In this document: in pieces, positions 1 to 64,000 of the stretch
Numbering within the stretch: position 1 is the first letter of the stretch
Layout: every line of letters begins with the position of its first letter
Origin: Thalassomonas haliotis
Lineage (GTDB): Bacteria; Pseudomonadota; Gammaproteobacteria; Enterobacterales; Alteromonadaceae
Direction of reading: 5' to 3'
Length of the DNA: 64,000 bases
Assembly (NCBI RefSeq): GCF_028657945.1
Contig: NZ_CP059693.1
Location: forward strand, 2,914,001-2,978,000
The notes under the pieces: generated by a model
Databases searched by the model: none
Seen by the model: only the letters and a program-made list of their open reading frames with translations
Told to the model about the DNA's origin: nothing
Translations under genes and position numbers: made by a program

Positions 1-2
1 AT

Positions 3-332
3 GATCAACTTTTAAGTAGCATAGGTGCCGGCCGTTTTATTGAAACTGAACTCTTTGTTGCCTGGGCAAAAAGCCCGGGTAATCCGGGGTTTACCATCAC
101 CAAACCTTTTAACGGCGCCAGAGCTAGTGTCGGCAATGGCACTATGATAGCCTTTACCATGGACTCTCCCGAGCAGGTCGATGCTTTTTATCAAAAAGCG
201 ATTGAGTTAGGAGCCACAGACGATGGCAGGCCGGGACCAAGGGGGGAAATGACGGGATTTTATGCCGGTTACTTCAGGGATTTGGACGGCAATAAGATTA
301 ACGCTTTTTATTATCAGCCTCCCAAGGAGTGA
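3..332 (+). CDS. VOC (glyoxalase/bleomycin-resistance fold) family protein, 5' truncated
   Basis: Open reading continues from the left edge (first complete codon at base 3) to TGA at 330-332, giving about 109 C-terminal residues. The segment reads as a VOC beta-alpha-beta-beta-beta module: FVAWAKSPGNPGFTITKPF early, then FTMDSPEQVDAFYQKAIELG, and a terminal YFRDLDGNKINAFYYQP strand typical of the metal-proximal end of VOC proteins. VOC proteins include glyoxalases, dioxygenases and antibiotic-binding proteins, so substrate cannot be assigned. The true start lies outside the window. The convergent histidine kinase gene ends about 80 bp downstream, with an imperfect hairpin between them. Family assignment is fairly sure; function is unknown. 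Confidence 0.75.
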   Translation, partial: DQLLSSIGAGRFIETELFVAWAKSPGNPGFTITKPFNGARASVGNGTMIAFTMDSPEQVDAFYQKAIELGATDDGRPGPRGEMTGFYAGYFRDLDGNKINAFYYQPPKE

Positions 333-350
333 CAGCCACAGTAATTAACT

Positions 351-406
351 GGCCGGGACAGGTTGTTGCTCCCGGGCTAAAAGCCGGGGAGTCCTGTACC
401 CCAGCC
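351..406. repeat. REP-like imperfect hairpin between convergent genes
   Basis: Two nested inverted-repeat arms are visible. The inner stem pairs 369-377 with 383-391 (8 of 9 pairs, loop TAAAA). The outer stem pairs 355-362 with 393-401 with one bulged A. The GC-rich structure sits between the VOC gene and the convergent kinase gene and is followed by GGGGTCAGACACC, which overlaps the kinase stop codon. It has no U-tract, so it is a poor intrinsic terminator and looks more like a REP/RAYT-type palindrome. That identity is inference because other genomic copies cannot be examined here. Confidence 0.35.
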
Positions 407-412
407 AAGGGG

Positions 413-2746
413 TCAGACACCAAGTTGCTGGAGAGCTTCTGTTTTTTTGTGTTCTCCGTGGGCGATAAGCGTATTCAGTATTGCTTCGCGGTTGATGGGT
501 TTATTAATAAAGTCATCCATGCCGGCATCAAAGCATTTTTGTTTATCCTCGGTTTGGCTACCGGCGCTAATGGCGATGATTTTAATATGTTGCCCCGCCT
601 CTTCCTGCCGCCTGATTTGCCTTGCCGCTTCAAAGCCGTCCATTTCCGGCATAAAGCAGTCCATAAAAATAATATCAAAGACTTCGCGCTGCCAAAGTTC
701 GATGGCTTTTCGGCCATCATCGGCTATGGTCACTTCGCAGTTAAAACTTTTTAATATTTTCGTCGCGACGATTTGGTTAACCCGGATATCTTCTACCAGC
801 AAGATATTCAGATCAAAATTATGGTCTTGATCAACCTGGGGTTCAAAGGTTTTTTTGGCAGAATATTTAGTAAAGACCTGGGTATTAAAAATGGAATTGG
901 ATAATACCAGGTTAATGATATTAAGGATTTCATGATCTTTGGCCGGGGTGGCCATTAATCCCTGGATCCCGGCTTTTTGGCATTTTTCGATATCGCTGTG
1001 CTCGGGCTCTGCACTGGTTAAAATGATTTTAAGCTGGACAAATTTTGCATTTTTGCGAATGGATTGGGCCAGGTCGTAACCACTGCTGCCCGACATGTTT
1101 TTATCCACCAGTAACAAATGGTAGGGATTGCCGCAGTTAAATTGCTTATTGAGCTGTTCAAAAAGTTCATCGGTGTTGGAAATCTCATCGGTGATCATAC
1201 CCCAGCCGGTGAGTAAAGGTTTGATCACTTTTAAATTCAGGAATTCATCATCGACATATAACACCCTTTTATTGGTGAGCTGCCGTAAGTCTTCCTCGCT
1301 TTTAGATAAGACATGGGAAGTGGTGCTAAAAGCTATTTCGAAAGAGAAATGTGAGCCCTGGTTGTGATTACTTTGTAAATGAATTTCACTGTCCATAGCC
1401 TCCACCAGCTCTTTGCATATTGCCAGACCTAAACCTGTGCCTTCATATTTACGTGTGGTGGAATTGTCCACCTGGGAAAATTTTTCAAAAACCTTATCCT
1501 GATGCGCCTGGTCAATGCCGATCCCCGTATCATAGACATTAAATAGAATCCTTTGCTTTTGTGGTTGCTGCTCAAGGCATTCAACCTTGAGTAAAACATG
1601 TCCGGTGTGGGTAAACTTGATGGCATTGCCTACCAGGTTAGACAACACTTGCCGCAGGCGCATGGGATCCCCGAGAAAGTAATGATCTATGCTGGACTCT
1701 ATTTGCAACTTCAGCGCCAGTCCTTTTTCCTTAGCCCTGGGAGTGAAGAGCTCTATCACACCTTCACATAATTCTGTCAGGCTAAATTCTATGGATTCGA
1801 TTTCCAGCCGGCCGGACTCTATTTTAGACAAATCGAGCACGCCGTTGATGAGATCTAACAGGTTATAGGAAGAGCGATTGATAATTTCTGCCAGGTGCAG
1901 TTGTTCTTCATTGAGATTGGAAGAAAGCAAGAGGGAAGTGGTACCTATGATACCGTTCATGGGAGTGCGGATCTCATGGCTCATATTGGCAACAAATTCG
2001 CTTTTTATTTGGCTGGCCTGCTCGGCTTTTTGTTTGGCTTCATTGATCTGTTCAAACGATTGCTGCAGGCTGAAGATCATCTTGTTATAACTGAGCACCA
2101 TAAAATTGAGTTCATCATCGAGCGGTTTCTTGCGTTCAAGGGACAAAGGGGTACTGGCAAGTCCTGCACGAATCGAGCGCATGCTCTGGCTTAACCGGGA
2201 TAAATGACGGCCGATTAAGCGGTAGACCACAAAGAGTATAAAGCTTGAGACGACAAAGGTTTTTGCCGCCTGGGTAAATAATACCAGCAAGGTCTTATCG
2301 TATAAGTTTTGATAAACAGGCTCCAGGTTGGTCGTAACCGCCAATACCCCGAGGTTATGTTGTTCGCCTTCATAGCGGTAAAAAATCGGCCATTGTTTGG
2401 TTTGGACATATTCCTCCTTGTTATACCCCAGGCGGATGAGACTTTCCCCGTCCCTGAATAATTCGACCAGCAGGATGTCGGAAATGTTTTTAATGCCGCT
2501 GATTTGCACTTTGAGCTGGTCTATATCATCAACCCATAATGCCGCGGCAACCGTAGACACATAACTTTTTTCGATTTGCAGCAGGCGATCATTGAGTTCT
2601 TCCATATCATGCCGGTAATCGAACACCAGATGAATAGCGGTGATGAGCAGCGTAATTATCGAGCTAACGAATAGAATCCAAAAGACCAGTTGTTTAGCGA
2701 TACCCTGACGGAACTTTCGGCCTGACTGCGCGTGAGTAATTGCCAC
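413..2746 (-). CDS. Hybrid sensor histidine kinase with two receiver domains
   Basis: Inner-membrane hybrid kinase of about 777 aa. A GTG start at 2746 is chosen because AAGGA lies 7 nt upstream; the longer open frame would run into the divergent gene. Seen in order: TM1 (about 18-42), an extracytoplasmic sensor region of about 110 residues, TM2 (about 153-178), a HAMP-like linker and coiled coil, a HisKA box [10 protein letters not shown] with phospho-acceptor His257, a HATPase domain with N and G boxes ([23 protein letters not shown]), receiver 1 (Asp548 in [10 protein letters not shown]) and receiver 2 (Asp696 in [13 protein letters not shown]). No HPt domain is visible, so phosphotransfer probably needs a separate partner. 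The 99-bp divergent spacing to a family-3 solute-binding protein suggests that protein could be its ligand-sensing partner (inference). Confidence 0.9.
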
Positions 2747-2845
2747 AAAATCATCCTTGCACTGGAAAATGAGATTTTCTGAGTTAACCTTAGTAAACAG
2801 AAGGTTAATTATCAATATTTCTTCGCAATCTAGCAGGGATCTGTT

Positions 2846-3607
2846 ATGGAAATTCAGACAATAGCGCTTGTTTTTATGCTCTTTCTTGGGCTGGTGGGGA
2901 TAAAAGGTCATGCAGAAACAATCAATTATGTCGTGATTGATAATCAGGCTAAGCCTTTTCAAATCGAAGATGGTGCAAAGAAGCATTCCGGTATTATTAC
3001 CGACATTATCACCGCAATATTCAAGGGCTCGGCATACGAGGTTAAGTTTCATACTTTACCTTTTAACCGTATGATGAAAATGTTGTCCACAGGTAAAATT
3101 AAAAACTGGATCACTTACGGCTCGCCCAGTTGGGGAGGGGTACAGGCGCAGTACCTGTCCCGGCTGCCGGTATACCATGTCGAACATAAGCTGGTGACAA
3201 ACCCTTCTTATGCAGGTGAAGTTGATGAAGTAGAAGATTTATTCGGTAAAACCCTGATTTTGCTGCATGGCTTTGATTACCCCGGGCTGGAGCCTTACCT
3301 GCAGGCCGAGACAATCAAAGAAATCCGGGTGAAAAACCATGACTCGGCTTTCAGGCTGTTGAAAAGGTTATCCGATAAAGCCGGATTTGTTGAGATGTCG
3401 CTGAGAATTGAATACAACCTGAAACAGACCAACCGAGATCCCGCTATGTTTGTGTTAAAAAACTTTTCAACCGTGATTTCTGATTACGATATCCATCTGG
3501 CTATGGATCCGGATATGGAGTTTTCCTTTGATGTCTTTGTCAATGACCGCTTGGCGGCCCTGACCCGGGACGGGACCTTAAAACGTATTGTTGACAGCTA
3601 TCAATAA
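2846..3607 (+). CDS. Periplasmic solute-binding protein, family 3 (SBP_bac_3-like)
   Basis: 253 aa with a signal peptide (hydrophobic core [18 protein letters not shown], cleavage near residue 23). The mature part begins with a strand and glycine pattern typical of PBP2-like amino-acid-binding proteins ([16 protein letters not shown], then [17 protein letters not shown]) and has the second-lobe segment [17 protein letters not shown]. No permease or ATPase gene follows, only a strong terminator, so it is probably not a conventional ABC-transport subunit. It is divergent from the hybrid kinase, which makes a sensory or ligand-presenting role plausible. Such orphan proteins are common in Shewanella and Alteromonas relatives. 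Family is confident; ligand unknown. Confidence 0.8.
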
Positions 3608-3632
3608 ACTTTTCTTTGGTTAATTCTTTCTT

Positions 3633-3664
3633 AAAACAGCAAGGAATATCATCCTTGCTGTTTT
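3633..3664. terminator. Bidirectional intrinsic terminator
   Basis: A perfect 13-bp stem (3633-3645 with 3652-3664) and a 6-nt loop ATATCA. The arms begin with AAAA and end with TTTT, so both strands have a U-tract. It separates the convergent solute-binding protein gene and hydrolase gene. Confidence 0.9.
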
Positions 3665-3673
3665 ACTAGGCAA

Positions 3674-5326
3674 CTAGTTTTTTACCGGCAGTGACAAAGT
3701 ATTATTCTCATTGTCACGGTAGTTAATCTCCAGATGATAGAGCTCGTTGCCCGCAGGGCTGTATAACAGATCACTGGTATCTATCACCAGAGACAGGTAG
3801 TGACCGGCGGGAACATCATAAGCTGTCGCTACCATCTCTAAATCCAGGGAAAGTGGTTGTCCGGGGATGGCATTTAGCAGCGTATAGGGCGCATGGCTTA
3901 TCAGGCGGCCGGTACCGGTCCAGTCGACATCATATAAATAAGCCACCAGCAATGCTTGGCTTTTACTTGGGGTAAGCTGCAAATGGATTTTGGGGATGCC
4001 GCGTAATTTCATTTCCCGGGTCAGCCAGTCAGACTCCCAGCGGATGGCATTGATACTGTTGATCAGGGGCATGCTGGAAATAATCGGGACCTCCACAACA
4101 TCTTCAATAAAATAAGACAATAATGGAATACCCGTAGTTGCCAGGGTATCCAGACCCGAATAAAAGCGGTCTGTTTTCGGCCACCAGGGGCTATAGGGAG
4201 CCGGTTTCATATCGCCGTCACCGTCGATTTCTTTTTCATGCAGATATAAGGTTTGAGGTGAGATCGCCGGGGAGGGCCAGTCCGTCAGTTCTTCGTAGTC
4301 GCCGAATTTTACTTCCATGGCAACCGGTGCCTGCTCATTGATGCCATTGTTTTCCTCTTTCAAGTAAAAGTCGAACCAGGCATGGGCATTGTTCCATATC
4401 CTGTGATTCGATTTGCCCATACCCAGTACTTCGCCCACTGCATGGGTTCCCTGGCTGAGATCCAATTTCTTTGGCCCTGCCAACGCCTGGTAGAGGGCGA
4501 GGACACTGTTGGGCTGAAACAGGTTGTCGCCAAAATTATTGGCCAAATACACAGGGACCCGGCGCTCGTTGAGCTTATCCACGTAAGAAAGCGGAGAGCG
4601 AATATCCGCCCAGACGGTGATCTCATCAATACGCTCCTGTTTGAGCAGGTCCAGGTAATTGATGGCAATTTCATCACTGGGATCACCGGTCAGGTAACCT
4701 ATGCCGGTTAACAGGCCGCCCCAGATTAACCTGGGGGTGTACTGGCCATATAAGGACTCTGTCAGGCTGCCCCAGGTACTCATGGCCGCTACGGCGCTGA
4801 TCCTGGCATCGCTTGCCGCACTTAATAAACTGATGCCTGAGCCGTATGAAATGCCGGAGACTCCGATGCGGTTGACATCCACGGGATAATTGGCCAGAAG
4901 AAAATCTATTGCGGCAGAGACATCCTGGATATCTTCAGGACCGGCAGTGGCGATTTTGCCTTCTGATTGACCAAAACCCCGGGTGGAATAACTTAATACA
5001 AGATAACCTTGTTCGGCAAAACGGGCGGCTTCTACCAGGTACTGATATTCGTTCATGCCCCAGCTGTTGATAAAAATGATTGCCGGATAATGCTCGGCTT
5101 CTTGTGTGGGGATAAAAATATTGGCCTCCAGGATGGTGCCGTCATAAGCGCGGATCTGAATATCATCTTCGCTGTTATAGTGCTCAGACTCTCTAAATAC
5201 AGGCTCGCCTACCATGCCTCTGATCAGGGAGATCAAATCAACCGCCCCCGCCCCGACACTGGTGATTGACAGGCATAGCAGGAGCAAGGCGCGAAAGGTC
5301 TTCGGCCACATGATTTTTTTGTTCAT
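3674..5326 (-). CDS. Secreted CocE/NonD-type alpha/beta hydrolase (X-Pro dipeptidyl-peptidase S15 family)
   Basis: 550 aa from the ATG at 5326, preceded by AAGGA 8-10 nt upstream and followed by a clear signal peptide (NKKIMWPKTFRALLLLCLS, cleavage after VGAGA). Upstream in-frame ATGs would add residues before the signal peptide. The N-terminal alpha/beta hydrolase part carries the nucleophile elbow GVSGISYGSG (Ser160). A candidate acid lies in NFGDNLFQPNS and a candidate base in SQGTHAVGE. The C-terminal about 200 residues form a beta-rich jelly-roll typical of CocE/PepX (LYLHEKEIDGDGD to YHLEINYRDN). The family cleaves esters or Xaa-Pro peptides; substrate is not predictable. Predicted periplasmic or secreted, transcribed alone. 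Confidence 0.85.
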   Translation of the reverse strand: MNKKIMWPKTFRALLLLCLSITSVGAGAVDLISLIRGMVGEPVFRESEHYNSEDDIQIRAYDGTILEANIFIPTQEAEHYPAIIFINSWGMNEYQYLVEAARFAEQGYLVLSYSTRGFGQSEGKIATAGPEDIQDVSAAIDFLLANYPVDVNRIGVSGISYGSGISLLSAASDARISAVAAMSTWGSLTESLYGQYTPRLIWGGLLTGIGYLTGDPSDEIAINYLDLLKQERIDEITVWADIRSPLSYVDKLNERRVPVYLANNFGDNLFQPNSVLALYQALAGPKKLDLSQGTHAVGEVLGMGKSNHRIWNNAHAWFDFYLKEENNGINEQAPVAMEVKFGDYEELTDWPSPAISPQTLYLHEKEIDGDGDMKPAPYSPWWPKTDRFYSGLDTLATTGIPLLSYFIEDVVEVPIISSMPLINSINAIRWESDWLTREMKLRGIPKIHLQLTPSKSQALLVAYLYDVDWTGTGRLISHAPYTLLNAIPGQPLSLDLEMVATAYDVPAGHYLSLVIDTSDLLYSPAGNELYHLEINYRDNENNTLSLPVKN

Positions 5327-5731
5327 ATTGGATTTCCTTATACTTGTATTTTTTATAATCAATGTTTAGCTGTACCGGTGTTGTAAATTTTCCGGCACTT
5401 TAACCATAGAAAAGATCCCGGCATGGGGATATTTATCTAATTTATGTTGGATATCATTGATAATTAGGGATATTTTTTTCCGTGTCATCAGTTCTGGTTA
5501 ACCAGTTGTCAGGACCCCGAGGGGGAAGGGGTAAAAATGCCTGTCATATGGAGCGGACGGAAAATAAACGGCGTATGTTGAAGGGAAAAACCGGGAGGAA
5601 AATAAGCAGTAAAGCCGCAGCAGAACGGGCTTTGAAGGAACAGGCTTCGAACTTAAAGATTAACTTATTCTTTTACTTGAATTATTTATCGTATTGACGC
5701 AAATTAGATAAAAAATATCTGCAGGACCACT
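5327..5731. other. Intergenic region without a convincing gene
   Basis: About 400 bases between the divergent hydrolase and DUF5062-like genes. An AT-rich stretch near 5440-5480 may hold promoters. The only open frame here (GTG at 5482 to 5697) has no ribosome binding site and low-complexity basic content, so I do not call it. Confidence 0.5.
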
Positions 5732-5995
5732 ATGAAGAAATTTAAAAATGAAGCCGCATTGCTGAAAATGGCGATTGATATAGGTGAAAAATATGCGATG
5801 AACCGGGGTTATAAAGGGTTTTCCGGTACGAATTCCGCCAAAGAAAAGGTAGAGTGCCTGTATTTGTTGCTGGTGCAGGACAAACTGATCCAGGCACTGG
5901 CTAAAGGCCAGGAAAACCAGCCTAATATGAAACATAAGCTGGCTCTGTGGATTGCTAAAAAATTGCCTGAAAACCATCCTTTATTAAAGGATTAA
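5732..5995 (+). CDS. Small conserved protein, DUF5062-like
   Basis: 87 aa, ATG preceded by AGGA 5 nt upstream. Predicted soluble, helical and basic; no signal peptide or membrane segment. The arrangement MKKFKNEAALLKMAIDIGEK, followed by a loop, VECLYLLLVQDKLIQAL, and a C-terminal NMKHKLALWIAKKLP matches what I recall of the DUF5062 family in Vibrio and Shewanella. No function is established. It appears to be a single-gene unit facing the convergent crotonase gene. Confidence 0.7.
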   Translation: MKKFKNEAALLKMAIDIGEKYAMNRGYKGFSGTNSAKEKVECLYLLLVQDKLIQALAKGQENQPNMKHKLALWIAKKLPENHPLLKD

Positions 5996-6067
5996 GGTTA
6001 ACGGCAAAGCAGAAATGTCGCCAACAGATGCCGGAGGGCTCGCATTGCTTGGTGGCGATACTTGTGC

Positions 6068-6877
6068 CTACCAGTGTCCTCTGGCAGTAAAGTCTTTTTG
6101 TACTGCTTTATCATGGGTTTGGTTAAAGGTTTTTATTTTTTGATTTTTACCTGCCAAGACCTTGAGCTGGTAAGCAGACTCCCGGGCCAGAGCGGCTCCG
6201 GGACCACTCCACCAGCTCTTGTTATATAACCTTTTTACCGCCGACACCGCATCCGGCGATTGCCGGCAAATCTCTCCCGCCAGCTTTTTGGCTTTTTCCA
6301 GCGGCTGATCATCAACCTCTAAGATCAGCCCTAAGGCAAGTGCCTGCTCAGCGGTGAGTTCCTGGCCGGTCATGGCAAGTTTTTTGGCGACATCCTGGTT
6401 AAGCAGGGTACGCAGGGCCAGGGTGCCGCCCATATCCGGGATCAGGCCCCATTTGGCTTCCATAATGGCAAGCGAAGTCTCCGGGTGGGCAATACGAAAA
6501 TCAGCGCCGAGGGCAATTTGTAAACCGCCGCCCCAGCATCTGCCACTTAGCGCCATGATCACCGGCACCGGCAGCTCTCTCCAGCCGGTAGAGACCCGCT
6601 GGGCCAGGTTTGCCCGCCACGGCAGCCATTTAAATAATAATTGCATGGCATTAAGGGGAGAGCGCATCACGGATTTTATATCTAAACCCGTGCAAAAATC
6701 CGGCCCGGCGCCTGAGACGATAATGGCGCGGATATCCCGGTTTTTTTTGAGTTTTTTTATGGTGTTATCAATGGCTTTGAACATCTTGATATCCAGGGCA
6801 TTGTGTTTTTCCGGTCGGGTCAGGCAGACATGGGCGATCTGCTCTTCGATGGTTACCTTGATGCGATTATTATTCAT
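6068..6877 (-). CDS. Crotonase / enoyl-CoA hydratase-isomerase family protein
   Basis: 269 aa, the usual single-domain crotonase length. Visible signatures are VCLTRPEKHNALD near the N-terminus, the CoA/oxyanion segment SGAGPDFCTGLDI, the second oxyanion loop GRCWGGGLQIALGADFRIA, and MEAKWGLIPDMGGT, where the acidic residues correspond to the catalytic region. The family hydrates or isomerises acyl-CoA thioesters; the substrate cannot be read from sequence. There are no fatty-acid oxidation neighbours, so it stands alone. No strong Shine-Dalgarno precedes the ATG at 6877, but the family's N-terminal alignment supports this start. Confidence 0.85.
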   Translation of the reverse strand: MNNNRIKVTIEEQIAHVCLTRPEKHNALDIKMFKAIDNTIKKLKKNRDIRAIIVSGAGPDFCTGLDIKSVMRSPLNAMQLLFKWLPWRANLAQRVSTGWRELPVPVIMALSGRCWGGGLQIALGADFRIAHPETSLAIMEAKWGLIPDMGGTLALRTLLNQDVAKKLAMTGQELTAEQALALGLILEVDDQPLEKAKKLAGEICRQSPDAVSAVKRLYNKSWWSGPGAALARESAYQLKVLAGKNQKIKTFNQTHDKAVQKDFTARGHW

Positions 6878-7100
6878 CTTGTTTATTCTTTTTGGCTCTT
6901 GTGAGGTAAGACCAGTTCAGGTTAGCGAATTCAATTTCCCTTGTAAAGTCCCTGCCTACCCGCTTTGGGACAAATAACCGTTTTATTTCCCCCGGCCTTT
7001 AACAGCTGCAAACAAGCTATATTGAACGGCGAATTTGCGTTATCGGCAGCTTATACTGCCCATCGCCGGGATCGTCTCAAGTGGCCGGTGAAACCTGGGA
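6878..7100. other. Intergenic DNA, no gene recognised
   Basis: First part of a 690-bp stretch without an intact gene between the crotonase and the CBS-domain gene. It probably includes the crotonase promoter on the minus strand. No ORF with a credible start is visible; the receiver-domain relic begins just downstream. Confidence 0.5.
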
Positions 7101-7275
7101 TTTACCATTTTTATCCTTAATGATAATCCTGGCAATATTGATTTGTGAAGACGGCTTTTAGCGCCGGAGTATTATCAAACTGCCGCTCTTACCTGTGTCG
7201 AGCGGATCTTATCTTGTTAGATATCGTGATGCCGGGGTTAAACCGTTATCCATCGGTAAAAAGCGGGTCGAAAAT
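7101..7275 (+). pseudogene. Relic of a response-regulator receiver domain
   Basis: Translating the + strand across two frames recovers a degraded receiver domain. In the frame of 7101 one reads FTIFILNDNPGNIDL, then an in-frame TGA (7146), then RRLLAPEYYQTAAL; this matches the beta1-alpha1 start of receivers related to TILIVDDxPxNIDLL. In the frame of 7202 one reads ADLILLDIVMPGLNRYPSV, the beta3 strand with the phospho-acceptor aspartate motif (LLDIxMPGxxGY). The middle alpha2-beta2 section is shortened, the frame is lost and the rest of the protein is missing. It is a dead gene fragment; the original protein class beyond 'receiver' is unknown. Confidence 0.65.
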
Positions 7276-7499
7276 AAACTAACAGGCAGTGCCGCATTAG
7301 ATCCCGGGCAAATTAGCGGGGCAGGCTTTATGATTACCTGGCGTAAAGATATTCAGGTTTAACGGCCTTTGTGTATACTCCGGCTTTTCACTGCCAGGAG
7401 TCAACTGTTGTTATCTTCTTGTCCGGCATCAATAATTTTCACCTTTGTGGATGATTCGGCCATTTTTTAGTGATATCGTTAAAGTGAAAGGATAAAGTC

Positions 7500-7601
7500 A
7501 TGAATTATTGGCAGTTTAGGACTACAGTTAACATAAAGCCATCTGGCTTTTTATTAAAGAGGGATTTAAGATGGAATCATTACAAGTCAAAGAATATATG
7601 A
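7500..7601 (+). CDS. Possible 33-aa leader ORF overlapping the CBS-domain gene
   Basis: ATG at 7500 is preceded by AAAGGA 7 nt upstream, a better Shine-Dalgarno than that of the following gene. The reading (MNYWQFRTTVNIKPSGF..., 33 codons) ends at TGA 7599-7601, inside the CBS gene in another frame. A GC hairpin plus T-run (7535-7551) falls within it. This could be translational coupling or an attenuator-type leader, or chance. No homology is recognised. Confidence 0.3.
   Translation: MNYWQFRTTVNIKPSGFLLKRDLRWNHYKSKNI
7535..7554 (+). terminator. Terminator-like hairpin upstream of the CBS-domain gene
   Basis: AAAGCC pairs with GGCTTT around a 4-nt loop ATCT, followed by TTTATT. It ends about 17 bp before the CBS-domain start codon, so it is either the end of an upstream transcript or an attenuator. 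Confidence 0.4.
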
Positions 7602-7990
7602 ACCATTACCCGGTTACTTTTACCCCGGATATGGTGGTAGAAGAAGCCTCGTTGCGCTTTTTAAAAACCAAACAAATAGGCGGCCCCGTTGTCGATAAGC
7701 ACCAGCGTTTGGTGGGCTTTTTGTCGGAAAGTGATGTTTTGGCGAAAATGCTGGAAACCATTTATTACAATGAACATATCGCCAATGTTGCCGATTTGAT
7801 GCGCAAGGATGTGTTATCGGTAAAACCCTATGATTCTATCGTTGAACTGGCGCAATCCATGCTGAAAGACAAACCTAAGGTATACCCGGTAATTGATGAT
7901 GATGAAAACCTGTTGGGCACCATCTGCCGCAATGATGTCTTACAGGCGATAGATAAACATTTGCGCGCCGGATTTCATGCCGGGAAATAA
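7571..7990 (+). CDS. Two-CBS-domain protein
   Basis: 139 aa made of a tandem CBS (Bateman) module: CBS1 about residues 3-62 (VKEYMNHYPVTFTPDMVVEE ... GGPVVDKHQRLVGFLSESDV) and CBS2 about 74-133 (VADLMRKDVLSVKPYDSIVE ... YPVIDDDENLLGTICRNDVL). No effector domain or membrane segment is attached. Stand-alone CBS pairs usually bind adenine nucleotides or S-adenosylmethionine and signal energy state or divalent-cation status (family knowledge); ligand unknown here. The ATG is preceded by AGAGGGATTTAAG. A terminator-like hairpin and leader ORF lie just upstream. Confidence 0.9.
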   Translation: MESLQVKEYMNHYPVTFTPDMVVEEASLRFLKTKQIGGPVVDKHQRLVGFLSESDVLAKMLETIYYNEHIANVADLMRKDVLSVKPYDSIVELAQSMLKDKPKVYPVIDDDENLLGTICRNDVLQAIDKHLRAGFHAGK

Positions 7991-8141
7991 AACATACACA
8001 GTTAAGGCGTTAAGTTAAGCCCCTTTGCTGCCTGACAGGGGTATTGCTCAGCCATTAGCAATAACCCTGTTGCCATCCCTTGCTGCAATTGCTTTATAAT
8101 ACTGTTAAAATAGCCTTTTTATATCGCTATTCGAGTCTGTT

Positions 8142-11100
8142 TTGTCTGTAGAAGTTAGTCCTGTTGCCGTTCCCGGTATCCCGTCATTATTTAAATTATT
8201 AGACCAGGTGGCCTTAGCGGATAAGGCACGCTTGAAAAAACGTTTATTCGGCTTAAAAAAAATCAATAAAGAAGATAAGCGTGAAAAAGCCCGGCAGCAG
8301 ATTGCCGCTGCCATTGACCGTTCGATAAAACGCAAGCAACATAAACTTGCCCATCGCCCTAAGATCAGTTATCCGGGTGAATTACCTGTCTCGCAAAATG
8401 TCGATCATATTGCCAAAGCCATTAGCGAAAACCAGGTGGTAATTATTGCCGGTGAAACTGGCTCAGGTAAAACCACGCAGATCCCCAAAATATGCCTGGA
8501 ACTGGGGCGGGGTATCGACGGGGTTATCGGCCATACCCAGCCAAGACGGATTGCGGCACGTACGGTAGCCAACCGTATCGCCGATGAAATGAACACTAAG
8601 CTTGGCGAGCAGGTCGGTTATAAGGTCAGGTTTAACGACCAGGTGAGCGAGCATAGCTATATCAAGCTGATGACAGACGGTATCTTGCTGGCGGAAATGC
8701 AAACTGACCGCCTGCTGCGCCAGTACGATACCCTGATCATAGATGAGGCCCATGAAAGAAGCCTCAATATCGATTTTATTCTCGGTTATGTGAAACAAAT
8801 ATTACCCAAACGTCCTGATTTAAAGGTGATCATTACCTCGGCGACTATAGATCCCGAGCGCTTTTCCCGCCACTTTGAAAATGCGCCCATTATTGAAGTC
8901 TCGGGGCGTACCTATCCGGTAGAAATGTTATACCGGCCGCTGGCGGAGCAGGAAGATGTCGATATTATCTCAGGTATCTTACAGGCAGTGGATGAGCTCA
9001 GCGCCATCGGCCAGGGTGATATCCTGGTGTTTCTTAACGGTGAGCGGGAAATTCGCGATACCGCCAGCGCCCTGGAAAAGGCGCAACTGCCCCATACCCA
9101 GATCTTGCCTTTATACGCCAGGTTGACGGTGCAGGAGCAAAACCGTATTTTCCAGTCCCACAGCGGCCGTAATATCGTGCTGGCGACTAATGTTGCCGAA
9201 ACCAGTTTGACGGTACCCGGCATTAAATATGTTATTGACCCGGGGACGGCTCGTATTTCCCGTTACAGTTACCGCACTAAAGTTCAAAGGCTGCCGATAG
9301 AGCCTATCTCCCAGGCCAGTGCCAATCAAAGGGCGGGGCGCTGCGGCCGGGTCTCATCCGGGGTATGTATCCGCCTGTATAGCGAGGAAGACTTTCTCGG
9401 CCGCCCGGAATTTACCGATCCGGAAATTCTGCGCACTAACCTGGCCACGGTTATTTTGCAAATGCTGGCCTTGGATCTCGGCGACATCGGCGAATTTCCT
9501 TTTGTGCAGCCGCCGGATAACCGCAATATCAATGACGGTATCCGCTTACTGGAAGAGCTTGATGCCATTGCCGGCAACAAGGGCAAAACCAGCTTAACGA
9601 AAAATGGCCGTTTGCTGGCCAAGTTCCCGATAGATCCCAGGTTATCGAAAATGATCCTCAGTGCTATCGAGCTTGGCTGTATCGAGCAGGTGTTTGCCAT
9701 CGTCAGCGCTTTGAGCATACAAGATCCGCGTGAACGTCCCCATGAAAAACAACAGGCGGCGGATGAAAAACATGCCCGTTTTAAAGACAAAAGCTCAGAT
9801 TTTGTCTCCCTGCTTAATTTATGGCAATACGTCAATGAACAGCAAAAGGCGCTCACCAATAACCAGTTCAGGCGTCTATGTCAGAAAGAATACCTAAGTT
9901 ATATCCGCATACGGGAATGGCAGGATATTAATGCCCAGTTAAGACAAACCTTAAAAGAGCAAAATATTGCCATGAGCTCGGTGGACAGCGAGGATGAAAA
10001 CCAGCTGACTCTGGTGCATCAGGCACTGTTATCCGGCTTGCTCAGCCATATTGGCCAGCAGGATGAGAACCGTGAATTTAAAGGGGCCAGGGGCAGTAAG
10101 TTTTTTGTATTCCCCGGCTCTGCGCTGGCGAAAAAGCCGCCTAAATGGCTGATGGCCTCCGAGCTGGTGGAAACCAGCCGTTTGTTTGCCCGTATGGTCG
10201 CCCGCATCGATCCCCTGTGGCTGGAGCCTATGGCCGGCCATCTGGTTAAACGCAGCTACAGTGAGCCCCACTGGGAGAAAAAGCAGGGGGCGGTGATGGC
10301 TTATGAACAGGTCTCTCTCTATGGCCTGATCATAGTGCCTAAGCGCAAAGTGAGTTTTAACCAGATTGAACCATATACCTGCCGGGAAATTTTCATCCGT
10401 GAAGCCCTGGTGAATTACGATATTGCCTTAAAAGAAGCCTTCTTTAAACATAACCGCGAGCTGGTGGCCAGTATCGAAGCGCTGGAGCAAAAAGCGCGTC
10501 GTAAAGATTTTCTGATCGAAGAGCAGCACCTGGTGGACTTTTACGAGCAAAAGCTGCCGGACAATGTTATTTGTCAGCGCAGCTTTTTAAGCTGGTGGAA
10601 AAAAGCGAAAAAAACCGACGACAAGTTATTACATTTTACCCGGGAGTTTTTGCTGAATGAGGACTCGAATGAGTTATCCAGTCACGACTACCCGGATACC
10701 TGGCATCAGGACAACCTGATCTTGCCGCTCAGTTATCATTTCAGCCCCGGCGATATCGATGATGGTATCAGCGTGATGATCCCGGTGGGGATCCTGAATC
10801 AGGTGCAAGCCGAAGGTTTTGACTGGTTGATCCCGGCGTTGCGGGGGGAGCTGATCATCGCCTTAATTAAAGGCCTGCCGAAAACCCTGCGCCGTAATTT
10901 TGTACCTGCGCCTAATTATGCCCAGGCCTGTGATGCGGCGCTTAGCGAAGGAGACGGGCCGTTAACGGCGGCAGTCGCCAAGCAGCTGCTGCGCATGACC
11001 GGGGTGCGTTTACCGGAAGATTGCTGGCATGAAATAGAATTGCCTGTGCATTTGACCATGAACTTTAAAATTCTCGATGAGAAAAACAAGTTGATCCGCC

Positions 11101-12047
11101 AGGGCCGTGACCTCAACGCATTAAAAGCGCAGCTGCAGGGCAAAGTGAAAGCCACCATCAAGCAGGTGGCGGATAAAGGCATAGAGCAGGACAAGCTAAC
11201 CGCATGGGACTTTGGCGAGCTGCCTCTTGGTTATCAGCGCAAGGTGGCCAATATGACTATCAAGGCCTTTCCTGCGCTGGTTGATCATAAATCCACTGTG
11301 GCCATCGAACTGTTCGAGCAGGAAGTTCAGGCGCAGCAGGCAATGCTGAGTGGTATTAGCCGCTTGATTTTATTAAATATTCCTTCGCCGGTAAAATACC
11401 TGCAGGAAAAGCTGCCCAACAAAGCCAAGTTGGGCCTGTATTTTAATCCTTTTGGCGCCATCGCCGATTTATTGCAGGATTGTATCAATGCCGCCTGTCG
11501 TCATCTGGTGGCGCAGCAGGGGGATCTGCCCAGGGGAGAAGCCGATTTTAAGCGCAGCCGGGATTTCGTCCGTGCGGAAATTGCCGATTGTGTGTTGCAG
11601 GCGGCAATCAAGGTGGAAAAATGTCTAAGCCTGGCCCATGATATCCGCAAACTGCTCAAGGGCAAGGTGGCGTTAAATGTCATCCAGTCCCACGGCGATA
11701 TCAAGGACCAGCTGGACAAGCTTATTTTTAAAGGTTTTGTGACCGCCTCCGGCATAGATAAACTCGACGATATTAACCGCTACTTAAGCGGTATTCTACG
11801 GCGCCTTGAGAAACTGCCGGTAGATCCCAACCAGGACAGGCTGAAAATGCTGGAAGTGGATAAGGTCTCTGAACTGTGGCAAAAACTGATAGGCAAGCAA
11901 AGAAAAGATCAGCCGCTGTTGCAGGAGATAGCGGATATCAAATGGATGATCGAAGAATACAGGGTGTCGTTATTTGCGCAAAATCTGGGCACGGCCTACC
12001 CGGTTTCCGGCAAACGTATTGTTAATTACCTGAAAGAGTTTGCTTAA
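8142..12047 (+). CDS. hrpA: ATP-dependent RNA helicase HrpA (DEAH-box)
   Basis: 1301 aa, close to E. coli HrpA length. Order: a short N-terminal region, helicase core with Walker A GETGSGKTTQIPK (about 105-117), DEAH box IIDEAHERSLNID (about 198), SAT motif ITSATIDPERFSRHF, motif VI QRAGRCGRVSSG, then winged-helix/HA2 and OB segments and the long HrpA-specific C-terminal domain (KTLRRNFVPAPNYAQ, PSPVKYLQEKL). HrpA acts on RNA in fimbrial mRNA processing and in rescue of stalled or collided ribosomes in E. coli (family knowledge). The start used is TTG at 8142, which aligns with the E. coli N-terminus; a strong Shine-Dalgarno is absent, so the exact start is less sure than the identity. Confidence 0.95.
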   Translation: MSVEVSPVAVPGIPSLFKLLDQVALADKARLKKRLFGLKKINKEDKREKARQQIAAAIDRSIKRKQHKLAHRPKISYPGELPVSQNVDHIAKAISENQVVIIAGETGSGKTTQIPKICLELGRGIDGVIGHTQPRRIAARTVANRIADEMNTKLGEQVGYKVRFNDQVSEHSYIKLMTDGILLAEMQTDRLLRQYDTLIIDEAHERSLNIDFILGYVKQILPKRPDLKVIITSATIDPERFSRHFENAPIIEVSGRTYPVEMLYRPLAEQEDVDIISGILQAVDELSAIGQGDILVFLNGEREIRDTASALEKAQLPHTQILPLYARLTVQEQNRIFQSHSGRNIVLATNVAETSLTVPGIKYVIDPGTARISRYSYRTKVQRLPIEPISQASANQRAGRCGRVSSGVCIRLYSEEDFLGRPEFTDPEILRTNLATVILQMLALDLGDIGEFPFVQPPDNRNINDGIRLLEELDAIAGNKGKTSLTKNGRLLAKFPIDPRLSKMILSAIELGCIEQVFAIVSALSIQDPRERPHEKQQAADEKHARFKDKSSDFVSLLNLWQYVNEQQKALTNNQFRRLCQKEYLSYIRIREWQDINAQLRQTLKEQNIAMSSVDSEDENQLTLVHQALLSGLLSHIGQQDENREFKGARGSKFFVFPGSALAKKPPKWLMASELVETSRLFARMVARIDPLWLEPMAGHLVKRSYSEPHWEKKQGAVMAYEQVSLYGLIIVPKRKVSFNQIEPYTCREIFIREALVNYDIALKEAFFKHNRELVASIEALEQKARRKDFLIEEQHLVDFYEQKLPDNVICQRSFLSWWKKAKKTDDKLLHFTREFLLNEDSNELSSHDYPDTWHQDNLILPLSYHFSPGDIDDGISVMIPVGILNQVQAEGFDWLIPALRGELIIALIKGLPKTLRRNFVPAPNYAQACDAALSEGDGPLTAAVAKQLLRMTGVRLPEDCWHEIELPVHLTMNFKILDEKNKLIRQGRDLNALKAQLQGKVKATIKQVADKGIEQDKLTAWDFGELPLGYQRKVANMTIKAFPALVDHKSTVAIELFEQEVQAQQAMLSGISRLILLNIPSPVKYLQEKLPNKAKLGLYFNPFGAIADLLQDCINAACRHLVAQQGDLPRGEADFKRSRDFVRAEIADCVLQAAIKVEKCLSLAHDIRKLLKGKVALNVIQSHGDIKDQLDKLIFKGFVTASGIDKLDDINRYLSGILRRLEKLPVDPNQDRLKMLEVDKVSELWQKLIGKQRKDQPLLQEIADIKWMIEEYRVSLFAQNLGTAYPVSGKRIVNYLKEFA

Positions 12048-12133
12048 TAAATCGCCGGCGATAATTGACACTTGCCGCTTGGCTAAGTATAACTATATGG
12101 TATTAAATACTTATTTATTGTGTTGGAGCATTC

Positions 12134-12433
12134 ATGGTTACTTTCGATGATAAGCGTAATTTCTATCGTATGATGTTAAATTCAGAGGTTACCATCACCA
12201 TCATAGATGATGAGGCCAATCGTCAAATGACTGCCACCTGCCGGGATATGAGTGCCGAAGGCATGGCGATAGAAATGGATTACCCGCTGGATTTAGGCAC
12301 CCGGGTCAGGGTTAAGGTTGAGTCTTCTACCCAGAGTATTCAATCCCTGGATGCCAAGGGCAGGGTTATACGGGTGAAAGAAGAAAGTGCCGACTGCTAC
12401 CTGGTCGGCATCAAGATCGACGACATGGACTAA
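12134..12433 (+). CDS. PilZ-domain protein (c-di-GMP receptor candidate)
   Basis: 99 aa, a single PilZ domain. The c-di-GMP-binding signatures are both present: RNFYR (RxxxR, residues 8-12) and DMSAEG (DxSxxG). The strand LVGIKIDDMD closes the barrel. The ATG follows GGAG at 5 nt spacing. Stand-alone PilZ proteins act as small c-di-GMP adaptors for motility or exopolysaccharide control (family knowledge). No partner is encoded next to it; it sits between hrpA and a bidirectional terminator. Confidence 0.9.
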   Translation: MVTFDDKRNFYRMMLNSEVTITIIDDEANRQMTATCRDMSAEGMAIEMDYPLDLGTRVRVKVESSTQSIQSLDAKGRVIRVKEESADCYLVGIKIDDMD

Positions 12434-12461
12434 CGATTAACCCCGATAGATAATGTTGTTA

Positions 12462-12486
12462 TTCCCCGTACCTGAGGTACGGGGAA
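12462..12486. terminator. Bidirectional intrinsic terminator
   Basis: An 11-bp perfect stem (12462-12472 with 12476-12486) around loop TGA. GC-rich core CCCCGTACC, flanked by T-rich and A-rich ends, between the convergent PilZ-protein and rlmI genes. Confidence 0.7.
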
Positions 12487-12492
12487 ACATTG

Positions 12493-13683
12493 TTAATCCA
12501 CCTGGCACACCAGGCCTTTAAGATAGTAGCCTTCCGGGTAACTGGAAGCGACCGGGTGATCAGCCGCCTGGTGCAGTCTTTCCACATAATAGAGATTTTT
12601 CCCCGCATCCAGTGCCGCATCTGCAACCACTTTGTTAAATAAGTTGCTCTCCATTAATCCCGAGCAGGAAAAAGTTAACAATATACCTTTAGGTTTAAGC
12701 AACTGCATCGCCAGCATATTGATATCCTTATAACCGCGACAGGCGCTGGTGAGCTGTGCCTTGGAGTCGACAAATTTCGGCGGATCCAGGATGATCATAT
12801 CAAAGGTTTTCTTCTCTGCGCGGTACTGGCGCAGTAATTTAAAAACATCTTCCTTAATGCCGGTAACATTTTTATCTGCCAAACCATTGAGCACCAGGTT
12901 GCGTTTCGCCATATCCAGGGCGGCCTGGGAGACATCGACATTGATCACTTCTTTGGCGTCATTGGCGGCGCAGTGCAGGGAAAAAGTCCCTGTGTAGGAG
13001 AAACAGTTTAAGATGGACTTGTCTTTGGCGTAACGTCCTGCGGCTAAACGAGAATCCCTTTGATCCAGGTAAAAACCGGTTTTATGGCCGGTGGCAATAT
13101 CAACATGTATTTTAATGCCGTGCTCTTCGATAATACATTCTGTGCTTTCCTGCGGCTCGGTTAACCAGCCGGTCACCGGCTCTAACCCCTCCTTTTTACG
13201 GACATCAACATCTGATCTTTCGTAGATGTGGCAGCTAGGATATAGCTCTTTTAAACAATCTACCAGGGTATAACGATGAAAGTCGGCGCCGGCACTGAGC
13301 AGTTGACAGACAATAAAGTTGTCATATTTATCTATGGTAATGCCGGGTAAACCGTCGGACTCGCCGGCGATCAGCCGGTAGCCGGTTAATTTATCCCGTG
13401 CGATAAAATAATCGCGGCGCGATTGGGCAAGGTTAAGTTTTTTGAGAAAAAACGCCCGGTCGATTTGTTCATTTTCATCAAAACTCCATACCCGCAACCG
13501 GATCTGGGACTCGGGAGAATAGGCGCCTTTGGCCAGCCAGTTTCCTTTGCTGTCGAAGACATCGACGGTCTCTCCCAGCATAGGTTTTCCTTTTATCTTA
13601 TTCACTCCCTTAGAGAAAACCCAGGGGTGTTTGCGCAATAAAGATTTTTCCCGGCCAACATTTAAATAAATTCTTGACGACAT
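12493..13683 (-). CDS. rlmI: 23S rRNA m5C1962 methyltransferase RlmI
   Basis: 396 aa when started at the ATG at 13683 ([20 protein letters not shown]), identical in length to E. coli RlmI; the longer open frame adds 15 residues that the family lacks. The N-terminal PUA domain (about 1-75) contains [12 protein letters not shown]. An EEHGI linker follows, then the Rossmann methyltransferase with [16 protein letters not shown] (SAM-binding motif I) and [10 protein letters not shown] (motif IV). The C-terminal TFSCSGLM carries the catalytic-type cysteine region. It methylates C1962 of 23S rRNA. Monocistronic; divergent from acyP with about 100 bp between. Confidence 0.92.
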
Positions 13684-13785
13684 ATGCCTATACTTAACAG
13701 TAATAAAAATTGCGCTGATTGTAGACAAAGGCCTTTAGTGGCGCAATCAACAATTGTGAAAAGATAAAAATAAAGGAAGGGCACA

Positions 13786-14055
13786 ATGAAAGTATGCTTT
13801 TCGGTGACTGTCAGCGGTCTTGTACAAGGTGTGTATTTTCGGGCTTCCAGTCAGCAAGTTGCTATAGATTACGGTCTGAGCGGCTATGCACGCAACCTCT
13901 CTGACGGTAATGTAGAACTGCTTATCTGTGGCGAACAAGGCAATGTCGAAAAAATGCTGAACTGGCTTAAACAAGGCCCGCCGGAAGCAAAAGTAGACGG
14001 TTTAAGCCAGGAGCAGGTGCAGTGGCAGGAGCATACATTTTTTGCCATTGAATAA
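13786..14055 (+). CDS. acyP: Acylphosphatase
   Basis: 89 aa, the standard acylphosphatase length and ferredoxin-like fold. The catalytic loop VQGVYFRASSQQ contains the phosphate-binding Arg and ARNLSDGNVELLICG contains the conserved Asn. Hydrolyses acyl phosphates such as acetyl or carbamoyl phosphate in the cytoplasm. A strong AAAGGAAGGG Shine-Dalgarno precedes the ATG. The next gene starts about 100 bp downstream on the same strand, possibly cotranscribed. Confidence 0.93.
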   Translation: MKVCFSVTVSGLVQGVYFRASSQQVAIDYGLSGYARNLSDGNVELLICGEQGNVEKMLNWLKQGPPEAKVDGLSQEQVQWQEHTFFAIE

Positions 14056-14159
14056 AAGCGGCCTCTAATGGCCTGACAAAGCTGGAGAAATTGCCGTATC
14101 AATTGCTTTGTCATGGGGAATTTTCATATAATCAGGCAAAACTTTTGCCGGATACCCCA

Positions 14160-15131
14160 ATGAAATTTATTGATGTTGATAAAGATAATCAGCTGGTTTT
14201 TGCCGTAACCGAATTGCCGGAAATCGCCGCAGATGAATGCCTGGTGAAAGTAAGGGCTATTGGCGTTAACCGCGCGGATTTGCTACAAAGGGCCGGACAA
14301 TATCCCCCGCCGGCTGGCGAATCAAAAATTCTTGGCCTGGAAGTCTGTGGCGAGATAGCCCATTGCGGTTCAGGCGTTGCAAACTGGCAAGTCGGGGATA
14401 AAGTTTTCGGCCTGGTCCCGGGGGGCGGTTATAGTGAATTTTCCCGGGTTAAAGCCGCGCAATTATTTCCACTTCCCAAGCATTTTAACTATTCCCAGGG
14501 CGCGGCCAGCGCCGAGGTTTTCCTAACGGCTTTTCAAAGTTTATTTTCTCTGGCGAACCTGCAAGAAAATGAATCTGTCCTTGTTCATGCCGGTGCCAGT
14601 GGTGTCGGTACGGCGGCAATCATACTGGCTAAACTTTGTGGTTGTGATGTTACCGTTACCGCAGGCTCAGCAAAAAAACTGACCGCTTGTCGTGCCCTGG
14701 GAGCCGATCACCTGATTAATTACCGTGAAGAAGACTTTGTTCAATGGAAAAAAACACATAAACCCAAAGGTTTTGATGTCATCCTGGATGTAGTGGCGGG
14801 GAGCTATGTCAATAAAAATGTTTCTGTGGCGGCTCTTGATGGCCGCATCGTAATGCTTGCCATGTTGGGAGGCCGGTACAGTGAATGCCTTGATATTGCG
14901 AAACTCTTGCTCAAACGTCTGACTTTACAGGCATCTACCCTGAGAAATCGCAGTGATGATTATAAAGCAAAACTGGTTAATGACTTTAATAACCGCTTTG
15001 GTGTGGCACTGGAGCAGGGGAAAATTACCCCTGTCATTGATCATGTCTATGGCTGGCAGGACGCTGAGCTGGCCCATAGCCGGATGGCCAATTGTGAAAA
15101 CATAGGTAAACTGGTGCTGGCGCTCGATTAG
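14160..15131 (+). CDS. NAD(P)H quinone oxidoreductase-like MDR protein (PIG3/QOR family)
   Basis: 323 aa from the ATG at 14160 (KFIDVDKDNQLVFAVTELP); an upstream TTG at 14091 would add 23 residues but lacks family support. The GroES-like N-terminal part has VRAIGVNRADLLQRAGQYPP, with no structural-zinc cysteine cluster, as in quinone oxidoreductases. The Rossmann part has LVHAGASGVGTAAIILAK for NADP(H). The NRADLLQRxGxYPPP signature is the PIG3-type. It probably reduces quinones or enones with NADPH; substrate not determined. Near the C-terminus are a conserved TLRNRS motif and the family ending HSRMANCENIGKLVL. Confidence 0.88.
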   Translation: MKFIDVDKDNQLVFAVTELPEIAADECLVKVRAIGVNRADLLQRAGQYPPPAGESKILGLEVCGEIAHCGSGVANWQVGDKVFGLVPGGGYSEFSRVKAAQLFPLPKHFNYSQGAASAEVFLTAFQSLFSLANLQENESVLVHAGASGVGTAAIILAKLCGCDVTVTAGSAKKLTACRALGADHLINYREEDFVQWKKTHKPKGFDVILDVVAGSYVNKNVSVAALDGRIVMLAMLGGRYSECLDIAKLLLKRLTLQASTLRNRSDDYKAKLVNDFNNRFGVALEQGKITPVIDHVYGWQDAELAHSRMANCENIGKLVLALD

Positions 15132-15239
15132 CCGCTGTTTTTTAAGCCAGGGACGGTGAAGTGGCAGTTTTTGCTGTGTTATATATTAACAATGATTTGC
15201 TAACCAGAAAAATACAGGGAGTGTTTAACAGAGGAAGGT

Positions 15240-15316
<77 letters not shown>

Positions 15317-15396
15317 TCCGAATGGTTTAATGCAAGGCATTAAACAAGCCAATAACGGTTTTAATTCTGTTATCAGAGAATCCCTAAAAGGGGAGT

Positions 15397-15473
<77 letters not shown>

Positions 15474-15553
15474 TCCGAATGGTTTAATGCAAGGCATTAA
15501 ACAAGCCAATAACGGTTTTAATTCTGCTATCAGAGAATCCCAAAAAGGGGAGT

Positions 15554-15630
<77 letters not shown>

Positions 15631-15710
15631 TCCGAATGGTTTAATGCAAGGCATTAAACAAGCCAATAACGGTTTTAATTCTGTTATCAGAGAATCCCTA
15701 AAAGGGGAGT

Positions 15711-15787
<77 letters not shown>

Positions 15788-15867
15788 TCCGAATGGTTTA
15801 ATGCAAGGCATTAAACAAGCCAATAACGGTTTTAATTCTGCTATCAGAGAATCCCAAAAAGGGGAGT

Positions 15868-15944
<77 letters not shown>

Positions 15945-16037
15945 TCCGATATACTTCTTTGCTAAGTATCACTTCATTTTCACAGTACTGCTTATCTTAT
16001 TAGACTATTTATCTTATTAGATAATCTAAACAGATAT

Positions 16038-16114
<77 letters not shown>

Positions 16115-16132
16115 TCCGTGAAAACGAGGCGT

Positions 16133-16161
16133 ACTATAAGGATAGCCAAACGAGATTGCAA
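16133..16161 (-). promoter_or_regulatory. Sigma70 promoter of the tRNA-fMet operon
   Basis: On the minus strand, -35 TTGCAA (16156-16161), a 17-bp spacer and -10 TATAGT (16133-16138). A GC-rich discriminator ACGCCTCG follows, as in stringently controlled stable-RNA promoters. About 18 bp separate the -10 from the first tRNA. Confidence 0.75.
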
Positions 16162-16468
16162 GGCGTTTTGTGAAAAAAAATCACTTTCGGGCAAATAAAA
16201 TCAAGAGTGAATTATTTATGAACTATTTAAGCTGTAATTCTAATCATTATCAATTCTCTAGCAGAAAAAGGCCGTGTTTTTTTAATTTGCCGCTGCTTTT
16301 TATCTGCCTTATATAGGCAGCTAATATCTGTCATGGTCGACTAATCCCCGAAGTCTTTGTTGAAGTGATGAAATATCGCCATTTAGCGCCTGCATTTATA
16401 AGGAATAGGTTTAAGTCGCAGGTGTCTTTGTTTATAATCGCGGCCACGAATTCGGATGGAAATTAAAC
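16162..16468. other. Divergent intergenic region between tRNA-fMet operon and rlmKL
   Basis: About 300 AT-rich bases with no ORF. It holds the upstream (possible UP-element, A-tract at 16173-16180) part of the tRNA promoter and the rlmKL promoter region. A possible rlmKL -10, TATAAT, lies at 16433-16438 with a weak -35 (TTTAAG) 17 bp upstream. Confidence 0.5.
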
Positions 16469-18607
16469 ATGTATCATTTTTTAGCCTTAACGTCGGTGGG
16501 CATAGAAGTATTATTAGCAGAGGAAATTAAATCACTGGGTGGTGAGCAGGTTGTGCAAAAACCCGAAGGTGTGTATTTCTCGGCCCCCTTAGCCTTAGGT
16601 TATCATATTTGTTTATGGACGCGTTTTGCTACCCGGGTATTACTGCAGCTAGGGCAGGGGGAAGCGCAAAACAAAGATCAGCTCTTTGCTGCGGCAAGTG
16701 AGGTTAACTGGTCTGAGGTTTTTTCCAGCCATCATACCTTTGCTGTTGATTTTGTCGGTAAAAGTGAAGAAATACGCAACAGCCAGTTTGGCGGCTTAAC
16801 GGTTAAAGATGCCATTGTCGATCATTTTCGCGCCATAAACGATGAGCGGCCGTCGGTGGATAAGTCATACCCGGATATCCGTATCCAGGCACGGCTGTTA
16901 AAGCAAAAAGTGGCCTTTTACCTGGATTTCTCCGGGCGGGGGTTATTCCAGCGCGGTTATAGACGAGACAGCGGCGCGGCGCCGTTAAAAGAAAACCTGG
17001 CGGCGGCGATTATTAAACGCTCCGGCTGGTTAGACGATACCAGCAAGCCGCTTATTGATCCCATGTGCGGCTCGGGCACTATTTTAATAGAAGCGGTTTC
17101 TATGGCGGCAGGCGAAGCGCCCGGGATAGACAGGGAGAACTGGGGTTTCGAGCTGTGGTTAGACCATGATGCTGAAATGTGGCAGGAGCAGCTCAGCCGG
17201 GCAATAGCAAGCTCCAACGAGGGGATCAGTAAACTTGATGTTAAGGTTTCCGGTTATGATCTTGACAACCGGGTATTAAAAACCGCTGAGCAAAACGTCA
17301 GAAATGCCGGTTTGCAGCGTTTTATCAACTTAACCTGTCGTGATGCCAATAAACTCGTCAACAGTTTTGAGCAGCCGGGCACTATCTTATTTAACCCGCC
17401 TTATGGCGAGCGTATCGGTGAACTACCTGAGCTGGTGGAAACCTTTGTCACTTTAGGGCAAAAGTTTAAGGCCCAGTTTATGAATTGGCGGGTGGCGATA
17501 TTAACCGCCAATATTGAATTACTGTCTATGTTGAAGCTGGCCAGCTTTAAACGTTATAAATTGAAAAATGGTCCCCTGGATTGTCAGCTGGCCCTGTATA
17601 AACTTGATGAACAGCAAACGGCAAAAGATGATCTTAATCCCCAGGGAGATTTTGCCCGGGAAAAATCCGACTTTGCCAACCGTCTGAGCAAAAATGTTAA
17701 AAACCTTAAAGGCTGGATCCGGGCAGAACAGCTCGAGTGTTACCGCCTTTATGATGCCGACATCCCGGAATATAATGTTGCTGTTGATATTTATGGCGAA
17801 TATCTGGTGATCCATGAATATGCGCCGCCGGCAACGATTGCCCCTGAAAAGGCGGCCAAGCGTCTGCAGGAAGTGATTTACTGGGCGCCTAAGGTACTGA
17901 ATATCACCACAGATAAGGTGGTGTTAAAAACCCGGGCCAAGCAAAAAGGCACTAACCAGTATCAAAAAATCGATAAAAGCAAACAAGCCATCGTTGTCCG
18001 CGAATACGGAGCCAAATTAAAGGTTAACCTCTGGGATTATTTAGATACCGGCTTATTCCTGGATCACCGGAAAACCCGACAAATCGTGGCGAAAAAGGCA
18101 AAAAATAAATCTTTGCTGAATCTATTTGCCTATACCGGCTCGGTATCCCTGCAGGCAGCCCTGCATGGCGCAGCTTCTGTGACTACCGTGGATATGTCCA
18201 ATACCTACCTTAACTGGGCCCAGGATAATTTTACCCTCAATAATCTTTCCGGGCATAAATACCAGTTTGTCCAGGCAGACTGTTTGCAATGGCTAAAAAG
18301 CAATCAGCAGCTATTTGATGTTGTTTTTATCGACCCGCCGACTTTCTCCAATTCTAAACGTATGGGTGAGAGCTTTGATGTGCAAAGGGATCATGTCGCC
18401 CTGATTGAGGATGGCCTGAAGGCGCTGGCGCCGGGGGGCGAGTTGATTTTTACCAACAATAAACGCAATTTTAAAATGAATTTTGACGCTATGGCGGCAT
18501 TAAACCTTAAAGTGGTTGCCATGAGCGATAAAACCCGTGATAAAGACTTTCAGCGCAACAAGCATATTCACAACAGCTGGCTGATCACCCGTCACAACCA
18601 GGCTTAA
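16469..18607 (+). CDS. rlmL: Bifunctional 23S rRNA methyltransferase RlmKL (m2G2445, m7G2069)
   Basis: 712 aa, close to E. coli RlmKL (about 702). Order: THUMP domain (about 45-155), RlmL methyltransferase with DPMCGSGTILIEA and catalytic NPPYGERIGE (about 308), a linker, then RlmK methyltransferase with LLNLFAYTGSVSLQAALHGA and DPPTFSNSKRM (about 621). The two fused enzymes make m2G2445 and m7G2069 in 23S rRNA helix 74. First gene of an apparent operon with the glutaredoxin-like gene (9 bp apart) and uup (3 bp apart), an order conserved in many gammaproteobacteria. Confidence 0.95.
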   Translation: MYHFLALTSVGIEVLLAEEIKSLGGEQVVQKPEGVYFSAPLALGYHICLWTRFATRVLLQLGQGEAQNKDQLFAAASEVNWSEVFSSHHTFAVDFVGKSEEIRNSQFGGLTVKDAIVDHFRAINDERPSVDKSYPDIRIQARLLKQKVAFYLDFSGRGLFQRGYRRDSGAAPLKENLAAAIIKRSGWLDDTSKPLIDPMCGSGTILIEAVSMAAGEAPGIDRENWGFELWLDHDAEMWQEQLSRAIASSNEGISKLDVKVSGYDLDNRVLKTAEQNVRNAGLQRFINLTCRDANKLVNSFEQPGTILFNPPYGERIGELPELVETFVTLGQKFKAQFMNWRVAILTANIELLSMLKLASFKRYKLKNGPLDCQLALYKLDEQQTAKDDLNPQGDFAREKSDFANRLSKNVKNLKGWIRAEQLECYRLYDADIPEYNVAVDIYGEYLVIHEYAPPATIAPEKAAKRLQEVIYWAPKVLNITTDKVVLKTRAKQKGTNQYQKIDKSKQAIVVREYGAKLKVNLWDYLDTGLFLDHRKTRQIVAKKAKNKSLLNLFAYTGSVSLQAALHGAASVTTVDMSNTYLNWAQDNFTLNNLSGHKYQFVQADCLQWLKSNQQLFDVVFIDPPTFSNSKRMGESFDVQRDHVALIEDGLKALAPGGELIFTNNKRNFKMNFDAMAALNLKVVAMSDKTRDKDFQRNKHIHNSWLITRHNQA

Positions 18608-18616
18608 GGGGCAGTG

Positions 18617-18847
18617 ATGAGCCAGGCATTTATTTTATATAGCAGCGAAGGCTGTCATTTATGCGAGCAGGCGCTGGAGCTGTGTTATCAGCAACTGGAT
18701 CCGGCCAGGATCAAAATAGTGGATATCGTCGACGATGATGACTTAGTGGCATTATATGGCGTACATATCCCGGTATTAGAACGATTAACAGATGGTCAGA
18801 AGCTTTTCTGGCCCTTTAACGCTCAGCAGATAGGCGAGTTAAGATAA
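18617..18847 (+). CDS. Glutaredoxin-like (DUF836) small protein
   Basis: 76 aa from the ATG at 18617, preceded by AAGGGG at 5 nt; the overlapping GTG three bases earlier is too close to that site. A thioredoxin-fold beta-alpha start, FILYSSEGCHLCEQALELC, contains the CxxC redox motif CHLC, followed by VDIVDDDDLVALYGVHIPVL with the cis-proline (IPV). DUF836 members are annotated as thiol-disulfide oxidoreductases with undefined partners. It lies between rlmKL and uup in one operon. Confidence 0.85.
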   Translation: MSQAFILYSSEGCHLCEQALELCYQQLDPARIKIVDIVDDDDLVALYGVHIPVLERLTDGQKLFWPFNAQQIGELR

Positions 18848-18850
18848 GTT

Positions 18851-20791
18851 ATGGAATTATTAAGGATCAGCAACGCAGAGCTCGCGTTTGGTGAAGATAA
18901 AATATTAGACAAAGCAGAGCTGAGCGTGCAAACCGGCGAACGCATCTGTTTGGTGGGGCGCAATGGCGCCGGTAAATCGTCTTTTTTAAAAGTCCTGATG
19001 GGGCGGCAAAACCTGGACGACGGCAAAATGCTGACATCAAGTACCATGCGCCTGGCGATGTTGGAGCAAGATCCGCCGGAGTCCTGCGATTTAAGTGTTT
19101 TTGACTTTGTCGCCCAGGGGGTAGAGAAAAATGCCGACCTGATCAAACGTTATCATGTGTTAATTCATGATGTCGCGGAAAACCCGTCACAGGAAAACCT
19201 GGATAAACTGTCAAGAGTGCAGGAGCAGCTTGAGCTGGCGGATGCCTGGAAAGATGAGCAACGCATCGAGCAGGTGATGACTACGCTTGCCTTGAACAGC
19301 GAAGCCCGGGTCAGTGATCTCTCCGGTGGCTGGTTGCGTAAACTGGCACTGGCCAAAGCCCTGGTAACCGACCCGGATATCTTATTGCTCGACGAGCCTA
19401 CCAACCATCTGGATATTGAAAGTGTCTTGTGGCTGGAAAAATTCTTAAAAGATTTTAGCGGCACTATTATCTTTATCAGCCATGACCGGGCATTTATCCG
19501 CGGCTTGTCGACCCGTATTTTGGATCTTGACCGGGGCAAACTCACCAGTTACCCGGGGGATTATGATGTTTATGTCGAACAGAAACAGCATGACTTACAG
19601 GTAGAAGCCCAGCAAAATGCCTTGTTCGATAAACGCCTTGCCGAAGAAGAAGTCTGGATACGCCAGGGCATCAAAGCCCGGCGCACCCGTAATGAAGGCC
19701 GGGTACGGGCTTTGGAAAAATTGCGTATTGAACGCCAGAACCGACGGGAAGTTAAAAACCAGGGAGATATGAAGATTTCAGTGGGTGACAGATCCGGCAA
19801 GCTGGTGTTTGAATGTGAAAACCTGTCGATGTCTTTTGGCGATAAAACCATTATCCGCAACTTGGATTTGCTGATCAGCCGCGGAGATCGCCTGGCGCTG
19901 ATCGGTGCCAACGGTACCGGCAAGTCAACCCTGATTAAGCTGATCATGGAGCAGTTAAGTCCAAGCAGCGGCAAAATGCGCTCCGGGGTCAATTTAGAAA
20001 TTGCCTATTTCGACCAGCACAGGGATCAGCTCGATGTTAATAAAACCGTGCAGGACAGTGTTGCCGACGGCAAGCAGGAAGTCACGGTTAACGGCCGTAC
20101 CCGCCACGTATTGGGTTATTTGCAGGACTTTCTTTTTAGTCCGAAACGTGCCCGCACTCCGGTAAGGGCCCTGTCCGGCGGTGAGAAAAACCGTTTGCTG
20201 CTGGCGCGTTTGTTTTTGCGGCCCAGCAATTTACTTATTCTCGATGAACCCACCAATGATCTTGATATCGAAACCCTGGAGCTGCTTGAAGAAGTGGTGG
20301 CCAATTATGCCGGTACCGTATTGCTGGTGAGCCATGACCGGGATTTTGTAAATAATTGCATTAATACTTGCCTTTACTTTGACGGAAGTGGTCAAATAAA
20401 GCAGATTGTCGGCGGCTATGACGACGTTGACAGTTATCTGGCGCTAAAAGCACAACAGCAAAAAGCCCTGGCCGAGCAATACGGCGCCGGTGACAAGAGC
20501 AAGAAAAACGAGCAAACATCGCAAAAGGACGTGGCTAAGGGCAATGACGCCAAAGTAAAACCGGCGGCGAAGAAAAAGTTATCTTATAAAGAAAGCCGGG
20601 AGCTTGAAGCCCTGCCTGATGAGATAGACAAGCTGGAGCAGTTAATTGATTCGCTGCAGGCGCAGATCAACAGCGCCGATTTTTTCAGCCAGGACCCCGA
20701 GCAAACCAATAAAATATTGAACCAGCTGGCCGAGAGCGAGTCCAAGCTCGAAGCCGCCTTTACCAGGTGGCAAGAGTTAGATGAATTATAA
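18851..20791 (+). CDS. uup: ABC-F ATPase Uup
   Basis: 646 aa with two ABC domains: Walker A GRNGAGKSS (about 37) with signature DLSGGWLRK, and Walker A GANGTGKST (about 357) with signature ALSGGEKNR. There are two LLDEPTN(H/D)LDIE Walker B motifs, an interdomain linker rich in Arg/Lys and a C-terminal coiled coil (KKKLSYKESRELEALPDEID onward) that binds DNA/ribosome in Uup. ABC-F proteins act on the ribosome; Uup affects transposon precise excision and translation in E. coli. No membrane segments. Confidence 0.94.
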   Translation: MELLRISNAELAFGEDKILDKAELSVQTGERICLVGRNGAGKSSFLKVLMGRQNLDDGKMLTSSTMRLAMLEQDPPESCDLSVFDFVAQGVEKNADLIKRYHVLIHDVAENPSQENLDKLSRVQEQLELADAWKDEQRIEQVMTTLALNSEARVSDLSGGWLRKLALAKALVTDPDILLLDEPTNHLDIESVLWLEKFLKDFSGTIIFISHDRAFIRGLSTRILDLDRGKLTSYPGDYDVYVEQKQHDLQVEAQQNALFDKRLAEEEVWIRQGIKARRTRNEGRVRALEKLRIERQNRREVKNQGDMKISVGDRSGKLVFECENLSMSFGDKTIIRNLDLLISRGDRLALIGANGTGKSTLIKLIMEQLSPSSGKMRSGVNLEIAYFDQHRDQLDVNKTVQDSVADGKQEVTVNGRTRHVLGYLQDFLFSPKRARTPVRALSGGEKNRLLLARLFLRPSNLLILDEPTNDLDIETLELLEEVVANYAGTVLLVSHDRDFVNNCINTCLYFDGSGQIKQIVGGYDDVDSYLALKAQQQKALAEQYGAGDKSKKNEQTSQKDVAKGNDAKVKPAAKKKLSYKESRELEALPDEIDKLEQLIDSLQAQINSADFFSQDPEQTNKILNQLAESESKLEAAFTRWQELDEL

Positions 20792-20817
20792 CAAGTAAGT
20801 GAGAGCGCAGTAATTAG

Positions 20818-22563
20818 ATGAAAAAATTTGTAAAGTCGATTTTAGCAGCAGGGATCACCAGTGCATTGTGTATCGCAAACGCCAATGCTGCAACTTACCG
20901 GGTGATAGACACCGGTGAGGTATCCGGTCTTGAATATACTTTTGCCCAAAAGGAAAATGTCCAGGGAGAAAAGTCGCTGGCAGGTAGCAACATTTATAAC
21001 TTTCCGGTGCAATACCAATACCTTGATGATGATGACTTTGATAATATCGATGATTACGCTGAAAGTCGCCACGAAAGTGTGATTGATTTAAAAGATCTGG
21101 AAGATTTTACGGCATTAAAAGCCGGCACGCCTACGGCAAATGATCTTGCCTGGAGCAAACTTTGGCTCAGTGCCATTACCGATAGTAAATATCAGAAAGT
21201 TGGCGATAGCGCCGTTTTGGTCAATATCAACGGTGAAACCGAGGAAATCACGGTATTTGATACCACGTTTGATGATGGTCAATTGACCCGCTCGACCACG
21301 AATACCGTTTATGGTATCACCAATGAGGGTTGGGTTTTCGGCACCGGTTCTTCCCCTTATCTGCCGATGGACTTCACCGAAAGTGACGGTGATGAAGTGA
21401 CCCATTGGGTCCGGGAATTTAGAAACCGGGGTTTTTTAACCACAGACCAGGGGAGTACCATTAAGAGCATAATCCCTGCTGAAGCAGAGCATGGCGGTGA
21501 AAGCAGCATTCTGGATATCAACGATAACCGGGTAGCGGTAGGTTATTCCAGTACTAAGTTTAATGTTGATGCTTTGGAAACCATTGAAGATGAAACCGGC
21601 GGCTGTGCCGATCCCGATGTGGTTGATGATATTCCCTACGATGTCTGTATACAAAATCTCAGAGGTAACTTGTATCACTTAAGTGCCTATAAATGGATTT
21701 TGGATGAGAGCGGTGATGTTATCTCCAGCGAAGACCTGGGTATGTTGGTCACCCCGCATGAAGATGATGACCGGGTTTACCTGGCAACGGCCCAGGCCGT
21801 CAACAATCACGGGGTTGCGGTAGGTTATGCCCATGGCTGGGTGGATGAAAATGAAACCACCCCCAGTGAGGGCGAAAGCCGCAGTACCTATGCGGTCGTT
21901 TATAAAGACGGTGAAGTCACCGACTTTACCGAAGATCATGGTGAGTATTATGCGTCCAGGGCCAATGATATCAATGATCAGGGGATAGCGGTTGGTTATG
22001 TAACCACGATAATCAGCGGTGAAGTAAAAACAAAATTTTATTATGTCGATACCAATGCCGATAATATGCAGATGGTTTTCCCTGATGATTATTTTACCGG
22101 CTCTGCCAGTACCGCCGAAGCTATCAATGAAAATGGCATGATAGTGGGTACCGGGGAAGTGGAAACCCATAATACCAGCAGTACTAATCCGCGAAGACGC
22201 CATGCATTCTTATATAATAAAAATGACGATTCTTTTGTGAATCTCAATGATTTGCTGCCGTGTGATTCTGCCTACACTATTGTTGAAGCCACAGACATCA
22301 ACGAAGATAATGAAATCTTTGCCACCGCCGTGGTTAAAAGCCAGCGCCGGGATGCTAAAGGGGAACTGATGCATGATGCCGATGGTGAAGTCGATGTCGA
22401 AGATGTCGTGCGCGCAGTAAAACTTGTGCCGATCGACGGTGACATTGAAGGCTGTAATTCCGTGGTAGAAAAAGTGGAACGTAACGGTGCAGGTTTTGGC
22501 CTGTTATCACTTTTTGCCATGCTGACTTTTGGTTTACGTCGAAAGCTTAAGTTATCGGCATAG
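20818..22563 (+). CDS. DUF3466 family exported protein, copy 1
   Basis: 581 aa. A signal peptide (KKFVKSILAAGITSALCIAN, cleavage after ANA) is followed by a long acidic, beta-rich body with repeated 'NDxGIAVGY / NENGMIVG' strands (for example VNNHGVAVGYAHGW, INDQGIAVGYVTT, INENGMIVGTGE), suggesting a propeller-like or HAF-repeat structure. Near the C-terminus comes a short hydrophobic helix, GFGLLSLFAMLTFGLRRK, ending in basic residues: a PEP-CTERM/GlyGly-CTERM-like sorting tail. Function unknown. It begins 26 bp after uup and may share its transcript; a terminator follows. Confidence 0.85.
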   Translation: MKKFVKSILAAGITSALCIANANAATYRVIDTGEVSGLEYTFAQKENVQGEKSLAGSNIYNFPVQYQYLDDDDFDNIDDYAESRHESVIDLKDLEDFTALKAGTPTANDLAWSKLWLSAITDSKYQKVGDSAVLVNINGETEEITVFDTTFDDGQLTRSTTNTVYGITNEGWVFGTGSSPYLPMDFTESDGDEVTHWVREFRNRGFLTTDQGSTIKSIIPAEAEHGGESSILDINDNRVAVGYSSTKFNVDALETIEDETGGCADPDVVDDIPYDVCIQNLRGNLYHLSAYKWILDESGDVISSEDLGMLVTPHEDDDRVYLATAQAVNNHGVAVGYAHGWVDENETTPSEGESRSTYAVVYKDGEVTDFTEDHGEYYASRANDINDQGIAVGYVTTIISGEVKTKFYYVDTNADNMQMVFPDDYFTGSASTAEAINENGMIVGTGEVETHNTSSTNPRRRHAFLYNKNDDSFVNLNDLLPCDSAYTIVEATDINEDNEIFATAVVKSQRRDAKGELMHDADGEVDVEDVVRAVKLVPIDGDIEGCNSVVEKVERNGAGFGLLSLFAMLTFGLRRKLKLSA

Positions 22564-23003
22564 TATCGGTATAGTATCGGTATAGCCCGGTATAGCGCTT
22601 TATAAGATTTTTCTCACACGAATACCTGAGAAACCCTCGTCATTGAGGGTTTTTTTATGCCCAGCCTAGAGTAAAAAGCGCCGGTCAGCTGGCATTAGGA
22701 TGTAATAACTCCCTTATCGTCTCTTGCTCAGGCAGGTTTTCGGCCCATTGCCTAATCAAGCCTGTGCTTGCCATCACTTATGCCTGCCTACCAGATGACT
22801 GAGGATGCAGTTATTGTCAGCCTTAAGTCCGGCCACCTTGTTATTTCTGGTCCCGGATCGGGAGAATCTTTGCTTGCTTATTAACTAAGTTATTAAAAAG
22901 TATATAAAACTTTTGAACCAGAAAGTAAAGGGCGAGTCCAAGCCTAAGTTACTCTTGCCAGGCGGTAAGAGATAAAGGTCTTGCACAAGGAACTAACGGA
23001 CAA
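22564..23003. other. Intergenic region between the DUF3466 paralogues
   Basis: 440 bases with a short direct repeat right after the stop (TATCGGTATAGTATCGGTAT), a terminator at 22632-22657 and no credible ORF. The second paralogue therefore probably has its own promoter; an AT-rich stretch at 22880-22915 is the likely place. Confidence 0.5.
22632..22657 (+). terminator. Intrinsic terminator after DUF3466 copy 1
   Basis: Stem AACCCTC/GAGGGTT (22632-22638 with 22645-22651), loop GTCATT, followed by a run of T. Confidence 0.85.
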
Positions 23004-24791
23004 ATGGAAAAATTTGCAAAATTAATTGTAGCTGCCGGGCTTAGCGGCGGATTATTTTTTACCAGCGTTAATGCGGCTATATACCGGGTGATTGAAACCG
23101 GCAATAAACCTGGGCTTGAATATACCTTTGCCCAACAAGAAAATACCCAGGGAGAAAAAGCCCTGGCCGGAGCGGGAATTTATAACTTCCCGGTACAGTA
23201 TCAATATTTTAAAGACGATCATTTCGACAAAATAAAAACTTATGCAAAAGCGAATCATCAGAGGGTTATTGATTTAAATGATCTGGAAGACTTTACGGCA
23301 TTAAAAGCGGGCAGACCTACGGCAAACGATCTGGCCTGGGTAAAACACTGGCTGCAGGCAATCGATGACTTAAAATTTCAGAAAGTGGGGGATTCAGCGG
23401 TGTTAACTCAGCTTAACGGCACGCTTGAAGAAATTGTCGTGTTTGATACCCCGTTTGCAGACGGCCGGTTAACCCGCTCCACCACAAATGTGGTTAACGG
23501 GATCACAGATGAGGGCTGGATTTTTGGCAGTGCTTCTGCGCCGTATTTGCCACTGGCATTCACCGATAGTGATAATGATGAAGTCACCTATTGGCTCCGC
23601 GATTTTACCCGGCGAAGTTTTTTAACCACAGACCAAGGCGGTACTATCCAAAGTATTGTTCCGCCGGAAGCCGAGCATGGCGGCGAATCTGCTATTCTAG
23701 CGATAAACAATAACCGGGTGGCGGTGGGATATGCCAGCACAGGGCTTAATGTCAATGTCCGGGAATTTATTGCAGATGACAGCGGCGGCTGTGCCGACCC
23801 GGATGTGCTTGAAGATCTTCCCTATCAAGTTTGTGTACAAGAGCGCAGGGAGGGAGCATACCATTTAAGTGCCTATAAATGGGTTTTGGATGAACATGGC
23901 GAAGTGATCTCAAGTGAAAACCTCGGCACCTTAGTTACGCCCAATGCCGCTGATAAACGTGTTTATATTGCCAAGGCACAAGCGGTCAACAATTTTGGCG
24001 TTGCCGTCGGTTTTGCCCATGGCTGGCGGGATGAAAATGAAACCGAGCCGGTGGAGGATGAAGAGCGCAGGACTTATGCCGTTGTTTATAAAAACGGTGA
24101 AGTGAAAGGTTTTACCGAAGATCACAGTCAGTATTATAATTCTCAAGCCCTTGATATTAATGATCAGGGTATAGCGGTAGGGTATGCCTGGACCAATATC
24201 AGCGGTGAGGCCCGCAGTAAATTTTATTATGTTGATACCAATGTCGAACAGATGCAAATGGTGCGGCCGCGGGATTATTTTACCGGTTCATCCAGCATTG
24301 CCCGGGCGATTAATGAAAACGGTATGATAGTGGGCAGCGGCGAAGTGGAAACCCATAATGCCAGCAGCATTAATCTCAATGAAGTAAATCCACGGCGCCG
24401 CCATGCCTTTTTATATGATCTTCATCGGGATACTTTTATGAATATTAATGATCTTTTACCCTGTGATTCGCCGCACACTATTATAGAAGCCTCTGATATC
24501 AATGACGATAATGAGATTTTTGCCAATGCGATAGTGAAAGTGGAGCGCCGGGATGCCAAAGGAGAGCTTATGCGCGATGCTGACGGTGTCGTGGATAAAG
24601 AGGATGTTGTGCGGGCGGTAAAACTGGTGCCGGTAGCCGGGGAAAGTGAAGGATGCAATGCCGCAGTGGAGAAAGTGGAGCGTCAGGGAGCAGGTTCGGC
24701 TCTGTTATCTTTTTTTGCCCTGCTTACGCTTGTTTTACGCAGAAAGTTACACTTCAGGGAGAGGGCGGGCACTGCCGCTAATTCGCTATAG
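23004..24791 (+). CDS. DUF3466 family exported protein, copy 2
   Basis: 595 aa, a diverged tandem paralogue of the upstream gene with collinear similarity over the whole length (for example TYRVIDTG/IYRVIETG, DLEDFTALKAGxPTANDLAW, VPP/IPAEAEHGGES, ACNDLLPCDS-type region). Signal peptide: KFAKLIVAAGLSGGLFFTSV. The repeated NDxGIAVGY strands are retained. The C-terminal hydrophobic helix SALLSFFALLTLVLRRKL is followed by an additional tail of about 12 residues not present in copy 1. Function unknown. It has more basic residues than copy 1, indicating functional divergence rather than a recent duplication. Confidence 0.85.
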   Translation: MEKFAKLIVAAGLSGGLFFTSVNAAIYRVIETGNKPGLEYTFAQQENTQGEKALAGAGIYNFPVQYQYFKDDHFDKIKTYAKANHQRVIDLNDLEDFTALKAGRPTANDLAWVKHWLQAIDDLKFQKVGDSAVLTQLNGTLEEIVVFDTPFADGRLTRSTTNVVNGITDEGWIFGSASAPYLPLAFTDSDNDEVTYWLRDFTRRSFLTTDQGGTIQSIVPPEAEHGGESAILAINNNRVAVGYASTGLNVNVREFIADDSGGCADPDVLEDLPYQVCVQERREGAYHLSAYKWVLDEHGEVISSENLGTLVTPNAADKRVYIAKAQAVNNFGVAVGFAHGWRDENETEPVEDEERRTYAVVYKNGEVKGFTEDHSQYYNSQALDINDQGIAVGYAWTNISGEARSKFYYVDTNVEQMQMVRPRDYFTGSSSIARAINENGMIVGSGEVETHNASSINLNEVNPRRRHAFLYDLHRDTFMNINDLLPCDSPHTIIEASDINDDNEIFANAIVKVERRDAKGELMRDADGVVDKEDVVRAVKLVPVAGESEGCNAAVEKVERQGAGSALLSFFALLTLVLRRKLHFRERAGTAANSL

Positions 24792-24814
24792 CGTTTAATC
24801 GCGCCTCAACATTT

Positions 24815-24845
24815 AAAAAAACCCCCGTCGATGAGGGTTTTTATT
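24815..24845. terminator. Bidirectional terminator between DUF3466 copy 2 and fabA
   Basis: A-tract, AAACCCCC/GAGGGTTT-type stem with a short GTCGAT loop, then TTTTTATT. A/T runs on both sides can serve both converging genes. Confidence 0.75.
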
Positions 24846-24873
24846 AGCTGTGCCAGCAGGTTCAGGCAAAAAG

Positions 24874-25389
24874 TTAGAAGCTTGCCGTATCTGTGAATAA
24901 ACCTACTTTTAAATCTTTGGCGGTATAAATTTCACGACCGTCAACCAATACCGAACCATCGGCAATCCCCATAAATAACTTGCGTTTGATCACACGCTTA
25001 AGGGTGATTTTATAAGTGACCTTTTTCGCCGTTGGCAGGATTTGTCCGGTAAATTTAACTTCCCCTACACCTAAGGCGCGGCCACGGCCCGGTCCACCGG
25101 ACCAGCCAAGGTAAAAGCCGACAAGTTGCCACATGGCATCCAGGCCTAAACAACCGGGCATCACCGGATCGCCTTTAAAGTGGCAGTCAAAAAACCAAAG
25201 ATCCGGGGTAATATCAAGTTCTGCGATGATTTCGCCTTTACCAAACTCGCCGCCATCGTCATTGATAACATTGATACGATCCATCATTAACATGTTGTCA
25301 GAAGGCAACTGGCTGTTGCCTTCACCAAACATTTCCCCGTTAGCGGTTTTGATCAGATCTTCTTTGCTATACGCACTTTTTTGTTCCAT
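24874..25389 (-). CDS. fabA: 3-hydroxydecanoyl-ACP dehydratase/isomerase FabA
   Basis: 171 aa, exactly FabA length. Hot-dog fold; catalytic His70 in [15 protein letters not shown] and Asp84 in [13 protein letters not shown] match the E. coli positions. It dehydrates 3-hydroxydecanoyl-ACP and isomerises trans-2 to cis-3-decenoyl-ACP, starting anaerobic unsaturated fatty acid synthesis with FabB. Single gene. The promoter region has a TATAAT -10 and a palindrome over the -35 (see 25433-25456), consistent with control by a FabR/FadR-type regulator. Confidence 0.97.
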
Positions 25390-25408
25390 GAGCTCACTTC
25401 AAAATAAG

Positions 25409-25456
25409 ATTATAATAATTTCAGGGCGCTACTTTAGCGAACACTTGTACACTAAA
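25409..25456 (-). promoter_or_regulatory. fabA promoter with a 24-bp palindromic operator candidate
   Basis: Minus-strand -10 TATAAT at 25409-25414. A palindrome with arms TTTAGCGAACA (25433-25443) and TGTACACTAAA (25446-25456) around CT covers the expected -35; 9 of 11 arm positions are symmetric. The AGCG-ACA/TGT symmetry resembles FabR-type operators that control fabA and fabB. Regulator assignment is inference; no regulator gene is adjacent. Confidence 0.5.
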
Positions 25457-25541
25457 CAACTCGGAGCAGTTAAAAAAATTGCAAAAAGCTGAGTTATGCG
25501 TAACCATTGTCTGCCTATCAGGCTGTAAATGGAGCAGAAAA

Positions 25542-25796
25542 ATGACTGAATATAAAGCGCCCTTAACCAATGCCGAAAAGCAAAAACGTTATCGCGAGCG
25601 GCAAAAAGAGGGCGGTAAAAAAGAAATGCGCGGTTATTTATCACCGGAGGCGTTAAAGTGTTATCAGCTGATTGCCGAGCAAACCCAATGGTCGGACAGT
25701 GTTATCTTAAGCAATGCGGTGCGCTTGACTTATGCCGCCTATAAGAACGGACAAATCGCATTATTGAATAACTGGTTGAACAAACATGACTTATAA
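25542..25796 (+). CDS. Small basic protein, possibly ribbon-helix-helix-like
   Basis: 84 aa from the ATG at 25542, which has GGAG 7 nt upstream; the longer frame from 25479 has no such site. N-terminal charged segment TNAEKQKRYRERQKEGGKKE, then a short strand-helix-helix-like part (MRGYLSPEALKCYQLIAEQT, SVILSNAVRLTYAAYKNGQI) reminiscent of an RHH fold. No family recognised with certainty and no signal peptide. It lies between divergent fabA and uvrY. A DNA-binding role is only a guess. Confidence 0.6.
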   Translation: MTEYKAPLTNAEKQKRYRERQKEGGKKEMRGYLSPEALKCYQLIAEQTQWSDSVILSNAVRLTYAAYKNGQIALLNNWLNKHDL

Positions 25797-25984
25797 ATGC
25801 CGTCACTGACGCTGTTTTGGTTATCAGCCTATGCGAGAACCGAGCTGGAGCTAAGCTAACAGCAAATAAGGCGGTGAAATAAATGCTGAAATTTGATTGT
25901 GTTAACCCGGTATTCACTATATTCTTAACAGATTAGGAATCTAGCAGTAGTTAACATCATACATACCTAAAAGGTGCTACCCCG

Positions 25985-26630
25985 TTGATAAATGTTTTAT
26001 TAGTTGATGATCATGAATTAGTCCGGACCGGTATCCGAAAAATTCTCGATGAAGTCAAAGGATTGAAAGTAATAGGAGAAACTAAAACGGGAGAAGAAGC
26101 TGTACAGTTTTGCCGTAAAAACGAGCCCGATGTGGTCTTAATGGATATGAATATGCCAGGTATTGGCGGCTTGGAAGCGACCAAGAAGATTATTCGTTAT
26201 GCCCCCGATGTTAAAGTGATCGTGCTGACGGTACATACTGAAGACCCGTTTCCGACTAAAGTGATGCAAATTGGTGCTGCCGGTTATCTGACCAAAGGCA
26301 CAGGGCCGGATGAAATGGTCAATGCCATCCGGGCGGTGAATAGCGGCCAACGTTATATCCCGGCAGAAATTGCCCAGCAAATGGCGCTGAGCCAGTTTAA
26401 GTCGGTGGAAGAGAACCCGTTTAATGTTTTGTCAGAGCGTGAATTACAAATCATGTTGATGATCACCCGGGGGGGAGAAAGTGCCCCATATTTCCGAGCA
26501 ACTGGCATTAAGCTCTAAAACCATTAACAGTTACCGTTACCGCATGTTTGAAAAACTCAATGTCAGCAATGACGTTGAACTCACCCATCTTGCGATTCGC
26601 CATGGCATGTTAAAAACTGAAAAACTCTAG
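25985..26630 (+). pseudogene. uvrY: Response regulator UvrY/GacA, interrupted by a one-base frameshift
   Basis: NarL/FixJ-type regulator partner of BarA. TTG start at 25985 (INVLLVDDHELVRTGIRKIL), phospho-acceptor Asp54 in VVLMDMNMPG, then the LuxR-type HTH. The frame breaks in a run of seven G (26469-26475): the open frame ends early at 26518 after LSERELQIMLMITRGG. Skipping one G restores the expected reading through KVPHISEQLALSSKTINSYR to TAG at 26628-26630. Without the correction the DNA-recognition helix is lost. A sequencing or assembly error in the homopolymer is the simplest explanation; a true mutation or phase-variable run is possible. Conserved uvrY-uvrC-pgsA order follows. Confidence 0.88.
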
Positions 26631-26632
26631 TC

Positions 26633-28543
26633 TTGTCTGAAGTATCTCCATTGCCTGATAAAAAGTTTGATAAAGCGTCTGAGCAAAAGCCTGATATCAC
26701 CCCAGATACCGGGTTTGATGCCAAAGCTTTTCTGGCATCGGTAACCGAGCAGCCCGGTGTTTATCGCATGTATGATAAAGACCGGCAGGTGATTTATGTC
26801 GGTAAGGCCAAACAATTGAAGAAACGTTTGGCCAGTTATTTTCGCAAAGATGTCGGCAGCACTAAAACCAAGGCCCTGGTCGGGCAAATCCAGGTAATAG
26901 ATGTCACGGTCACCCATACCGAAGGGGAGGCGCTGATCCTTGAAAATAACTATATCAAGAAATATCAGCCGAAATATAACATCCTGCTGCGGGATGATAA
27001 ATCCTATCCCTATTTACTGATCAGCGATCATAAACACCCTAAACTTGGACTGCATCGCGGCGGCAAACGTCAGAAAGGGGATTATTTTGGTCCTTTTCCT
27101 ACGGTCGGTGCCGTGTGGGAGAGTTTACGCTTGATGCAAAAATTGTTTCCCATTCGCCAATGTGAAGACAGTTACTACCGGGCCAGAAGCCGTCCTTGCC
27201 TGCAATATCAGTTAGGGCGCTGTTCGGCTCCTTGTGTCGACAAAATCAGCGAAGACGATTACCAGCAGCAGGTCAAGCTGGCGAAACTTTTCCTGCAGGG
27301 GAAAAGCTCAGATGTGATTGATGTCCTGGTTAAGCAGATGGAAGCGGCCAGCGCCAGGCTTGAGTTTGAGCAGGCGGCGAAAATTCGCGATCAAATCGGC
27401 ACCTTACGTAAAGTACAGCAACAGCAGTATGTTTCCGGCATGGTCGCGGAAATGGATGTCGTGGGGCTGGCGCGCTTCAAGTCCCAGGTATGTGTGCATC
27501 TGCTCTTTATTCGCGATCATAAGATATTGGGCAGCAAGAGCTATTTTCCGGCGGTGCCCGGTGATGCCGGCAACAGCGATATTATTCGTGCTTTTGTCGG
27601 TCAGCATTACCTTAGCCGGGAAATCTCTCAAGGCAATATCCCTAAAGAAATCGTCGTTAACGAAGACTTTGAGCTAAGCACAGAGATCGCCCGGCTATTA
27701 ACTGAGCAGGCCGGCTATGAAGTCAAAATTGCCACTAAGGTTCGCTCGGAAAGGGCGCAATATCTGAAACTTGCCTGTACCAACGCCGAAAATGCCCTGG
27801 CGAGCCGCAATAGCCATAAAGAATCTATGCAGGCGCGTTTTACCGCCCTTAATGAGGTTTTTGAATTAGCCGGCGGCATCAAGCGCATGGAATGTTTTGA
27901 TATCAGCCATACCATGGGCCAGCAAACCGTGGCCTCCTGTGTGGTCTTTAACCAGGAAGGACCGCTTAAAAGTGATTATCGCCGTTATAACGTGCATGGC
28001 ATTACCCCGGGGGATGATTATGCCGCCATGGCGTTTGCCCTGAATAAGCGTTATGCCAAGGTCGGCTCAAGTGATAACCTGCCTGATATTGTCTTTATCG
28101 ACGGCGGCAAGGGACAATTGGCCAAGGCGGAAGACTTCTTTTATACCCTTAGCCAGGATAATGCCCTGGAGAAAACCCCCTTATTAGTGGGGGTAGCGAA
28201 AGGGGAGTCACGTAAACCCGGCCTGGAAACCTTGATCCTCGGCGGCAGCCATCAGTTGATTTCTTTACCCGCCTCTTCACCGGCTTTACATCTGGTACAG
28301 CATATCCGGGATGAATCCCACCGCTTTGCTATTACCGGGCACAGGGCCAAACGGCAAAAAGCCAGTAAACAATCTACCCTGGAGGCTATCCCGGGCATAG
28401 GCGCCAAAAAACGCCAGGCATTATTAAAGTATCTGGGTGGCTTGCATGAAGTGAAGCAGGCCGATTGCCAGGCGCTAGAAAAAGTGCCGGGGATCAGCAA
28501 GGCGCTGGCTAAAAATATTTATGATGCATTACATGACAATTGA
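26633..28543 (+). CDS. uvrC: Excinuclease ABC subunit C
   Basis: 636 aa. GIY-YIG nuclease domain near residues 42-120 (QPGVYRMYDKDRQVIYVGKA), cysteine motif CLQYQLGRCSAPCV, UVR motif (LEFEQAAKIRDQIGTLR), the RNase H-like C-terminal nuclease domain (RMECFDISHTMGQQTVASCV, IVFIDGGKGQLAKA) and tandem helix-hairpin-helix motifs at the end (LEAIPGIGAKKRQALLKYLG). It makes both incisions in nucleotide excision repair with UvrA and UvrB. The TTG start at 26633 is 2 bp after the uvrY stop, so translation is probably coupled. Confidence 0.95.
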   Translation: MSEVSPLPDKKFDKASEQKPDITPDTGFDAKAFLASVTEQPGVYRMYDKDRQVIYVGKAKQLKKRLASYFRKDVGSTKTKALVGQIQVIDVTVTHTEGEALILENNYIKKYQPKYNILLRDDKSYPYLLISDHKHPKLGLHRGGKRQKGDYFGPFPTVGAVWESLRLMQKLFPIRQCEDSYYRARSRPCLQYQLGRCSAPCVDKISEDDYQQQVKLAKLFLQGKSSDVIDVLVKQMEAASARLEFEQAAKIRDQIGTLRKVQQQQYVSGMVAEMDVVGLARFKSQVCVHLLFIRDHKILGSKSYFPAVPGDAGNSDIIRAFVGQHYLSREISQGNIPKEIVVNEDFELSTEIARLLTEQAGYEVKIATKVRSERAQYLKLACTNAENALASRNSHKESMQARFTALNEVFELAGGIKRMECFDISHTMGQQTVASCVVFNQEGPLKSDYRRYNVHGITPGDDYAAMAFALNKRYAKVGSSDNLPDIVFIDGGKGQLAKAEDFFYTLSQDNALEKTPLLVGVAKGESRKPGLETLILGGSHQLISLPASSPALHLVQHIRDESHRFAITGHRAKRQKASKQSTLEAIPGIGAKKRQALLKYLGGLHEVKQADCQALEKVPGISKALAKNIYDALHDN

Positions 28544-28591
28544 TTAACAATCTGTGTAAAATGAAAGAAAAAATACTGCACTAAGTTATCT

Positions 28592-29182
28592 ATGTGGACT
28601 ATCCCCAACCAAATCACCTTTTTTAGAATTGTATTAATACCTGTATTCCTTATTGTTTTTTATCTACCCGTTTCCTGGCATCATTTCGGCGCTGCTTTTA
28701 TCTTCTGGCTCGCGGCCATCAGTGATGCGCTCGACGGTTATCTCGCCCGGCGGTTAAAACAGTCAACCGCATTTGGCGCCTTTATTGACCCTGTGGCCGA
28801 TAAATTGATGGTCACCGCTGCCTTAGTGATTATCGTCCAGGATTATCACCAGTGGTGGATTTCAATTCCTGCTTTGATCATGGTGGCCCGTGAAGTCTTT
28901 ATCAGCGCCTTACGGGAATTTATGTCTTCCCGTGGTAAAAGAGATGAAGTGGCGGTATCGACTATGGGTAAATATAAAACCGCTGCGCAGATGCTGGCAT
29001 TAATCGGCCTTATCTGGCGACCGGATTACGATATTCCGCTGATCCTTTTTAATTTCCCCCAGGAATTATTTATGTTTATTGCTTATGGTCTGTATTTTAT
29101 TGCCACTATTTTAACTTTCTGGTCTATGGTGACCTATTTCAGGGCTGCCTGGGGGGAATTGACGGTGAAAAAACAGCCGTAA
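28592..29182 (+). CDS. pgsA: CDP-diacylglycerol--glycerol-3-phosphate 3-phosphatidyltransferase
   Basis: 196 aa integral membrane enzyme with several hydrophobic helices (IVLIPVFLIVFYLPV, FIFWLAAI, LMVTAALVIIV, FIAYGLYFIATILTFW). The CDP-alcohol phosphotransferase signature is complete: SDALDGYLARR then FGAFIDPVADK, with Asp45, Asp48, Asp66 and Asp70 as metal/catalytic residues. It makes phosphatidylglycerophosphate, the committed step to phosphatidylglycerol and cardiolipin. Position after uvrC and before the Gly-Cys-Leu tRNA array matches E. coli synteny. Confidence 0.96.
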   Translation: MWTIPNQITFFRIVLIPVFLIVFYLPVSWHHFGAAFIFWLAAISDALDGYLARRLKQSTAFGAFIDPVADKLMVTAALVIIVQDYHQWWISIPALIMVAREVFISALREFMSSRGKRDEVAVSTMGKYKTAAQMLALIGLIWRPDYDIPLILFNFPQELFMFIAYGLYFIATILTFWSMVTYFRAAWGELTVKKQP

Positions 29183-29256
29183 ACGCCTTGTTCTAGCTAA
29201 AAAAACATCATTTTAGCCGCTTTTTAGGCAGTCGAAATAAAATTGAAATTAAATGG

Positions 29257-29284
29257 TTGACTCGCGAATATATCAATGTAGAAT
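29257..29284 (+). promoter_or_regulatory. Promoter of the Gly-Cys-Leu tRNA array
   Basis: -35 TTGACT (29257-29262), 16-bp spacer, -10 TAGAAT (29279-29284), followed by a GC-containing discriminator GCGTTCCC. The first tRNA starts 33 bp downstream. Confidence 0.7.
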
Positions 29285-29317
29285 GCGTTCCCAGTTGACA
29301 GGGAGTCAGCAGGTGAA

Positions 29318-29393
29318 GCGGCTGTAGCTCAGTTGGTAGAGCATCACGTTGCCAACGTGAATGTCACGAGTTCGAGTCTCGTTAGCCGCTCCA
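29318..29393 (+). tRNA. tRNA-Gly(GCC), copy 1
   Basis: 76 nt with encoded CCA; acceptor GCGGCTG pairs with TAGCCGC apart from wobble, anticodon GCC in CACGTTGCCAACGTG. First gene of the array and equivalent in position to E. coli glyW. Confidence 0.96.
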
Positions 29394-29451
29394 ATTTCTC
29401 TTTTTGAGAAGATTCTAGGGAATGCTACTCAGCTCATTGTTGATGAAAGAC

Positions 29452-29525
29452 GGCGGGTTGGCAGAATGGCTATGCAGCGGATTGCAAATCCGTGGATCTC
29501 GGTTCGACTCCGGGACCCGCCTCCA
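29452..29525 (+). tRNA. tRNA-Cys(GCA), copy 1
   Basis: 74 nt with encoded CCA, acceptor GGCGGGT/ACCCGCC, anticodon GCA within CGGATTGCAAATCCG. Corresponds to cysT. Confidence 0.96.
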
Positions 29526-29529
29526 TTTT

Positions 29530-29616
29530 GCCCGGGTGGTGGAATTGGTAGACACAAGGGATTTAAAATCCCTCGCTGGTAACAGCGTGCCGGTTCAAGT
29601 CCGGCCCCGGGTACCA
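29530..29616 (+). tRNA. tRNA-Leu(TAA), copy 1
   Basis: 87 nt with encoded CCA and a long class II variable arm (CTCGCTGGTAACAGCG); anticodon TAA in GGGATTTAAAATCCC. Only 4 bp after tRNA-Cys. Corresponds to leuZ. Confidence 0.96.
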
Positions 29617-29658
29617 TTTCATCGGCTTAGGTTGAGAGTATAAAAAAGAAAATTTATT

Positions 29659-29734
29659 GCGGCTGTAGCTCAGTTGGTAGAGCATCACGTTGCCAACGTG
29701 AATGTCACGAGTTCGAGTCTCGTTAGCCGCTCCA
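29659..29734 (+). tRNA. tRNA-Gly(GCC), copy 2
   Basis: Identical to copy 1, encoded CCA. Confidence 0.96.
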
Positions 29735-29777
29735 ATTTTTCTTTGTAAAGTCTTGCTTTAGATAAGGTAAGTATTAA

Positions 29778-29853
29778 GCGGCTGTAGCTCAGTTGGTAGA
29801 GCATCACGTTGCCAACGTGAATGTCACGAGTTCGAGTCTCGTTAGCCGCTCCA
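29778..29853 (+). tRNA. tRNA-Gly(GCC), copy 3
   Basis: Identical to copy 1, encoded CCA; followed by a decayed tRNA-Gly copy. Confidence 0.96.
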
Positions 29854-29899
29854 AATTTTTGCTGCTCTTTTAATGAAAGAGCAACAAGGGAAGGGCAAG

Positions 29900-29976
29900 A
29901 TAGCTGTACAGGTAGTAACAAGGCACACTGATGCTAACTTTCGACCTAAATACGCAGTCGCGTTAGCCGCTTCCCA
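29900..29976 (+). pseudogene. Decayed tRNA-Gly copy A
   Basis: The 3' end keeps CGTTAGCCGC, identical to the acceptor/T-stem end of the intact tRNA-Gly genes, and TGCTAAC resembles the anticodon-arm TGCCAAC. The D-arm and T-loop are degraded and the CCA is changed to TTCCC. It sits in the array where a tRNA would be expected. It shares much of its altered sequence with copy B at 31321-31396. Confidence 0.6.
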
Positions 29977-30025
29977 TTTATTTTACTGCTTGTTCGTAAT
30001 GAAACATAGGTGAAGTGAAAACTTT

Positions 30026-30112
30026 GCCCGGGTGGTGGAATTGGTAGACACAAGGGATTTAAAATCCCTCGCTGGTAACAGCGTGCCGGTTCAAGTCCGG
30101 CCCCGGGTACCA
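30026..30112 (+). tRNA. tRNA-Leu(TAA), copy 2
   Basis: Identical to Leu copy 1, encoded CCA. Confidence 0.96.
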
Positions 30113-30160
30113 TTTCATTATCAGAGTAAGCGGGTAAATAGCGTTTAAGAAAAGAATTAT

Positions 30161-30236
30161 GCGGCTGTAGCTCAGTTGGTAGAGCATCACGTTGCCAACG
30201 TGAATGTCACGAGTTCGAGTCTCGTTAGCCGCTCCA
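30161..30236 (+). tRNA. tRNA-Gly(GCC), copy 4
   Basis: Identical to Gly copy 1. The spacer after it (30237-30282) is repeated exactly after Gly copy 7. Confidence 0.96.
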
Positions 30237-30282
30237 ATTTACTACCTTTCGTTAAATCAACGATACGGCAAGTGAAAACTGT

Positions 30283-30369
30283 GCCCGGGTGGTGGAATTG
30301 GTAGACACAAGGGATTTAAAATCCCTCGCTGGTAACAGCGTGCCGGTTCAAGTCCGGCCCCGGGTACCA
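30283..30369 (+). tRNA. tRNA-Leu(TAA), copy 3
   Basis: Identical to Leu copy 1, encoded CCA. Confidence 0.96.
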
Positions 30370-30414
30370 TCTTAGTGTTTAACTAAGATGTAAATAAAAA
30401 CTGAAGAACAAAAT

Positions 30415-30490
30415 GCGGCTGTAGCTCAGTTGGTAGAGCATCACGTTGCCAACGTGAATGTCACGAGTTCGAGTCTCGTTAGCCGCTCCA
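30415..30490 (+). tRNA. tRNA-Gly(GCC), copy 5
   Basis: Identical to Gly copy 1; the spacer before it carries a short AACTAAGATG/CATCTTAGTGTT inverted repeat. Confidence 0.96.
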
Positions 30491-30543
30491 AATTATTTTA
30501 CTGCTTGTTCGTTAATGAAAACGATAGGTAAAGTGAAAGCTTT

Positions 30544-30630
30544 GCCCGGGTGGTGGAATTGGTAGACACAAGGGATTTAAAATCCCTCGCTGGTAACAGC
30601 GTGCCGGTTCAAGTCCGGCCCCGGGTACCA
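30544..30630 (+). tRNA. tRNA-Leu(TAA), copy 4
   Basis: Identical to Leu copy 1. Its upstream spacer resembles that before Leu copy 2 (TATTTTACTGCTTGTTCGT shared). Confidence 0.96.
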
Positions 30631-30694
30631 TCTTCATTAGCTGATAAAGTTAAGTGAGATAATGGTTTGGGATTCAGTAAAGTAAACTTGCAAA

Positions 30695-30770
30695 GCGGCT
30701 GTAGCTCAGTTGGTAGAGCATCACGTTGCCAACGTGAATGTCACGAGTTCGAGTCTCGTTAGCCGCTCCA
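30695..30770 (+). tRNA. tRNA-Gly(GCC), copy 6
   Basis: Identical to Gly copy 1, encoded CCA. Confidence 0.96.
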
Positions 30771-30821
30771 ATATTCAAAACATGAATATGGCAGGTAACT
30801 TAGTAAAAAGTAGTTAAAAAT

Positions 30822-30895
30822 GGCGGGTTGGCAGAATGGCTATGCAGCGGATTGCAAATCCGTGGATCTCGGTTCGACTCCGGGACCCGCCTCCA
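30822..30895 (+). tRNA. tRNA-Cys(GCA), copy 2
   Basis: Identical to Cys copy 1, but here without a Leu gene directly behind it. Confidence 0.96.
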
Positions 30896-30946
30896 TTTTA
30901 TCTATCAGCAGCGAAGTTCATTTTGGCTGTTAAAGAAAATTTTTAA

Positions 30947-31022
30947 GCGGCTGTAGCTCAGTTGGTAGAGCATCACGTTGCCAACGTGAATGTCACGAGT
31001 TCGAGTCTCGTTAGCCGCTCCA
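30947..31022 (+). tRNA. tRNA-Gly(GCC), copy 7
   Basis: Identical to Gly copy 1, encoded CCA. Confidence 0.96.
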
Positions 31023-31068
31023 ATTTACTACCTTTCGTTAAATCAACGATACGGCAAGTGAAAACTGT

Positions 31069-31155
31069 GCCCGGGTGGTGGAATTGGTAGACACAAGGGA
31101 TTTAAAATCCCTCGCTGGTAACAGCGTGCCGGTTCAAGTCCGGCCCCGGGTACCA
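31069..31155 (+). tRNA. tRNA-Leu(TAA), copy 5
   Basis: Identical to Leu copy 1, reached through the same 46-bp spacer as Leu copy 3. Confidence 0.96.
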
Positions 31156-31201
31156 TCTTACTAGTTAGCTAATGAGTGAGATGCCAAAGAAAATCTGCAA
31201 A

Positions 31202-31277
31202 GCGGCTGTAGCTCAGTTGGTAGAGCATCACGTTGCCAACGTGAATGTCACGAGTTCGAGTCTCGTTAGCCGCTCCA
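31202..31277 (+). tRNA. tRNA-Gly(GCC), copy 8
   Basis: Identical to Gly copy 1; last intact tRNA of the array. Confidence 0.96.
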
Positions 31278-31320
31278 ATTTTTGTCGTTCTCTTATTTAA
31301 GCGCAACAGCGACATGGCTT

Positions 31321-31396
31321 AAGTAATCGTATAGTGAGCGAAAAGCAAACTCATGCCAACTTTCCAGCTAATTACGCAGTCCCGTTAGCCGCTCCA
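31321..31396 (+). pseudogene. Decayed tRNA-Gly copy B
   Basis: Exactly tRNA-Gly length if ended at its CCA (31394-31396). ATGCCAAC preserves the GCC anticodon region and CGTTAGCCGCTCCA preserves the 3' end. The 5' acceptor strand (AAGTAAT instead of GCGGCTG) can no longer pair and the D-arm is lost. It shares altered bases with copy A (TACGCAGTC, ACTTTC), so one probably arose from the other by duplication. Confidence 0.65.
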
Positions 31397-32494
31397 TTCC
31401 TCTTTTATATAAGCTAGTATCAACTTTTCCAGCAAGTTTATAACTTGAGCCGCCGTTCACTTCCTCTGTTGTATATTTTTAAATTCATCATCATCACGCT
31501 TTTTATTACCGCACTAATGGCGATCATAAATACATCCGGCGGGGCGAGAAGTATCGGCTGGATGTATGTGGTCTACAACCTGGCTAAGGCAATTTTAGTG
31601 AACATTTTGCCCGGCTGATGATGAAAATGTGCCTGATGTTTTATCTTCCTATACCGGACCCTTGCAGAGAAGCTTGTTGCCTGAACCGGGTATTGCCGTC
31701 AATGCGGTATTTTCTTCGAGTAAAGTGCGGTTAATAGACTTGATTATGCATATCAGAAGTCGTGTGTTGAAACATCATCTAATGATTTCCCCCGCCTGTA
31801 AACAGCGTTGGCGCAAACCCGACTATTTGTTGAACTGCTGCGCTTGGAATAAGCCAATCAGGCCGAGTGGTCTAAGTTTCTGGCAGTGAGCCATTTTTTA
31901 GCTCTCCTGCCCAAATGACATCAGCGCTGCGATAAAGAAGTTCATCAGTTAAGAACCCTGGCGAGTTTGCACCAGCTAGAAGGCATCAGATCTTTTATTT
32001 TAAATCGTCTGAGTCGTTAATTATGCAGCGACAAAGTGAAAAGTGGCGGCAAGCCTATAAACTTGCCCGGGATTTGCGTTTGGCTGAGCAGTTGCTGCCG
32101 GTAATAAACCATATTATGACGGGGATTGCTTATGGAAAATTACCGTAGCGCAGGCGACGGGGCATATTGAGGCGTTGCGGTGGCTGCTAAGGAGCGCCAA
32201 TCACCTGGCAAGAAGCGTTTATCACTGTCAGAAGTTTTCAGCACATAAGTAATCAGCACAAGTATTATTTGATCTGGCGCATAAGCTTGTCAGAAAAACT
32301 TGTTTAACAAAAGCTCAAATTATAATCTTTATTCATAGCAAGTTTTAAGGGCAGGTTTAGTAAATGATTTTGCAGGGGAAGTATAGTCGTCAGCAAAAAA
32401 TGCTTTGGCAGCTGGCAATGCAGTAAATTATGGTCAAGTTATTTGATAAATAATCTGATATCACTTTCAGTTAATGGAAATTATAGGGGGCAAG
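31397..32494 (+). other. Long region of probably decayed coding DNA after the tRNA array
   Basis: About 1.1 kb with no intact, recognisable gene but many protein-like fragments on the + strand in shifting frames. 31445-31618 reads as a hydrophobic 57-codon piece (LYIFKFIIITLFITALMAII). 31629-31889 reads MPDVLSSYTGPLQRSLLPEP. Near 32023-32147 MQRQSEKWRQAYKLARDLRL is seen, and near 32150-32250 IEALRWLLRSANHLARSVYH. Repeated stops and frame changes suggest one or more pseudogenes. I cannot name the ancestral gene. The DNA just before 32495 may hold the uspA promoter. Confidence 0.45.
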
Positions 32495-32932
32495 ATGGAT
32501 AAGCACTTATATCTGGTGGGAATAGACGGTAGTGAGTGGGCTGAGCGGGCTACACAAAGGGCGGTTACCTTGGCAAAAAGTAACGGTAGCCGGGTGAAAC
32601 TGGTTTATGTTTTGGACTGGTCCCGCATGCAGCCGATAGTGGCGGAAGGTTTTGTAACGCCTTCGGTAAACACTAAAGATGAAGAAGCCTATGTGAAAAA
32701 GAATGTTTTTGCCCCTTTACAGGAGAAGCACGCAGACAGCGGAGTAAATATCGACTGTGAAATGGTGTGGGGTGAGCCGGTAGAAGTGCTGCGCGAACAG
32801 GTAAAAACCGAGCATGCCAATATGCTGTTTCTGGGCCGGCGTGGTCGTTCACGCATTACTGACTTGTTACTTGGCAGCGTGGCCAATAAACTCGCACATT
32901 GCGTAGGTATTCCTATTGTTTTAGTACCTTAA
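32495..32932 (+). CDS. Universal stress protein (UspA family)
   Basis: 145 aa from the ATG at 32495 with AGGGGG just upstream; an upstream ATG at 32474 has no ribosome site. The alpha/beta USP fold begins KHLYLVGIDGSEWAERATQR, and the ATP-binding signature near the C-terminus is LGRRGRSRITDLLLGSVANK (GxxGxxxxxxxxGS), so it is the ATP-binding subtype. ATP binding and a stress role come from family knowledge. Single gene, followed by about 270 bp of AT-rich intergenic DNA. Confidence 0.92.
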   Translation: MDKHLYLVGIDGSEWAERATQRAVTLAKSNGSRVKLVYVLDWSRMQPIVAEGFVTPSVNTKDEEAYVKKNVFAPLQEKHADSGVNIDCEMVWGEPVEVLREQVKTEHANMLFLGRRGRSRITDLLLGSVANKLAHCVGIPIVLVP

Positions 32933-33205
32933 TTAATAGCAGAAAATCCTGATACCTCCGCTGTCGGTAAAAATGATTAACGGCTGCCGACAGCTGGTTT
33001 AATGCCTTGTTTTTATATCTATTATTTAATTTCTTTAATGTTAAAATCCTGCCACCACTGACAATTTCTATGCGCACAGGCACGATTATGCTTTTCTTCC
33101 TTTACGCTTTGCCTTAAAGTAAATTGGCTGCTACCTATGACTCATTGAAAGGATGTCTTATAGTCCTGAACATCTTCTATTTTCTGTATAAGGTTGATCT
33201 TATTG

Positions 33206-34804
33206 ATGAAGTTTCGAAAAATAGTCCTGATTTTCCTATTTGTTTTTATTTGCGTCTTAACAATTGCTTTACTCGGTTATCGCTATTTTATCGAAATTCC
33301 CCGGTTTCAGGCTACGCTGTCCCTGCTGCATGACCGTCAGTTGGCGGCGCTAAAGCATGAAGTTTCCAGAGAAATTACCCGTAATCAGGCGGTAAATTAT
33401 GATTATGCCGTCTGGGACAGCAATTACCGCTTTATGCAAAAGCCCAATGCCGGGTTTATTGCTGAAAACTACGGCGACCCTGGTTTTATTACCTTGGCCT
33501 ATGACGGGGTTTTCTACCTGGATCGGGATTTCAAGCAGGTCTTTTCAAAAAGTTATGATCACTTAACCGGGAAAAGTTATTCTTCAGATCTCTTTGATTT
33601 TGAAAAATATCCCGAGAATAAACGGGTATTGCCGACTCAGGAATATTTAGGTGTGCCTAACCGAACCGGAATTTTAAGCAGTCAGTATGGCCCGGTTGCT
33701 TTTTCTGCGACACAAATCAGATATTCAGACAAAAGCGGCGATGATATCGGTGCCCTGGTGTTTGTTCATAAACTGCGTGAAAGCCGCTTTGAGGCGATGT
33801 CGGAAAAGCTGAACCTGGATATCCGGGCGAAAGTGCTTACTGCCGGTGAACAATATCAGGGCATTGCGGGTTTGGCATTGCCCGCCAGCAGTGAAGATTT
33901 TTCCTATCAGCGTCAGCGGCTTATTCGTGATATGAATGCCAAGCCTGTGATGTTACTGACCATAGGGCATGACAGGAGCATCACGATGGAATTGATCGAC
34001 AGCCACTTTATAATCGTGTTGTCGATTCTACTCTTGTTGCTGGTTTTTGGTGTCGTTATCACCAACAAACTCCTGGTAACCCGGCTGGAAGTCGTAATTG
34101 AGCGTATGAAGGAAATGGCGATCAGCAACAAATTAAAACCCCTGCATGTGCGTTTTAATATTTATGAACTGGATAAAGCGGCGCAAAGGTTTAATAGCCT
34201 GGTGGAAATAGTGAATAAGCAAAAACAATTGCTGGAAGATTTGTCTTTGCTCGATCACCTGACAAAAATTGCCAATCGCAGGGCTTTTGTCGGGCATATC
34301 GAAAATCAGTGGCTGCTGATGCAAAGAAACCGCGCTCCTTTAGCCGTTATCATGTGCGATATTGATCATTTTAAGGCATTTAACGACTTTTACGGCCATC
34401 AAAAGGGAGATGAAGCCCTGGCCCAGGTAGCCCGGGCATTGCAAAACTGTATGCACAGGGCAGATGACTTGGTAGCCCGCTATGGCGGCGAAGAATTTGT
34501 TGTCGTGATCAGTAATACTGATGTCGACGGCCTGCGCCATAATGTTGAAAAAATCGTCAACTGTATCCGCCGCCTGGAAATTCCCCATCCCGCTTCTGAT
34601 ACGCAAATGTATGTGACTATCAGCGTTGGCGCCGCTATTTATACGGATTTTTCACAAATACCGCTTGCTGAAAATTATCAGCAAGTGCTGCATAGGGCAG
34701 ATTTGGCATTGTATGCGGCCAAGGCCGCCGGCCGTGATCGGGGCATGTTATATCAGGATCTTGATAACAAAAATCAACAGGACAGGGTAATACTTTGTCA
34801 ATAA
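33206..34804 (+). CDS. Membrane diguanylate cyclase with CHASE4-like sensor domain
   Basis: 532 aa starting at ATG 33206. TM1 about 4-26, a periplasmic domain of about 230 residues with the CHASE4-type segment NYDYAVWDSNYRFMQ, TM2 about 263-285, a short HAMP-like linker and a GGDEF domain. The active-site motif is GGEEF (427-431) with substrate residues DHFKAFNDFYGHQKGDEAL. An inhibitory I-site RADD (418-421) sits five residues before it, so product feedback is expected. It should make c-di-GMP from two GTP in response to an extracytoplasmic signal. The window also encodes two PilZ-containing proteins, potential receivers of that signal. Confidence 0.9.
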   Translation: MKFRKIVLIFLFVFICVLTIALLGYRYFIEIPRFQATLSLLHDRQLAALKHEVSREITRNQAVNYDYAVWDSNYRFMQKPNAGFIAENYGDPGFITLAYDGVFYLDRDFKQVFSKSYDHLTGKSYSSDLFDFEKYPENKRVLPTQEYLGVPNRTGILSSQYGPVAFSATQIRYSDKSGDDIGALVFVHKLRESRFEAMSEKLNLDIRAKVLTAGEQYQGIAGLALPASSEDFSYQRQRLIRDMNAKPVMLLTIGHDRSITMELIDSHFIIVLSILLLLLVFGVVITNKLLVTRLEVVIERMKEMAISNKLKPLHVRFNIYELDKAAQRFNSLVEIVNKQKQLLEDLSLLDHLTKIANRRAFVGHIENQWLLMQRNRAPLAVIMCDIDHFKAFNDFYGHQKGDEALAQVARALQNCMHRADDLVARYGGEEFVVVISNTDVDGLRHNVEKIVNCIRRLEIPHPASDTQMYVTISVGAAIYTDFSQIPLAENYQQVLHRADLALYAAKAAGRDRGMLYQDLDNKNQQDRVILCQ

Positions 34805-34919
34805 CGCTGCCCGGTGACGGTTTTATATTCGAGAGCAGTATTTTTCCATGAAAGGTTTTGCGATATGCTTTTGTATTGATTAAAGTAATTATACCGTAGG
34901 GCAAGCACACAAACTGAAA

Positions 34920-35159
34920 ATGGATTTTGAGTTAATTAAACGGGCGATCAAGGGTTGTCCAGAATATCAGGTGACCAGAGAAGATAAAAGCAGGATTTAT
35001 TTTTATCGGGAGACTACACGTTTTGCCGTATGTGAAAACGGCAGCCATTTTAATATTTATCACCTTACCGACAGCGGCGTGTTTTTACCGGGTCCAAAAA
35101 GCGGTAATTCGATACATGCGATTGAAAATTTTGTCGGCAAGGCGCTTAATACCAGTTAG
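34920..35159 (+). CDS. Small hypothetical protein
   Basis: 79 aa (MDFELIKRAIKGCPEYQVTR start). Predicted soluble alpha/beta, with alternating hydrophobic strands (SRIYFYRETTRFAVCENGSH) and a C-terminal helix (IHAIENFVGKAL). No family recognised; no signal peptide. No strong Shine-Dalgarno is seen, but composition is gene-like and it is flanked by a cyclase gene upstream and the convergent T6SS operon end downstream. Confidence 0.5.
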   Translation: MDFELIKRAIKGCPEYQVTREDKSRIYFYRETTRFAVCENGSHFNIYHLTDSGVFLPGPKSGNSIHAIENFVGKALNTS

Positions 35160-35191
35160 CGGAGTTAAGGGATTAAAAGTTAAGATATTTT

Positions 35192-35950
35192 TTAAGGCTT
35201 TTCCTCTTTAGCTGTTTTTGAGCTGAGTTGCAGGCGCTTGACTGCCTCCTGTAACTGAGGGCTTAAAACCGCTTTTTGCCAATGTTGTGCCCGGCTTAAA
35301 CTTTTAATTAGCGCCTGGTTTTCTTTTTCCTGGCCGAAGGTTGGATGCTCACTGATCTCGGCGCCGCTTAGGTTGGCATCAGTAAAATCCGTTGCTGTTA
35401 ATTGACTTTGGCTGAGATCGGCACCGGTTAACCGGGCGGCAGTAAAGTTGGCCTGCGATAGATTGCTTTTTCTCAGGTTAATGCCGCTAAGGCGGCTATG
35501 GGCCAAATTTGCCCCGGATAAATCGATATCCGCCAGGTAAATCCTGGGATTATCTTTCATGATCAATCGGGCATTATATAAAAAGATAATCATTTGACCC
35601 TTTCTTTCCCCGTCAAGCTGCAGCGCGGTGGAAGCGGTCAAAGCCGTGGCGGCTTGTACTGCAACCTGATGATAACCGCTGTCGTTGAGGCCGCCGTTGA
35701 TCATCAGATCGGTAATCGAGCGGCGAAAGTTATTGAGAATATTGATATAGTTGCGTTCATCTTCAATTAAACGTTGTTCGTTGATACGCCGGCTTTCCAG
35801 CTGGTTTTGCCTCTTGATGCGTGTTTCTTCAATGTTATTTTGCTGTTTGATCTGGCTCTGGTTAAGCAGGTAACCGCCAACGAGTAAGGCCACAGGCACA
35901 AATAACAGTCCCATCCAGTCCCATAAGGTTTTGTTTTTCAGCGAATCCAT
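35192..35950 (-). CDS. Membrane-anchored pentapeptide-repeat protein at the end of the T6SS operon
   Basis: 252 aa. One N-terminal membrane helix (MGLLFVPVALLVGGYLL, about 14-30), then a polar coiled-coil-like stretch rich in Gln/Arg/Glu (IKQQNNIEETRIKRQNQLES), and a pentapeptide-repeat block about 143-200 of A(N/D)Lxx units (LSGANLAHSRLSGINLRKSN, LTGADLSQSQLTATDFTDAN). The C-terminus is helical. It begins 22 bp after clpV on the same strand, so it is probably the last gene of the operon. Pentapeptide repeats form a right-handed beta-helix; the role here (accessory, effector-related or regulatory) is unknown. Confidence 0.8.
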   Translation of the reverse strand: MDSLKNKTLWDWMGLLFVPVALLVGGYLLNQSQIKQQNNIEETRIKRQNQLESRRINEQRLIEDERNYINILNNFRRSITDLMINGGLNDSGYHQVAVQAATALTASTALQLDGERKGQMIIFLYNARLIMKDNPRIYLADIDLSGANLAHSRLSGINLRKSNLSQANFTAARLTGADLSQSQLTATDFTDANLSGAEISEHPTFGQEKENQALIKSLSRAQHWQKAVLSPQLQEAVKRLQLSSKTAKEEKP

Positions 35951-35972
35951 TTGATAGCCTGCCCGTTATTGG

Positions 35973-38720
35973 TTATTGGTAATCATAAATAAACCCATTT
36001 TCTTTTACCCGCACCGATATCTGTTTCACCGTTTTTCCCTCCAGCAGGTTGTTAAGGTAATGGCGACTGATGGCCGGCAACAGGGAATTGCTAAGAATGG
36101 CATCTATCATACGTCCGCCGCTTTCAAGCTCGGCGCAGCGGGAAACAATCAGTGCTATTACCTGATCATCATAGCTAAAGGGCACCTGATGTTCGAGTGC
36201 GACCCGCTTTTTAATACGTTCAAGCTGCAGCCGGGTAATGGCCGCCAGCATCTCTGGTGATAACGGGTAAAAGGGGATTGCCACCAGGCGGCCTAACAGG
36301 GCAGGAGGGAAAACTTTGAGCAAAGGCGGACGCAAGGCCTGGTTCATGCCTTGTGGCTCCGGCATTAATGCCGGATCTTTGCACAGGCGGATGATTAATT
36401 CGCTGCCGATATTTGAAGTAAGTAAAATCAGGGTATTTTTAAAATCGATCAATCTACCTTCGCTGTCTTCCATGACACCTTTATCAAAAACTTGAAAAAA
36501 TATTTCATGGACATCCGGATGGGCTTTTTCTATTTCATCCAGCAGCACCACAGAGTAGGGTTTTCTGCGTACGGCTTCGGTGAGTATGCCGCCTTCGCCG
36601 TAACCGACATAACCCGGCGGGGCGCCCTTTAGGGTGGATACGCTATGGGCTTCCTGGAATTCACTCATGTTGATGGTGATCAGGTTGTGCTCTCCGCCAT
36701 ACATGGCTTCTGCCAGGGCCAGTGCGGTTTCGGTTTTTCCGACTCCCGAAGGGCCGCACAACATAAAAACCCCTATGGGTTTATTGGGGTTATCCAGTCC
36801 GGCCCTGGCGGTCTGGATGCGTTTGCTGATCATCTCCATGGCATGATCTTGGCCTATCACCCGGCGAGCCAGGATTTCACTGAGCTTGAGCACATTTTCT
36901 ACTTCGTCCTTAACCATCTTGCCTAGCGGGATCCCGGTCCAGTCGGCAACAACCGAGGCCACCGCCTGATGATCAACCGCCGGCAGCACTAACGGCTCCT
37001 CCCGCTGTAATTTTTGTAAAGCGGTTTGCGCTGAGGCCAGCTTTTTCGCTAATGCCGTTTGTTGTTTGCTTTTTTTGGGCTTGGGCTTGGGCTTTTGCTC
37101 TTGCTCGCTCTCGTGCGCTGCTGCCGGCAAAGTTTGCCCGTCTTTTGCTCCAAGGGCAAGCTCACTAAGCGCTTGTTTATATGTGGTTATTTCCTCAACC
37201 AGGCCGATTTCTTGCTGCCAGCGCTTGCTAAGCTGCTCGGCCAGGCGGGTTTGCTGTGTTAATGCCTTTTTGAGCGCCGTTAATTTTTTTCTATGCTGAT
37301 GTCCGAGTAAGGCTTCCTCGTTTAAAATGTGTTGCTCCAGGTTAAATTGCTCTATTTGCCGCTGGCTGTCTTCGAGCTGCGGTGGAGTGGCATGCTGGCT
37401 GATGGCTACCCGGGCGCAGGCGGTATCGAGTAAACTGACCGCCTTATCCGGCAACTGGCGGCCACTGATATAGCGGGCGGATAATTTGACCGCCCCTTCG
37501 ATCGCTTCATCAAGAATGTCCACCCTGTGGTGCTCTTGCAGTATCCCGGTGAGATTACGCAACATGGTCATGGCTTTTGTTTCATCCGGCTCGGCAACTT
37601 TTACCACCTGGAAGCGCCGGGTGAGGGCAGGATCTTTTTCGATATGTTTTTTGTATTCTGCCCAGGTGGTTGCTGCTATGGTTTTTAATGTGCCCCGTGC
37701 CAGGGCGGGTTTGAGCAGATTGGCGGCATCTGAGGTGCCGGCGCTGCCACCGGCACCAATTAAAGTATGGGCTTCATCGATAAATAAAATAACCGGCACA
37801 GGAGAGGATTGCACTTCAGAGATCACCTGTTTGAGTCTGTGTTCAAATTCTCCTTTCATGCTGGCGCCGGCCTGCAATAAACCGATATCGAGCAGTTTCA
37901 AACGTACCCCGAGCAGTTTGGGGGGCACATCCCCTTTGTTTAACCTATGGGCAAAGCCTTCCACCACGGCGGTTTTGCCGACACCGGCTTCTCCGGTTAA
38001 TATCGGGTTGTTTTGCCGGCGTCTCATCAGGATATCGATCAGCTGGCGGATTTCCTCGTCCCGGCCAACGATGGGGTCTAAAACTCCCTGTTTTGCCTGC
38101 TCGGTTAAATCTGTAGTAAAGCGGCTCAGGGCTTCAGCTTCTCCCTGACTGGCTACGCTATCAAGGGGCAGGGGGCTGCGGGCTTCCCCGGGTTGCCCCC
38201 CCTGGCGGTCCAGATCTGAGCCGTCATTGGCCGGTAAATACTTTTCGCAGGACTCGCGGATGATATCTTCAAGTTCATCACTTAATGACTCGACATTGAT
38301 CTTGGAAAATTGCGGTGAAATGGTGCTTAGGATATTTTTCAGCTCAGGGGTTTTTAGCATGGCCACCAGCAAGGTACCGGTGCGGATATGATTTTGCTGA
38401 TATACCAGGCTGCTGTATACCCAGCCCCTTTCAATGGCCAGTTCAAGAAAGTGGGAAAAATCAGAAATGCTGCTGGCGCCGCGGGGCAATTGATCTAACG
38501 ACTGTGTCAGTGCTTTGAGCAATGTGCCAAGATCGAGCCGGTAATGCTCAATAATGCGGTGTAAATCCGAGTCGCTCAGTTGTAATATCTGATGCAGCCA
38601 GTGGCTGATCTCCACATAGGGGTTACCCCGTAATTTACAAAAAACGGTAGCACTTTCAACGGCTTTAAATGCCAGCGAGTTAAGCTTACCAAATAAAGAT
38701 ATCCTGCTGATTTCAGCCAT
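35973..38720 (-). CDS. tssH: T6SS sheath-disassembly ATPase TssH (ClpV)
   Basis: 915 aa AAA+ ClpB-like unfoldase. N-domain about 1-160, Walker A1 GEAGVGKTA (about 243) with Walker B1 LFIDEAHTLIGAGG, a reduced middle coiled-coil domain (EEALLGHQHRKKLTALKKAL) containing a lysine/proline-rich insertion near residue 550 (EQKPKPKPKKSKQQ), Walker A2 GPSGVGKTET (about 657) with VVLLDEIEKAHPD, and a D2-small C-domain. It extracts contracted TssB/TssC sheath for recycling. It follows tssG by 11 bp in the operon. The short M-domain and lack of cysteine-rich chaperone features separate it from ClpB. Confidence 0.95.
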   Translation of the reverse strand: MAEISRISLFGKLNSLAFKAVESATVFCKLRGNPYVEISHWLHQILQLSDSDLHRIIEHYRLDLGTLLKALTQSLDQLPRGASSISDFSHFLELAIERGWVYSSLVYQQNHIRTGTLLVAMLKTPELKNILSTISPQFSKINVESLSDELEDIIRESCEKYLPANDGSDLDRQGGQPGEARSPLPLDSVASQGEAEALSRFTTDLTEQAKQGVLDPIVGRDEEIRQLIDILMRRRQNNPILTGEAGVGKTAVVEGFAHRLNKGDVPPKLLGVRLKLLDIGLLQAGASMKGEFEHRLKQVISEVQSSPVPVILFIDEAHTLIGAGGSAGTSDAANLLKPALARGTLKTIAATTWAEYKKHIEKDPALTRRFQVVKVAEPDETKAMTMLRNLTGILQEHHRVDILDEAIEGAVKLSARYISGRQLPDKAVSLLDTACARVAISQHATPPQLEDSQRQIEQFNLEQHILNEEALLGHQHRKKLTALKKALTQQTRLAEQLSKRWQQEIGLVEEITTYKQALSELALGAKDGQTLPAAAHESEQEQKPKPKPKKSKQQTALAKKLASAQTALQKLQREEPLVLPAVDHQAVASVVADWTGIPLGKMVKDEVENVLKLSEILARRVIGQDHAMEMISKRIQTARAGLDNPNKPIGVFMLCGPSGVGKTETALALAEAMYGGEHNLITINMSEFQEAHSVSTLKGAPPGYVGYGEGGILTEAVRRKPYSVVLLDEIEKAHPDVHEIFFQVFDKGVMEDSEGRLIDFKNTLILLTSNIGSELIIRLCKDPALMPEPQGMNQALRPPLLKVFPPALLGRLVAIPFYPLSPEMLAAITRLQLERIKKRVALEHQVPFSYDDQVIALIVSRCAELESGGRMIDAILSNSLLPAISRHYLNNLLEGKTVKQISVRVKENGFIYDYQ

Positions 38721-38731
38721 AACCTGCTCCG

Positions 38732-39763
38732 TTAAACTGACTCTCGTCGTGACAAGGCTTGTGGTAATAGATAGGACTTTTGTTGTTTCGCTTTTGTCGG
38801 TATCCGGCGGGACTGACCACAGAGCCAGCTGTTAAAGCCAAGCCGGCTGTTATCTTTTAAGCGGCCGGGTAGCGCCTGTCCCTGTGCTAACGTCAGTTGT
38901 ACTTCTATGGTCATTTCTCCGGGCACCAGCAGCTTGATCAAGCTGCACAGCTCAAAGTGCCCTTGTTCACCGGGCAAAAAGGTCAAGTATTTGCTTAAGC
39001 TTAGCCGGGACAGGCAAAGGCTGATTTTATTTAAGCGGTCAAAAACATGCCTGCCGTTAATGGCACTTTGGCCTAAACAGCTGTTGCTTTTGCCCAATAA
39101 GCTAAGATCTTGACTGTCAATTGCTAACCACTGTCCCTGAAAAGGCCGGATGTTGATTTTTACCTGCAGCTGTTGGCCAAGCATTTGCTCAATAACCGCC
39201 AAACTGGGGGTTTTATTGGTTAACAAACCACAATAAAGCTGTGCCGGGCTGTCTTTGTTATGGTTAACGCTTTTATGCCGGGACAAGGCATTAATGTGTG
39301 AATCAAATTCGTTATTGCTGTTTTTATCGAAATGCAGGCTTGCCTGTCCGGTTTTCCAGGCCCGATAATACAGGGATAATAACCTGTGATGAAAAATATC
39401 GGCAAATTCACATAAGGTGGCATCTTTTTTGGCGGTTTTTCGCTGCAGTGCATATTCGCTCAGGTGAGTGGGCAAGGGACCGTTGCAACCAAACAGTCCC
39501 CAGTAGCTATTTTTAATTTTATATAAGTGTTTTTGGGGATGTTTTTTTATCTCGTGAATAGCGGAAGGAAAAAATGCCAATAGCGGACTTTGCCCCAGGC
39601 GCACCGGATCATCCCTTGGCGTTTTGGAAAAGCCCAGTCCGGGGTAGAGGGGACTGAGGCGTTCAATAACCCGCAGTAAGGCAAACAGCTCATATTCAAG
39701 ATATGACTTTTGCTTGAGTAGCTTTTTTATAAACTCGTTTTCATTCCCATGCGTACCGGCCAA
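38732..39763 (-). CDS. tssG: T6SS baseplate subunit TssG
   Basis: 343 aa. The N-terminal pattern LFALLRVIERLSPLYPGLGF, then RLGQSPLLAFFPSAI and YWGLFGCNGPLPTHLSEYAL, is the conserved TssG core (the GLFG-NGPLP motif is diagnostic), with LSRHKSVNH and QLLQVKINIRPFQGQW-type strands following. TssG forms the TssE-TssF-TssG wedge of the baseplate. Its start overlaps the tssF end by 37 bp, implying translational coupling. Confidence 0.92.
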   Translation of the reverse strand: MAGTHGNENEFIKKLLKQKSYLEYELFALLRVIERLSPLYPGLGFSKTPRDDPVRLGQSPLLAFFPSAIHEIKKHPQKHLYKIKNSYWGLFGCNGPLPTHLSEYALQRKTAKKDATLCEFADIFHHRLLSLYYRAWKTGQASLHFDKNSNNEFDSHINALSRHKSVNHNKDSPAQLYCGLLTNKTPSLAVIEQMLGQQLQVKINIRPFQGQWLAIDSQDLSLLGKSNSCLGQSAINGRHVFDRLNKISLCLSRLSLSKYLTFLPGEQGHFELCSLIKLLVPGEMTIEVQLTLAQGQALPGRLKDNSRLGFNSWLCGQSRRIPTKAKQQKSYLLPQALSRRESV

Positions 39764-41595
39764 GTATATATCTCCTTGTTGTCTGTGGTGCTTAGCGTCA
39801 GCTGGGTAAAAGCATTAATATTAACCAGGCGGGCAAAGAATTGCTCTAATACCAATGCCAATAAAAATACCCCGGTTCCTTCAAAGCAAGCTTCATCGAG
39901 TACCAGTTCTATTGCCAGACCCCGGGCAAAACAGATGGGACCGGGCAGGGGAATACGGCGGGTGGCGGGGGTAAAGTTAACGGCGCTGATCCCTTCAATT
40001 TGTTTGATAGCAGCAAGATCGTTTTTATCGGCAAATAAACTCATCAGCTGTTTTATAGCCCGGGTGGTTTCCTGGCTGTCCCCGGTATCAAAACCTAAGT
40101 AATTAAAGGTCAGCTGACTGATGATTTCCCAGTTCATTTCTCCGCCGGCTATCGGCGGCGCGGGGCGGGTTGGCCCTTCCAGGCAAGAGATTTTCTGGCA
40201 GGGCAGGCTGATATCCAGGGTAAAATCTGTGCTGCCTTTGCCAAGGGGCATCAGGATAGGCAGATCCCGGTTTGAACATAGGGCGGTTACAGACAATTGG
40301 CTCAGGGACGACGAAGTATCAAGCTGTTGTTGCTCGACAATATTGATAAAGGTTTCCGTCCCTATGTAGCTGCTCCGGCCGCGGTAATTTTTTTGTTTAG
40401 CGGTTAATTTTCGCGGTTTTCTTTTGACGGCAAAATAATTGCCTGCATTGCCCCGGGTTTTGCTGGCGTAAAAAGGCGAAAAGCTTGCCTGCTCCTGCAC
40501 GCCGGCGCTAAAACCCGTCAGGGTTTGGATCTCGCAGATTTCGTAGTCACAGGGCCTGAGTTTATCGGCCACCACATGGTATTCGCTTTGGTGTTGTGAG
40601 ACCTTGATACGATCGGTTTTTTTACTGAACAGGTTAATGGCCGGCACGCAAAATAATGAAAAGTTATCCGAGGTGATCAGGTTTTCCAGACGCCGCTCTT
40701 CCCGGGATAATAGCAGTAATAACTGTACCTGCTGGCCCTTGGTTCTTTTCAATACCGGTTTCAGGCCGGATAAGGTCAGAAATAGAAAGCGCTTGGGAAA
40801 TAAGAAGTATTCCCGCAGCAGGCGGAAACCATCAAAATAACGCGGATTATAGGGCATGAGTGCCTTATCCCGGGAGAGTTGTCCGCACGCCAGAGTGACC
40901 GGGTGCTGCTCACTTTGCCAGCTGGCTTTGTCGTTTTCCCTGAACATTAGCTGGTTAAACCCGCTATATAATAACTCAAACAAATACATGGGCAGGGCTT
41001 CCGGGCCGCGTAAATAAAACTCTAGCCGGTCCGCGTTAATATCGGCCAGGCGGTAAAGGGGATCGCAGCTTATCGTCAGCTGGACAGCCGAATAATGTTT
41101 TTGCTGGTGGCCTTGCCCTGTGTTTAAGGCGGAAACCGACTGACTATTGAGATACTCTCCTTGGCTTATGGTTAAAGGGTATAGGGTAAAGGGCTGCGTG
41201 GTTTTATATTCACAGCTGGTTTGCTCCCCTTTGCTTAACCCTGAGATGAGGGAAGTGCCTAGGGGAACTGCCATACCGTCAAGCAAACTGCCTTCTTCCT
41301 GATCCGGTTCAAACTGGCAGATGACCATGGAAGGGGTCGGCATTAAAAAGCCTGGAAATAAATGATTGAGCAGGTTTTCGGTAAAACGGGGGAACTGATT
41401 GTCCAGTTGCAATTGTATTTTTGCCGTTAAAAAGGCGAAACCTTCCAATAACCTTTCGACATAGGGGTCGGCACAGTCAAAACCTTCAAGTCCGAGACGG
41501 GCTGCCACTTTCGGGTATTCCTGTGCAAATTCGGCTGCCATTTCGCGGATAAATTTCAGCTCTTGATTATATAAATCAAGTAAACGGGGATCCAT
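39727..41595 (-). CDS. tssF: T6SS baseplate subunit TssF
   Basis: 622 aa, usual TssF length. N-terminal DPRLLDLYNQELKFIREMAA, EFAQEYPKVAARLG, then DPYVERLLEGFAFLTAKIQL and FPRFTENLLNHLFPGFL are characteristic of TssF. The C-terminus, FARGLAIELVLDEACFEGTG then VFLLALVLEQFFARLVNINA, is also family-typical. Structural part of the baseplate wedge. It starts immediately after tssE (stop and start adjacent). Confidence 0.95.
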   Translation of the reverse strand: MDPRLLDLYNQELKFIREMAAEFAQEYPKVAARLGLEGFDCADPYVERLLEGFAFLTAKIQLQLDNQFPRFTENLLNHLFPGFLMPTPSMVICQFEPDQEEGSLLDGMAVPLGTSLISGLSKGEQTSCEYKTTQPFTLYPLTISQGEYLNSQSVSALNTGQGHQQKHYSAVQLTISCDPLYRLADINADRLEFYLRGPEALPMYLFELLYSGFNQLMFRENDKASWQSEQHPVTLACGQLSRDKALMPYNPRYFDGFRLLREYFLFPKRFLFLTLSGLKPVLKRTKGQQVQLLLLLSREERRLENLITSDNFSLFCVPAINLFSKKTDRIKVSQHQSEYHVVADKLRPCDYEICEIQTLTGFSAGVQEQASFSPFYASKTRGNAGNYFAVKRKPRKLTAKQKNYRGRSSYIGTETFINIVEQQQLDTSSSLSQLSVTALCSNRDLPILMPLGKGSTDFTLDISLPCQKISCLEGPTRPAPPIAGGEMNWEIISQLTFNYLGFDTGDSQETTRAIKQLMSLFADKNDLAAIKQIEGISAVNFTPATRRIPLPGPICFARGLAIELVLDEACFEGTGVFLLALVLEQFFARLVNINAFTQLTLSTTDNKEIYTWPVRMGMKTSL

Positions 41596-42102
41596 TTAAG
41601 CTGTCCTTTGGCCTTTAAAGGAAAATGCGCCATTTTCCAAATCCATTTCGGCTTCCACATAAAGCTGTAGCGGCAGTGGCTGAGCCCACATATCGGCGGT
41701 CAATTCAAAGGTCACGGCATTGGCATTGGCCTCTGTGGCATTTATCCGGGCAGATAACCTTATGGTATTGGCAATCAGGCGGGGTTCAAATTGTTTGATT
41801 GCCCTGATCAGGTCCCGTTCGAGTTTATCCCGGCGCAGGGAAGCACTGCTGATCCCGGTTAATTCGCTGAGGCCGTAATTAAGCACGGAGTCAGTGACTT
41901 CGGGGTAGTTTTTCTCTGCCAGCAGGGGAGATAAATTACGGGTGTTCAATAACCAGGACAGGTCGCGTTGCAGCGAATTTTTTAACGCTTGGACCGAGAT
42001 AATACGTTTTTCCCTGGGCTCTGAATTTTTTTCGGGGGCATCGTCGCTCAGGCGGTCAAGCAATGACGGTTGCAACCTTTCCTGCGGGCTGAGTTCAGGC
42101 AT
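41596..42102 (-). CDS. tssE: T6SS baseplate subunit TssE (gp25-like)
   Basis: 168 aa from the ATG at 42102, with AGGAG 9 nt upstream. The start PELSPQERLQPSLLDRLSDD matches the TssE N-terminus; the gp25/GPW lysozyme-like fold follows with LKNSLQRDLSWLLNTRNL, VTDSVLNYGLSELTGIS, and RDLIRAIKQFEPRLIANTIR. TssE is the sheath-initiating wedge protein. Operon position between tagJ and tssF. Confidence 0.93.
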   Translation of the reverse strand: MPELSPQERLQPSLLDRLSDDAPEKNSEPREKRIISVQALKNSLQRDLSWLLNTRNLSPLLAEKNYPEVTDSVLNYGLSELTGISSASLRRDKLERDLIRAIKQFEPRLIANTIRLSARINATEANANAVTFELTADMWAQPLPLQLYVEAEMDLENGAFSFKGQRTA

Positions 42103-42168
42103 AAAGTACTTCTCCTTGGATGTTGGCAAGCAGAAGCTGGCTTATGTTTGCTAAGAGCTTGTACCTGT

Positions 42169-43008
42169 TCATTTCGGGCTGTGGTCCAGGACTATGGTAT
42201 CGACCCCGGATAAGGCATATTCGTCGTTATCGGTAATAAAGCTTCTAAGTCCCTGGCCTATATAAAAGTTTTCCTCGGGCATTTGCCATGATGTCTTGCT
42301 CGCCAGGTCATATTCTGCCTGGCTGGCAGCATCATTGACGGGAGGATCCTGACTGCTATCCAGCCCGGGAGAAAATAAAGGCGGATAGCGGCTGGGAATA
42401 AAAGCGATAATTTCTCCCAAGTTTTCCAGTGTCAGATGACAGGGACACCACACCAGATCCCGTAAATCTTCAAAATCATCTATGACGAGTTTGTTTATCC
42501 GGTTAAAGGGCAGCCAGTAATAATTGCCATTGATGATGATTTCCAGCAAGGGGCCAAGACGGACATCTGCATCGGCCAGCCATAAAAAAGTCTTGCCATT
42601 GATGCTGCCCCCTATGGCTGGCGCGAGGGAAGCGCCTGTTTCTATTTCCTTTTTCGCCTGTGGGATGTTGTTTCTTTTAAAACTGAGCAGGGCCTGGAGA
42701 TAATAACTGACCCATTCGGCAGGCTGTCCGAAAATAACCGGCGCCCGGGTGCCGCTGAAGATTTGTTGCCGTGATTTTTCGGCGCTGATAAGCGCCTGAT
42801 AAGTGTTTTTTAGCGCCAGGTTGCTGTCACTTAACTCTGCCAATATGGCCAGTTGTTCATTTGCCCGGTTAAATTGATTCATCACACACAGTAGCTGAAA
42901 CAAAAATACTCTATGCCTGATATTATCCGGAGCACGTTGAAGCTCTTGGCAAGTCTGCTCCAGGCATAAGTTGAGCTGTTGATTTTTTAATAGTTGTTCA
43001 ACTTCCAC
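42169..43008 (-). CDS. tagJ: T6SS accessory protein TagJ (ImpE family)
   Basis: 279 aa. An N-terminal helical TPR-like half (LCLEQTCQELQRAPDNIRHR, FLFQLLCVMNQFNRANEQL) and a C-terminal SciE/ImpE half with FLWLADADVRLGPLLEIIIN, YYWLPFNRI and DLRDLVWCPCHLTLENLGEI. In other systems TagJ binds TssB and ClpV and tunes sheath recycling; it is not essential everywhere. Located between hcp and tssE. Confidence 0.88.
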   Translation of the reverse strand: MEVEQLLKNQQLNLCLEQTCQELQRAPDNIRHRVFLFQLLCVMNQFNRANEQLAILAELSDSNLALKNTYQALISAEKSRQQIFSGTRAPVIFGQPAEWVSYYLQALLSFKRNNIPQAKKEIETGASLAPAIGGSINGKTFLWLADADVRLGPLLEIIINGNYYWLPFNRINKLVIDDFEDLRDLVWCPCHLTLENLGEIIAFIPSRYPPLFSPGLDSSQDPPVNDAASQAEYDLASKTSWQMPEENFYIGQGLRSFITDNDEYALSGVDTIVLDHSPK

Positions 43009-43046
43009 CGGCTGTTCCCCAAAAGCTGCTGGTTAAAATTATCGGC

Positions 43047-43529
43047 TTATACGCTGACATTTTTGGGAATATTCCAGGCAAACTCTTTGGCGGCTTCACC
43101 CGAGCCGTCTTTTTTCTGTTTGGAGTATTCAAATTTCACTTCAGCAAAGTTTAAGGAGATGTTTTCCGTCAGCCTGTCTTCACCGCCGGAGCCGCCGGTG
43201 GATATCGAGCTGACCAGGCAATCGGTAAAGGTCACGATAATATACTCCAGCGGGACCTTTCCCGCCTTCCTGACGGTGAGTTTCGCGTTGGGGATATGCT
43301 CACCGGAGGCGCAACGCAACATCAGGGCATGGGAGGCGTTATCGATATATTTGGTAAAGGAGATATCTTCGACATTCACTTTTCCCGCACCGCCGCCTTC
43401 GCCTAAATGCATAGTGCCGCTTTGGGACATGCCCCAACTCCAGGATAATATGTCGATCTCCTGGGCATGGGAGTCGTCTATGGACTCCCCCTCGATGCCA
43501 TCGAGTTTTAGAAATATGTCAACAGCCAT
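43047..43529 (-). CDS. hcp: T6SS inner-tube protein Hcp
   Basis: 160 aa, Hcp1 family. The start MAVDIFLKLDGIEGES and the DILSWSWGMSQSGTMHLGEG segment with VNVEDISFTKYIDNASHALM are diagnostic. The end carries LNFAEVKFEYSKQKKDGSGE. Hexameric rings stack into the T6SS tube, and some effectors ride in the lumen. A good AGGAGAAAAC ribosome site precedes the ATG. It lies 29 bp after tssC. Confidence 0.95.
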   Translation of the reverse strand: MAVDIFLKLDGIEGESIDDSHAQEIDILSWSWGMSQSGTMHLGEGGGAGKVNVEDISFTKYIDNASHALMLRCASGEHIPNAKLTVRKAGKVPLEYIIVTFTDCLVSSISTGGSGGEDRLTENISLNFAEVKFEYSKQKKDGSGEAAKEFAWNIPKNVSV

Positions 43530-43558
43530 GAGTTTTCTCCTGTATTAATCGTCGTCAG

Positions 43559-45049
43559 TTAACCTTGCTTGATTGAAGGTAGTTTCGATACCAGCCTTAA
43601 TGAAGCCGTCAGCCCTTCCAGCTGGTAATGGGGCCTGAGATAAAATTTGGCGCTGTAATAGCCGGGGCTGCCTTCGATTTCTTCTACCGTGACCTCGGCG
43701 GCTGCCAGCGGTTTTCTTGCTTTGGTCTCTTCGGTTGAGTTGGCCGGATCGCCGTCGACATAATTTAATATCCAGCTTTGCAGCCAGCGCTGCATGTCTT
43801 CGCGTTCTTTAAAGGAGCCGATTTTGTCCCGGACGATACATTTGAGGTAATGGGCAAAACGGCAAGAGGCGAATAAATAGGGTAACCTCGCTGCCAGCGC
43901 CGCATTCGCGGTGGCGTCGGGGTCGTCGTATTCTATCGGTTTTTGTATGGTCTGGGCGCCGATAAACGCGGCCAGATCGGTATTTTTTTTGTGGATAAGC
44001 GGCATCATGCCAATTTTCGACAGCTCGGCTTCACGCCGATCACTGATGGCGATTTCTGTCGGGCACTTCATATCGACGCCGCCGTCATCACTGGGAAAGG
44101 TATGTACCGGCAAACCTTCCACCGCGCCGCCGGATTCAATGCCGCGGATCCTGGAGCACCAGCCGTAGAGCTTAAAGGAGCGGTTAATGTTTACCGCCAT
44201 GGAAAAAGCGGCATTCATCCAGGTATACTTGTTTGAATCGGCCCCTGCGCTGTCTTCTTCATAATCGAATTCCTCCACCGGCTCGGTGTCGGCGCCATAG
44301 GGCAGTCTGGCCAGGACTCTGGGCATGGTCAGGGCAATATACTTGGCATCGTCAGACTCGCGCAAGGAATTATAGGGAGCATAATCGGGAGTCGACATGA
44401 TTTTGGTCAGATCCCTGGGATTGGTCAGCTCAGACCAGGCCTCCATTTGCAGCATTTTCGGTGAGGCCGCGCTAATAAAAGGGGCATGGCAGGCGGCGCT
44501 GACTTTGGCAATATTGGCCAGCATTTTGACATCGCCTGGGCTGTTGTCGAAATAATAATCCCCTATCAGGCAGCCGTAAGGCTCGCCGCCGAACTGGCCG
44601 TATTCTTCCTCGTAGAGCTTTTTAAATATCGGGCTTTGATCCCAGGCGGTACCGGCAAACTTTTTCAGGTTTTTCGCCAGCTCCAGCTTGTTGACATTCA
44701 TAACCCGGATCTTCAGGAACTCGTCGGTTTCTGTATTATTGACCAGGTAATGCAATCCGCGCCAGCAGCCTTCGAGTTTTTGCAGCTCGCTATGGTGCAG
44801 CACGGCATCAAGCTGGGTTTTCATTTTCTCATCCAAGGCGGAGATAATGGCTTCAATCGAATGCACCGTATCTTCGCTGATCAGCTGCGTATCTTTGAGG
44901 GCATATTGCGCCAGGGTTTGTACGGCATTTTCGACTTCTTCTTTGGCCCGCTCGGACTTAGGTTTAAATTCTTGTTGCAATAACTGGGAAAAAGTATCCG
45001 AAGTCAGGACTTCGCCTTCTCCCTGCAGCGACTCTTTTGCATCAGTCAT
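43559..45049 (-). CDS. tssC: T6SS sheath large subunit TssC (VipB)
   Basis: 496 aa from the ATG at 45049 (TDAKESLQGEGEVLTSDTFS), which has AGGA 8 nt upstream; a longer frame exists. Family motifs are LEGCWRGLHYLVNNTETDEF, KLYEEEYGQFGGEPYGCLIG, RESDDAKYIALTMPRVLARL and the C-terminal YYSAKFYLRPHYQLEGLTAS. With TssB it forms the contractile sheath. Its start overlaps tssB by 8 bp, typical of this pair. Confidence 0.96.
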   Translation of the reverse strand: MTDAKESLQGEGEVLTSDTFSQLLQQEFKPKSERAKEEVENAVQTLAQYALKDTQLISEDTVHSIEAIISALDEKMKTQLDAVLHHSELQKLEGCWRGLHYLVNNTETDEFLKIRVMNVNKLELAKNLKKFAGTAWDQSPIFKKLYEEEYGQFGGEPYGCLIGDYYFDNSPGDVKMLANIAKVSAACHAPFISAASPKMLQMEAWSELTNPRDLTKIMSTPDYAPYNSLRESDDAKYIALTMPRVLARLPYGADTEPVEEFDYEEDSAGADSNKYTWMNAAFSMAVNINRSFKLYGWCSRIRGIESGGAVEGLPVHTFPSDDGGVDMKCPTEIAISDRREAELSKIGMMPLIHKKNTDLAAFIGAQTIQKPIEYDDPDATANAALAARLPYLFASCRFAHYLKCIVRDKIGSFKEREDMQRWLQSWILNYVDGDPANSTEETKARKPLAAAEVTVEEIEGSPGYYSAKFYLRPHYQLEGLTASLRLVSKLPSIKQG

Positions 45050-45560
45050 CTTGTTTTTCCTCTTGTGCATCGGCCTTCGGCGCCGAAATCAGGGCCTCAA
45101 GCAGGGCCGGATCGGCAATGGCTTTTTGGATCAACTCTTCCGCACCTTCCTTACCGTCCATATAGGTAATAAGATTGGCTAATTGCTGCCGGGCCTTGAA
45201 TAAGTCTTTTAAGCCGTCGACTTTTGCGGCAATGGCCGCCGGTGAAAAATCATCCATGCTTTCAAAAGAAACATCGACACTGAGCTCTCCTTCGCCTGTC
45301 ATGGTATTGGGAACGCGAAAGGCCACCCTGGGTTTGACCGACTTTAACCTGTCATCGAAATTATCGACATCAATTTCCAGGGCTTTGCGTTCGGAAATGG
45401 CCGGCAATGCTTCTTCCGGCTTGCCGCTTAGATCCGCCAATACCCCCATGACAAAAGGGATCTGGACTTTTTTTTCGGCGCCGTAAAGCTCGACGTCATA
45501 TTCAATTTGCACCCGGGGTGCCCGGTTTTTACCAATAAATTTCTGACCGCTGTTTGACAC
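45042..45560 (-). CDS. tssB: T6SS sheath small subunit TssB (VipA)
   Basis: 172 aa. FIGKNRAPRVQIEYDVELYG, PFVMGVLADLSGK and VDNFDDRLKSVKPRVAFRVP are TssB hallmarks; the region DFSPAAIAAKVDGLKDLFKA is the ClpV-binding/sheath helix area. Pairs with TssC. Second gene of the operon, 11 bp after tssA. Confidence 0.95.
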   Translation of the reverse strand: MSNSGQKFIGKNRAPRVQIEYDVELYGAEKKVQIPFVMGVLADLSGKPEEALPAISERKALEIDVDNFDDRLKSVKPRVAFRVPNTMTGEGELSVDVSFESMDDFSPAAIAAKVDGLKDLFKARQQLANLITYMDGKEGAEELIQKAIADPALLEALISAPKADAQEEKQDD

Positions 45561-45571
45561 CTGTTTTCTCC

Positions 45572-46627
45572 TTAATCTTGCTCAGTTATGCCGGCAAGGG
45601 CTTTGACCTGATCGGCACCATTGGGGGCGAGATCATTCATTATTTGCATAAAATCTTTATTAATCAGCGTTTTTGCCCTTTTTAACAATAAAGGAACCGG
45701 GCTGGAGGGCTCGTGTTGTTGAAAATAATCACAGATATTGTCGATGGCCTGCTCGACATCGGCCCGGCAAGAAATTTTGCCGCTATAAGCTGTGGCTGAA
45801 GTCTGCTGTTTTGTTTGTCTCGCGGGATCGGCCGGGGGGGCTGTACCAAGATCTGATTCACCTGGGCTTACTTCACTGAGATTTACTTCACTAAGGTTTG
45901 CTTCGCTAAGTTCTGCATATTTGACCAGCTGCTGGCGGGTTTTAACCAGGACGGCGATTAACTCGTCAAAATTGGGCTCCTGTTTTTGGGGATCTTGCCG
46001 AGCGAAGCTCGCCGCCAGGGTTGTTAACTGCTCGGGACAAGCTGATATTTGCCTAAACAGCCGGGCCAGGAGTGCCTGGTCGGTATCTTTAAATATCGCC
46101 CTGATCTGGCTTTCATTCAATCTGTCGGGGCTATCGGCATTTGTTAGTTCCACGGCGTCGAGATCTCTAAGGCACAAGGGACCAAAAAGCCCGGAGCTGG
46201 CCAGCTGGATATTTTTTAACGGCGTTATTGTTTTGCTGATATGGTTCAGGTTTGCCAGGGCCGATAACCTTTCGGTAGCATCCCCGTCATCCAGGGCGGG
46301 AAACAAGTTAGCCCAGTGGTCATTGACCAGGTTATTCACGGCGGTTAAACATTCGCTAAATTTGTCTATGCCCCGGCGGTTAAGGGCACACTGGCAAAGC
46401 AGGACAACCAGATTGAGATCTTTACTTTGTGTTAAAAAACCGGCGGCGGCTTTTTCTATTTCTGCCCAGTCGGGCGGGGTGGCGGGCAGGGTACGGGTAC
46501 CATCAAAACGTTCCGGCTGGCCTTCGGCCTGAAAATAAAGCGCTTCTAATCCCGGGTCATCTTCGAGGCTTTTGCCACAGGGAGAATCATTGCTGATTAT
46601 TGCTGTAATTACCTGAAAGTAATCCAT
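45572..46627 (-). CDS. tssA: T6SS assembly protein TssA (ImpA N-terminal domain)
   Basis: 351 aa. The ATG at 46627 is preferred over an upstream TTG. The ImpA_N domain is clear: SNDSPCGKSLEDDPGLEALY, PDWAEIEKAAAGFLTQSKDL, then LVVLLCQCALNRRGIDKF with ALDDGDATERLSALANLNHI. A variable Ser/Glu/Asn repeat (LSEANLSEVNLSEV, about 250-262) links to a C-terminal domain RADVEQAIDNICDYFQQHEP, SSPVPLLLKRAKTLINKDFM of the VasJ/short TssA type. TssA coordinates sheath and tube polymerisation at the baseplate. First gene of the minus-strand operon. Confidence 0.9.
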   Translation of the reverse strand: MDYFQVITAIISNDSPCGKSLEDDPGLEALYFQAEGQPERFDGTRTLPATPPDWAEIEKAAAGFLTQSKDLNLVVLLCQCALNRRGIDKFSECLTAVNNLVNDHWANLFPALDDGDATERLSALANLNHISKTITPLKNIQLASSGLFGPLCLRDLDAVELTNADSPDRLNESQIRAIFKDTDQALLARLFRQISACPEQLTTLAASFARQDPQKQEPNFDELIAVLVKTRQQLVKYAELSEANLSEVNLSEVSPGESDLGTAPPADPARQTKQQTSATAYSGKISCRADVEQAIDNICDYFQQHEPSSPVPLLLKRAKTLINKDFMQIMNDLAPNGADQVKALAGITEQD

Positions 46628-47040
46628 GCTGAGCGCCAACGTGATTAATGATCAAAGCTATCCGACAAAGATAGTATGACGATACACCCGATGAGTCTTG
46701 ACGCCTGCCTTGCGGGCATCATCAAAGCCCATAGATCGGAGTAAGCATAGTTCAAATATAGCACAATGCAATGGCAGTACAGGCATAGCAACAACTGGAT
46801 TGAAATTGATTTGCTCAGAAACTGGGCAGTCGAAAATCTAACTGCTATATTTTACGGGCTAACGGGGTTTTATGGTTTTTTCTCAATATTTCTCCTGTGC
46901 TATTGGCCTTGGCGGGGCCAACGGGTCCGGCGCATGCTGACGGGCTTTAATCGCCGGTATCGAACAGGGAATTTTGCTAGCAGACGATTGATGAATACTT
47001 TCCGGATAAGGAGCTATGACTAACTGGCAAAGGTAAAATT
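46628..47040. other. Divergent promoter region between the T6SS operon and the kinase gene
   Basis: About 410 bases separating two divergent transcripts. I see no clear sigma54 GG-N10-GC site. An 85-codon open frame at 46766-47023 lacks family similarity and a ribosome site, so I do not call it. A GC-poor stretch at 46690-46780 is the likely place for tssA promoter elements. Confidence 0.45.
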
Positions 47041-50000
47041 ATGTCGGAAATTGCAATACCCGGCTATGAAATCATGGAATTGCTAGGGAAGGGGGGCATG
47101 GCGTCCGTCTATAAGGCGAGGCATATCAACCTGGATCGTGAAGTCGCTCTGAAAATAATGGATGAAAGTCTCAATGCTGATCAAAGTTTCAGCGAGCGCT
47201 TTGTCCGTGAAGCCAAAATCTCTGCAAAACTGATGCATCCGAACATTATTCAGGTGTATGACGTCGGTCATATCAACAAGCACAACTTCTTATCCATGGA
47301 ATACATTTGCGGTGGTGATCTCGCCGGTATTATCCACAATGACTTAGACCTTAAGCTGGTGCACCAGTGTATCGGTGAAATGGCGCTTGCCCTGGATTTC
47401 TCCCACAGCAAAGGGGTTATCCACCGGGATATCAAACCCAGCAATATTTTGATCCGTGAGAACGGCAGCTTTGCCCTGGCAGATTTTGGCATTGCCCGCC
47501 GGGAAGACTCCAAGACCAATATGACCATTGCCGGTAGTGTGATGGGAACCCCAAAATATATGAGTCCGGAGCAGGCTATGGGTGATGAACTTGACGGGCG
47601 TTCCGATTTATACAGCCTGGGAGTGGTTTTTTATGAAATGCTCACCAAAAAGGTCCCTTATGAAGCCAGTTCCTCCGTCGGTACCGCGATTAAGCATTTA
47701 AATGATGCCATTCCGTTATTACCGAAAAAACTTGAGCGATATCAGCAGTTCTTAAATACTGCGATGGCGAAAAAGCCCGAAAACAGGCATGCATCGGGGC
47801 TTGCCATGTATGACGCGCTTCAGGCCCTGGCCGGCGAAGACCATCAGGATACCGTGGTTTATTCACGTACCGAATTAAACCGTGCGTTAAACAAACGGCA
47901 AATGGCTGAACAGCCAAAAATCGTCAATATTTCCGCTTTTGTGTCGTTAACCCGGGAAAAACTGACGGCCTGTGCCGGGAAATGCATTGATTTGATTGTT
48001 AAATGTTATGCAGGGCTTAAAGGCAAAGCTGCCCGCTTTCCCGTAAAGCAAGCCGGGGAATATGGTGCGCGGTTAATGGAAGCGGGCAGTATGTTTTTGC
48101 GCCGACTGAGCTTGCGGGGTAAAAAATTTTATGCCCAATGTCAGCAGGCTCCGGCATTTTCGCGGGTAAAAAATATCTTGCCGGTAGTGGTAGCGGCACT
48201 TTTTGTGTTATGGATTTTGCTGTTGCCCTTTATTGGCGAACAGGAAAACCAGGTTAAAGCACAATTTGCCCAACAGCAGTTATTTATTCAGGCAGAGCAG
48301 GCCTTAAGCCACTTGCAATATGCACAGGCGGCGGGCATTTTTGCCGAGATTTTACAACGTGATGGCACTAATGTGCGGGCCAGGCAAGGGCTGGATAACA
48401 GTATCGAGGAAATGACCGGGCAAGTATCCCGGTTAATCGCAAGCCACCAAGTGGTAAAGGCGAAAGCGCTGTTGCAGGCCCTGTCGGCCATAGACGGTAA
48501 CCATCCGCAGCTGGCGGCTTTTACCCGCCAGGTGAATGCCCTTGAAAAGCAGGTACAGGGGCAACAGGCTACACGGGAAGAAATCCGTACTTTGATGGCA
48601 CAAATCAATAGCGGGCTAACGCCTGAAAAGATCAGCGTCGGGCAAGTTGAAAACCTGCTGGCCAGGCAGCTGCAGCTGGCCAGTCTGCAGCCGAAAAGCC
48701 AGGAGGTACAAACCCTCAAGGCGGTGATTTTTCATAAAGCCATCGACAGTGGCAAGTTATATTTGCAGCAGCAGGATATAGAGCAAACAAAGCAGCTTCT
48801 GGCAATTGCCAGAAAACTGCTGCCGGATCATCCCAGTGTCCGCTCCCTTAATGCCGCTATTGATGCCTATGGTGACAACTCTGCTGTGGCACAAGAAAAG
48901 CGGGCACTTAAGGCCAGACAAGTGGAACGTTACCTGGCGCAGGCTGAAAATGCTTTTGGGCAAAAGAATTATTACGCCGAAGCCGGACTCAGTGCCTATT
49001 TTCTCTATGTGGTGGTGCTTGAGCTCCAGCCGGATAATGCCGTAGCCATTAAGGGCATGAATGATACCGTGGCGGCGATAGAGCAGCAGGCCATTGACGC
49101 AATAAACCGTTCGGATATCACCAGTGCCCGTCAGGCGGTATATCGCCTGTCACGTGTCGCCAAAGCGCAGGAGCGGGTGATCGACGCAAATAACGCCCTG
49201 TTGGCAAAAGTAACTCAAAGCGGGAGCAAACCTGTGGCACAGGCGCAGCTAACGGCCCTGTTAGCTCAAGGGGAGAGCGATTTGCAGCATTACCCCCTTA
49301 ATCTTAACCGTTTAACTTCGGCCCTGAATGCTTACCGTAAGGTGTTATTGCAGCAGCCGTTTGAGGGCCAGGCCCTTGAAGGCTACCGGCGTTTAAGCGA
49401 GTTGTTTCTCACCTTCGCCCAGGAGCGTAGCGCCGGCGGCAATTATCCTGTGGTGCTGACGGCGCTGGAGCAGGCGATCACTTTAAATCCCGATAACCCG
49501 TTGGCGATTAACCTGTTTAACCAAATACAGGATGAAATTGCCAAAAAAGAGAAGCTACTCACCAGCAAGCAGCTGCTGGCAAAAGCCGAAGCAGCAGGCG
49601 AAAAAGCACTATGGCTTGATGCTGTTTTGGCCTATGCCCGGCTGTTGCAACTTTTGCCGACACATGAAAAGGCAAAAGACGGCTATGTGCAGGTGAAAGC
49701 CGAGTTGTTTAACTTGTTGTCAACAGACATTAAACGCAATCGCCTGACCTTAACGCGGCAAAAAATGGCGACCCTGTCACCCTATCTTGAAGAAGATCCC
49801 GGGTTTATCAAACTCTATCAAGATCTTGAGTTTGCCCAGGCGCAATGGGATGAAAAACAGGCCCGTCGGCGGGCTTCAATTCCGGATAAAATCCAAAAAG
49901 CGAGGGCGCTGGTGAAAAGCGGCAACCTGACCTTACCCTGGAATAACAGCGCCCATTATTATTATCAGCAGGTGTTGGCGATAGACCCCCAAAATGTCCA

Positions 50001-50187
50001 GGCAAAAAAAGGCCTGGACCGCATCTATAAACAACTGGTAAGCATGGCGGACGGTTATTTGAACCAGGGAGAATTAAAAAAAGCCCGGGTCTTTTATAAC
50101 CGCCTGGCCAAGCTGGCCCCGTCACGGCCTGAGTTGGCGGTTTTGAAATCGAAAATGGCATTGCTGGAGAAAAGCTCCAATAATTAA
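47041..50187 (+). CDS. Membrane serine/threonine protein kinase with large repeat domain (T6SS-associated, PpkA/Stk type)
   Basis: 1048 aa. Eukaryotic-like kinase domain about 8-265: glycine loop LLGKGGMASVYKA, Lys38 in VALKIM, Glu57, catalytic HRD (128-130) in VIHRDIKPSNIL, DFG Asp148 in LADFGIAR, and GTPKYMSPEQ. All key residues are present, so it is predicted active. A basic juxtamembrane region is followed by one TM helix near 380-400 (VVVAALFVLWILLLPFIG) and a roughly 640-residue extracytoplasmic part of TPR-like helical repeats (for example QAEQALSHLQYAQAAGIFAE). T6SS kinases (PpkA) post-translationally trigger assembly. No FHA protein or phosphatase partner is encoded nearby. It starts the plus-strand kinase-vgrG-DUF6484 unit. 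Confidence 0.9.
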   Translation: MSEIAIPGYEIMELLGKGGMASVYKARHINLDREVALKIMDESLNADQSFSERFVREAKISAKLMHPNIIQVYDVGHINKHNFLSMEYICGGDLAGIIHNDLDLKLVHQCIGEMALALDFSHSKGVIHRDIKPSNILIRENGSFALADFGIARREDSKTNMTIAGSVMGTPKYMSPEQAMGDELDGRSDLYSLGVVFYEMLTKKVPYEASSSVGTAIKHLNDAIPLLPKKLERYQQFLNTAMAKKPENRHASGLAMYDALQALAGEDHQDTVVYSRTELNRALNKRQMAEQPKIVNISAFVSLTREKLTACAGKCIDLIVKCYAGLKGKAARFPVKQAGEYGARLMEAGSMFLRRLSLRGKKFYAQCQQAPAFSRVKNILPVVVAALFVLWILLLPFIGEQENQVKAQFAQQQLFIQAEQALSHLQYAQAAGIFAEILQRDGTNVRARQGLDNSIEEMTGQVSRLIASHQVVKAKALLQALSAIDGNHPQLAAFTRQVNALEKQVQGQQATREEIRTLMAQINSGLTPEKISVGQVENLLARQLQLASLQPKSQEVQTLKAVIFHKAIDSGKLYLQQQDIEQTKQLLAIARKLLPDHPSVRSLNAAIDAYGDNSAVAQEKRALKARQVERYLAQAENAFGQKNYYAEAGLSAYFLYVVVLELQPDNAVAIKGMNDTVAAIEQQAIDAINRSDITSARQAVYRLSRVAKAQERVIDANNALLAKVTQSGSKPVAQAQLTALLAQGESDLQHYPLNLNRLTSALNAYRKVLLQQPFEGQALEGYRRLSELFLTFAQERSAGGNYPVVLTALEQAITLNPDNPLAINLFNQIQDEIAKKEKLLTSKQLLAKAEAAGEKALWLDAVLAYARLLQLLPTHEKAKDGYVQVKAELFNLLSTDIKRNRLTLTRQKMATLSPYLEEDPGFIKLYQDLEFAQAQWDEKQARRRASIPDKIQKARALVKSGNLTLPWNNSAHYYYQQVLAIDPQNVQAKKGLDRIYKQLVSMADGYLNQGELKKARVFYNRLAKLAPSRPELAVLKSKMALLEKSSNN

Positions 50188-50241
50188 CACAGAGATCCCC
50201 GGGTTGTCCCGGTAAGCCTACTGTAAAGAAAGGACAGTATT

Positions 50242-52290
50242 TTGGCGACTCAAAACAAGCGGCAGTTTGCCATCAGCACCCCGTTGGCAAGCGATAAACT
50301 TTTATTATATAAGTTGCAGGGCGTTGAAGCCTTAGCCGCCCCTTTCCATTACAAGTTAGAACTTTTCAGCGAAGATAACTGTATTAACAGCGATGAATTG
50401 CTGGCGAAAAGCGTGACGGTTTCTATTGCCACAGCCGATGGCAGCCCGCGGTATATCAATGGTTATGTTACCGAATTTTATCAAATGGAGCCCTATGGCG
50501 ATCAATTCAGGTATTTTGCCGAAATCCGTCCCTGGTTATGGCTGCTGACCTTAAGTGAAAACTGCCGTATTTTCCAAAAGCAAAGTTACCCTGAGATCAT
50601 CAAAACCGTGTTTGATGAACTGGGCTTTAGTGATGTGGCAGATCATTTAAGCGGCTCGTATCCCGCCAAAGATTATGTGGTGCAGTTTAATGAGAGCGAT
50701 TTTGACTTTATCTCGCGCTTGCTGGCCCAGGAAGGGATCTTTTATTTTTTCAAGCACAGTGAAAATAATCATATCCTGGTGCTGGTGGATGAGAATAGTT
50801 CGCTGGAGAAAATAGGCGACATTCATTACCGGGCAAGCGAATACCGCCGCCAGCAGCGACAAAGTGCCTTTATTGAACAGTGGCAGCAACACAAAAAAGT
50901 GTGCACCGGCGGGGTAAGAAGAACCGATTACGACTATCATTCGCCGGCAAAAAATCTCGAAACCCTGGCCAGCGATCCCGCTTTACCGTCATTATCGGCA
51001 TTTGAACGTTTTCGTTATCCGGGGAAATATCAACAAAGATCTTTGGGGGACAACTATACCCGGCTGTTGATGGAAAGCGAAAACAAGCGCTTTGAAACCT
51101 TATCCGGGGCCAGCAACCACCGCCTGCTCACCGCCGGCAGTGTTTTTAACTTAACCGAGTATTTCAGGGAACAGCAAAACCGGGATTATCTTGCCGTCTC
51201 TGCAACTTTAGCCATAGAAAACGATGATTTTAAAGCCGGCAGCGGTGAGGAAGAGCAAGATGTTTATCGCTGCCAGTTTATGGCGATCCCGGCGGATACG
51301 AGTTTTCGTCCGGATTTTAAAGTAAAAAAACCTATTATGTATGGCCCGCAAACGGCAGTGGTGGTGGGGAAAAGCGGCGAGGAGATCTGGACCGACGAAT
51401 TCGGCCGGGTCAAAGTGCAATTTCATTGGGATCGCCAGGGAGCATGTGACGAGAACAGCTCCTGCTGGATTCGGGTGTCCCAGGTACATGCCGGCAGTGG
51501 TTTTGGCGGTATTGATATTCCCCGCATCGGGGAAGAAGTTATTGTCGAATTTCTCGGCGGAGATCCCGACCGGCCGATTATTACCGGCAGGGTTTATAAC
51601 GGTCAAAATAAAAGCCCGAATTCCCTGCCGGCAAAAGCTATGGTGAGCGGCTTAAAATCCCGCAGTACCCCAAAAGGCAGCGGCGACAACAGTTTGATGT
51701 TTGATGACAGCAAAGACAGCGAGCTTATTTTACTGCATGGCCAGCATGATATGGAAAAAAATATTGACCATGATGAAACGGTAACCATAGGCAATGATCG
51801 CAGCGAAAATGTCGGTAATGATGAAAGTATTACCATAGGCAATAACCGCAACGAATCTGTGGCAAAAGATGAAAGTATCAGTATCGGGGAGAATCGCAGT
51901 TTAACCGTAGCGAAAGATAATAATGAAGTTATCGATAAAAACGAAACCGTTACCATAGGCGCCAACCGGACGTTAACCGTAGCTCATAATTTAACGGAAA
52001 CCGTGGATAAAGATAAATCTGTAACGGTTTCAGGCGAGGTGCTTGAGAAATACGAGAAAAGTCAAAGTGTGACTGTCGGTAAAGATTATCTGCAACAGGT
52101 TGATAAAAAAGTTGTGATCTCCGCCGGCGATGAAATCTGCGTGACCACCGGCGATGCAAAAGTTGTGATGAAAAAAAATGGCGATATCACCATCAAAGGC
52201 AAGAATATTACCCTGGATGCCAGCGGTAAAGTCAATATTAAGGCCGGCGGCAATGTTATTATTAAAGGGGCAAAAATCACTCAAAATTAA
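50242..52290 (+). CDS. vgrG: T6SS spike protein VgrG
   Basis: 682 aa. TTG start at 50242 with AAAGGA 7 nt upstream. The gp27-like part begins FAISTPLASDKLLLYKLQG with YVVQFNESDFDFISRLLAQE and GIFYFFKHSE. The gp5 OB domain carries WTDEFGRVKVQFHWDRQG and RIGEEVIVEFLGGDPDRPII. A C-terminal beta-prism needle of about 28-residue periodic TIGxNRxxxVxxDE repeats (about 505-600) follows, ending KITQN with no extra effector domain. Effectors must therefore ride through adaptors. The partner DUF6484 gene follows by 38 bp. Confidence 0.95.
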   Translation: MATQNKRQFAISTPLASDKLLLYKLQGVEALAAPFHYKLELFSEDNCINSDELLAKSVTVSIATADGSPRYINGYVTEFYQMEPYGDQFRYFAEIRPWLWLLTLSENCRIFQKQSYPEIIKTVFDELGFSDVADHLSGSYPAKDYVVQFNESDFDFISRLLAQEGIFYFFKHSENNHILVLVDENSSLEKIGDIHYRASEYRRQQRQSAFIEQWQQHKKVCTGGVRRTDYDYHSPAKNLETLASDPALPSLSAFERFRYPGKYQQRSLGDNYTRLLMESENKRFETLSGASNHRLLTAGSVFNLTEYFREQQNRDYLAVSATLAIENDDFKAGSGEEEQDVYRCQFMAIPADTSFRPDFKVKKPIMYGPQTAVVVGKSGEEIWTDEFGRVKVQFHWDRQGACDENSSCWIRVSQVHAGSGFGGIDIPRIGEEVIVEFLGGDPDRPIITGRVYNGQNKSPNSLPAKAMVSGLKSRSTPKGSGDNSLMFDDSKDSELILLHGQHDMEKNIDHDETVTIGNDRSENVGNDESITIGNNRNESVAKDESISIGENRSLTVAKDNNEVIDKNETVTIGANRTLTVAHNLTETVDKDKSVTVSGEVLEKYEKSQSVTVGKDYLQQVDKKVVISAGDEICVTTGDAKVVMKKNGDITIKGKNITLDASGKVNIKAGGNVIIKGAKITQN

Positions 52291-52328
52291 CCGGCCGGGT
52301 GAAATTCTTTGAATTTATGGAGGCAAAG

Positions 52329-52826
52329 ATGCAAGAGCTGCTTAATGAAAAAGGCCAGAAACAAGCGTTACACGGTGTTGTTATCGGCGTATTGGTAGGC
52401 TTTTCCAAAGACGATGCGCCTTTGGTGGTGTATGGTGAAAACCCCAGCGAGGAGCCGGTTATTGCCCAAACAACCGTGTTGCTTGAACATCAGCATTTGG
52501 GTAAGAAACTGGCATTGTTGTTTACCGGAGGAGATCCCCTTAAGCCGATGATTATCGGGCCTTTGCTCGAGCCCCAAGGCAATGAATCCGGCGCAAAGCC
52601 CGGCAAAGGGCCAAGTGAGGAGTCTAAGGGCCAGTATCAACCGCTAGAGTTAACTCTTGACGGCAAACGCCTGGTATTAACGGCAAAAAACGAGCTGGTA
52701 TTGAGATGCGGCGAAGCAAGCATCACTTTGAAAAAAAATGGCAAAATCTTATTAAGCGGGACCAATCTATTAAGCCGGGCGCAATTTGCCAACCGCATCA
52801 AAGGCGGTTCGGTACAAATAAACTGA
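52329..52826 (+). CDS. DUF6484 domain protein, VgrG-linked
   Basis: 165 aa from the ATG at 52329, chosen because GGAGG lies 5 nt upstream; a GTG at 52299 is less likely. The N-terminal part (LHGVVIGVLVGFSKDDAPLV, VLLEHQHLGKKLALLFTGGD, then PLKPMIIGPLLEP) matches DUF6484 as I recall it, an OB-like domain found near vgrG. The C-terminal part ELVLRCGEASITLKKNGKIL resembles the VgrG spike tail (compare 'DITLKKNG' repeats). A spike-tip adaptor or extension is plausible; there is no PAAR motif. It ends the plus-strand unit. Confidence 0.75.
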   Translation: MQELLNEKGQKQALHGVVIGVLVGFSKDDAPLVVYGENPSEEPVIAQTTVLLEHQHLGKKLALLFTGGDPLKPMIIGPLLEPQGNESGAKPGKGPSEESKGQYQPLELTLDGKRLVLTAKNELVLRCGEASITLKKNGKILLSGTNLLSRAQFANRIKGGSVQIN

Positions 52827-52931
52827 CACTAGGCCCATAGCTGACTAAGTTCATAGCCTGCCCGATTTTTCTGGGTCTGGCGTAGATGAAAGGGAGGGGA
52901 ATATGTAAGGCGGATAGTACCGGCCATGGCT

Positions 52932-53255
52932 TTATACGATCAGTTGCGGCAGTTTATTGGCGATACCATTGAAGTTGTCGGCATCTTCAGGCGCCGGAAT
53001 AACTTCGGTGATCACCGGCCAGATTTCGCTGAGTTCTTCATTCAACTTTAAAAATGGCTGCTGGTCTGCTGGCAGGGCATCTTCCTGGAAGATAGCTTCG
53101 GCGGGGCATTCCGGCACACATAACTCGCAATCGATACAGACATTGGGGTTGATGGCTAAAAAGTTCGGTCCCTGGTGAAAGGCATCCACCGGACAGACCG
53201 CCACACAGTCGGTATATTTACATTTTATACAATTATCTGTTACTACAAACGCCAT
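52932..53255 (-). CDS. fdxA: 7Fe-8S ferredoxin FdxA
   Basis: 107 aa from the ATG at 53255, with GGAG 6 nt upstream (the longer frame starts inside a different context). N-terminal cysteine pattern [18 protein letters not shown] and [16 protein letters not shown] give one [3Fe-4S] and one [4Fe-4S] cluster, with the FdxA-type C-terminal extension ([19 protein letters not shown]). Electron carrier; partners unknown. Single gene, convergent with the T6SS plus-strand unit. Confidence 0.94.
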
Positions 53256-53657
53256 GATTTTCTCCGCCAACTCCGCCGTTTAAACTGACAAATTTTTCCA
53301 CTATCTGCTCAGGCGGCGAGATCATACCCGTTATCGGGGTAATTTCAATGGTTATGATGAAATTATTCATGCCCGGGAAACGCCAGCAAAAAGAAAAATA
53401 TTTCCGCCAACGGCGCTTTTGCAGTAGAATGCGCCCCGGATCCCCGCTGTTAATCTGTTTGCCAGGTATTTTCCGGCTGTTTTTTCCCGCTTTGTGTGCC
53501 TTTTGTCTTTGGCTAGCACACAAGCCCGGCATTGACTATCAGCTTAGCCGAGAATAAACGAGTGGGAGGATCTGTACGATTTAAGCTGTAGAAAACTGCC
53601 CGGCAACAGATCTGCCCAGCTTAGCTTTGATAAGATTTACATGACTGGAATTCCCGG
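53256..53657. other. Intergenic region between fdxA and the flavoprotein gene
   Basis: About 400 bases of divergent upstream DNA. A 69-codon frame (53348-53557) is Arg/Phe-rich with no ribosome site and is not called. No other structure noted. Confidence 0.45.
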
Positions 53658-55262
53658 ATGATACGAATATCGAACATCAAATTACCCTTAGATCATAGCC
53701 AGGAAGCACTGGATGCCCAGGTATTATCCTGCCTGAAAATTAGCCCGGAGCAAGTGGTTAAGAGCACAGTTTTTCGCCGCGGCATAGATGCGCGCAATAA
53801 AAAGTCGATTTTTCTGATGTATACCCTGGATGTCGAAACCAGGCTTGATGATGAGCTGCTGGCAAAGTTTGACCGGGATCCGAATATTAAAAAAACACCG
53901 GATATGGCGTATAAATTTGTCGCACAGGCAGGCGAAGATCTGCAAGAGCGCCCCGTGGTGGTGGGTTTTGGTCCCTGCGGCATTTTTGTTGGCCTGGTTT
54001 TAGCGGAAATGGGTTATAAACCTATTATTCTTGACCGGGGTAAAGAAGTGCGCGAGCGCACCAAAGACACCTTTGGTTTTTGGCGCAAAAAACAGCTTAA
54101 TACCGAATCCAACGTGCAGTACGGCGAAGGCGGGGCCGGTACTTTCTCCGACGGTAAGTTATCAACACAAATCAAAGATAAAAAACACTACAGCCGTAAA
54201 GTCTTAAATGAATTTGTAGACGCCGGTGCACCCGAAGAAATTCTCTATGTCAGTAAACCCCATATAGGTACCTTTAAGCTGGTCTCTATGGTGGAAAAAA
54301 TGCGCGCTAAAATTATTGCCCTCGGCGGTGAAATCCGTTTTGGCGCCCGGGTGGATGATCTGCACCTGGAGGATGGCCAGGTAACCGGCTTGACCCTGGC
54401 GGACGGCTCACAAATTAAGTCAAAGCATATCGCCCTGGCCATAGGCCATAGTGCCCGGGACACCTTCGAGATGATCCACAACAAGGGAATATATGTTGAA
54501 GCTAAGCCGTTTTCGGTAGGTTTTCGGGTGGAACACAAGCAATCCCTGATAGATAAAAATTATTATGGTGAATTCGCCGGTCACCCCACCTTAGGGGCCG
54601 CCGACTATAAGCTGGTGCATCACTGCAATAATGGCCGCTCTGTCTATAGCTTCTGTATGTGTCCGGGGGGCACGGTTGTTGCGGCAACGTCCGAAGAAAA
54701 CCGCGTGGTTACCAACGGCATGAGCCAGTATTCCCGTAACGAAATGAATGCCAACAGTGCCATCGTCGTTGGTATTGACCCTTCAGATTATCCGGGGCAT
54801 CCGCTGGCGGGGATCGATTTTCAGCGTCAATTGGAAAGCGCCGCCTATCAGCTTGGCGGTGAAAATTATGATGCGCCGGCGCAGCTGGTGGGGGATTTTC
54901 TTAAAGGGAAATCGTCGCAGTCTTTGGGCGAAGTAGAACCTTCCTATAAACCGGGTATTAAGTTAACGGATCTGTCGAAGCTGCTGCCGGATTACTGTAT
55001 TGATGCCATCCGTGAAGCTTTACCGGCCTTTAACCGTAAGATCAAAGGTTTTGCCATGGATGAAGCGACCCTGACCGGGGTGGAAACCCGTACTTCTTCA
55101 CCGATTTGTATCAAACGTGACGACAGCTTGCAAAGCCTTAATACCCGTGGACTTTTCCCTGCGGGAGAAGGGGCCGGTTATGCCGGGGGCATTATGTCCG
55201 CCGCCATTGACGGCATTAAAGTGGCAGAAGCCATGGCATTAAGCATTAACGGCGATAACTAG
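53658..55262 (+). CDS. FAD-dependent dehydrogenase, COG2509 family
   Basis: 534 aa. A short N-terminal domain (about 1-90: RISNIKLPLDHSQEALDAQV ... RGIDARNKKSIFLMYTLDVE) precedes the dinucleotide fold with VVVGFGPCGIFVGLVLAEMG (about 98-117) and GEGGAGTFSDGKLSTQIKDK. The C-terminus GLFPAGEGAGYAGGIMSAAI closes the FAD site. This matches the uncharacterised COG2509 flavoproteins. Reaction unknown. The ATG at 53658 has no strong ribosome site but fits the family's N-terminus. Single gene. Confidence 0.85.
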   Translation: MIRISNIKLPLDHSQEALDAQVLSCLKISPEQVVKSTVFRRGIDARNKKSIFLMYTLDVETRLDDELLAKFDRDPNIKKTPDMAYKFVAQAGEDLQERPVVVGFGPCGIFVGLVLAEMGYKPIILDRGKEVRERTKDTFGFWRKKQLNTESNVQYGEGGAGTFSDGKLSTQIKDKKHYSRKVLNEFVDAGAPEEILYVSKPHIGTFKLVSMVEKMRAKIIALGGEIRFGARVDDLHLEDGQVTGLTLADGSQIKSKHIALAIGHSARDTFEMIHNKGIYVEAKPFSVGFRVEHKQSLIDKNYYGEFAGHPTLGAADYKLVHHCNNGRSVYSFCMCPGGTVVAATSEENRVVTNGMSQYSRNEMNANSAIVVGIDPSDYPGHPLAGIDFQRQLESAAYQLGGENYDAPAQLVGDFLKGKSSQSLGEVEPSYKPGIKLTDLSKLLPDYCIDAIREALPAFNRKIKGFAMDEATLTGVETRTSSPICIKRDDSLQSLNTRGLFPAGEGAGYAGGIMSAAIDGIKVAEAMALSINGDN

Positions 55263-55817
55263 TTTAGCGGGTGTTTTATGTTGACGTTATTTAGCGTATT
55301 GCCTGAGGTTATGCGCTATATCTCTTCTTTTTTAAACGCCTGTGGTGCCTGAGTCACGCAGGTTTTCAACTATATTGTTAGCAGCGTTTGTCCTTTGCGG
55401 ATAAGCGCTTTACCCGCTTAAACCTGCCGCAAACTCCCCGATACAACTAAATATGCCAGCTATCTGAGCCAACTTTGTGGCATATAAGCATATCTTTGCT
55501 TTTTATTTCCCTGGCTTTACCGCGCCGTCGGCATAATCCGCTCAGATTTGCTCTTCCCGGCTGAAAAACCAGCTAAAATTATTGGGACGCCGGTTTTTCT
55601 GACCCGTGATATTTATGCGGGTTGTTAACCTGAACTCAGGTTAGCTGTTACCTGGCGTAACAAGCAGTGGAAAAACGGCTCAAGCGGTTTCATCGATCCA
55701 GAGGAAGGAGTAAATATTTTTACGAAACAGTAATTTATTTGGTGAGACGGCAGAAGTTTTTCTTTATACTCGTGTTTCCTTTAGTCTGAGGTTTCACTTT
55801 TACTTAATGTGATCTTT
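55263..55817. other. Intergenic region, no gene recognised
   Basis: 555 bases between the flavoprotein and nrtS-like genes. No open frame with family similarity. The inverted repeat AACCTGAACTCAGGTT (55628-55643) is a short near-perfect palindrome upstream of the nrtS-like gene and could be an operator. Confidence 0.45.
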
Positions 55818-56066
55818 ATGAAAACTTCTGGCAGTAGCTTCACACATTGGTTTCATCTGGCGACCAGAGCCAAAGTGGTAAAACGTTCTTTAAAAGTCGC
55901 GTTAATCGTGGGCACTATTTTAGTGATGATAAACCAACTGGATATTTTCCTTTCAGGGCAGTTGGCATTGGGTAACTATATCCAAATCCTGCTGACCTAT
56001 TGTGTTCCTTATTGCGTCTCCACTTATGCCAGTGTGGATACTATGATGAACCGGGAAAATAAATAA
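55818..56066 (+). CDS. nrtS: NrtS-like nitrate/nitrite transporter small membrane protein
   Basis: 82 aa starting at the ATG at 55818. After a short basic N-terminus (RAKVVKRSLKVAL) come two membrane helices (VALIVGTILVMINQLDIFL; NYIQILLTYCVPYCVSTYA). The RSLKVALIVGTIL and LLTYCVPYCVSTYASV motifs fit what I recall of NrtS, a small transporter family described for nitrate/nitrite transport in cyanobacteria and proteobacteria. Downstream by 29 bp is a soluble chemoreceptor, and heme d1 genes lie a few kilobases away, which fits nitrogen-oxide respiration. Confidence 0.8.
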   Translation: MKTSGSSFTHWFHLATRAKVVKRSLKVALIVGTILVMINQLDIFLSGQLALGNYIQILLTYCVPYCVSTYASVDTMMNRENK

Positions 56067-56095
56067 CTCAACTTATTAACTTATAAGGCTTTCTA

Positions 56096-56995
56096 ATGTT
56101 TAACCTATTTAGCAGCAATAAAATTCCCGCCGATCAGGTTTTGATCGCGAAAGATGAATTAGCCGATTTGATGGCCAAAGCGCAGTTAGTTGAGCAACTT
56201 GAACAAAGCGGCGCTTTAGACATTGCCCAACAAATCACCGACAATGCGCAAAAGGTGAATCAGGCTTCGTCGAGCCGCCTGGCACAAATTGAAGACAATT
56301 ATCGGCTGATCCAGTCCTTTATCGAACAGTCTGAAGGCATTGAACAAACTTCTCACGACTCTTTTAAATCGGCAAAAGATACTGCGCAAACCTCTGAAAA
56401 CGGTATTAAACAGCTTGAAGACCTTAGTCAGAACGTTATGACCTCGGCGCAGTATATTCGTGAATTTACCGAATTGCTGGTGAGTCTGGATGAAAACAAT
56501 AAAAATATCGGCCAATTGGTGGAATCCATTAAAGGCATAGCCGATCAAACCAATTTACTGGCCCTGAACGCGGCGATTGAAGCCGCTCGTGCGGGCGAGC
56601 ATGGTCGGGGGTTTGCCGTGGTGGCGGATGAAGTGCGCTCCCTGGCCAATACCGCCAACCAGTCTGCGGATCAGATCCAAAATGAAATGAAAAATATCAT
56701 GGATATTTCCTCTTCTATCATAGATAAGCAAAAGCAGGTTTCGGGTATTATTGACTCCAGTGTCGATATCGCCGGCACCACCATGGAAAATCTGCAATCG
56801 CTGGTAACGTTGTCGCTGTCGAGCTCTAACCTGGTGGAGTCCACTATTGCCCAGGTACAGCATCAGCTAAGCGACTCGGAAACCATTAAAGACAATATGC
56901 TGCAACTTATTGAGGATACCCGCAACGCCCTTGACGGCTCTTCTGAAAATGCCGAGCTGGGGCAGGAATTAGTCAGGCATCTGATGGCCAAGTAA
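56096..56995 (+). CDS. Soluble methyl-accepting chemotaxis protein
   Basis: 299 aa with no membrane helix. N-terminal helical region about 1-90 with no recognised sensor fold, then the MCP signalling coiled coil containing the hairpin tip [20 protein letters not shown] with [20 protein letters not shown], which binds CheA/CheW. The C-terminal return arm lacks a CheR-tethering pentapeptide. Cytoplasmic receptor whose stimulus is unknown. Directly after the nrtS-like gene (29 bp), so the two may be coregulated and nitrate/nitrite related (inference). Confidence 0.9.
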
Positions 56996-57008
56996 GCCAT
57001 TATTGCAT

Positions 57009-57033
57009 AAGCGCCGGAGCAGTTGCGGCGCTT
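57009..57033 (+). terminator. Possible terminator after the chemoreceptor gene
   Basis: Perfect 8-bp stem AAGCGCCG/CGGCGCTT (57009-57016 with 57026-57033) just after the stop codon, but followed by a T-poor sequence, so it is a weak candidate. Confidence 0.35.
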
Positions 57034-57195
57034 GCTCTGAACAGCTTTTATCCCGTCCGTGGGCGTGTTGGCTGGCTTGTTGTCTATTGCTCCTTCGGCG
57101 GGATAAAGGCCTTGTTGTCAATAAAGGTTAAGCCGCCGCAGTGATAACTTATGCTGCAAAGTATGTGTCAGTTATGTCGTCAGTTATGCGGTAAG

Positions 57196-58458
57196 TTATG
57201 CGGCAAAATTCAGCCCATAGATATTGTCTTTTTTCCAGGCACAGGTAGCCAGGGTTTTGGCAAATTTTGCCGAACTTATGGTGATATTCTCCAGCTTGTC
57301 CAATTCATTGTCGCACTGCACCCGGGCGCCGCCTAAAGGGGAGTAATCCAATATTTTACAAGGGGTTTGCTGTTGATCTATTTGGATTTCACCTGTGAGT
57401 TGGCTGGTAATGATGCGGGAGAAATGCCGTCTTTCGTCGCTGCGGGAAAAAGACCAGCTTTCGTGTAAATTTTCCGGCTGGTAGTCTTCGACTTTTTTAA
57501 TCCGTTCAAGTACGCTCTCATGAATAGAGACATTAACGGCGGGGTAATCAAGTTCTCCTTCGAGTGAGCGGATTTCAGCTTTGGCGCCGAGGCGAGCCAT
57601 TAACCGGTAAGGCAGGCTGTAGGAGTCATGCAGACGTCCACAGGCATTGGCATCCACTTTTGATTTGTCTTTGAGGTAACCCTGGTCGAAATCCAGTCCC
57701 AGCAGGGCCACTTTTTGGATCATCCACAGCAAGCTCAGATCCGATAAACCGGACTCTTCATAGCCGCCGCCGATATCACTATGGCAGCCGGCAAACCACA
57801 CCTGCTCAACCGTTTGCCCCGGGTGGCTGCTTCCCGTCCATAAGGCCGGCTTAAAAGGAGGTCTTTTTTCATCTATTGCCAGCGCCTGATAGGCGTTTTT
57901 AACTTCCGGGGTCAAGCGGGTGTCAAGAAATCCTACCCAAGGTTTGGTTAACTGCCCCAGTAGAGGGACAGGCACACCTAACGCCCCGACCGTATCCCAT
58001 ACCGCCATCACTTCAATTTCCGGTTTCGGGTAGTGGGAGTAGCGCTGGTATTCACGTTTGTGCGGCGCGGTGCGATAATATTTATAGGCCTGGGGCAGGG
58101 TATGCAGTTCGTCTTTGGGCAATAAGCCAACCGTATGCAGCATACCGGCAAGGGCCCTTACGGTGTAGGCGCCGCGGCTGAAGCCGAAGCAGTAGATATC
58201 ATCTCCTTCCTGGTAGTTGTGGGCAAGAAAACGATAGGCATCAATAATGTTTTGTCCGATACCTTTACCGAAGATGCCCATCATGCGATCTGAGGCATTG
58301 TAGGTGCCTACGCCCTGATCATAAAAAACTACCTGGTGTTTGCCGTCCTTGCCATAAGGGGTGAGGGAGCGGACGATCTTGACTACATTAGTGGGTTTAT
58401 CCGGGGTATTCCAGGTACCATCACAACAGATCACGATACGCTTGTTTTGTATTTTCAT
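57196..58458 (-). CDS. DUF2235 (Tle1-like) alpha/beta hydrolase fused to a C-terminal PilZ domain
   Basis: 420 aa from ATG 58458 (GGAG 7 nt upstream; ATG 58461 is an alternative). Residues about 4-330 are DUF2235: KRIVICCDGTWNTPDKPTNV, VVFYDQGVGTYN, nucleophile elbow FGFSRG with Ser94, a candidate acid in AVWDTVGALGVP (Asp155) and AGCHSDIGGGY with His226, the Ser-Asp-His layout of Tle1 phospholipases. Residues about 342-418 are a PilZ domain: RHFSR (RxxxR, 344-348), DYSPLG (DxSxxG, 371-376) and the closing strand CAWKKDNIYGLNF. No signal peptide or membrane helix is seen, so it is predicted cytoplasmic. Known Tle1 proteins are T6SS effectors without PilZ; c-di-GMP-controlled lipase activity is inferred. 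Confidence 0.88.
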   Translation of the reverse strand: MKIQNKRIVICCDGTWNTPDKPTNVVKIVRSLTPYGKDGKHQVVFYDQGVGTYNASDRMMGIFGKGIGQNIIDAYRFLAHNYQEGDDIYCFGFSRGAYTVRALAGMLHTVGLLPKDELHTLPQAYKYYRTAPHKREYQRYSHYPKPEIEVMAVWDTVGALGVPVPLLGQLTKPWVGFLDTRLTPEVKNAYQALAIDEKRPPFKPALWTGSSHPGQTVEQVWFAGCHSDIGGGYEESGLSDLSLLWMIQKVALLGLDFDQGYLKDKSKVDANACGRLHDSYSLPYRLMARLGAKAEIRSLEGELDYPAVNVSIHESVLERIKKVEDYQPENLHESWSFSRSDERRHFSRIITSQLTGEIQIDQQQTPCKILDYSPLGGARVQCDNELDKLENITISSAKFAKTLATCAWKKDNIYGLNFAA

Positions 58459-58674
58459 CATACGTCTCCAAAAGGCAAATGTTTGCAAGGGGAGAGGGGG
58501 TAAAAATAAAAGCTGTAGCCTTGCAGCTTTGATGAAATTATAGTTGAAATTAATGCTAATGCTGCTTGGAAATAGTGGTCCTGTCTTTGTTTTGCCCGGG
58601 AAAAACAAAGCCCGGGCAGGAGGGGGGGGAGAGCAGGCGCTAGGGCTGAAAACTAAACGTTTGATATCTGGGTA

Positions 58675-59232
58675 TTATCCCTTATAGCCGGGGGAGCTGG
58701 CGTTTGTTTGGTAATAGACAGCTTCCATATCGCCTAAGGGATCCTGGTGCAGTTCTTTTTTGAGAAATGCCATACCCAGTTTCTTCATGATATTAATAGA
58801 GCCGGCATTATCCTCCATGGCGATGGCACTGAAATATTTGACTTGTGTCTGCTCGGCGATGGCCCTGGTTATACTCTGGGCGGCTTCGGTAGCATAACCT
58901 TTGCCCCAGGCCTTTTGCATAAAGCGCCAGCCCAGTTCCAGGTTGTTATATTGCGGATGATCGGTAAAAAAATCCATCGGCCGTACTAACACCCAGCCAA
59001 TAAATTCATTGGTTTGTGTGACTTCTACTTTCCACAGACCCCAGCCCAGCGGTTCATTGGTATAACTTTGCATCCTGGGAATATAGATATCCCTGATTTC
59101 TTGCATACTGCTGATTTTACCGCCGTTTATGTAGCGCATCACTTCTGCATCCTGGTCGAGGTCGAACAAGAGCTGTGCATCATTGCTGGTCATTAGTGCA
59201 AAATTTAAGCGTTTAGAGTTTGTTATTTTCAT
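58675..59232 (-). CDS. GNAT-family N-acetyltransferase (RimJ/RimL type)
   Basis: 185 aa. Acetyltransf_3 fold: KRLNFALMTSNDAQLLFDLD start, substrate region WGLWKVEVTQTNEFIGWVLV, acetyl-CoA loop LELGWRFMQKAWGKGYATEA (QxxGxG/A-type) with SIAMEDNAGSINIMKKLGM-like end. It probably acetylates a protein N-terminus or small amine; substrate unknown. Single gene on the minus strand, ahead of the DUF2235-PilZ gene by about 215 bp. Confidence 0.85.
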   Translation of the reverse strand: MKITNSKRLNFALMTSNDAQLLFDLDQDAEVMRYINGGKISSMQEIRDIYIPRMQSYTNEPLGWGLWKVEVTQTNEFIGWVLVRPMDFFTDHPQYNNLELGWRFMQKAWGKGYATEAAQSITRAIAEQTQVKYFSAIAMEDNAGSINIMKKLGMAFLKKELHQDPLGDMEAVYYQTNASSPGYKG

Positions 59233-59589
59233 GTTTGGTTCATCACTTGATATTCGCTAGTTATTGGATTGCCTGACTGGCACGGTTATTAGTGTATAAC
59301 GATATTGAGTGGCGGCGAAGGGCTATTTGCCGACAATGGCAATACAGGCAGCGAATGGGCTTTTTTGAGCTGTACATTTGAATAGGCATTATTATCTTCT
59401 TTTTTTGTTTCTTAAGTAAAAACCAGCCATTTAGCGCTAAGATCAGGAAAATCATGCCTTAATTTATTGACGGCTATTGGCATTCCCCTGGTACCAGATC
59501 AATAAATCTCGTTTTTAGCCCCTTTTCGTCGCGGCCATACCTGTGATATAATTGTCAGCTATCTGTTGTTATCTAATTGAAAAGAAGCT
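59233..59589. other. Divergent intergenic region, no gene recognised
   Basis: About 355 bases. The small minus-strand frame near 59261-59455 has low-complexity, basic content and is not called. A TGTGATATAAT-like stretch at 59542-59552 is a candidate promoter for the gene at 59590. Confidence 0.4.
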
Positions 59590-59784
59590 ATGCGAATTAA
59601 ATTAACTTGCGATATTTTTGGTGGTGCAGAAGACGGCTGCGTAAAAGGTAAAGAGTTTGACGCCGTCCTGGTTGGTCCAAGATCAACTACGGTTGAGATT
59701 GTCGGCGACTCGGGTCGTCCACACAGGGCTTTTCATTATGAATATGAAATGGTCACTGAAGAGCAGGCCGCTAAAGCCAATTAA
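59590..59784 (+). CDS. Small hypothetical protein, 64 aa
   Basis: ATG preceded by AAAGAAG 3-5 nt upstream. The reading MRIKLTCDIFGGAEDGCVKG ... EFDAVLVGPRSTTVEIVGDS, then HYEYEMVTEEQAAKAN, is beta-rich with an acidic C-terminus, and is likely a compact soluble domain. I recognise no family. A GC hairpin (CCGGGTC/GACCCGG, 59798-59804 with 59817-59823) follows the stop, supporting an independent transcript. Confidence 0.6.
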   Translation: MRIKLTCDIFGGAEDGCVKGKEFDAVLVGPRSTTVEIVGDSGRPHRAFHYEYEMVTEEQAAKAN

Positions 59785-59797
59785 TCTCTGGTATGCG

Positions 59798-59823
59798 CCG
59801 GGTCCGGTTATTACCCGACCCGG
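59798..59823 (+). terminator. Possible terminator after the 64-aa gene
   Basis: Seven-bp GC stem CCGGGTC/GACCCGG with a 12-nt loop, 14 bp after the stop codon; the downstream T content is modest (TATCTTCTCTT). Confidence 0.45.
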
Positions 59824-60329
59824 GGTATCTTCTCTTACTCAGCTTGTCTGCTGATTTAACTTGATAACCTAAGTTTTCTGTTTTGCTTATTAATGAGCAT
59901 TCTCCATTTTATTTGCAGGCTTCAATCTGAAGGCTTAGTTTGCAGATAAGCTATCCAAATCCCCCTGTTCAATTCCTTTTAGTTTTTTAATCTGAATATT
60001 GCTGTGCCCCGGGCGCTGATATCCGGTTTTTTCCTGCCGGCCGTGTATTTATCAAGGCGTGCATCGGCTATCTTATTCCTGCCGTTGAGAGGCATAGGCT
60101 TTGCGGGAAAATGGCCATATACCGCTTTGTCGCTCTTAAGGCAGGTTAAGATTGGCCAGGAGCGCAGCAATCATTTATTTCATGGCGAACCCGGCAATGT
60201 CCAGATACAGGCGTGCAGGTGCTTGCATTTGTCCGTTAACATGTCTACCTGGGCCGCCACGGCCTATAAAGGCAGCGGTGGCCCGAACGTCTAACGCTTT
60301 AGTGTTGAGGGCTGTGAATGTGGCACTGT
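59824..60329. other. Intergenic region downstream of the nir genes, no gene recognised
   Basis: About 500 bases. A 96-codon plus-strand frame at 60004-60294 has no ribosome site and no family resemblance, so it is not called. Confidence 0.45.
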
Positions 60330-61184
60330 TCAGGCGTATTTCAGTTGCTCGGCTGTGCTAAGGCGTGCTGCATAATCATCTGCCGATAAAAAGCCGGGAA
60401 TACTGACCGCTTCATTGGTTAATTCATTGACGACATCGCCGATGATGATCAGGGTCGGCGGGGTGATCTTATGTTTTTGCGCCAGCTGTGGCAGGGTGTT
60501 TAATACCCCGCGGTAGACCTCCTGATCTTCCCGGGTGCCTTTTCTAATCAGCGCGACCGGGGTGTCTGCTCTTCTGCCGTGCTTGATCAGCTGCTCGGTG
60601 ATCACCGGCAAGGTGTTGATCCCCATGTAAAATACTATGGTCTGACTGTCGCAGGCCAGGCTTGGCCACGGCAGGTTGAGCTGACCGTTATTTTGCATAT
60701 GGCCGGTGATAAAGGTACAACCCTGGGCTACGCCGCGGTGGGTGAGGGGGATACCGGCATAGGTGGTACAGCCGGATGCCGCGGTGATCCCGGGACAGGT
60801 ATGGCAGCTGATGCCGTTTTCCAGCAAATACTGTGCTTCTTCACCGCCGCGGCCAAAGATAAAGGGATCGCCGCCTTTAAGGCGCAATACCCGCTTGCCT
60901 TGTCTGGCAAGGTCGAGCAAGAGTTCATTGATTTTATCCTGGGGCACGCAATGTTTGGCCTGCTCTTTACCGACATAATATTTTTCATTATGCTCGGGCA
61001 GCAGGGCCATAATTTCTTCGCTGACCAGGCGGTCGTAAACGGTCACTTGCGCCTGCTCGATAAACCTCAGGGCTCTTAAGGTTAATAATTCAGGATCGCC
61101 GGGACCTGAGCCTACCAGGGCGACTTCCCCGCCGTTAAAAGGGGTTTGGCTGATTTTTTTATTTAATATCGTCATCTTGCTCAC
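60330..61184 (-). CDS. nirE: Uroporphyrinogen-III C-methyltransferase (NirE-type SUMT)
   Basis: 284 aa. SUMT motifs are EVALVGSGPGDPELLTLRAL (start of the tetrapyrrole-methylase fold), RLKGGDPFIFGRGGEEAQYL and TITAASGCTTYAGIPLTHR-like region (PGITAASGCTTYAGIPLTHR). It methylates uroporphyrinogen III twice to precorrin-2. Its position behind nirJ, nirH and nirG makes a dedicated role in heme d1 synthesis likely, so NirE rather than CobA. It lacks the CysG dehydrogenase/ferrochelatase domain. Confidence 0.9.
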   Translation of the reverse strand: MSKMTILNKKISQTPFNGGEVALVGSGPGDPELLTLRALRFIEQAQVTVYDRLVSEEIMALLPEHNEKYYVGKEQAKHCVPQDKINELLLDLARQGKRVLRLKGGDPFIFGRGGEEAQYLLENGISCHTCPGITAASGCTTYAGIPLTHRGVAQGCTFITGHMQNNGQLNLPWPSLACDSQTIVFYMGINTLPVITEQLIKHGRRADTPVALIRKGTREDQEVYRGVLNTLPQLAQKHKITPPTLIIIGDVVNELTNEAVSIPGFLSADDYAARLSTAEQLKYA

Positions 61185-61194
61185 ACTCGCTTTT

Positions 61195-62391
61195 TTAAAC
61201 TTCTACTACAGGGATTTGCTCTGCCCTGAGGGAATTAGCCCCCAGGCCTATTTCATGGTCTTCCAGGTAACAGCCGGGATCTTCCGCCCAGGGATCCCGG
61301 GTTTGGGCAAAGGCCCGGGTACGGGTATTACCGCCGCAGATATTGAGGTATTGGCAGCGGGCACAACGGCCTTTTACCGGCCGCGGGCTTTGGCGAAAGC
61401 CCAGCATTAACGGGTCTTGGCTGTTTTTCCAGATATTGGAGAATTTTCCGGTTTTGACATTACCCAGGGCATGATCCCACCAATAGGTATCCGGATGGAC
61501 AGTACCGGTATTGTCTATGTTAGCGACATTAACCCCGGAAGCATTGCCGCCCCACTGGATCAGTTTTTGCCGTAGATTTTCAACCCGCTGCGGGTGGCTG
61601 TCACCGAATTTCTTTTGTGCCCATTGCAATAAAAACGGGCCGTCGGCATCGTTATTGCCGGTGACAAAGTCGCTGTTTATACCCTGGCAGATATGTGACC
61701 AGGCCCGCTCAAACAGGATTTCCATTGCATCTTTGGTCATTTTGAACATGGCATCATTTTGCGCGCTGCGCTTGCCGCGACCGGAATAATTTAAGTGGGA
61801 CAGGTAAAATTTATCCACCCCTTTCTCTTCCATGATATCGAGCAGTGCCGGCAGGTCGTCAAAGTTGTCTTTGGTCAGGCATAAACGCATACCGACTTTA
61901 ATACCGGCTGCCTTGCACAGCTCTATGGCTTTCATGGAACTTTTATAGCTGCCGATTTGACGGCGGAAATGGTCGTGGAAGCCTTCCAGGCCGTCAATGC
62001 TGATGCCGACATATTGATAATCGGCGGCTTTGATGGCATCGATATTATCTTCATTGATCAAGGTGCCGTTGGTAGACAGGGCCAGATAAAAACCTTTGCT
62101 TTTGGCATAGTCGCTGATTTCAAAAATATCCGGGCGCAGCAGCGGCTCGCCGCCCGAGAGGATCAATACCGGTACATGGGCCACTTTTAAGTCGTCTATG
62201 GTGGCCTTGATTTGCCCGGTGGAAAGTTCGTCTTTAAAATCTATGTCTAAAGAGGTTGAATAACAATGGCGGCAGCTTAAGTTGCAGCGGCGGATCAAAT
62301 TCCAGATCACTACGGGTCCCGGCATGTTGCGCTTTGGGGCGACCGGCCTATCATGGGTTAAGGTTTTTAGCAGTTGAGAAATTCTGAACAT
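61195..62391 (-). CDS. nirJ: Heme d1 biosynthesis radical SAM protein NirJ
   Basis: 398 aa, typical NirJ length. Radical SAM cluster CNLSCRHCYSTS (CxxxCxxC) near residue 35, with GGEPLLRPDI and SISIDGLEGFHDHF-like segments. The SPASM-like C-terminal cysteines RCARCQYLNICGGNTRTRAF and EDPGCYL may bind a second cluster. NirJ removes propionate side chains of didecarboxysiroheme and installs oxo groups. Ends 10 bp before the nirE start; starts 13 bp after nirH. Confidence 0.95.
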   Translation of the reverse strand: MFRISQLLKTLTHDRPVAPKRNMPGPVVIWNLIRRCNLSCRHCYSTSLDIDFKDELSTGQIKATIDDLKVAHVPVLILSGGEPLLRPDIFEISDYAKSKGFYLALSTNGTLINEDNIDAIKAADYQYVGISIDGLEGFHDHFRRQIGSYKSSMKAIELCKAAGIKVGMRLCLTKDNFDDLPALLDIMEEKGVDKFYLSHLNYSGRGKRSAQNDAMFKMTKDAMEILFERAWSHICQGINSDFVTGNNDADGPFLLQWAQKKFGDSHPQRVENLRQKLIQWGGNASGVNVANIDNTGTVHPDTYWWDHALGNVKTGKFSNIWKNSQDPLMLGFRQSPRPVKGRCARCQYLNICGGNTRTRAFAQTRDPWAEDPGCYLEDHEIGLGANSLRAEQIPVVEV

Positions 62392-62403
62392 AATTAATCT
62401 CCG

Positions 62404-63021
62404 TTATTCAGCCGGTTTGTTTTGTACGGACTTTGTACTGTTTTTTGTTGCTTGTGCCTGCTTTTTCAGGCGCAAACCGGTTTTTTTCAGGATACGGGTA
62501 CTGGTGAGCATGTCGTTGCTCTTTAGGGCGTTATCCGGCTGATTGTGTAATACTTCAGCCAGCAGCTGTTTTATTTGCGCCCGATACTGCTTAATGTCAC
62601 TTTCACTGCGGCCATGCACCATGGCAAACAGGTTATAATTCCAGTGGGGCAGGTGTCTGGGCCTGAGGTAACAATGGCTGACAAAGTCGAGTTTACCCAC
62701 GGCTTCGCCAAATTCGTGTGCCGCATCGTCTCTGACATCCCATACCGTCATGCCGTTAAAGCGATAACCTAGTTTGTAATGGTTGGGCACGGCGGCGATG
62801 CGGCGGATAACGCCGCGGGCCAATAAATCCTCTGTCATGGCCAATACCTGGTCAACAGAGATCTCAAGTTGCTGTGCCAGGGCATGATAGGGCTGTGCCA
62901 CCAGTGGCAAACCGTCTTGTGTCAGCAAGACATAGCGGCGCTCCAGTGGGGATAGCTCCCGCTTGTCTTGCTCAGGGGACTCAGCGCTCTGGCTGCTAAA
63001 TCGGCAAATAGAGTCCGACAT
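62404..63021 (-). CDS. nirH: Siroheme decarboxylase subunit NirH (Lrp/AsnC-like)
   Basis: 205 aa from the ATG at 63021 with GGAGG 6 nt upstream. An Lrp-like N-terminal helix-turn-helix (YVLLTQDGLPLVAQPYHALA) is followed by the AsnC-type domain GYRFNGMTVWDVRDDAAHEF with YLRPRHLPHWNYNLFAMVHG, a shared signature (RP-R-LPHWxYNLF-MxHG) of the NirDLGH proteins. Together with NirG it decarboxylates siroheme to 12,18-didecarboxysiroheme. A Lys-rich C-terminal tail is unusual in length. Overlaps nirG by about 26 bp. Confidence 0.88.
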   Translation of the reverse strand: MSDSICRFSSQSAESPEQDKRELSPLERRYVLLTQDGLPLVAQPYHALAQQLEISVDQVLAMTEDLLARGVIRRIAAVPNHYKLGYRFNGMTVWDVRDDAAHEFGEAVGKLDFVSHCYLRPRHLPHWNYNLFAMVHGRSESDIKQYRAQIKQLLAEVLHNQPDNALKSNDMLTSTRILKKTGLRLKKQAQATKNSTKSVQNKPAE

Positions 63022-63535
63022 AGAATTCCTCCAGTTTCGGGACATTTAATACCTGGATCCCGGTTTTTGTTTCTATTTGTTCAATGACGGTGGCGATCTC
63101 GGTTTCACTTTCGGTGGCAATAACAAACCACATATTAAGTTGATGATTACGCTGGTAATTGTGTGCTATTTGCTCAAAGCCATTGACGACTTCTACAACC
63201 TGGTCAAATTCGCTTTCGGGCACGGCCATGGCCGCCAGGGTAAAGGCACCGCCAAGGCAGGCGGCATCATACATAGGGCCGAAGCGGGACAATACCCCTT
63301 GCTCCAATAAGCTATTGAGCCGGGAAAGCACAATTTGCTCTGTGGTATTAAGGGCATCGGCGACACTGGTAAAAGGGCGTTCGCATACCGGCAAGCCCCG
63401 CTGCAATAAATTGATCAGGGCCTTATCTAAAGGCGAAAAGTCTAAGGGTGAAGAATCTAAAGGAGTGCTCGCCTCAGCCCGGTGCCGGTTTCCCGTTTGT
63501 TTCTGGCCTGATGTTTTTTCCTTAAGCTCGGTCAT
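62996..63535 (-). CDS. nirG: Siroheme decarboxylase subunit NirG (Lrp/AsnC-like)
   Basis: 179 aa from the ATG at 63535 (TELKEKTSGQKQTGNRHRAE); a longer frame reaches 63601 into the preceding gene. A Ser/Pro-rich repeat (TPLDSSPLDFSPLD) precedes the Lrp-like HTH KALINLLQRGLPVCERPFTS and RLNSLLEQGVLSRFGPMYDA. The AsnC domain has GGAFTLAAMAVPESEFDQVV with NYQRNHQLNMWFVIATES. The QRNHxLNMWF pattern distinguishes NirG/NirD-type from NirH/NirL. Overlaps the upstream gene by 14 bp. Confidence 0.85.
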   Translation of the reverse strand: MTELKEKTSGQKQTGNRHRAEASTPLDSSPLDFSPLDKALINLLQRGLPVCERPFTSVADALNTTEQIVLSRLNSLLEQGVLSRFGPMYDAACLGGAFTLAAMAVPESEFDQVVEVVNGFEQIAHNYQRNHQLNMWFVIATESETEIATVIEQIETKTGIQVLNVPKLEEFYVGLYLPI

Positions 63536-64000
63536 TGCCTGGTTTCCTTTGACTGTATCTCGCCCCTTGCTGCTTAAAGGCTTTATAACTAAAGAGCACA
63601 TCCTTTTTGATATGATTGAGCTCCAGCTCCCGGGTCAGTACTTCAATTTGTCTGAGCACCGCCTCTTTGTTTTTGCCGTGGATCATACAAAACAAGTTGT
63701 AGCTCCAGTGGGGCAGGCGGCGCGGGCGCTGGTAACATAAAGACACTTCCCCCCGCGCCGACAGTTGCCCGGCAATGCGGTCTACATCCTGATCTTCGAT
63801 GTCCCATACCACCATGGCATTGGCGCAGTACCCCAGTTGCCTGTGTTTTACCACCAGGCCGAGTCGGCGGATCAGGCTCTGTTGCTGCCAGTAATTAATC
63901 TGGCTGATCACCGCGGCTTCGCTGGTATTGAGCCTGGCGGCAATTTCCTGGTAGGGGCGGGGACTCAGGGGCAAGCCCTGCTCAAGGTAAACCCGTAATT
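63522..64000 (-). CDS. nirL: Siroheme decarboxylase subunit (NirL/NirH-type Lrp/AsnC-like), 5' truncated by window edge
   Basis: About 158 residues are visible; the frame is open to the right edge (LRVYLEQGLPLSPRPYQEIA), so the start is missing. Lrp-like HTH (SEAAVISQINYWQQQSLIRR) and AsnC domain with VVWDIEDQDVDRIAGQLS and RPRRLPHWSYNLFCMIHGKN, the same RP-R-LPHWxYNLF-MxHG motif as NirH. Whether this is a single NirL or the C-terminal half of a fused NirDL cannot be told here. Next gene nirG overlaps its end. Confidence 0.85.
   Translation of the reverse strand, partial: LRVYLEQGLPLSPRPYQEIAARLNTSEAAVISQINYWQQQSLIRRLGLVVKHRQLGYCANAMVVWDIEDQDVDRIAGQLSARGEVSLCYQRPRRLPHWSYNLFCMIHGKNKEAVLRQIEVLTRELELNHIKKDVLFSYKAFKQQGARYSQRKPGNDRA

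Follow-up and report, generated by a model that had tools for sequence, protein, structure and literature searches.

How is one to read a gene that joins a hydrolase of the DUF2235 (Tle1-like) class to a PilZ domain: as a toxin of the type VI secretion system (T6SS), or as a resident enzyme answering to c-di-GMP? The question is raised by a 420-residue protein encoded in a stretch of 64,000 nucleotides from Thalassomonas haliotis (NZ_CP059693.1, positions 2,914,001 to 2,978,000; hereafter "the window"), part of a one-contig genome of 6.45 Mb. The reading we lean toward, as rather likely on sequence and modeled structure, is that of a cytosolic DUF2235 (Tle1-like) serine lipase or esterase, the activity or membrane engagement of which would be under c-di-GMP control. 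The features on which the argument turns are as follows (window coordinates).

57196..58458, minus strand: DUF2235-PilZ fusion gene, 420 aa plus stop, with full-length homologues
57715..58443, minus strand: Tle1-like/DUF2235 alpha/beta-hydrolase domain, residues 6-248 by Pfam
58177..58179, minus strand: nucleophile Ser94 (GFSRG), aligned with TleB Ser240
58054..58056, minus strand: Arg135, largely fusion-specific, a candidate inter-domain contact
57994..57996, minus strand: catalytic acid Asp155, aligned with TleB Asp280
57781..57783, minus strand: catalytic His226, aligned with TleB His347
57415..57429, minus strand: RxxxR motif, R344-HFS-R348, both arginines in 42/42 fusions
57331..57348, minus strand: [DN]xSxxG motif, D371-YSPL-G376, D or N in 42/42 fusions
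57199..57444, minus strand: PilZ domain, residues 339-420, by profile comparison and model
35973-52826: T6SS cluster with ClpV-like ATPase, TssA-G-like, Hcp-like and VgrG genes, named by eye, TssC by PF05943

The two domains of the fusion protein

A preliminary description of this DNA, made from its letters, had proposed a true two-domain protein of 420 residues, and the PF09994 and PilZ matches, together with the full-length homologues, bear this out. The DUF2235 assignment is secure at 282.9 bits over residues 6-248 against a PF09994 cut-off of 27, and homology to stand-alone DUF2235 proteins extends further, to about residue 333. The residues put forward as a catalytic triad coincide with the published triad of TleB and lie as Ser-Asp-His within an alpha/beta-hydrolase fold; Ser94, Asp155 and His226 are each kept in all 42 aligned fusions and in 46 of 46 plain relatives. 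The genome has no other PF09994 gene, and an NCBIfam search assigned the protein to no family.

The PilZ assignment held for the isolated tail, which scores 25.3 bits against the PF07238 cut-off of 22.5, and failed in the full-length scan, which missed the domain; a genome-wide PF07238 scan likewise did not detect the PilZ of the fusion, and at E <= 0.1 there was no match in five of 23 fusion tails. Profile comparison supports the tail through the PilZ domains of the same genome, with matches to BcsA and VCA0042. The model, for its part, contains the six-stranded beta-barrel expected of a PilZ domain and matches PA0012:c-di-GMP; c-di-GMP-bound PA0012 and BcsA are the closest folds, with MapZ-type single PilZ domains also among the best, while pLDDT is low at residues 331-350, the RxxxR motif included. 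Both ligand-contacting motifs were correctly recognized at the outset: RxxxR (R344/R348) and [DN]xSxxG (D371/S373/G376) are present and conserved, the serine of the latter being found in 39 of 42 fusions and lost in three, and the adjacent G377 in all 42. Binding of c-di-GMP by the fusion is well supported by inference from the invariant RxxxR, the near-invariant [DN]xSxxG and the predicted fold.

Sequence and model together give a layout of alpha/beta-hydrolase, linker of ~10 residues and canonical C-terminal PilZ barrel. Only two positions, Arg135 and V43, pass a filter for fusion-specific residues (at least 93% in fusions, below 50% in plain relatives). Arg135 occurs in 31/33 fusions versus 9/46 plain relatives in one alignment and is invariant among 42 fusions in another; that it forms part of a hydrolase-PilZ interface is speculative.

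All four same-genus genomes carry the gene, at 88-94% identity. Across the six pairs among them, residues 1-330 have a dN/dS of 0.061-0.110 and residues 340-420 one of 0.009-0.061, and the PilZ tail is under strong purifying selection. Promoter and terminator scans gave a signal no higher than in shuffled sequence.

GGDEF domains were found in 38 of 38 fusion-genome rows examined, with 72 matches in the genome of the window and only six in a Nitrospirales MAG; since GGDEF genes are very common, their universality lends the c-di-GMP reading weak support. A second PilZ match of the window (12149-12436, plus strand, 51.7 bits) has one TAA within it and was excluded from the alignments.

Distribution and history of the fusion

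The DUF2235-PilZ fusion is rare. Full-length copies occur in 6/59 genomes of the relatives sample (any match in 16), in 9/394 of the order sample (match at 1e-30 in 49), in 2/369 of the class sample (match at 1e-20 in 52) and in 2/398 of the phylum sample (match at 1e-40 in 91). For the named genome collection, with 218 relatives in all, the analysis covered the 80 best, which correspond to 79 loci; the PilZ tail is present at 36 of these, in every case within a fusion. That count includes locus L070 (Rheinheimera baltica DSM 14885), in which the fusion frame is broken after ~114 residues and resumes in a later open stretch; either a sequencing error or a decaying gene would account for this.

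A survey of Alteromonadales had been suggested, a scope that proves too narrow, as the fusion is present in MAGs of other phyla. The genera with the fusion are Thalassomonas, Rheinheimera, Marinobacter, Aliikangiella and Hahella; among MAGs it is seen in one of the Oleiphilaceae, in unplaced Gammaproteobacteria, in two of the Desulfuromonadaceae, one of the Nitrospirales (Nitrospirota) and one of the Gemmatimonadales (Gemmatimonadota), the groups of the MAGs being the labels as assigned.

In a Rosetta-stone search of the 79 loci with the tail profile, no free-standing PilZ gene of this type turned up in the flanks of the 43 loci that have a plain DUF2235 gene. A profile built from the genome's own 11 PilZ domains (A4) matched nothing in the 79 loci, and because even the fusions were missed this profile is too weak to count. 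As for plasmids, among the matches to the hydrolase listed (10 of 140) all end at residue 330-344.

In a tree of the hydrolase domain, built from selected rows comprising 33 fusions and 46 plain proteins (leaving aside L070 with its broken frame, truncated rows and near-duplicates), the fusion label changes only twice, as against a mean of 25.8 in shuffles, none of 500 of which was as low. The tree is of a quick type, in which 30 of the 76 inner branches are open and one branch, L038, is long. With so few changes, the fusion appears to be an old unit that has been kept. Four plain proteins (L088, L096, L097 and L101) are nested among the fusions, so loss or a second gain has taken place; a single origin of the fusion is possible on these sequences.

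Neighbouring genes and rival explanations

Were a partner or a secretion system needed, one might look for it in the neighbourhood. Clustering of the neighbours of 35 loci and the window (36 neighbourhoods) yielded no recurrent partner gene beyond generic groups, and the genes next to the fusion include no recurrent cyclase and no recurrent cluster of immunity-like, adaptor or VgrG type. The widest cluster is a generic ABC-transporter group (15/36); an MCP-like gene appears in 5/36. Pfam matches among 71 neighbours at 20 of the 35 loci include ABC transporters (6), TonB receptors (3), methyltransferases (3) and GGDEF proteins (2), with no T6SS family in the 25 of 113 families listed. Since no partner gene recurs alongside, control likely resides inside the fusion protein itself.

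Judged by eye, 56096-56995 (plus strand) encodes an MCP-like soluble protein; this gene and the fusion converge tail to tail in the window, as in L063. In L060 and L061 the fusion is followed by a gene of the MCP cluster, and one is close by in L059. Such adjacency could be chance, because MCP-type genes are common. Elsewhere in the window, two closely similar surface or exported-type proteins of 581 and 595 aa are encoded in tandem (20818-22563 and 23004-24791, plus strand, by eye) and look like a recent duplication, and a run at 60330-63974 (minus strand), with a uroporphyrinogen methyltransferase-like gene, a radical-SAM NirJ-like gene and three NirD/L/G/H-like regulators by eye, looks like heme d1 synthesis genes.

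The T6SS cluster of the window had been offered as context for the function of the fusion, a functional link that the comparison does not support: in the four T6SS-bearing genomes compared outside Thalassomonas the fusion is not close to TssC, and TssC is missing from 12 of the 39 fusion-genome rows. In the window vgrG ends at 52290, and four genes separate the T6SS genes from the fusion. Inspected by eye, the cluster also encodes a serine/threonine-kinase-like protein of 1048 aa and has no obvious effector adjoining VgrG. The genome as a whole has six PF05943 matches, and so several T6SS clusters. TssC lies ~12-13 kb from the fusion gene in four genomes of the genus Thalassomonas; in four other T6SS-bearing genomes (G389, G024, G361 and G019) it is at least 178 kb away or on another contig. 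TssC is present in 27 of the 39 rows; as G389/G414 and G352/G426 are the same genomes, the counts for distinct genomes are 26 with and 11 without, of at most 37. Five of the 12 TssC-less rows have completeness 99-100 (G352, G344, G200, G120 and G297).

It is against this background that a delivered antibacterial phospholipase, with a tail that aids loading or silences the enzyme in its producer, appears very improbable to us. Its N-terminal part has the fold of Tle1/TleB, and a T6SS cluster is nearby in the four same-genus genomes, but the nearly complete TssC-less genomes, the lack of linkage in the other T6SS-bearing genomes compared and the absence of any recurring immunity-like neighbour all disfavor it. 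A Tle1 effector gene would be found beside vgrG or an adaptor and an immunity gene, an arrangement that is absent from the window and does not recur in the 36 neighbourhoods, and the fusion is without the large second domain of Tle1/TleB (model residues 1-308 were matched in targets of 521-742 residues). Also improbable, though less so, is a PilZ domain that is structural or protein-binding and has no affinity for c-di-GMP. The marginal PF07238 score and the five of 23 tails under the threshold used would fit such a domain, and lack of ligand binding is known for several PilZ domains (PMC10333796, available excerpt); against it, the residues that non-binding PilZ domains lose are here retained (RxxxR in 42/42, D/N in 42/42, S in 39/42).

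Of greater weight, while still on the unlikely side, is the idea that the PilZ domain binds c-di-GMP for placement, carrying a constitutively active hydrolase to the pole, the membrane or a polysaccharide or motility partner. Many PilZ proteins do act through protein contact (PMC10333796, available excerpt), and the best fold matches include PA0012 and single PilZ domains of the MapZ type. On the other hand, no neighbour recurs across the 36 neighbourhoods, or among the 25 of 113 families listed, that would point to a partner, and the short linker and fusion-enriched Arg135 weakly hint at contact between the two domains.

A proposed c-di-GMP-controlled hydrolase and its relatives

For the c-di-GMP-controlled cytosolic enzyme that we prefer, a cytoplasmic location is consistent with the model, in which no N-terminal extension precedes the first strand (residues 7-12), and no export signal is visible in the protein. 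Its more specific form, a cytosolic phospholipase or lysophospholipase/esterase gated by c-di-GMP, with catalysis switched by its own PilZ domain in several phyla, we advance tentatively, at somewhat under an even chance. In the preferred reading as a whole, c-di-GMP would bind between linker residues R344/R348 and barrel residues D371/S373/G376, ordering the linker and shifting the barrel against the hydrolase; this movement could open or expose the active site, and acyl-ester hydrolysis would thereby be coupled to the c-di-GMP level. A membrane phospholipid or lysophospholipid is a first guess at the substrate. By analogy with BcsA, activation by c-di-GMP is favoured over inhibition, and in known cases of PilZ domains fused to enzymes catalysis is affected (PMC10333796, available excerpt).

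No paper describing a DUF2235-PilZ protein was found in the open-access literature searched, where two papers name both domains only in passing, although InterPro/Pfam architecture pages may well list it. Both domains are known; what is new is their pairing and its conservation. Published PilZ outputs are, to our knowledge and from the available excerpt of PMC10333796, mainly polysaccharide synthesis, motility, chemotaxis and transcription. Should the proposed function be correct, lipid turnover would join the processes under direct c-di-GMP control, tying this life-style signal directly to the turnover of membrane lipid, and stand-alone DUF2235 proteins, a large group of which little has been studied, would gain a housekeeping role distinct from the toxins of the T6SS. 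The fusion is directly testable, being small, soluble-looking and present in culturable, non-pathogenic Rheinheimera and Marinobacter.

In fold and triad, the catalytic domain is that of Tle1 (P. aeruginosa, E. coli) and TleB (Xanthomonas), the latter having both PLA1 and PLA2 activity (PMC12421835, available excerpt). Unlike these effectors, the fusion has a PilZ domain in place of the large C-terminal domain, is without a recurrent immunity or VgrG partner and occurs in genomes with no TssC. Tle1 of P. aeruginosa is toxic from the periplasm only (PMC13133936, available excerpt), whereas the fusion has no visible export signal; that Tle1 is harmless in the cytoplasm fits a tolerated resident enzyme of the same class. 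Near precedents for the architecture are Nas343 and Nas354, from a slaughterhouse metagenome, in which the partner of PilZ is an N-acyl amino acid synthase (PMC4897644, available excerpt), an acyltransferase of different fold where the fusion is a hydrolase, and PilZ domains fused to PrsW peptidases (PMC3482391, available excerpt). Closest by sequence are the stand-alone DUF2235 hydrolases (~335-400 aa), which in the survey of the order are 41-46% identical to it across residues 2-335; they share the triad and, unlike the fusion, have no PilZ tail. BcsA cellulose synthase also ends in a PilZ domain, but it is a membrane glycosyltransferase with an unrelated catalytic domain. CapV of CBASS is a cytosolic patatin phospholipase activated by a cyclic dinucleotide. 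Hydrolase family and sensor differ between the two, and in contrast to CapV no cyclase recurs beside the fusion gene; what they would share is the logic of gating, the fusion then paralleling, for c-di-GMP, the CBASS phospholipases that cyclic dinucleotides activate, as a resident enzyme rather than a defence toxin.
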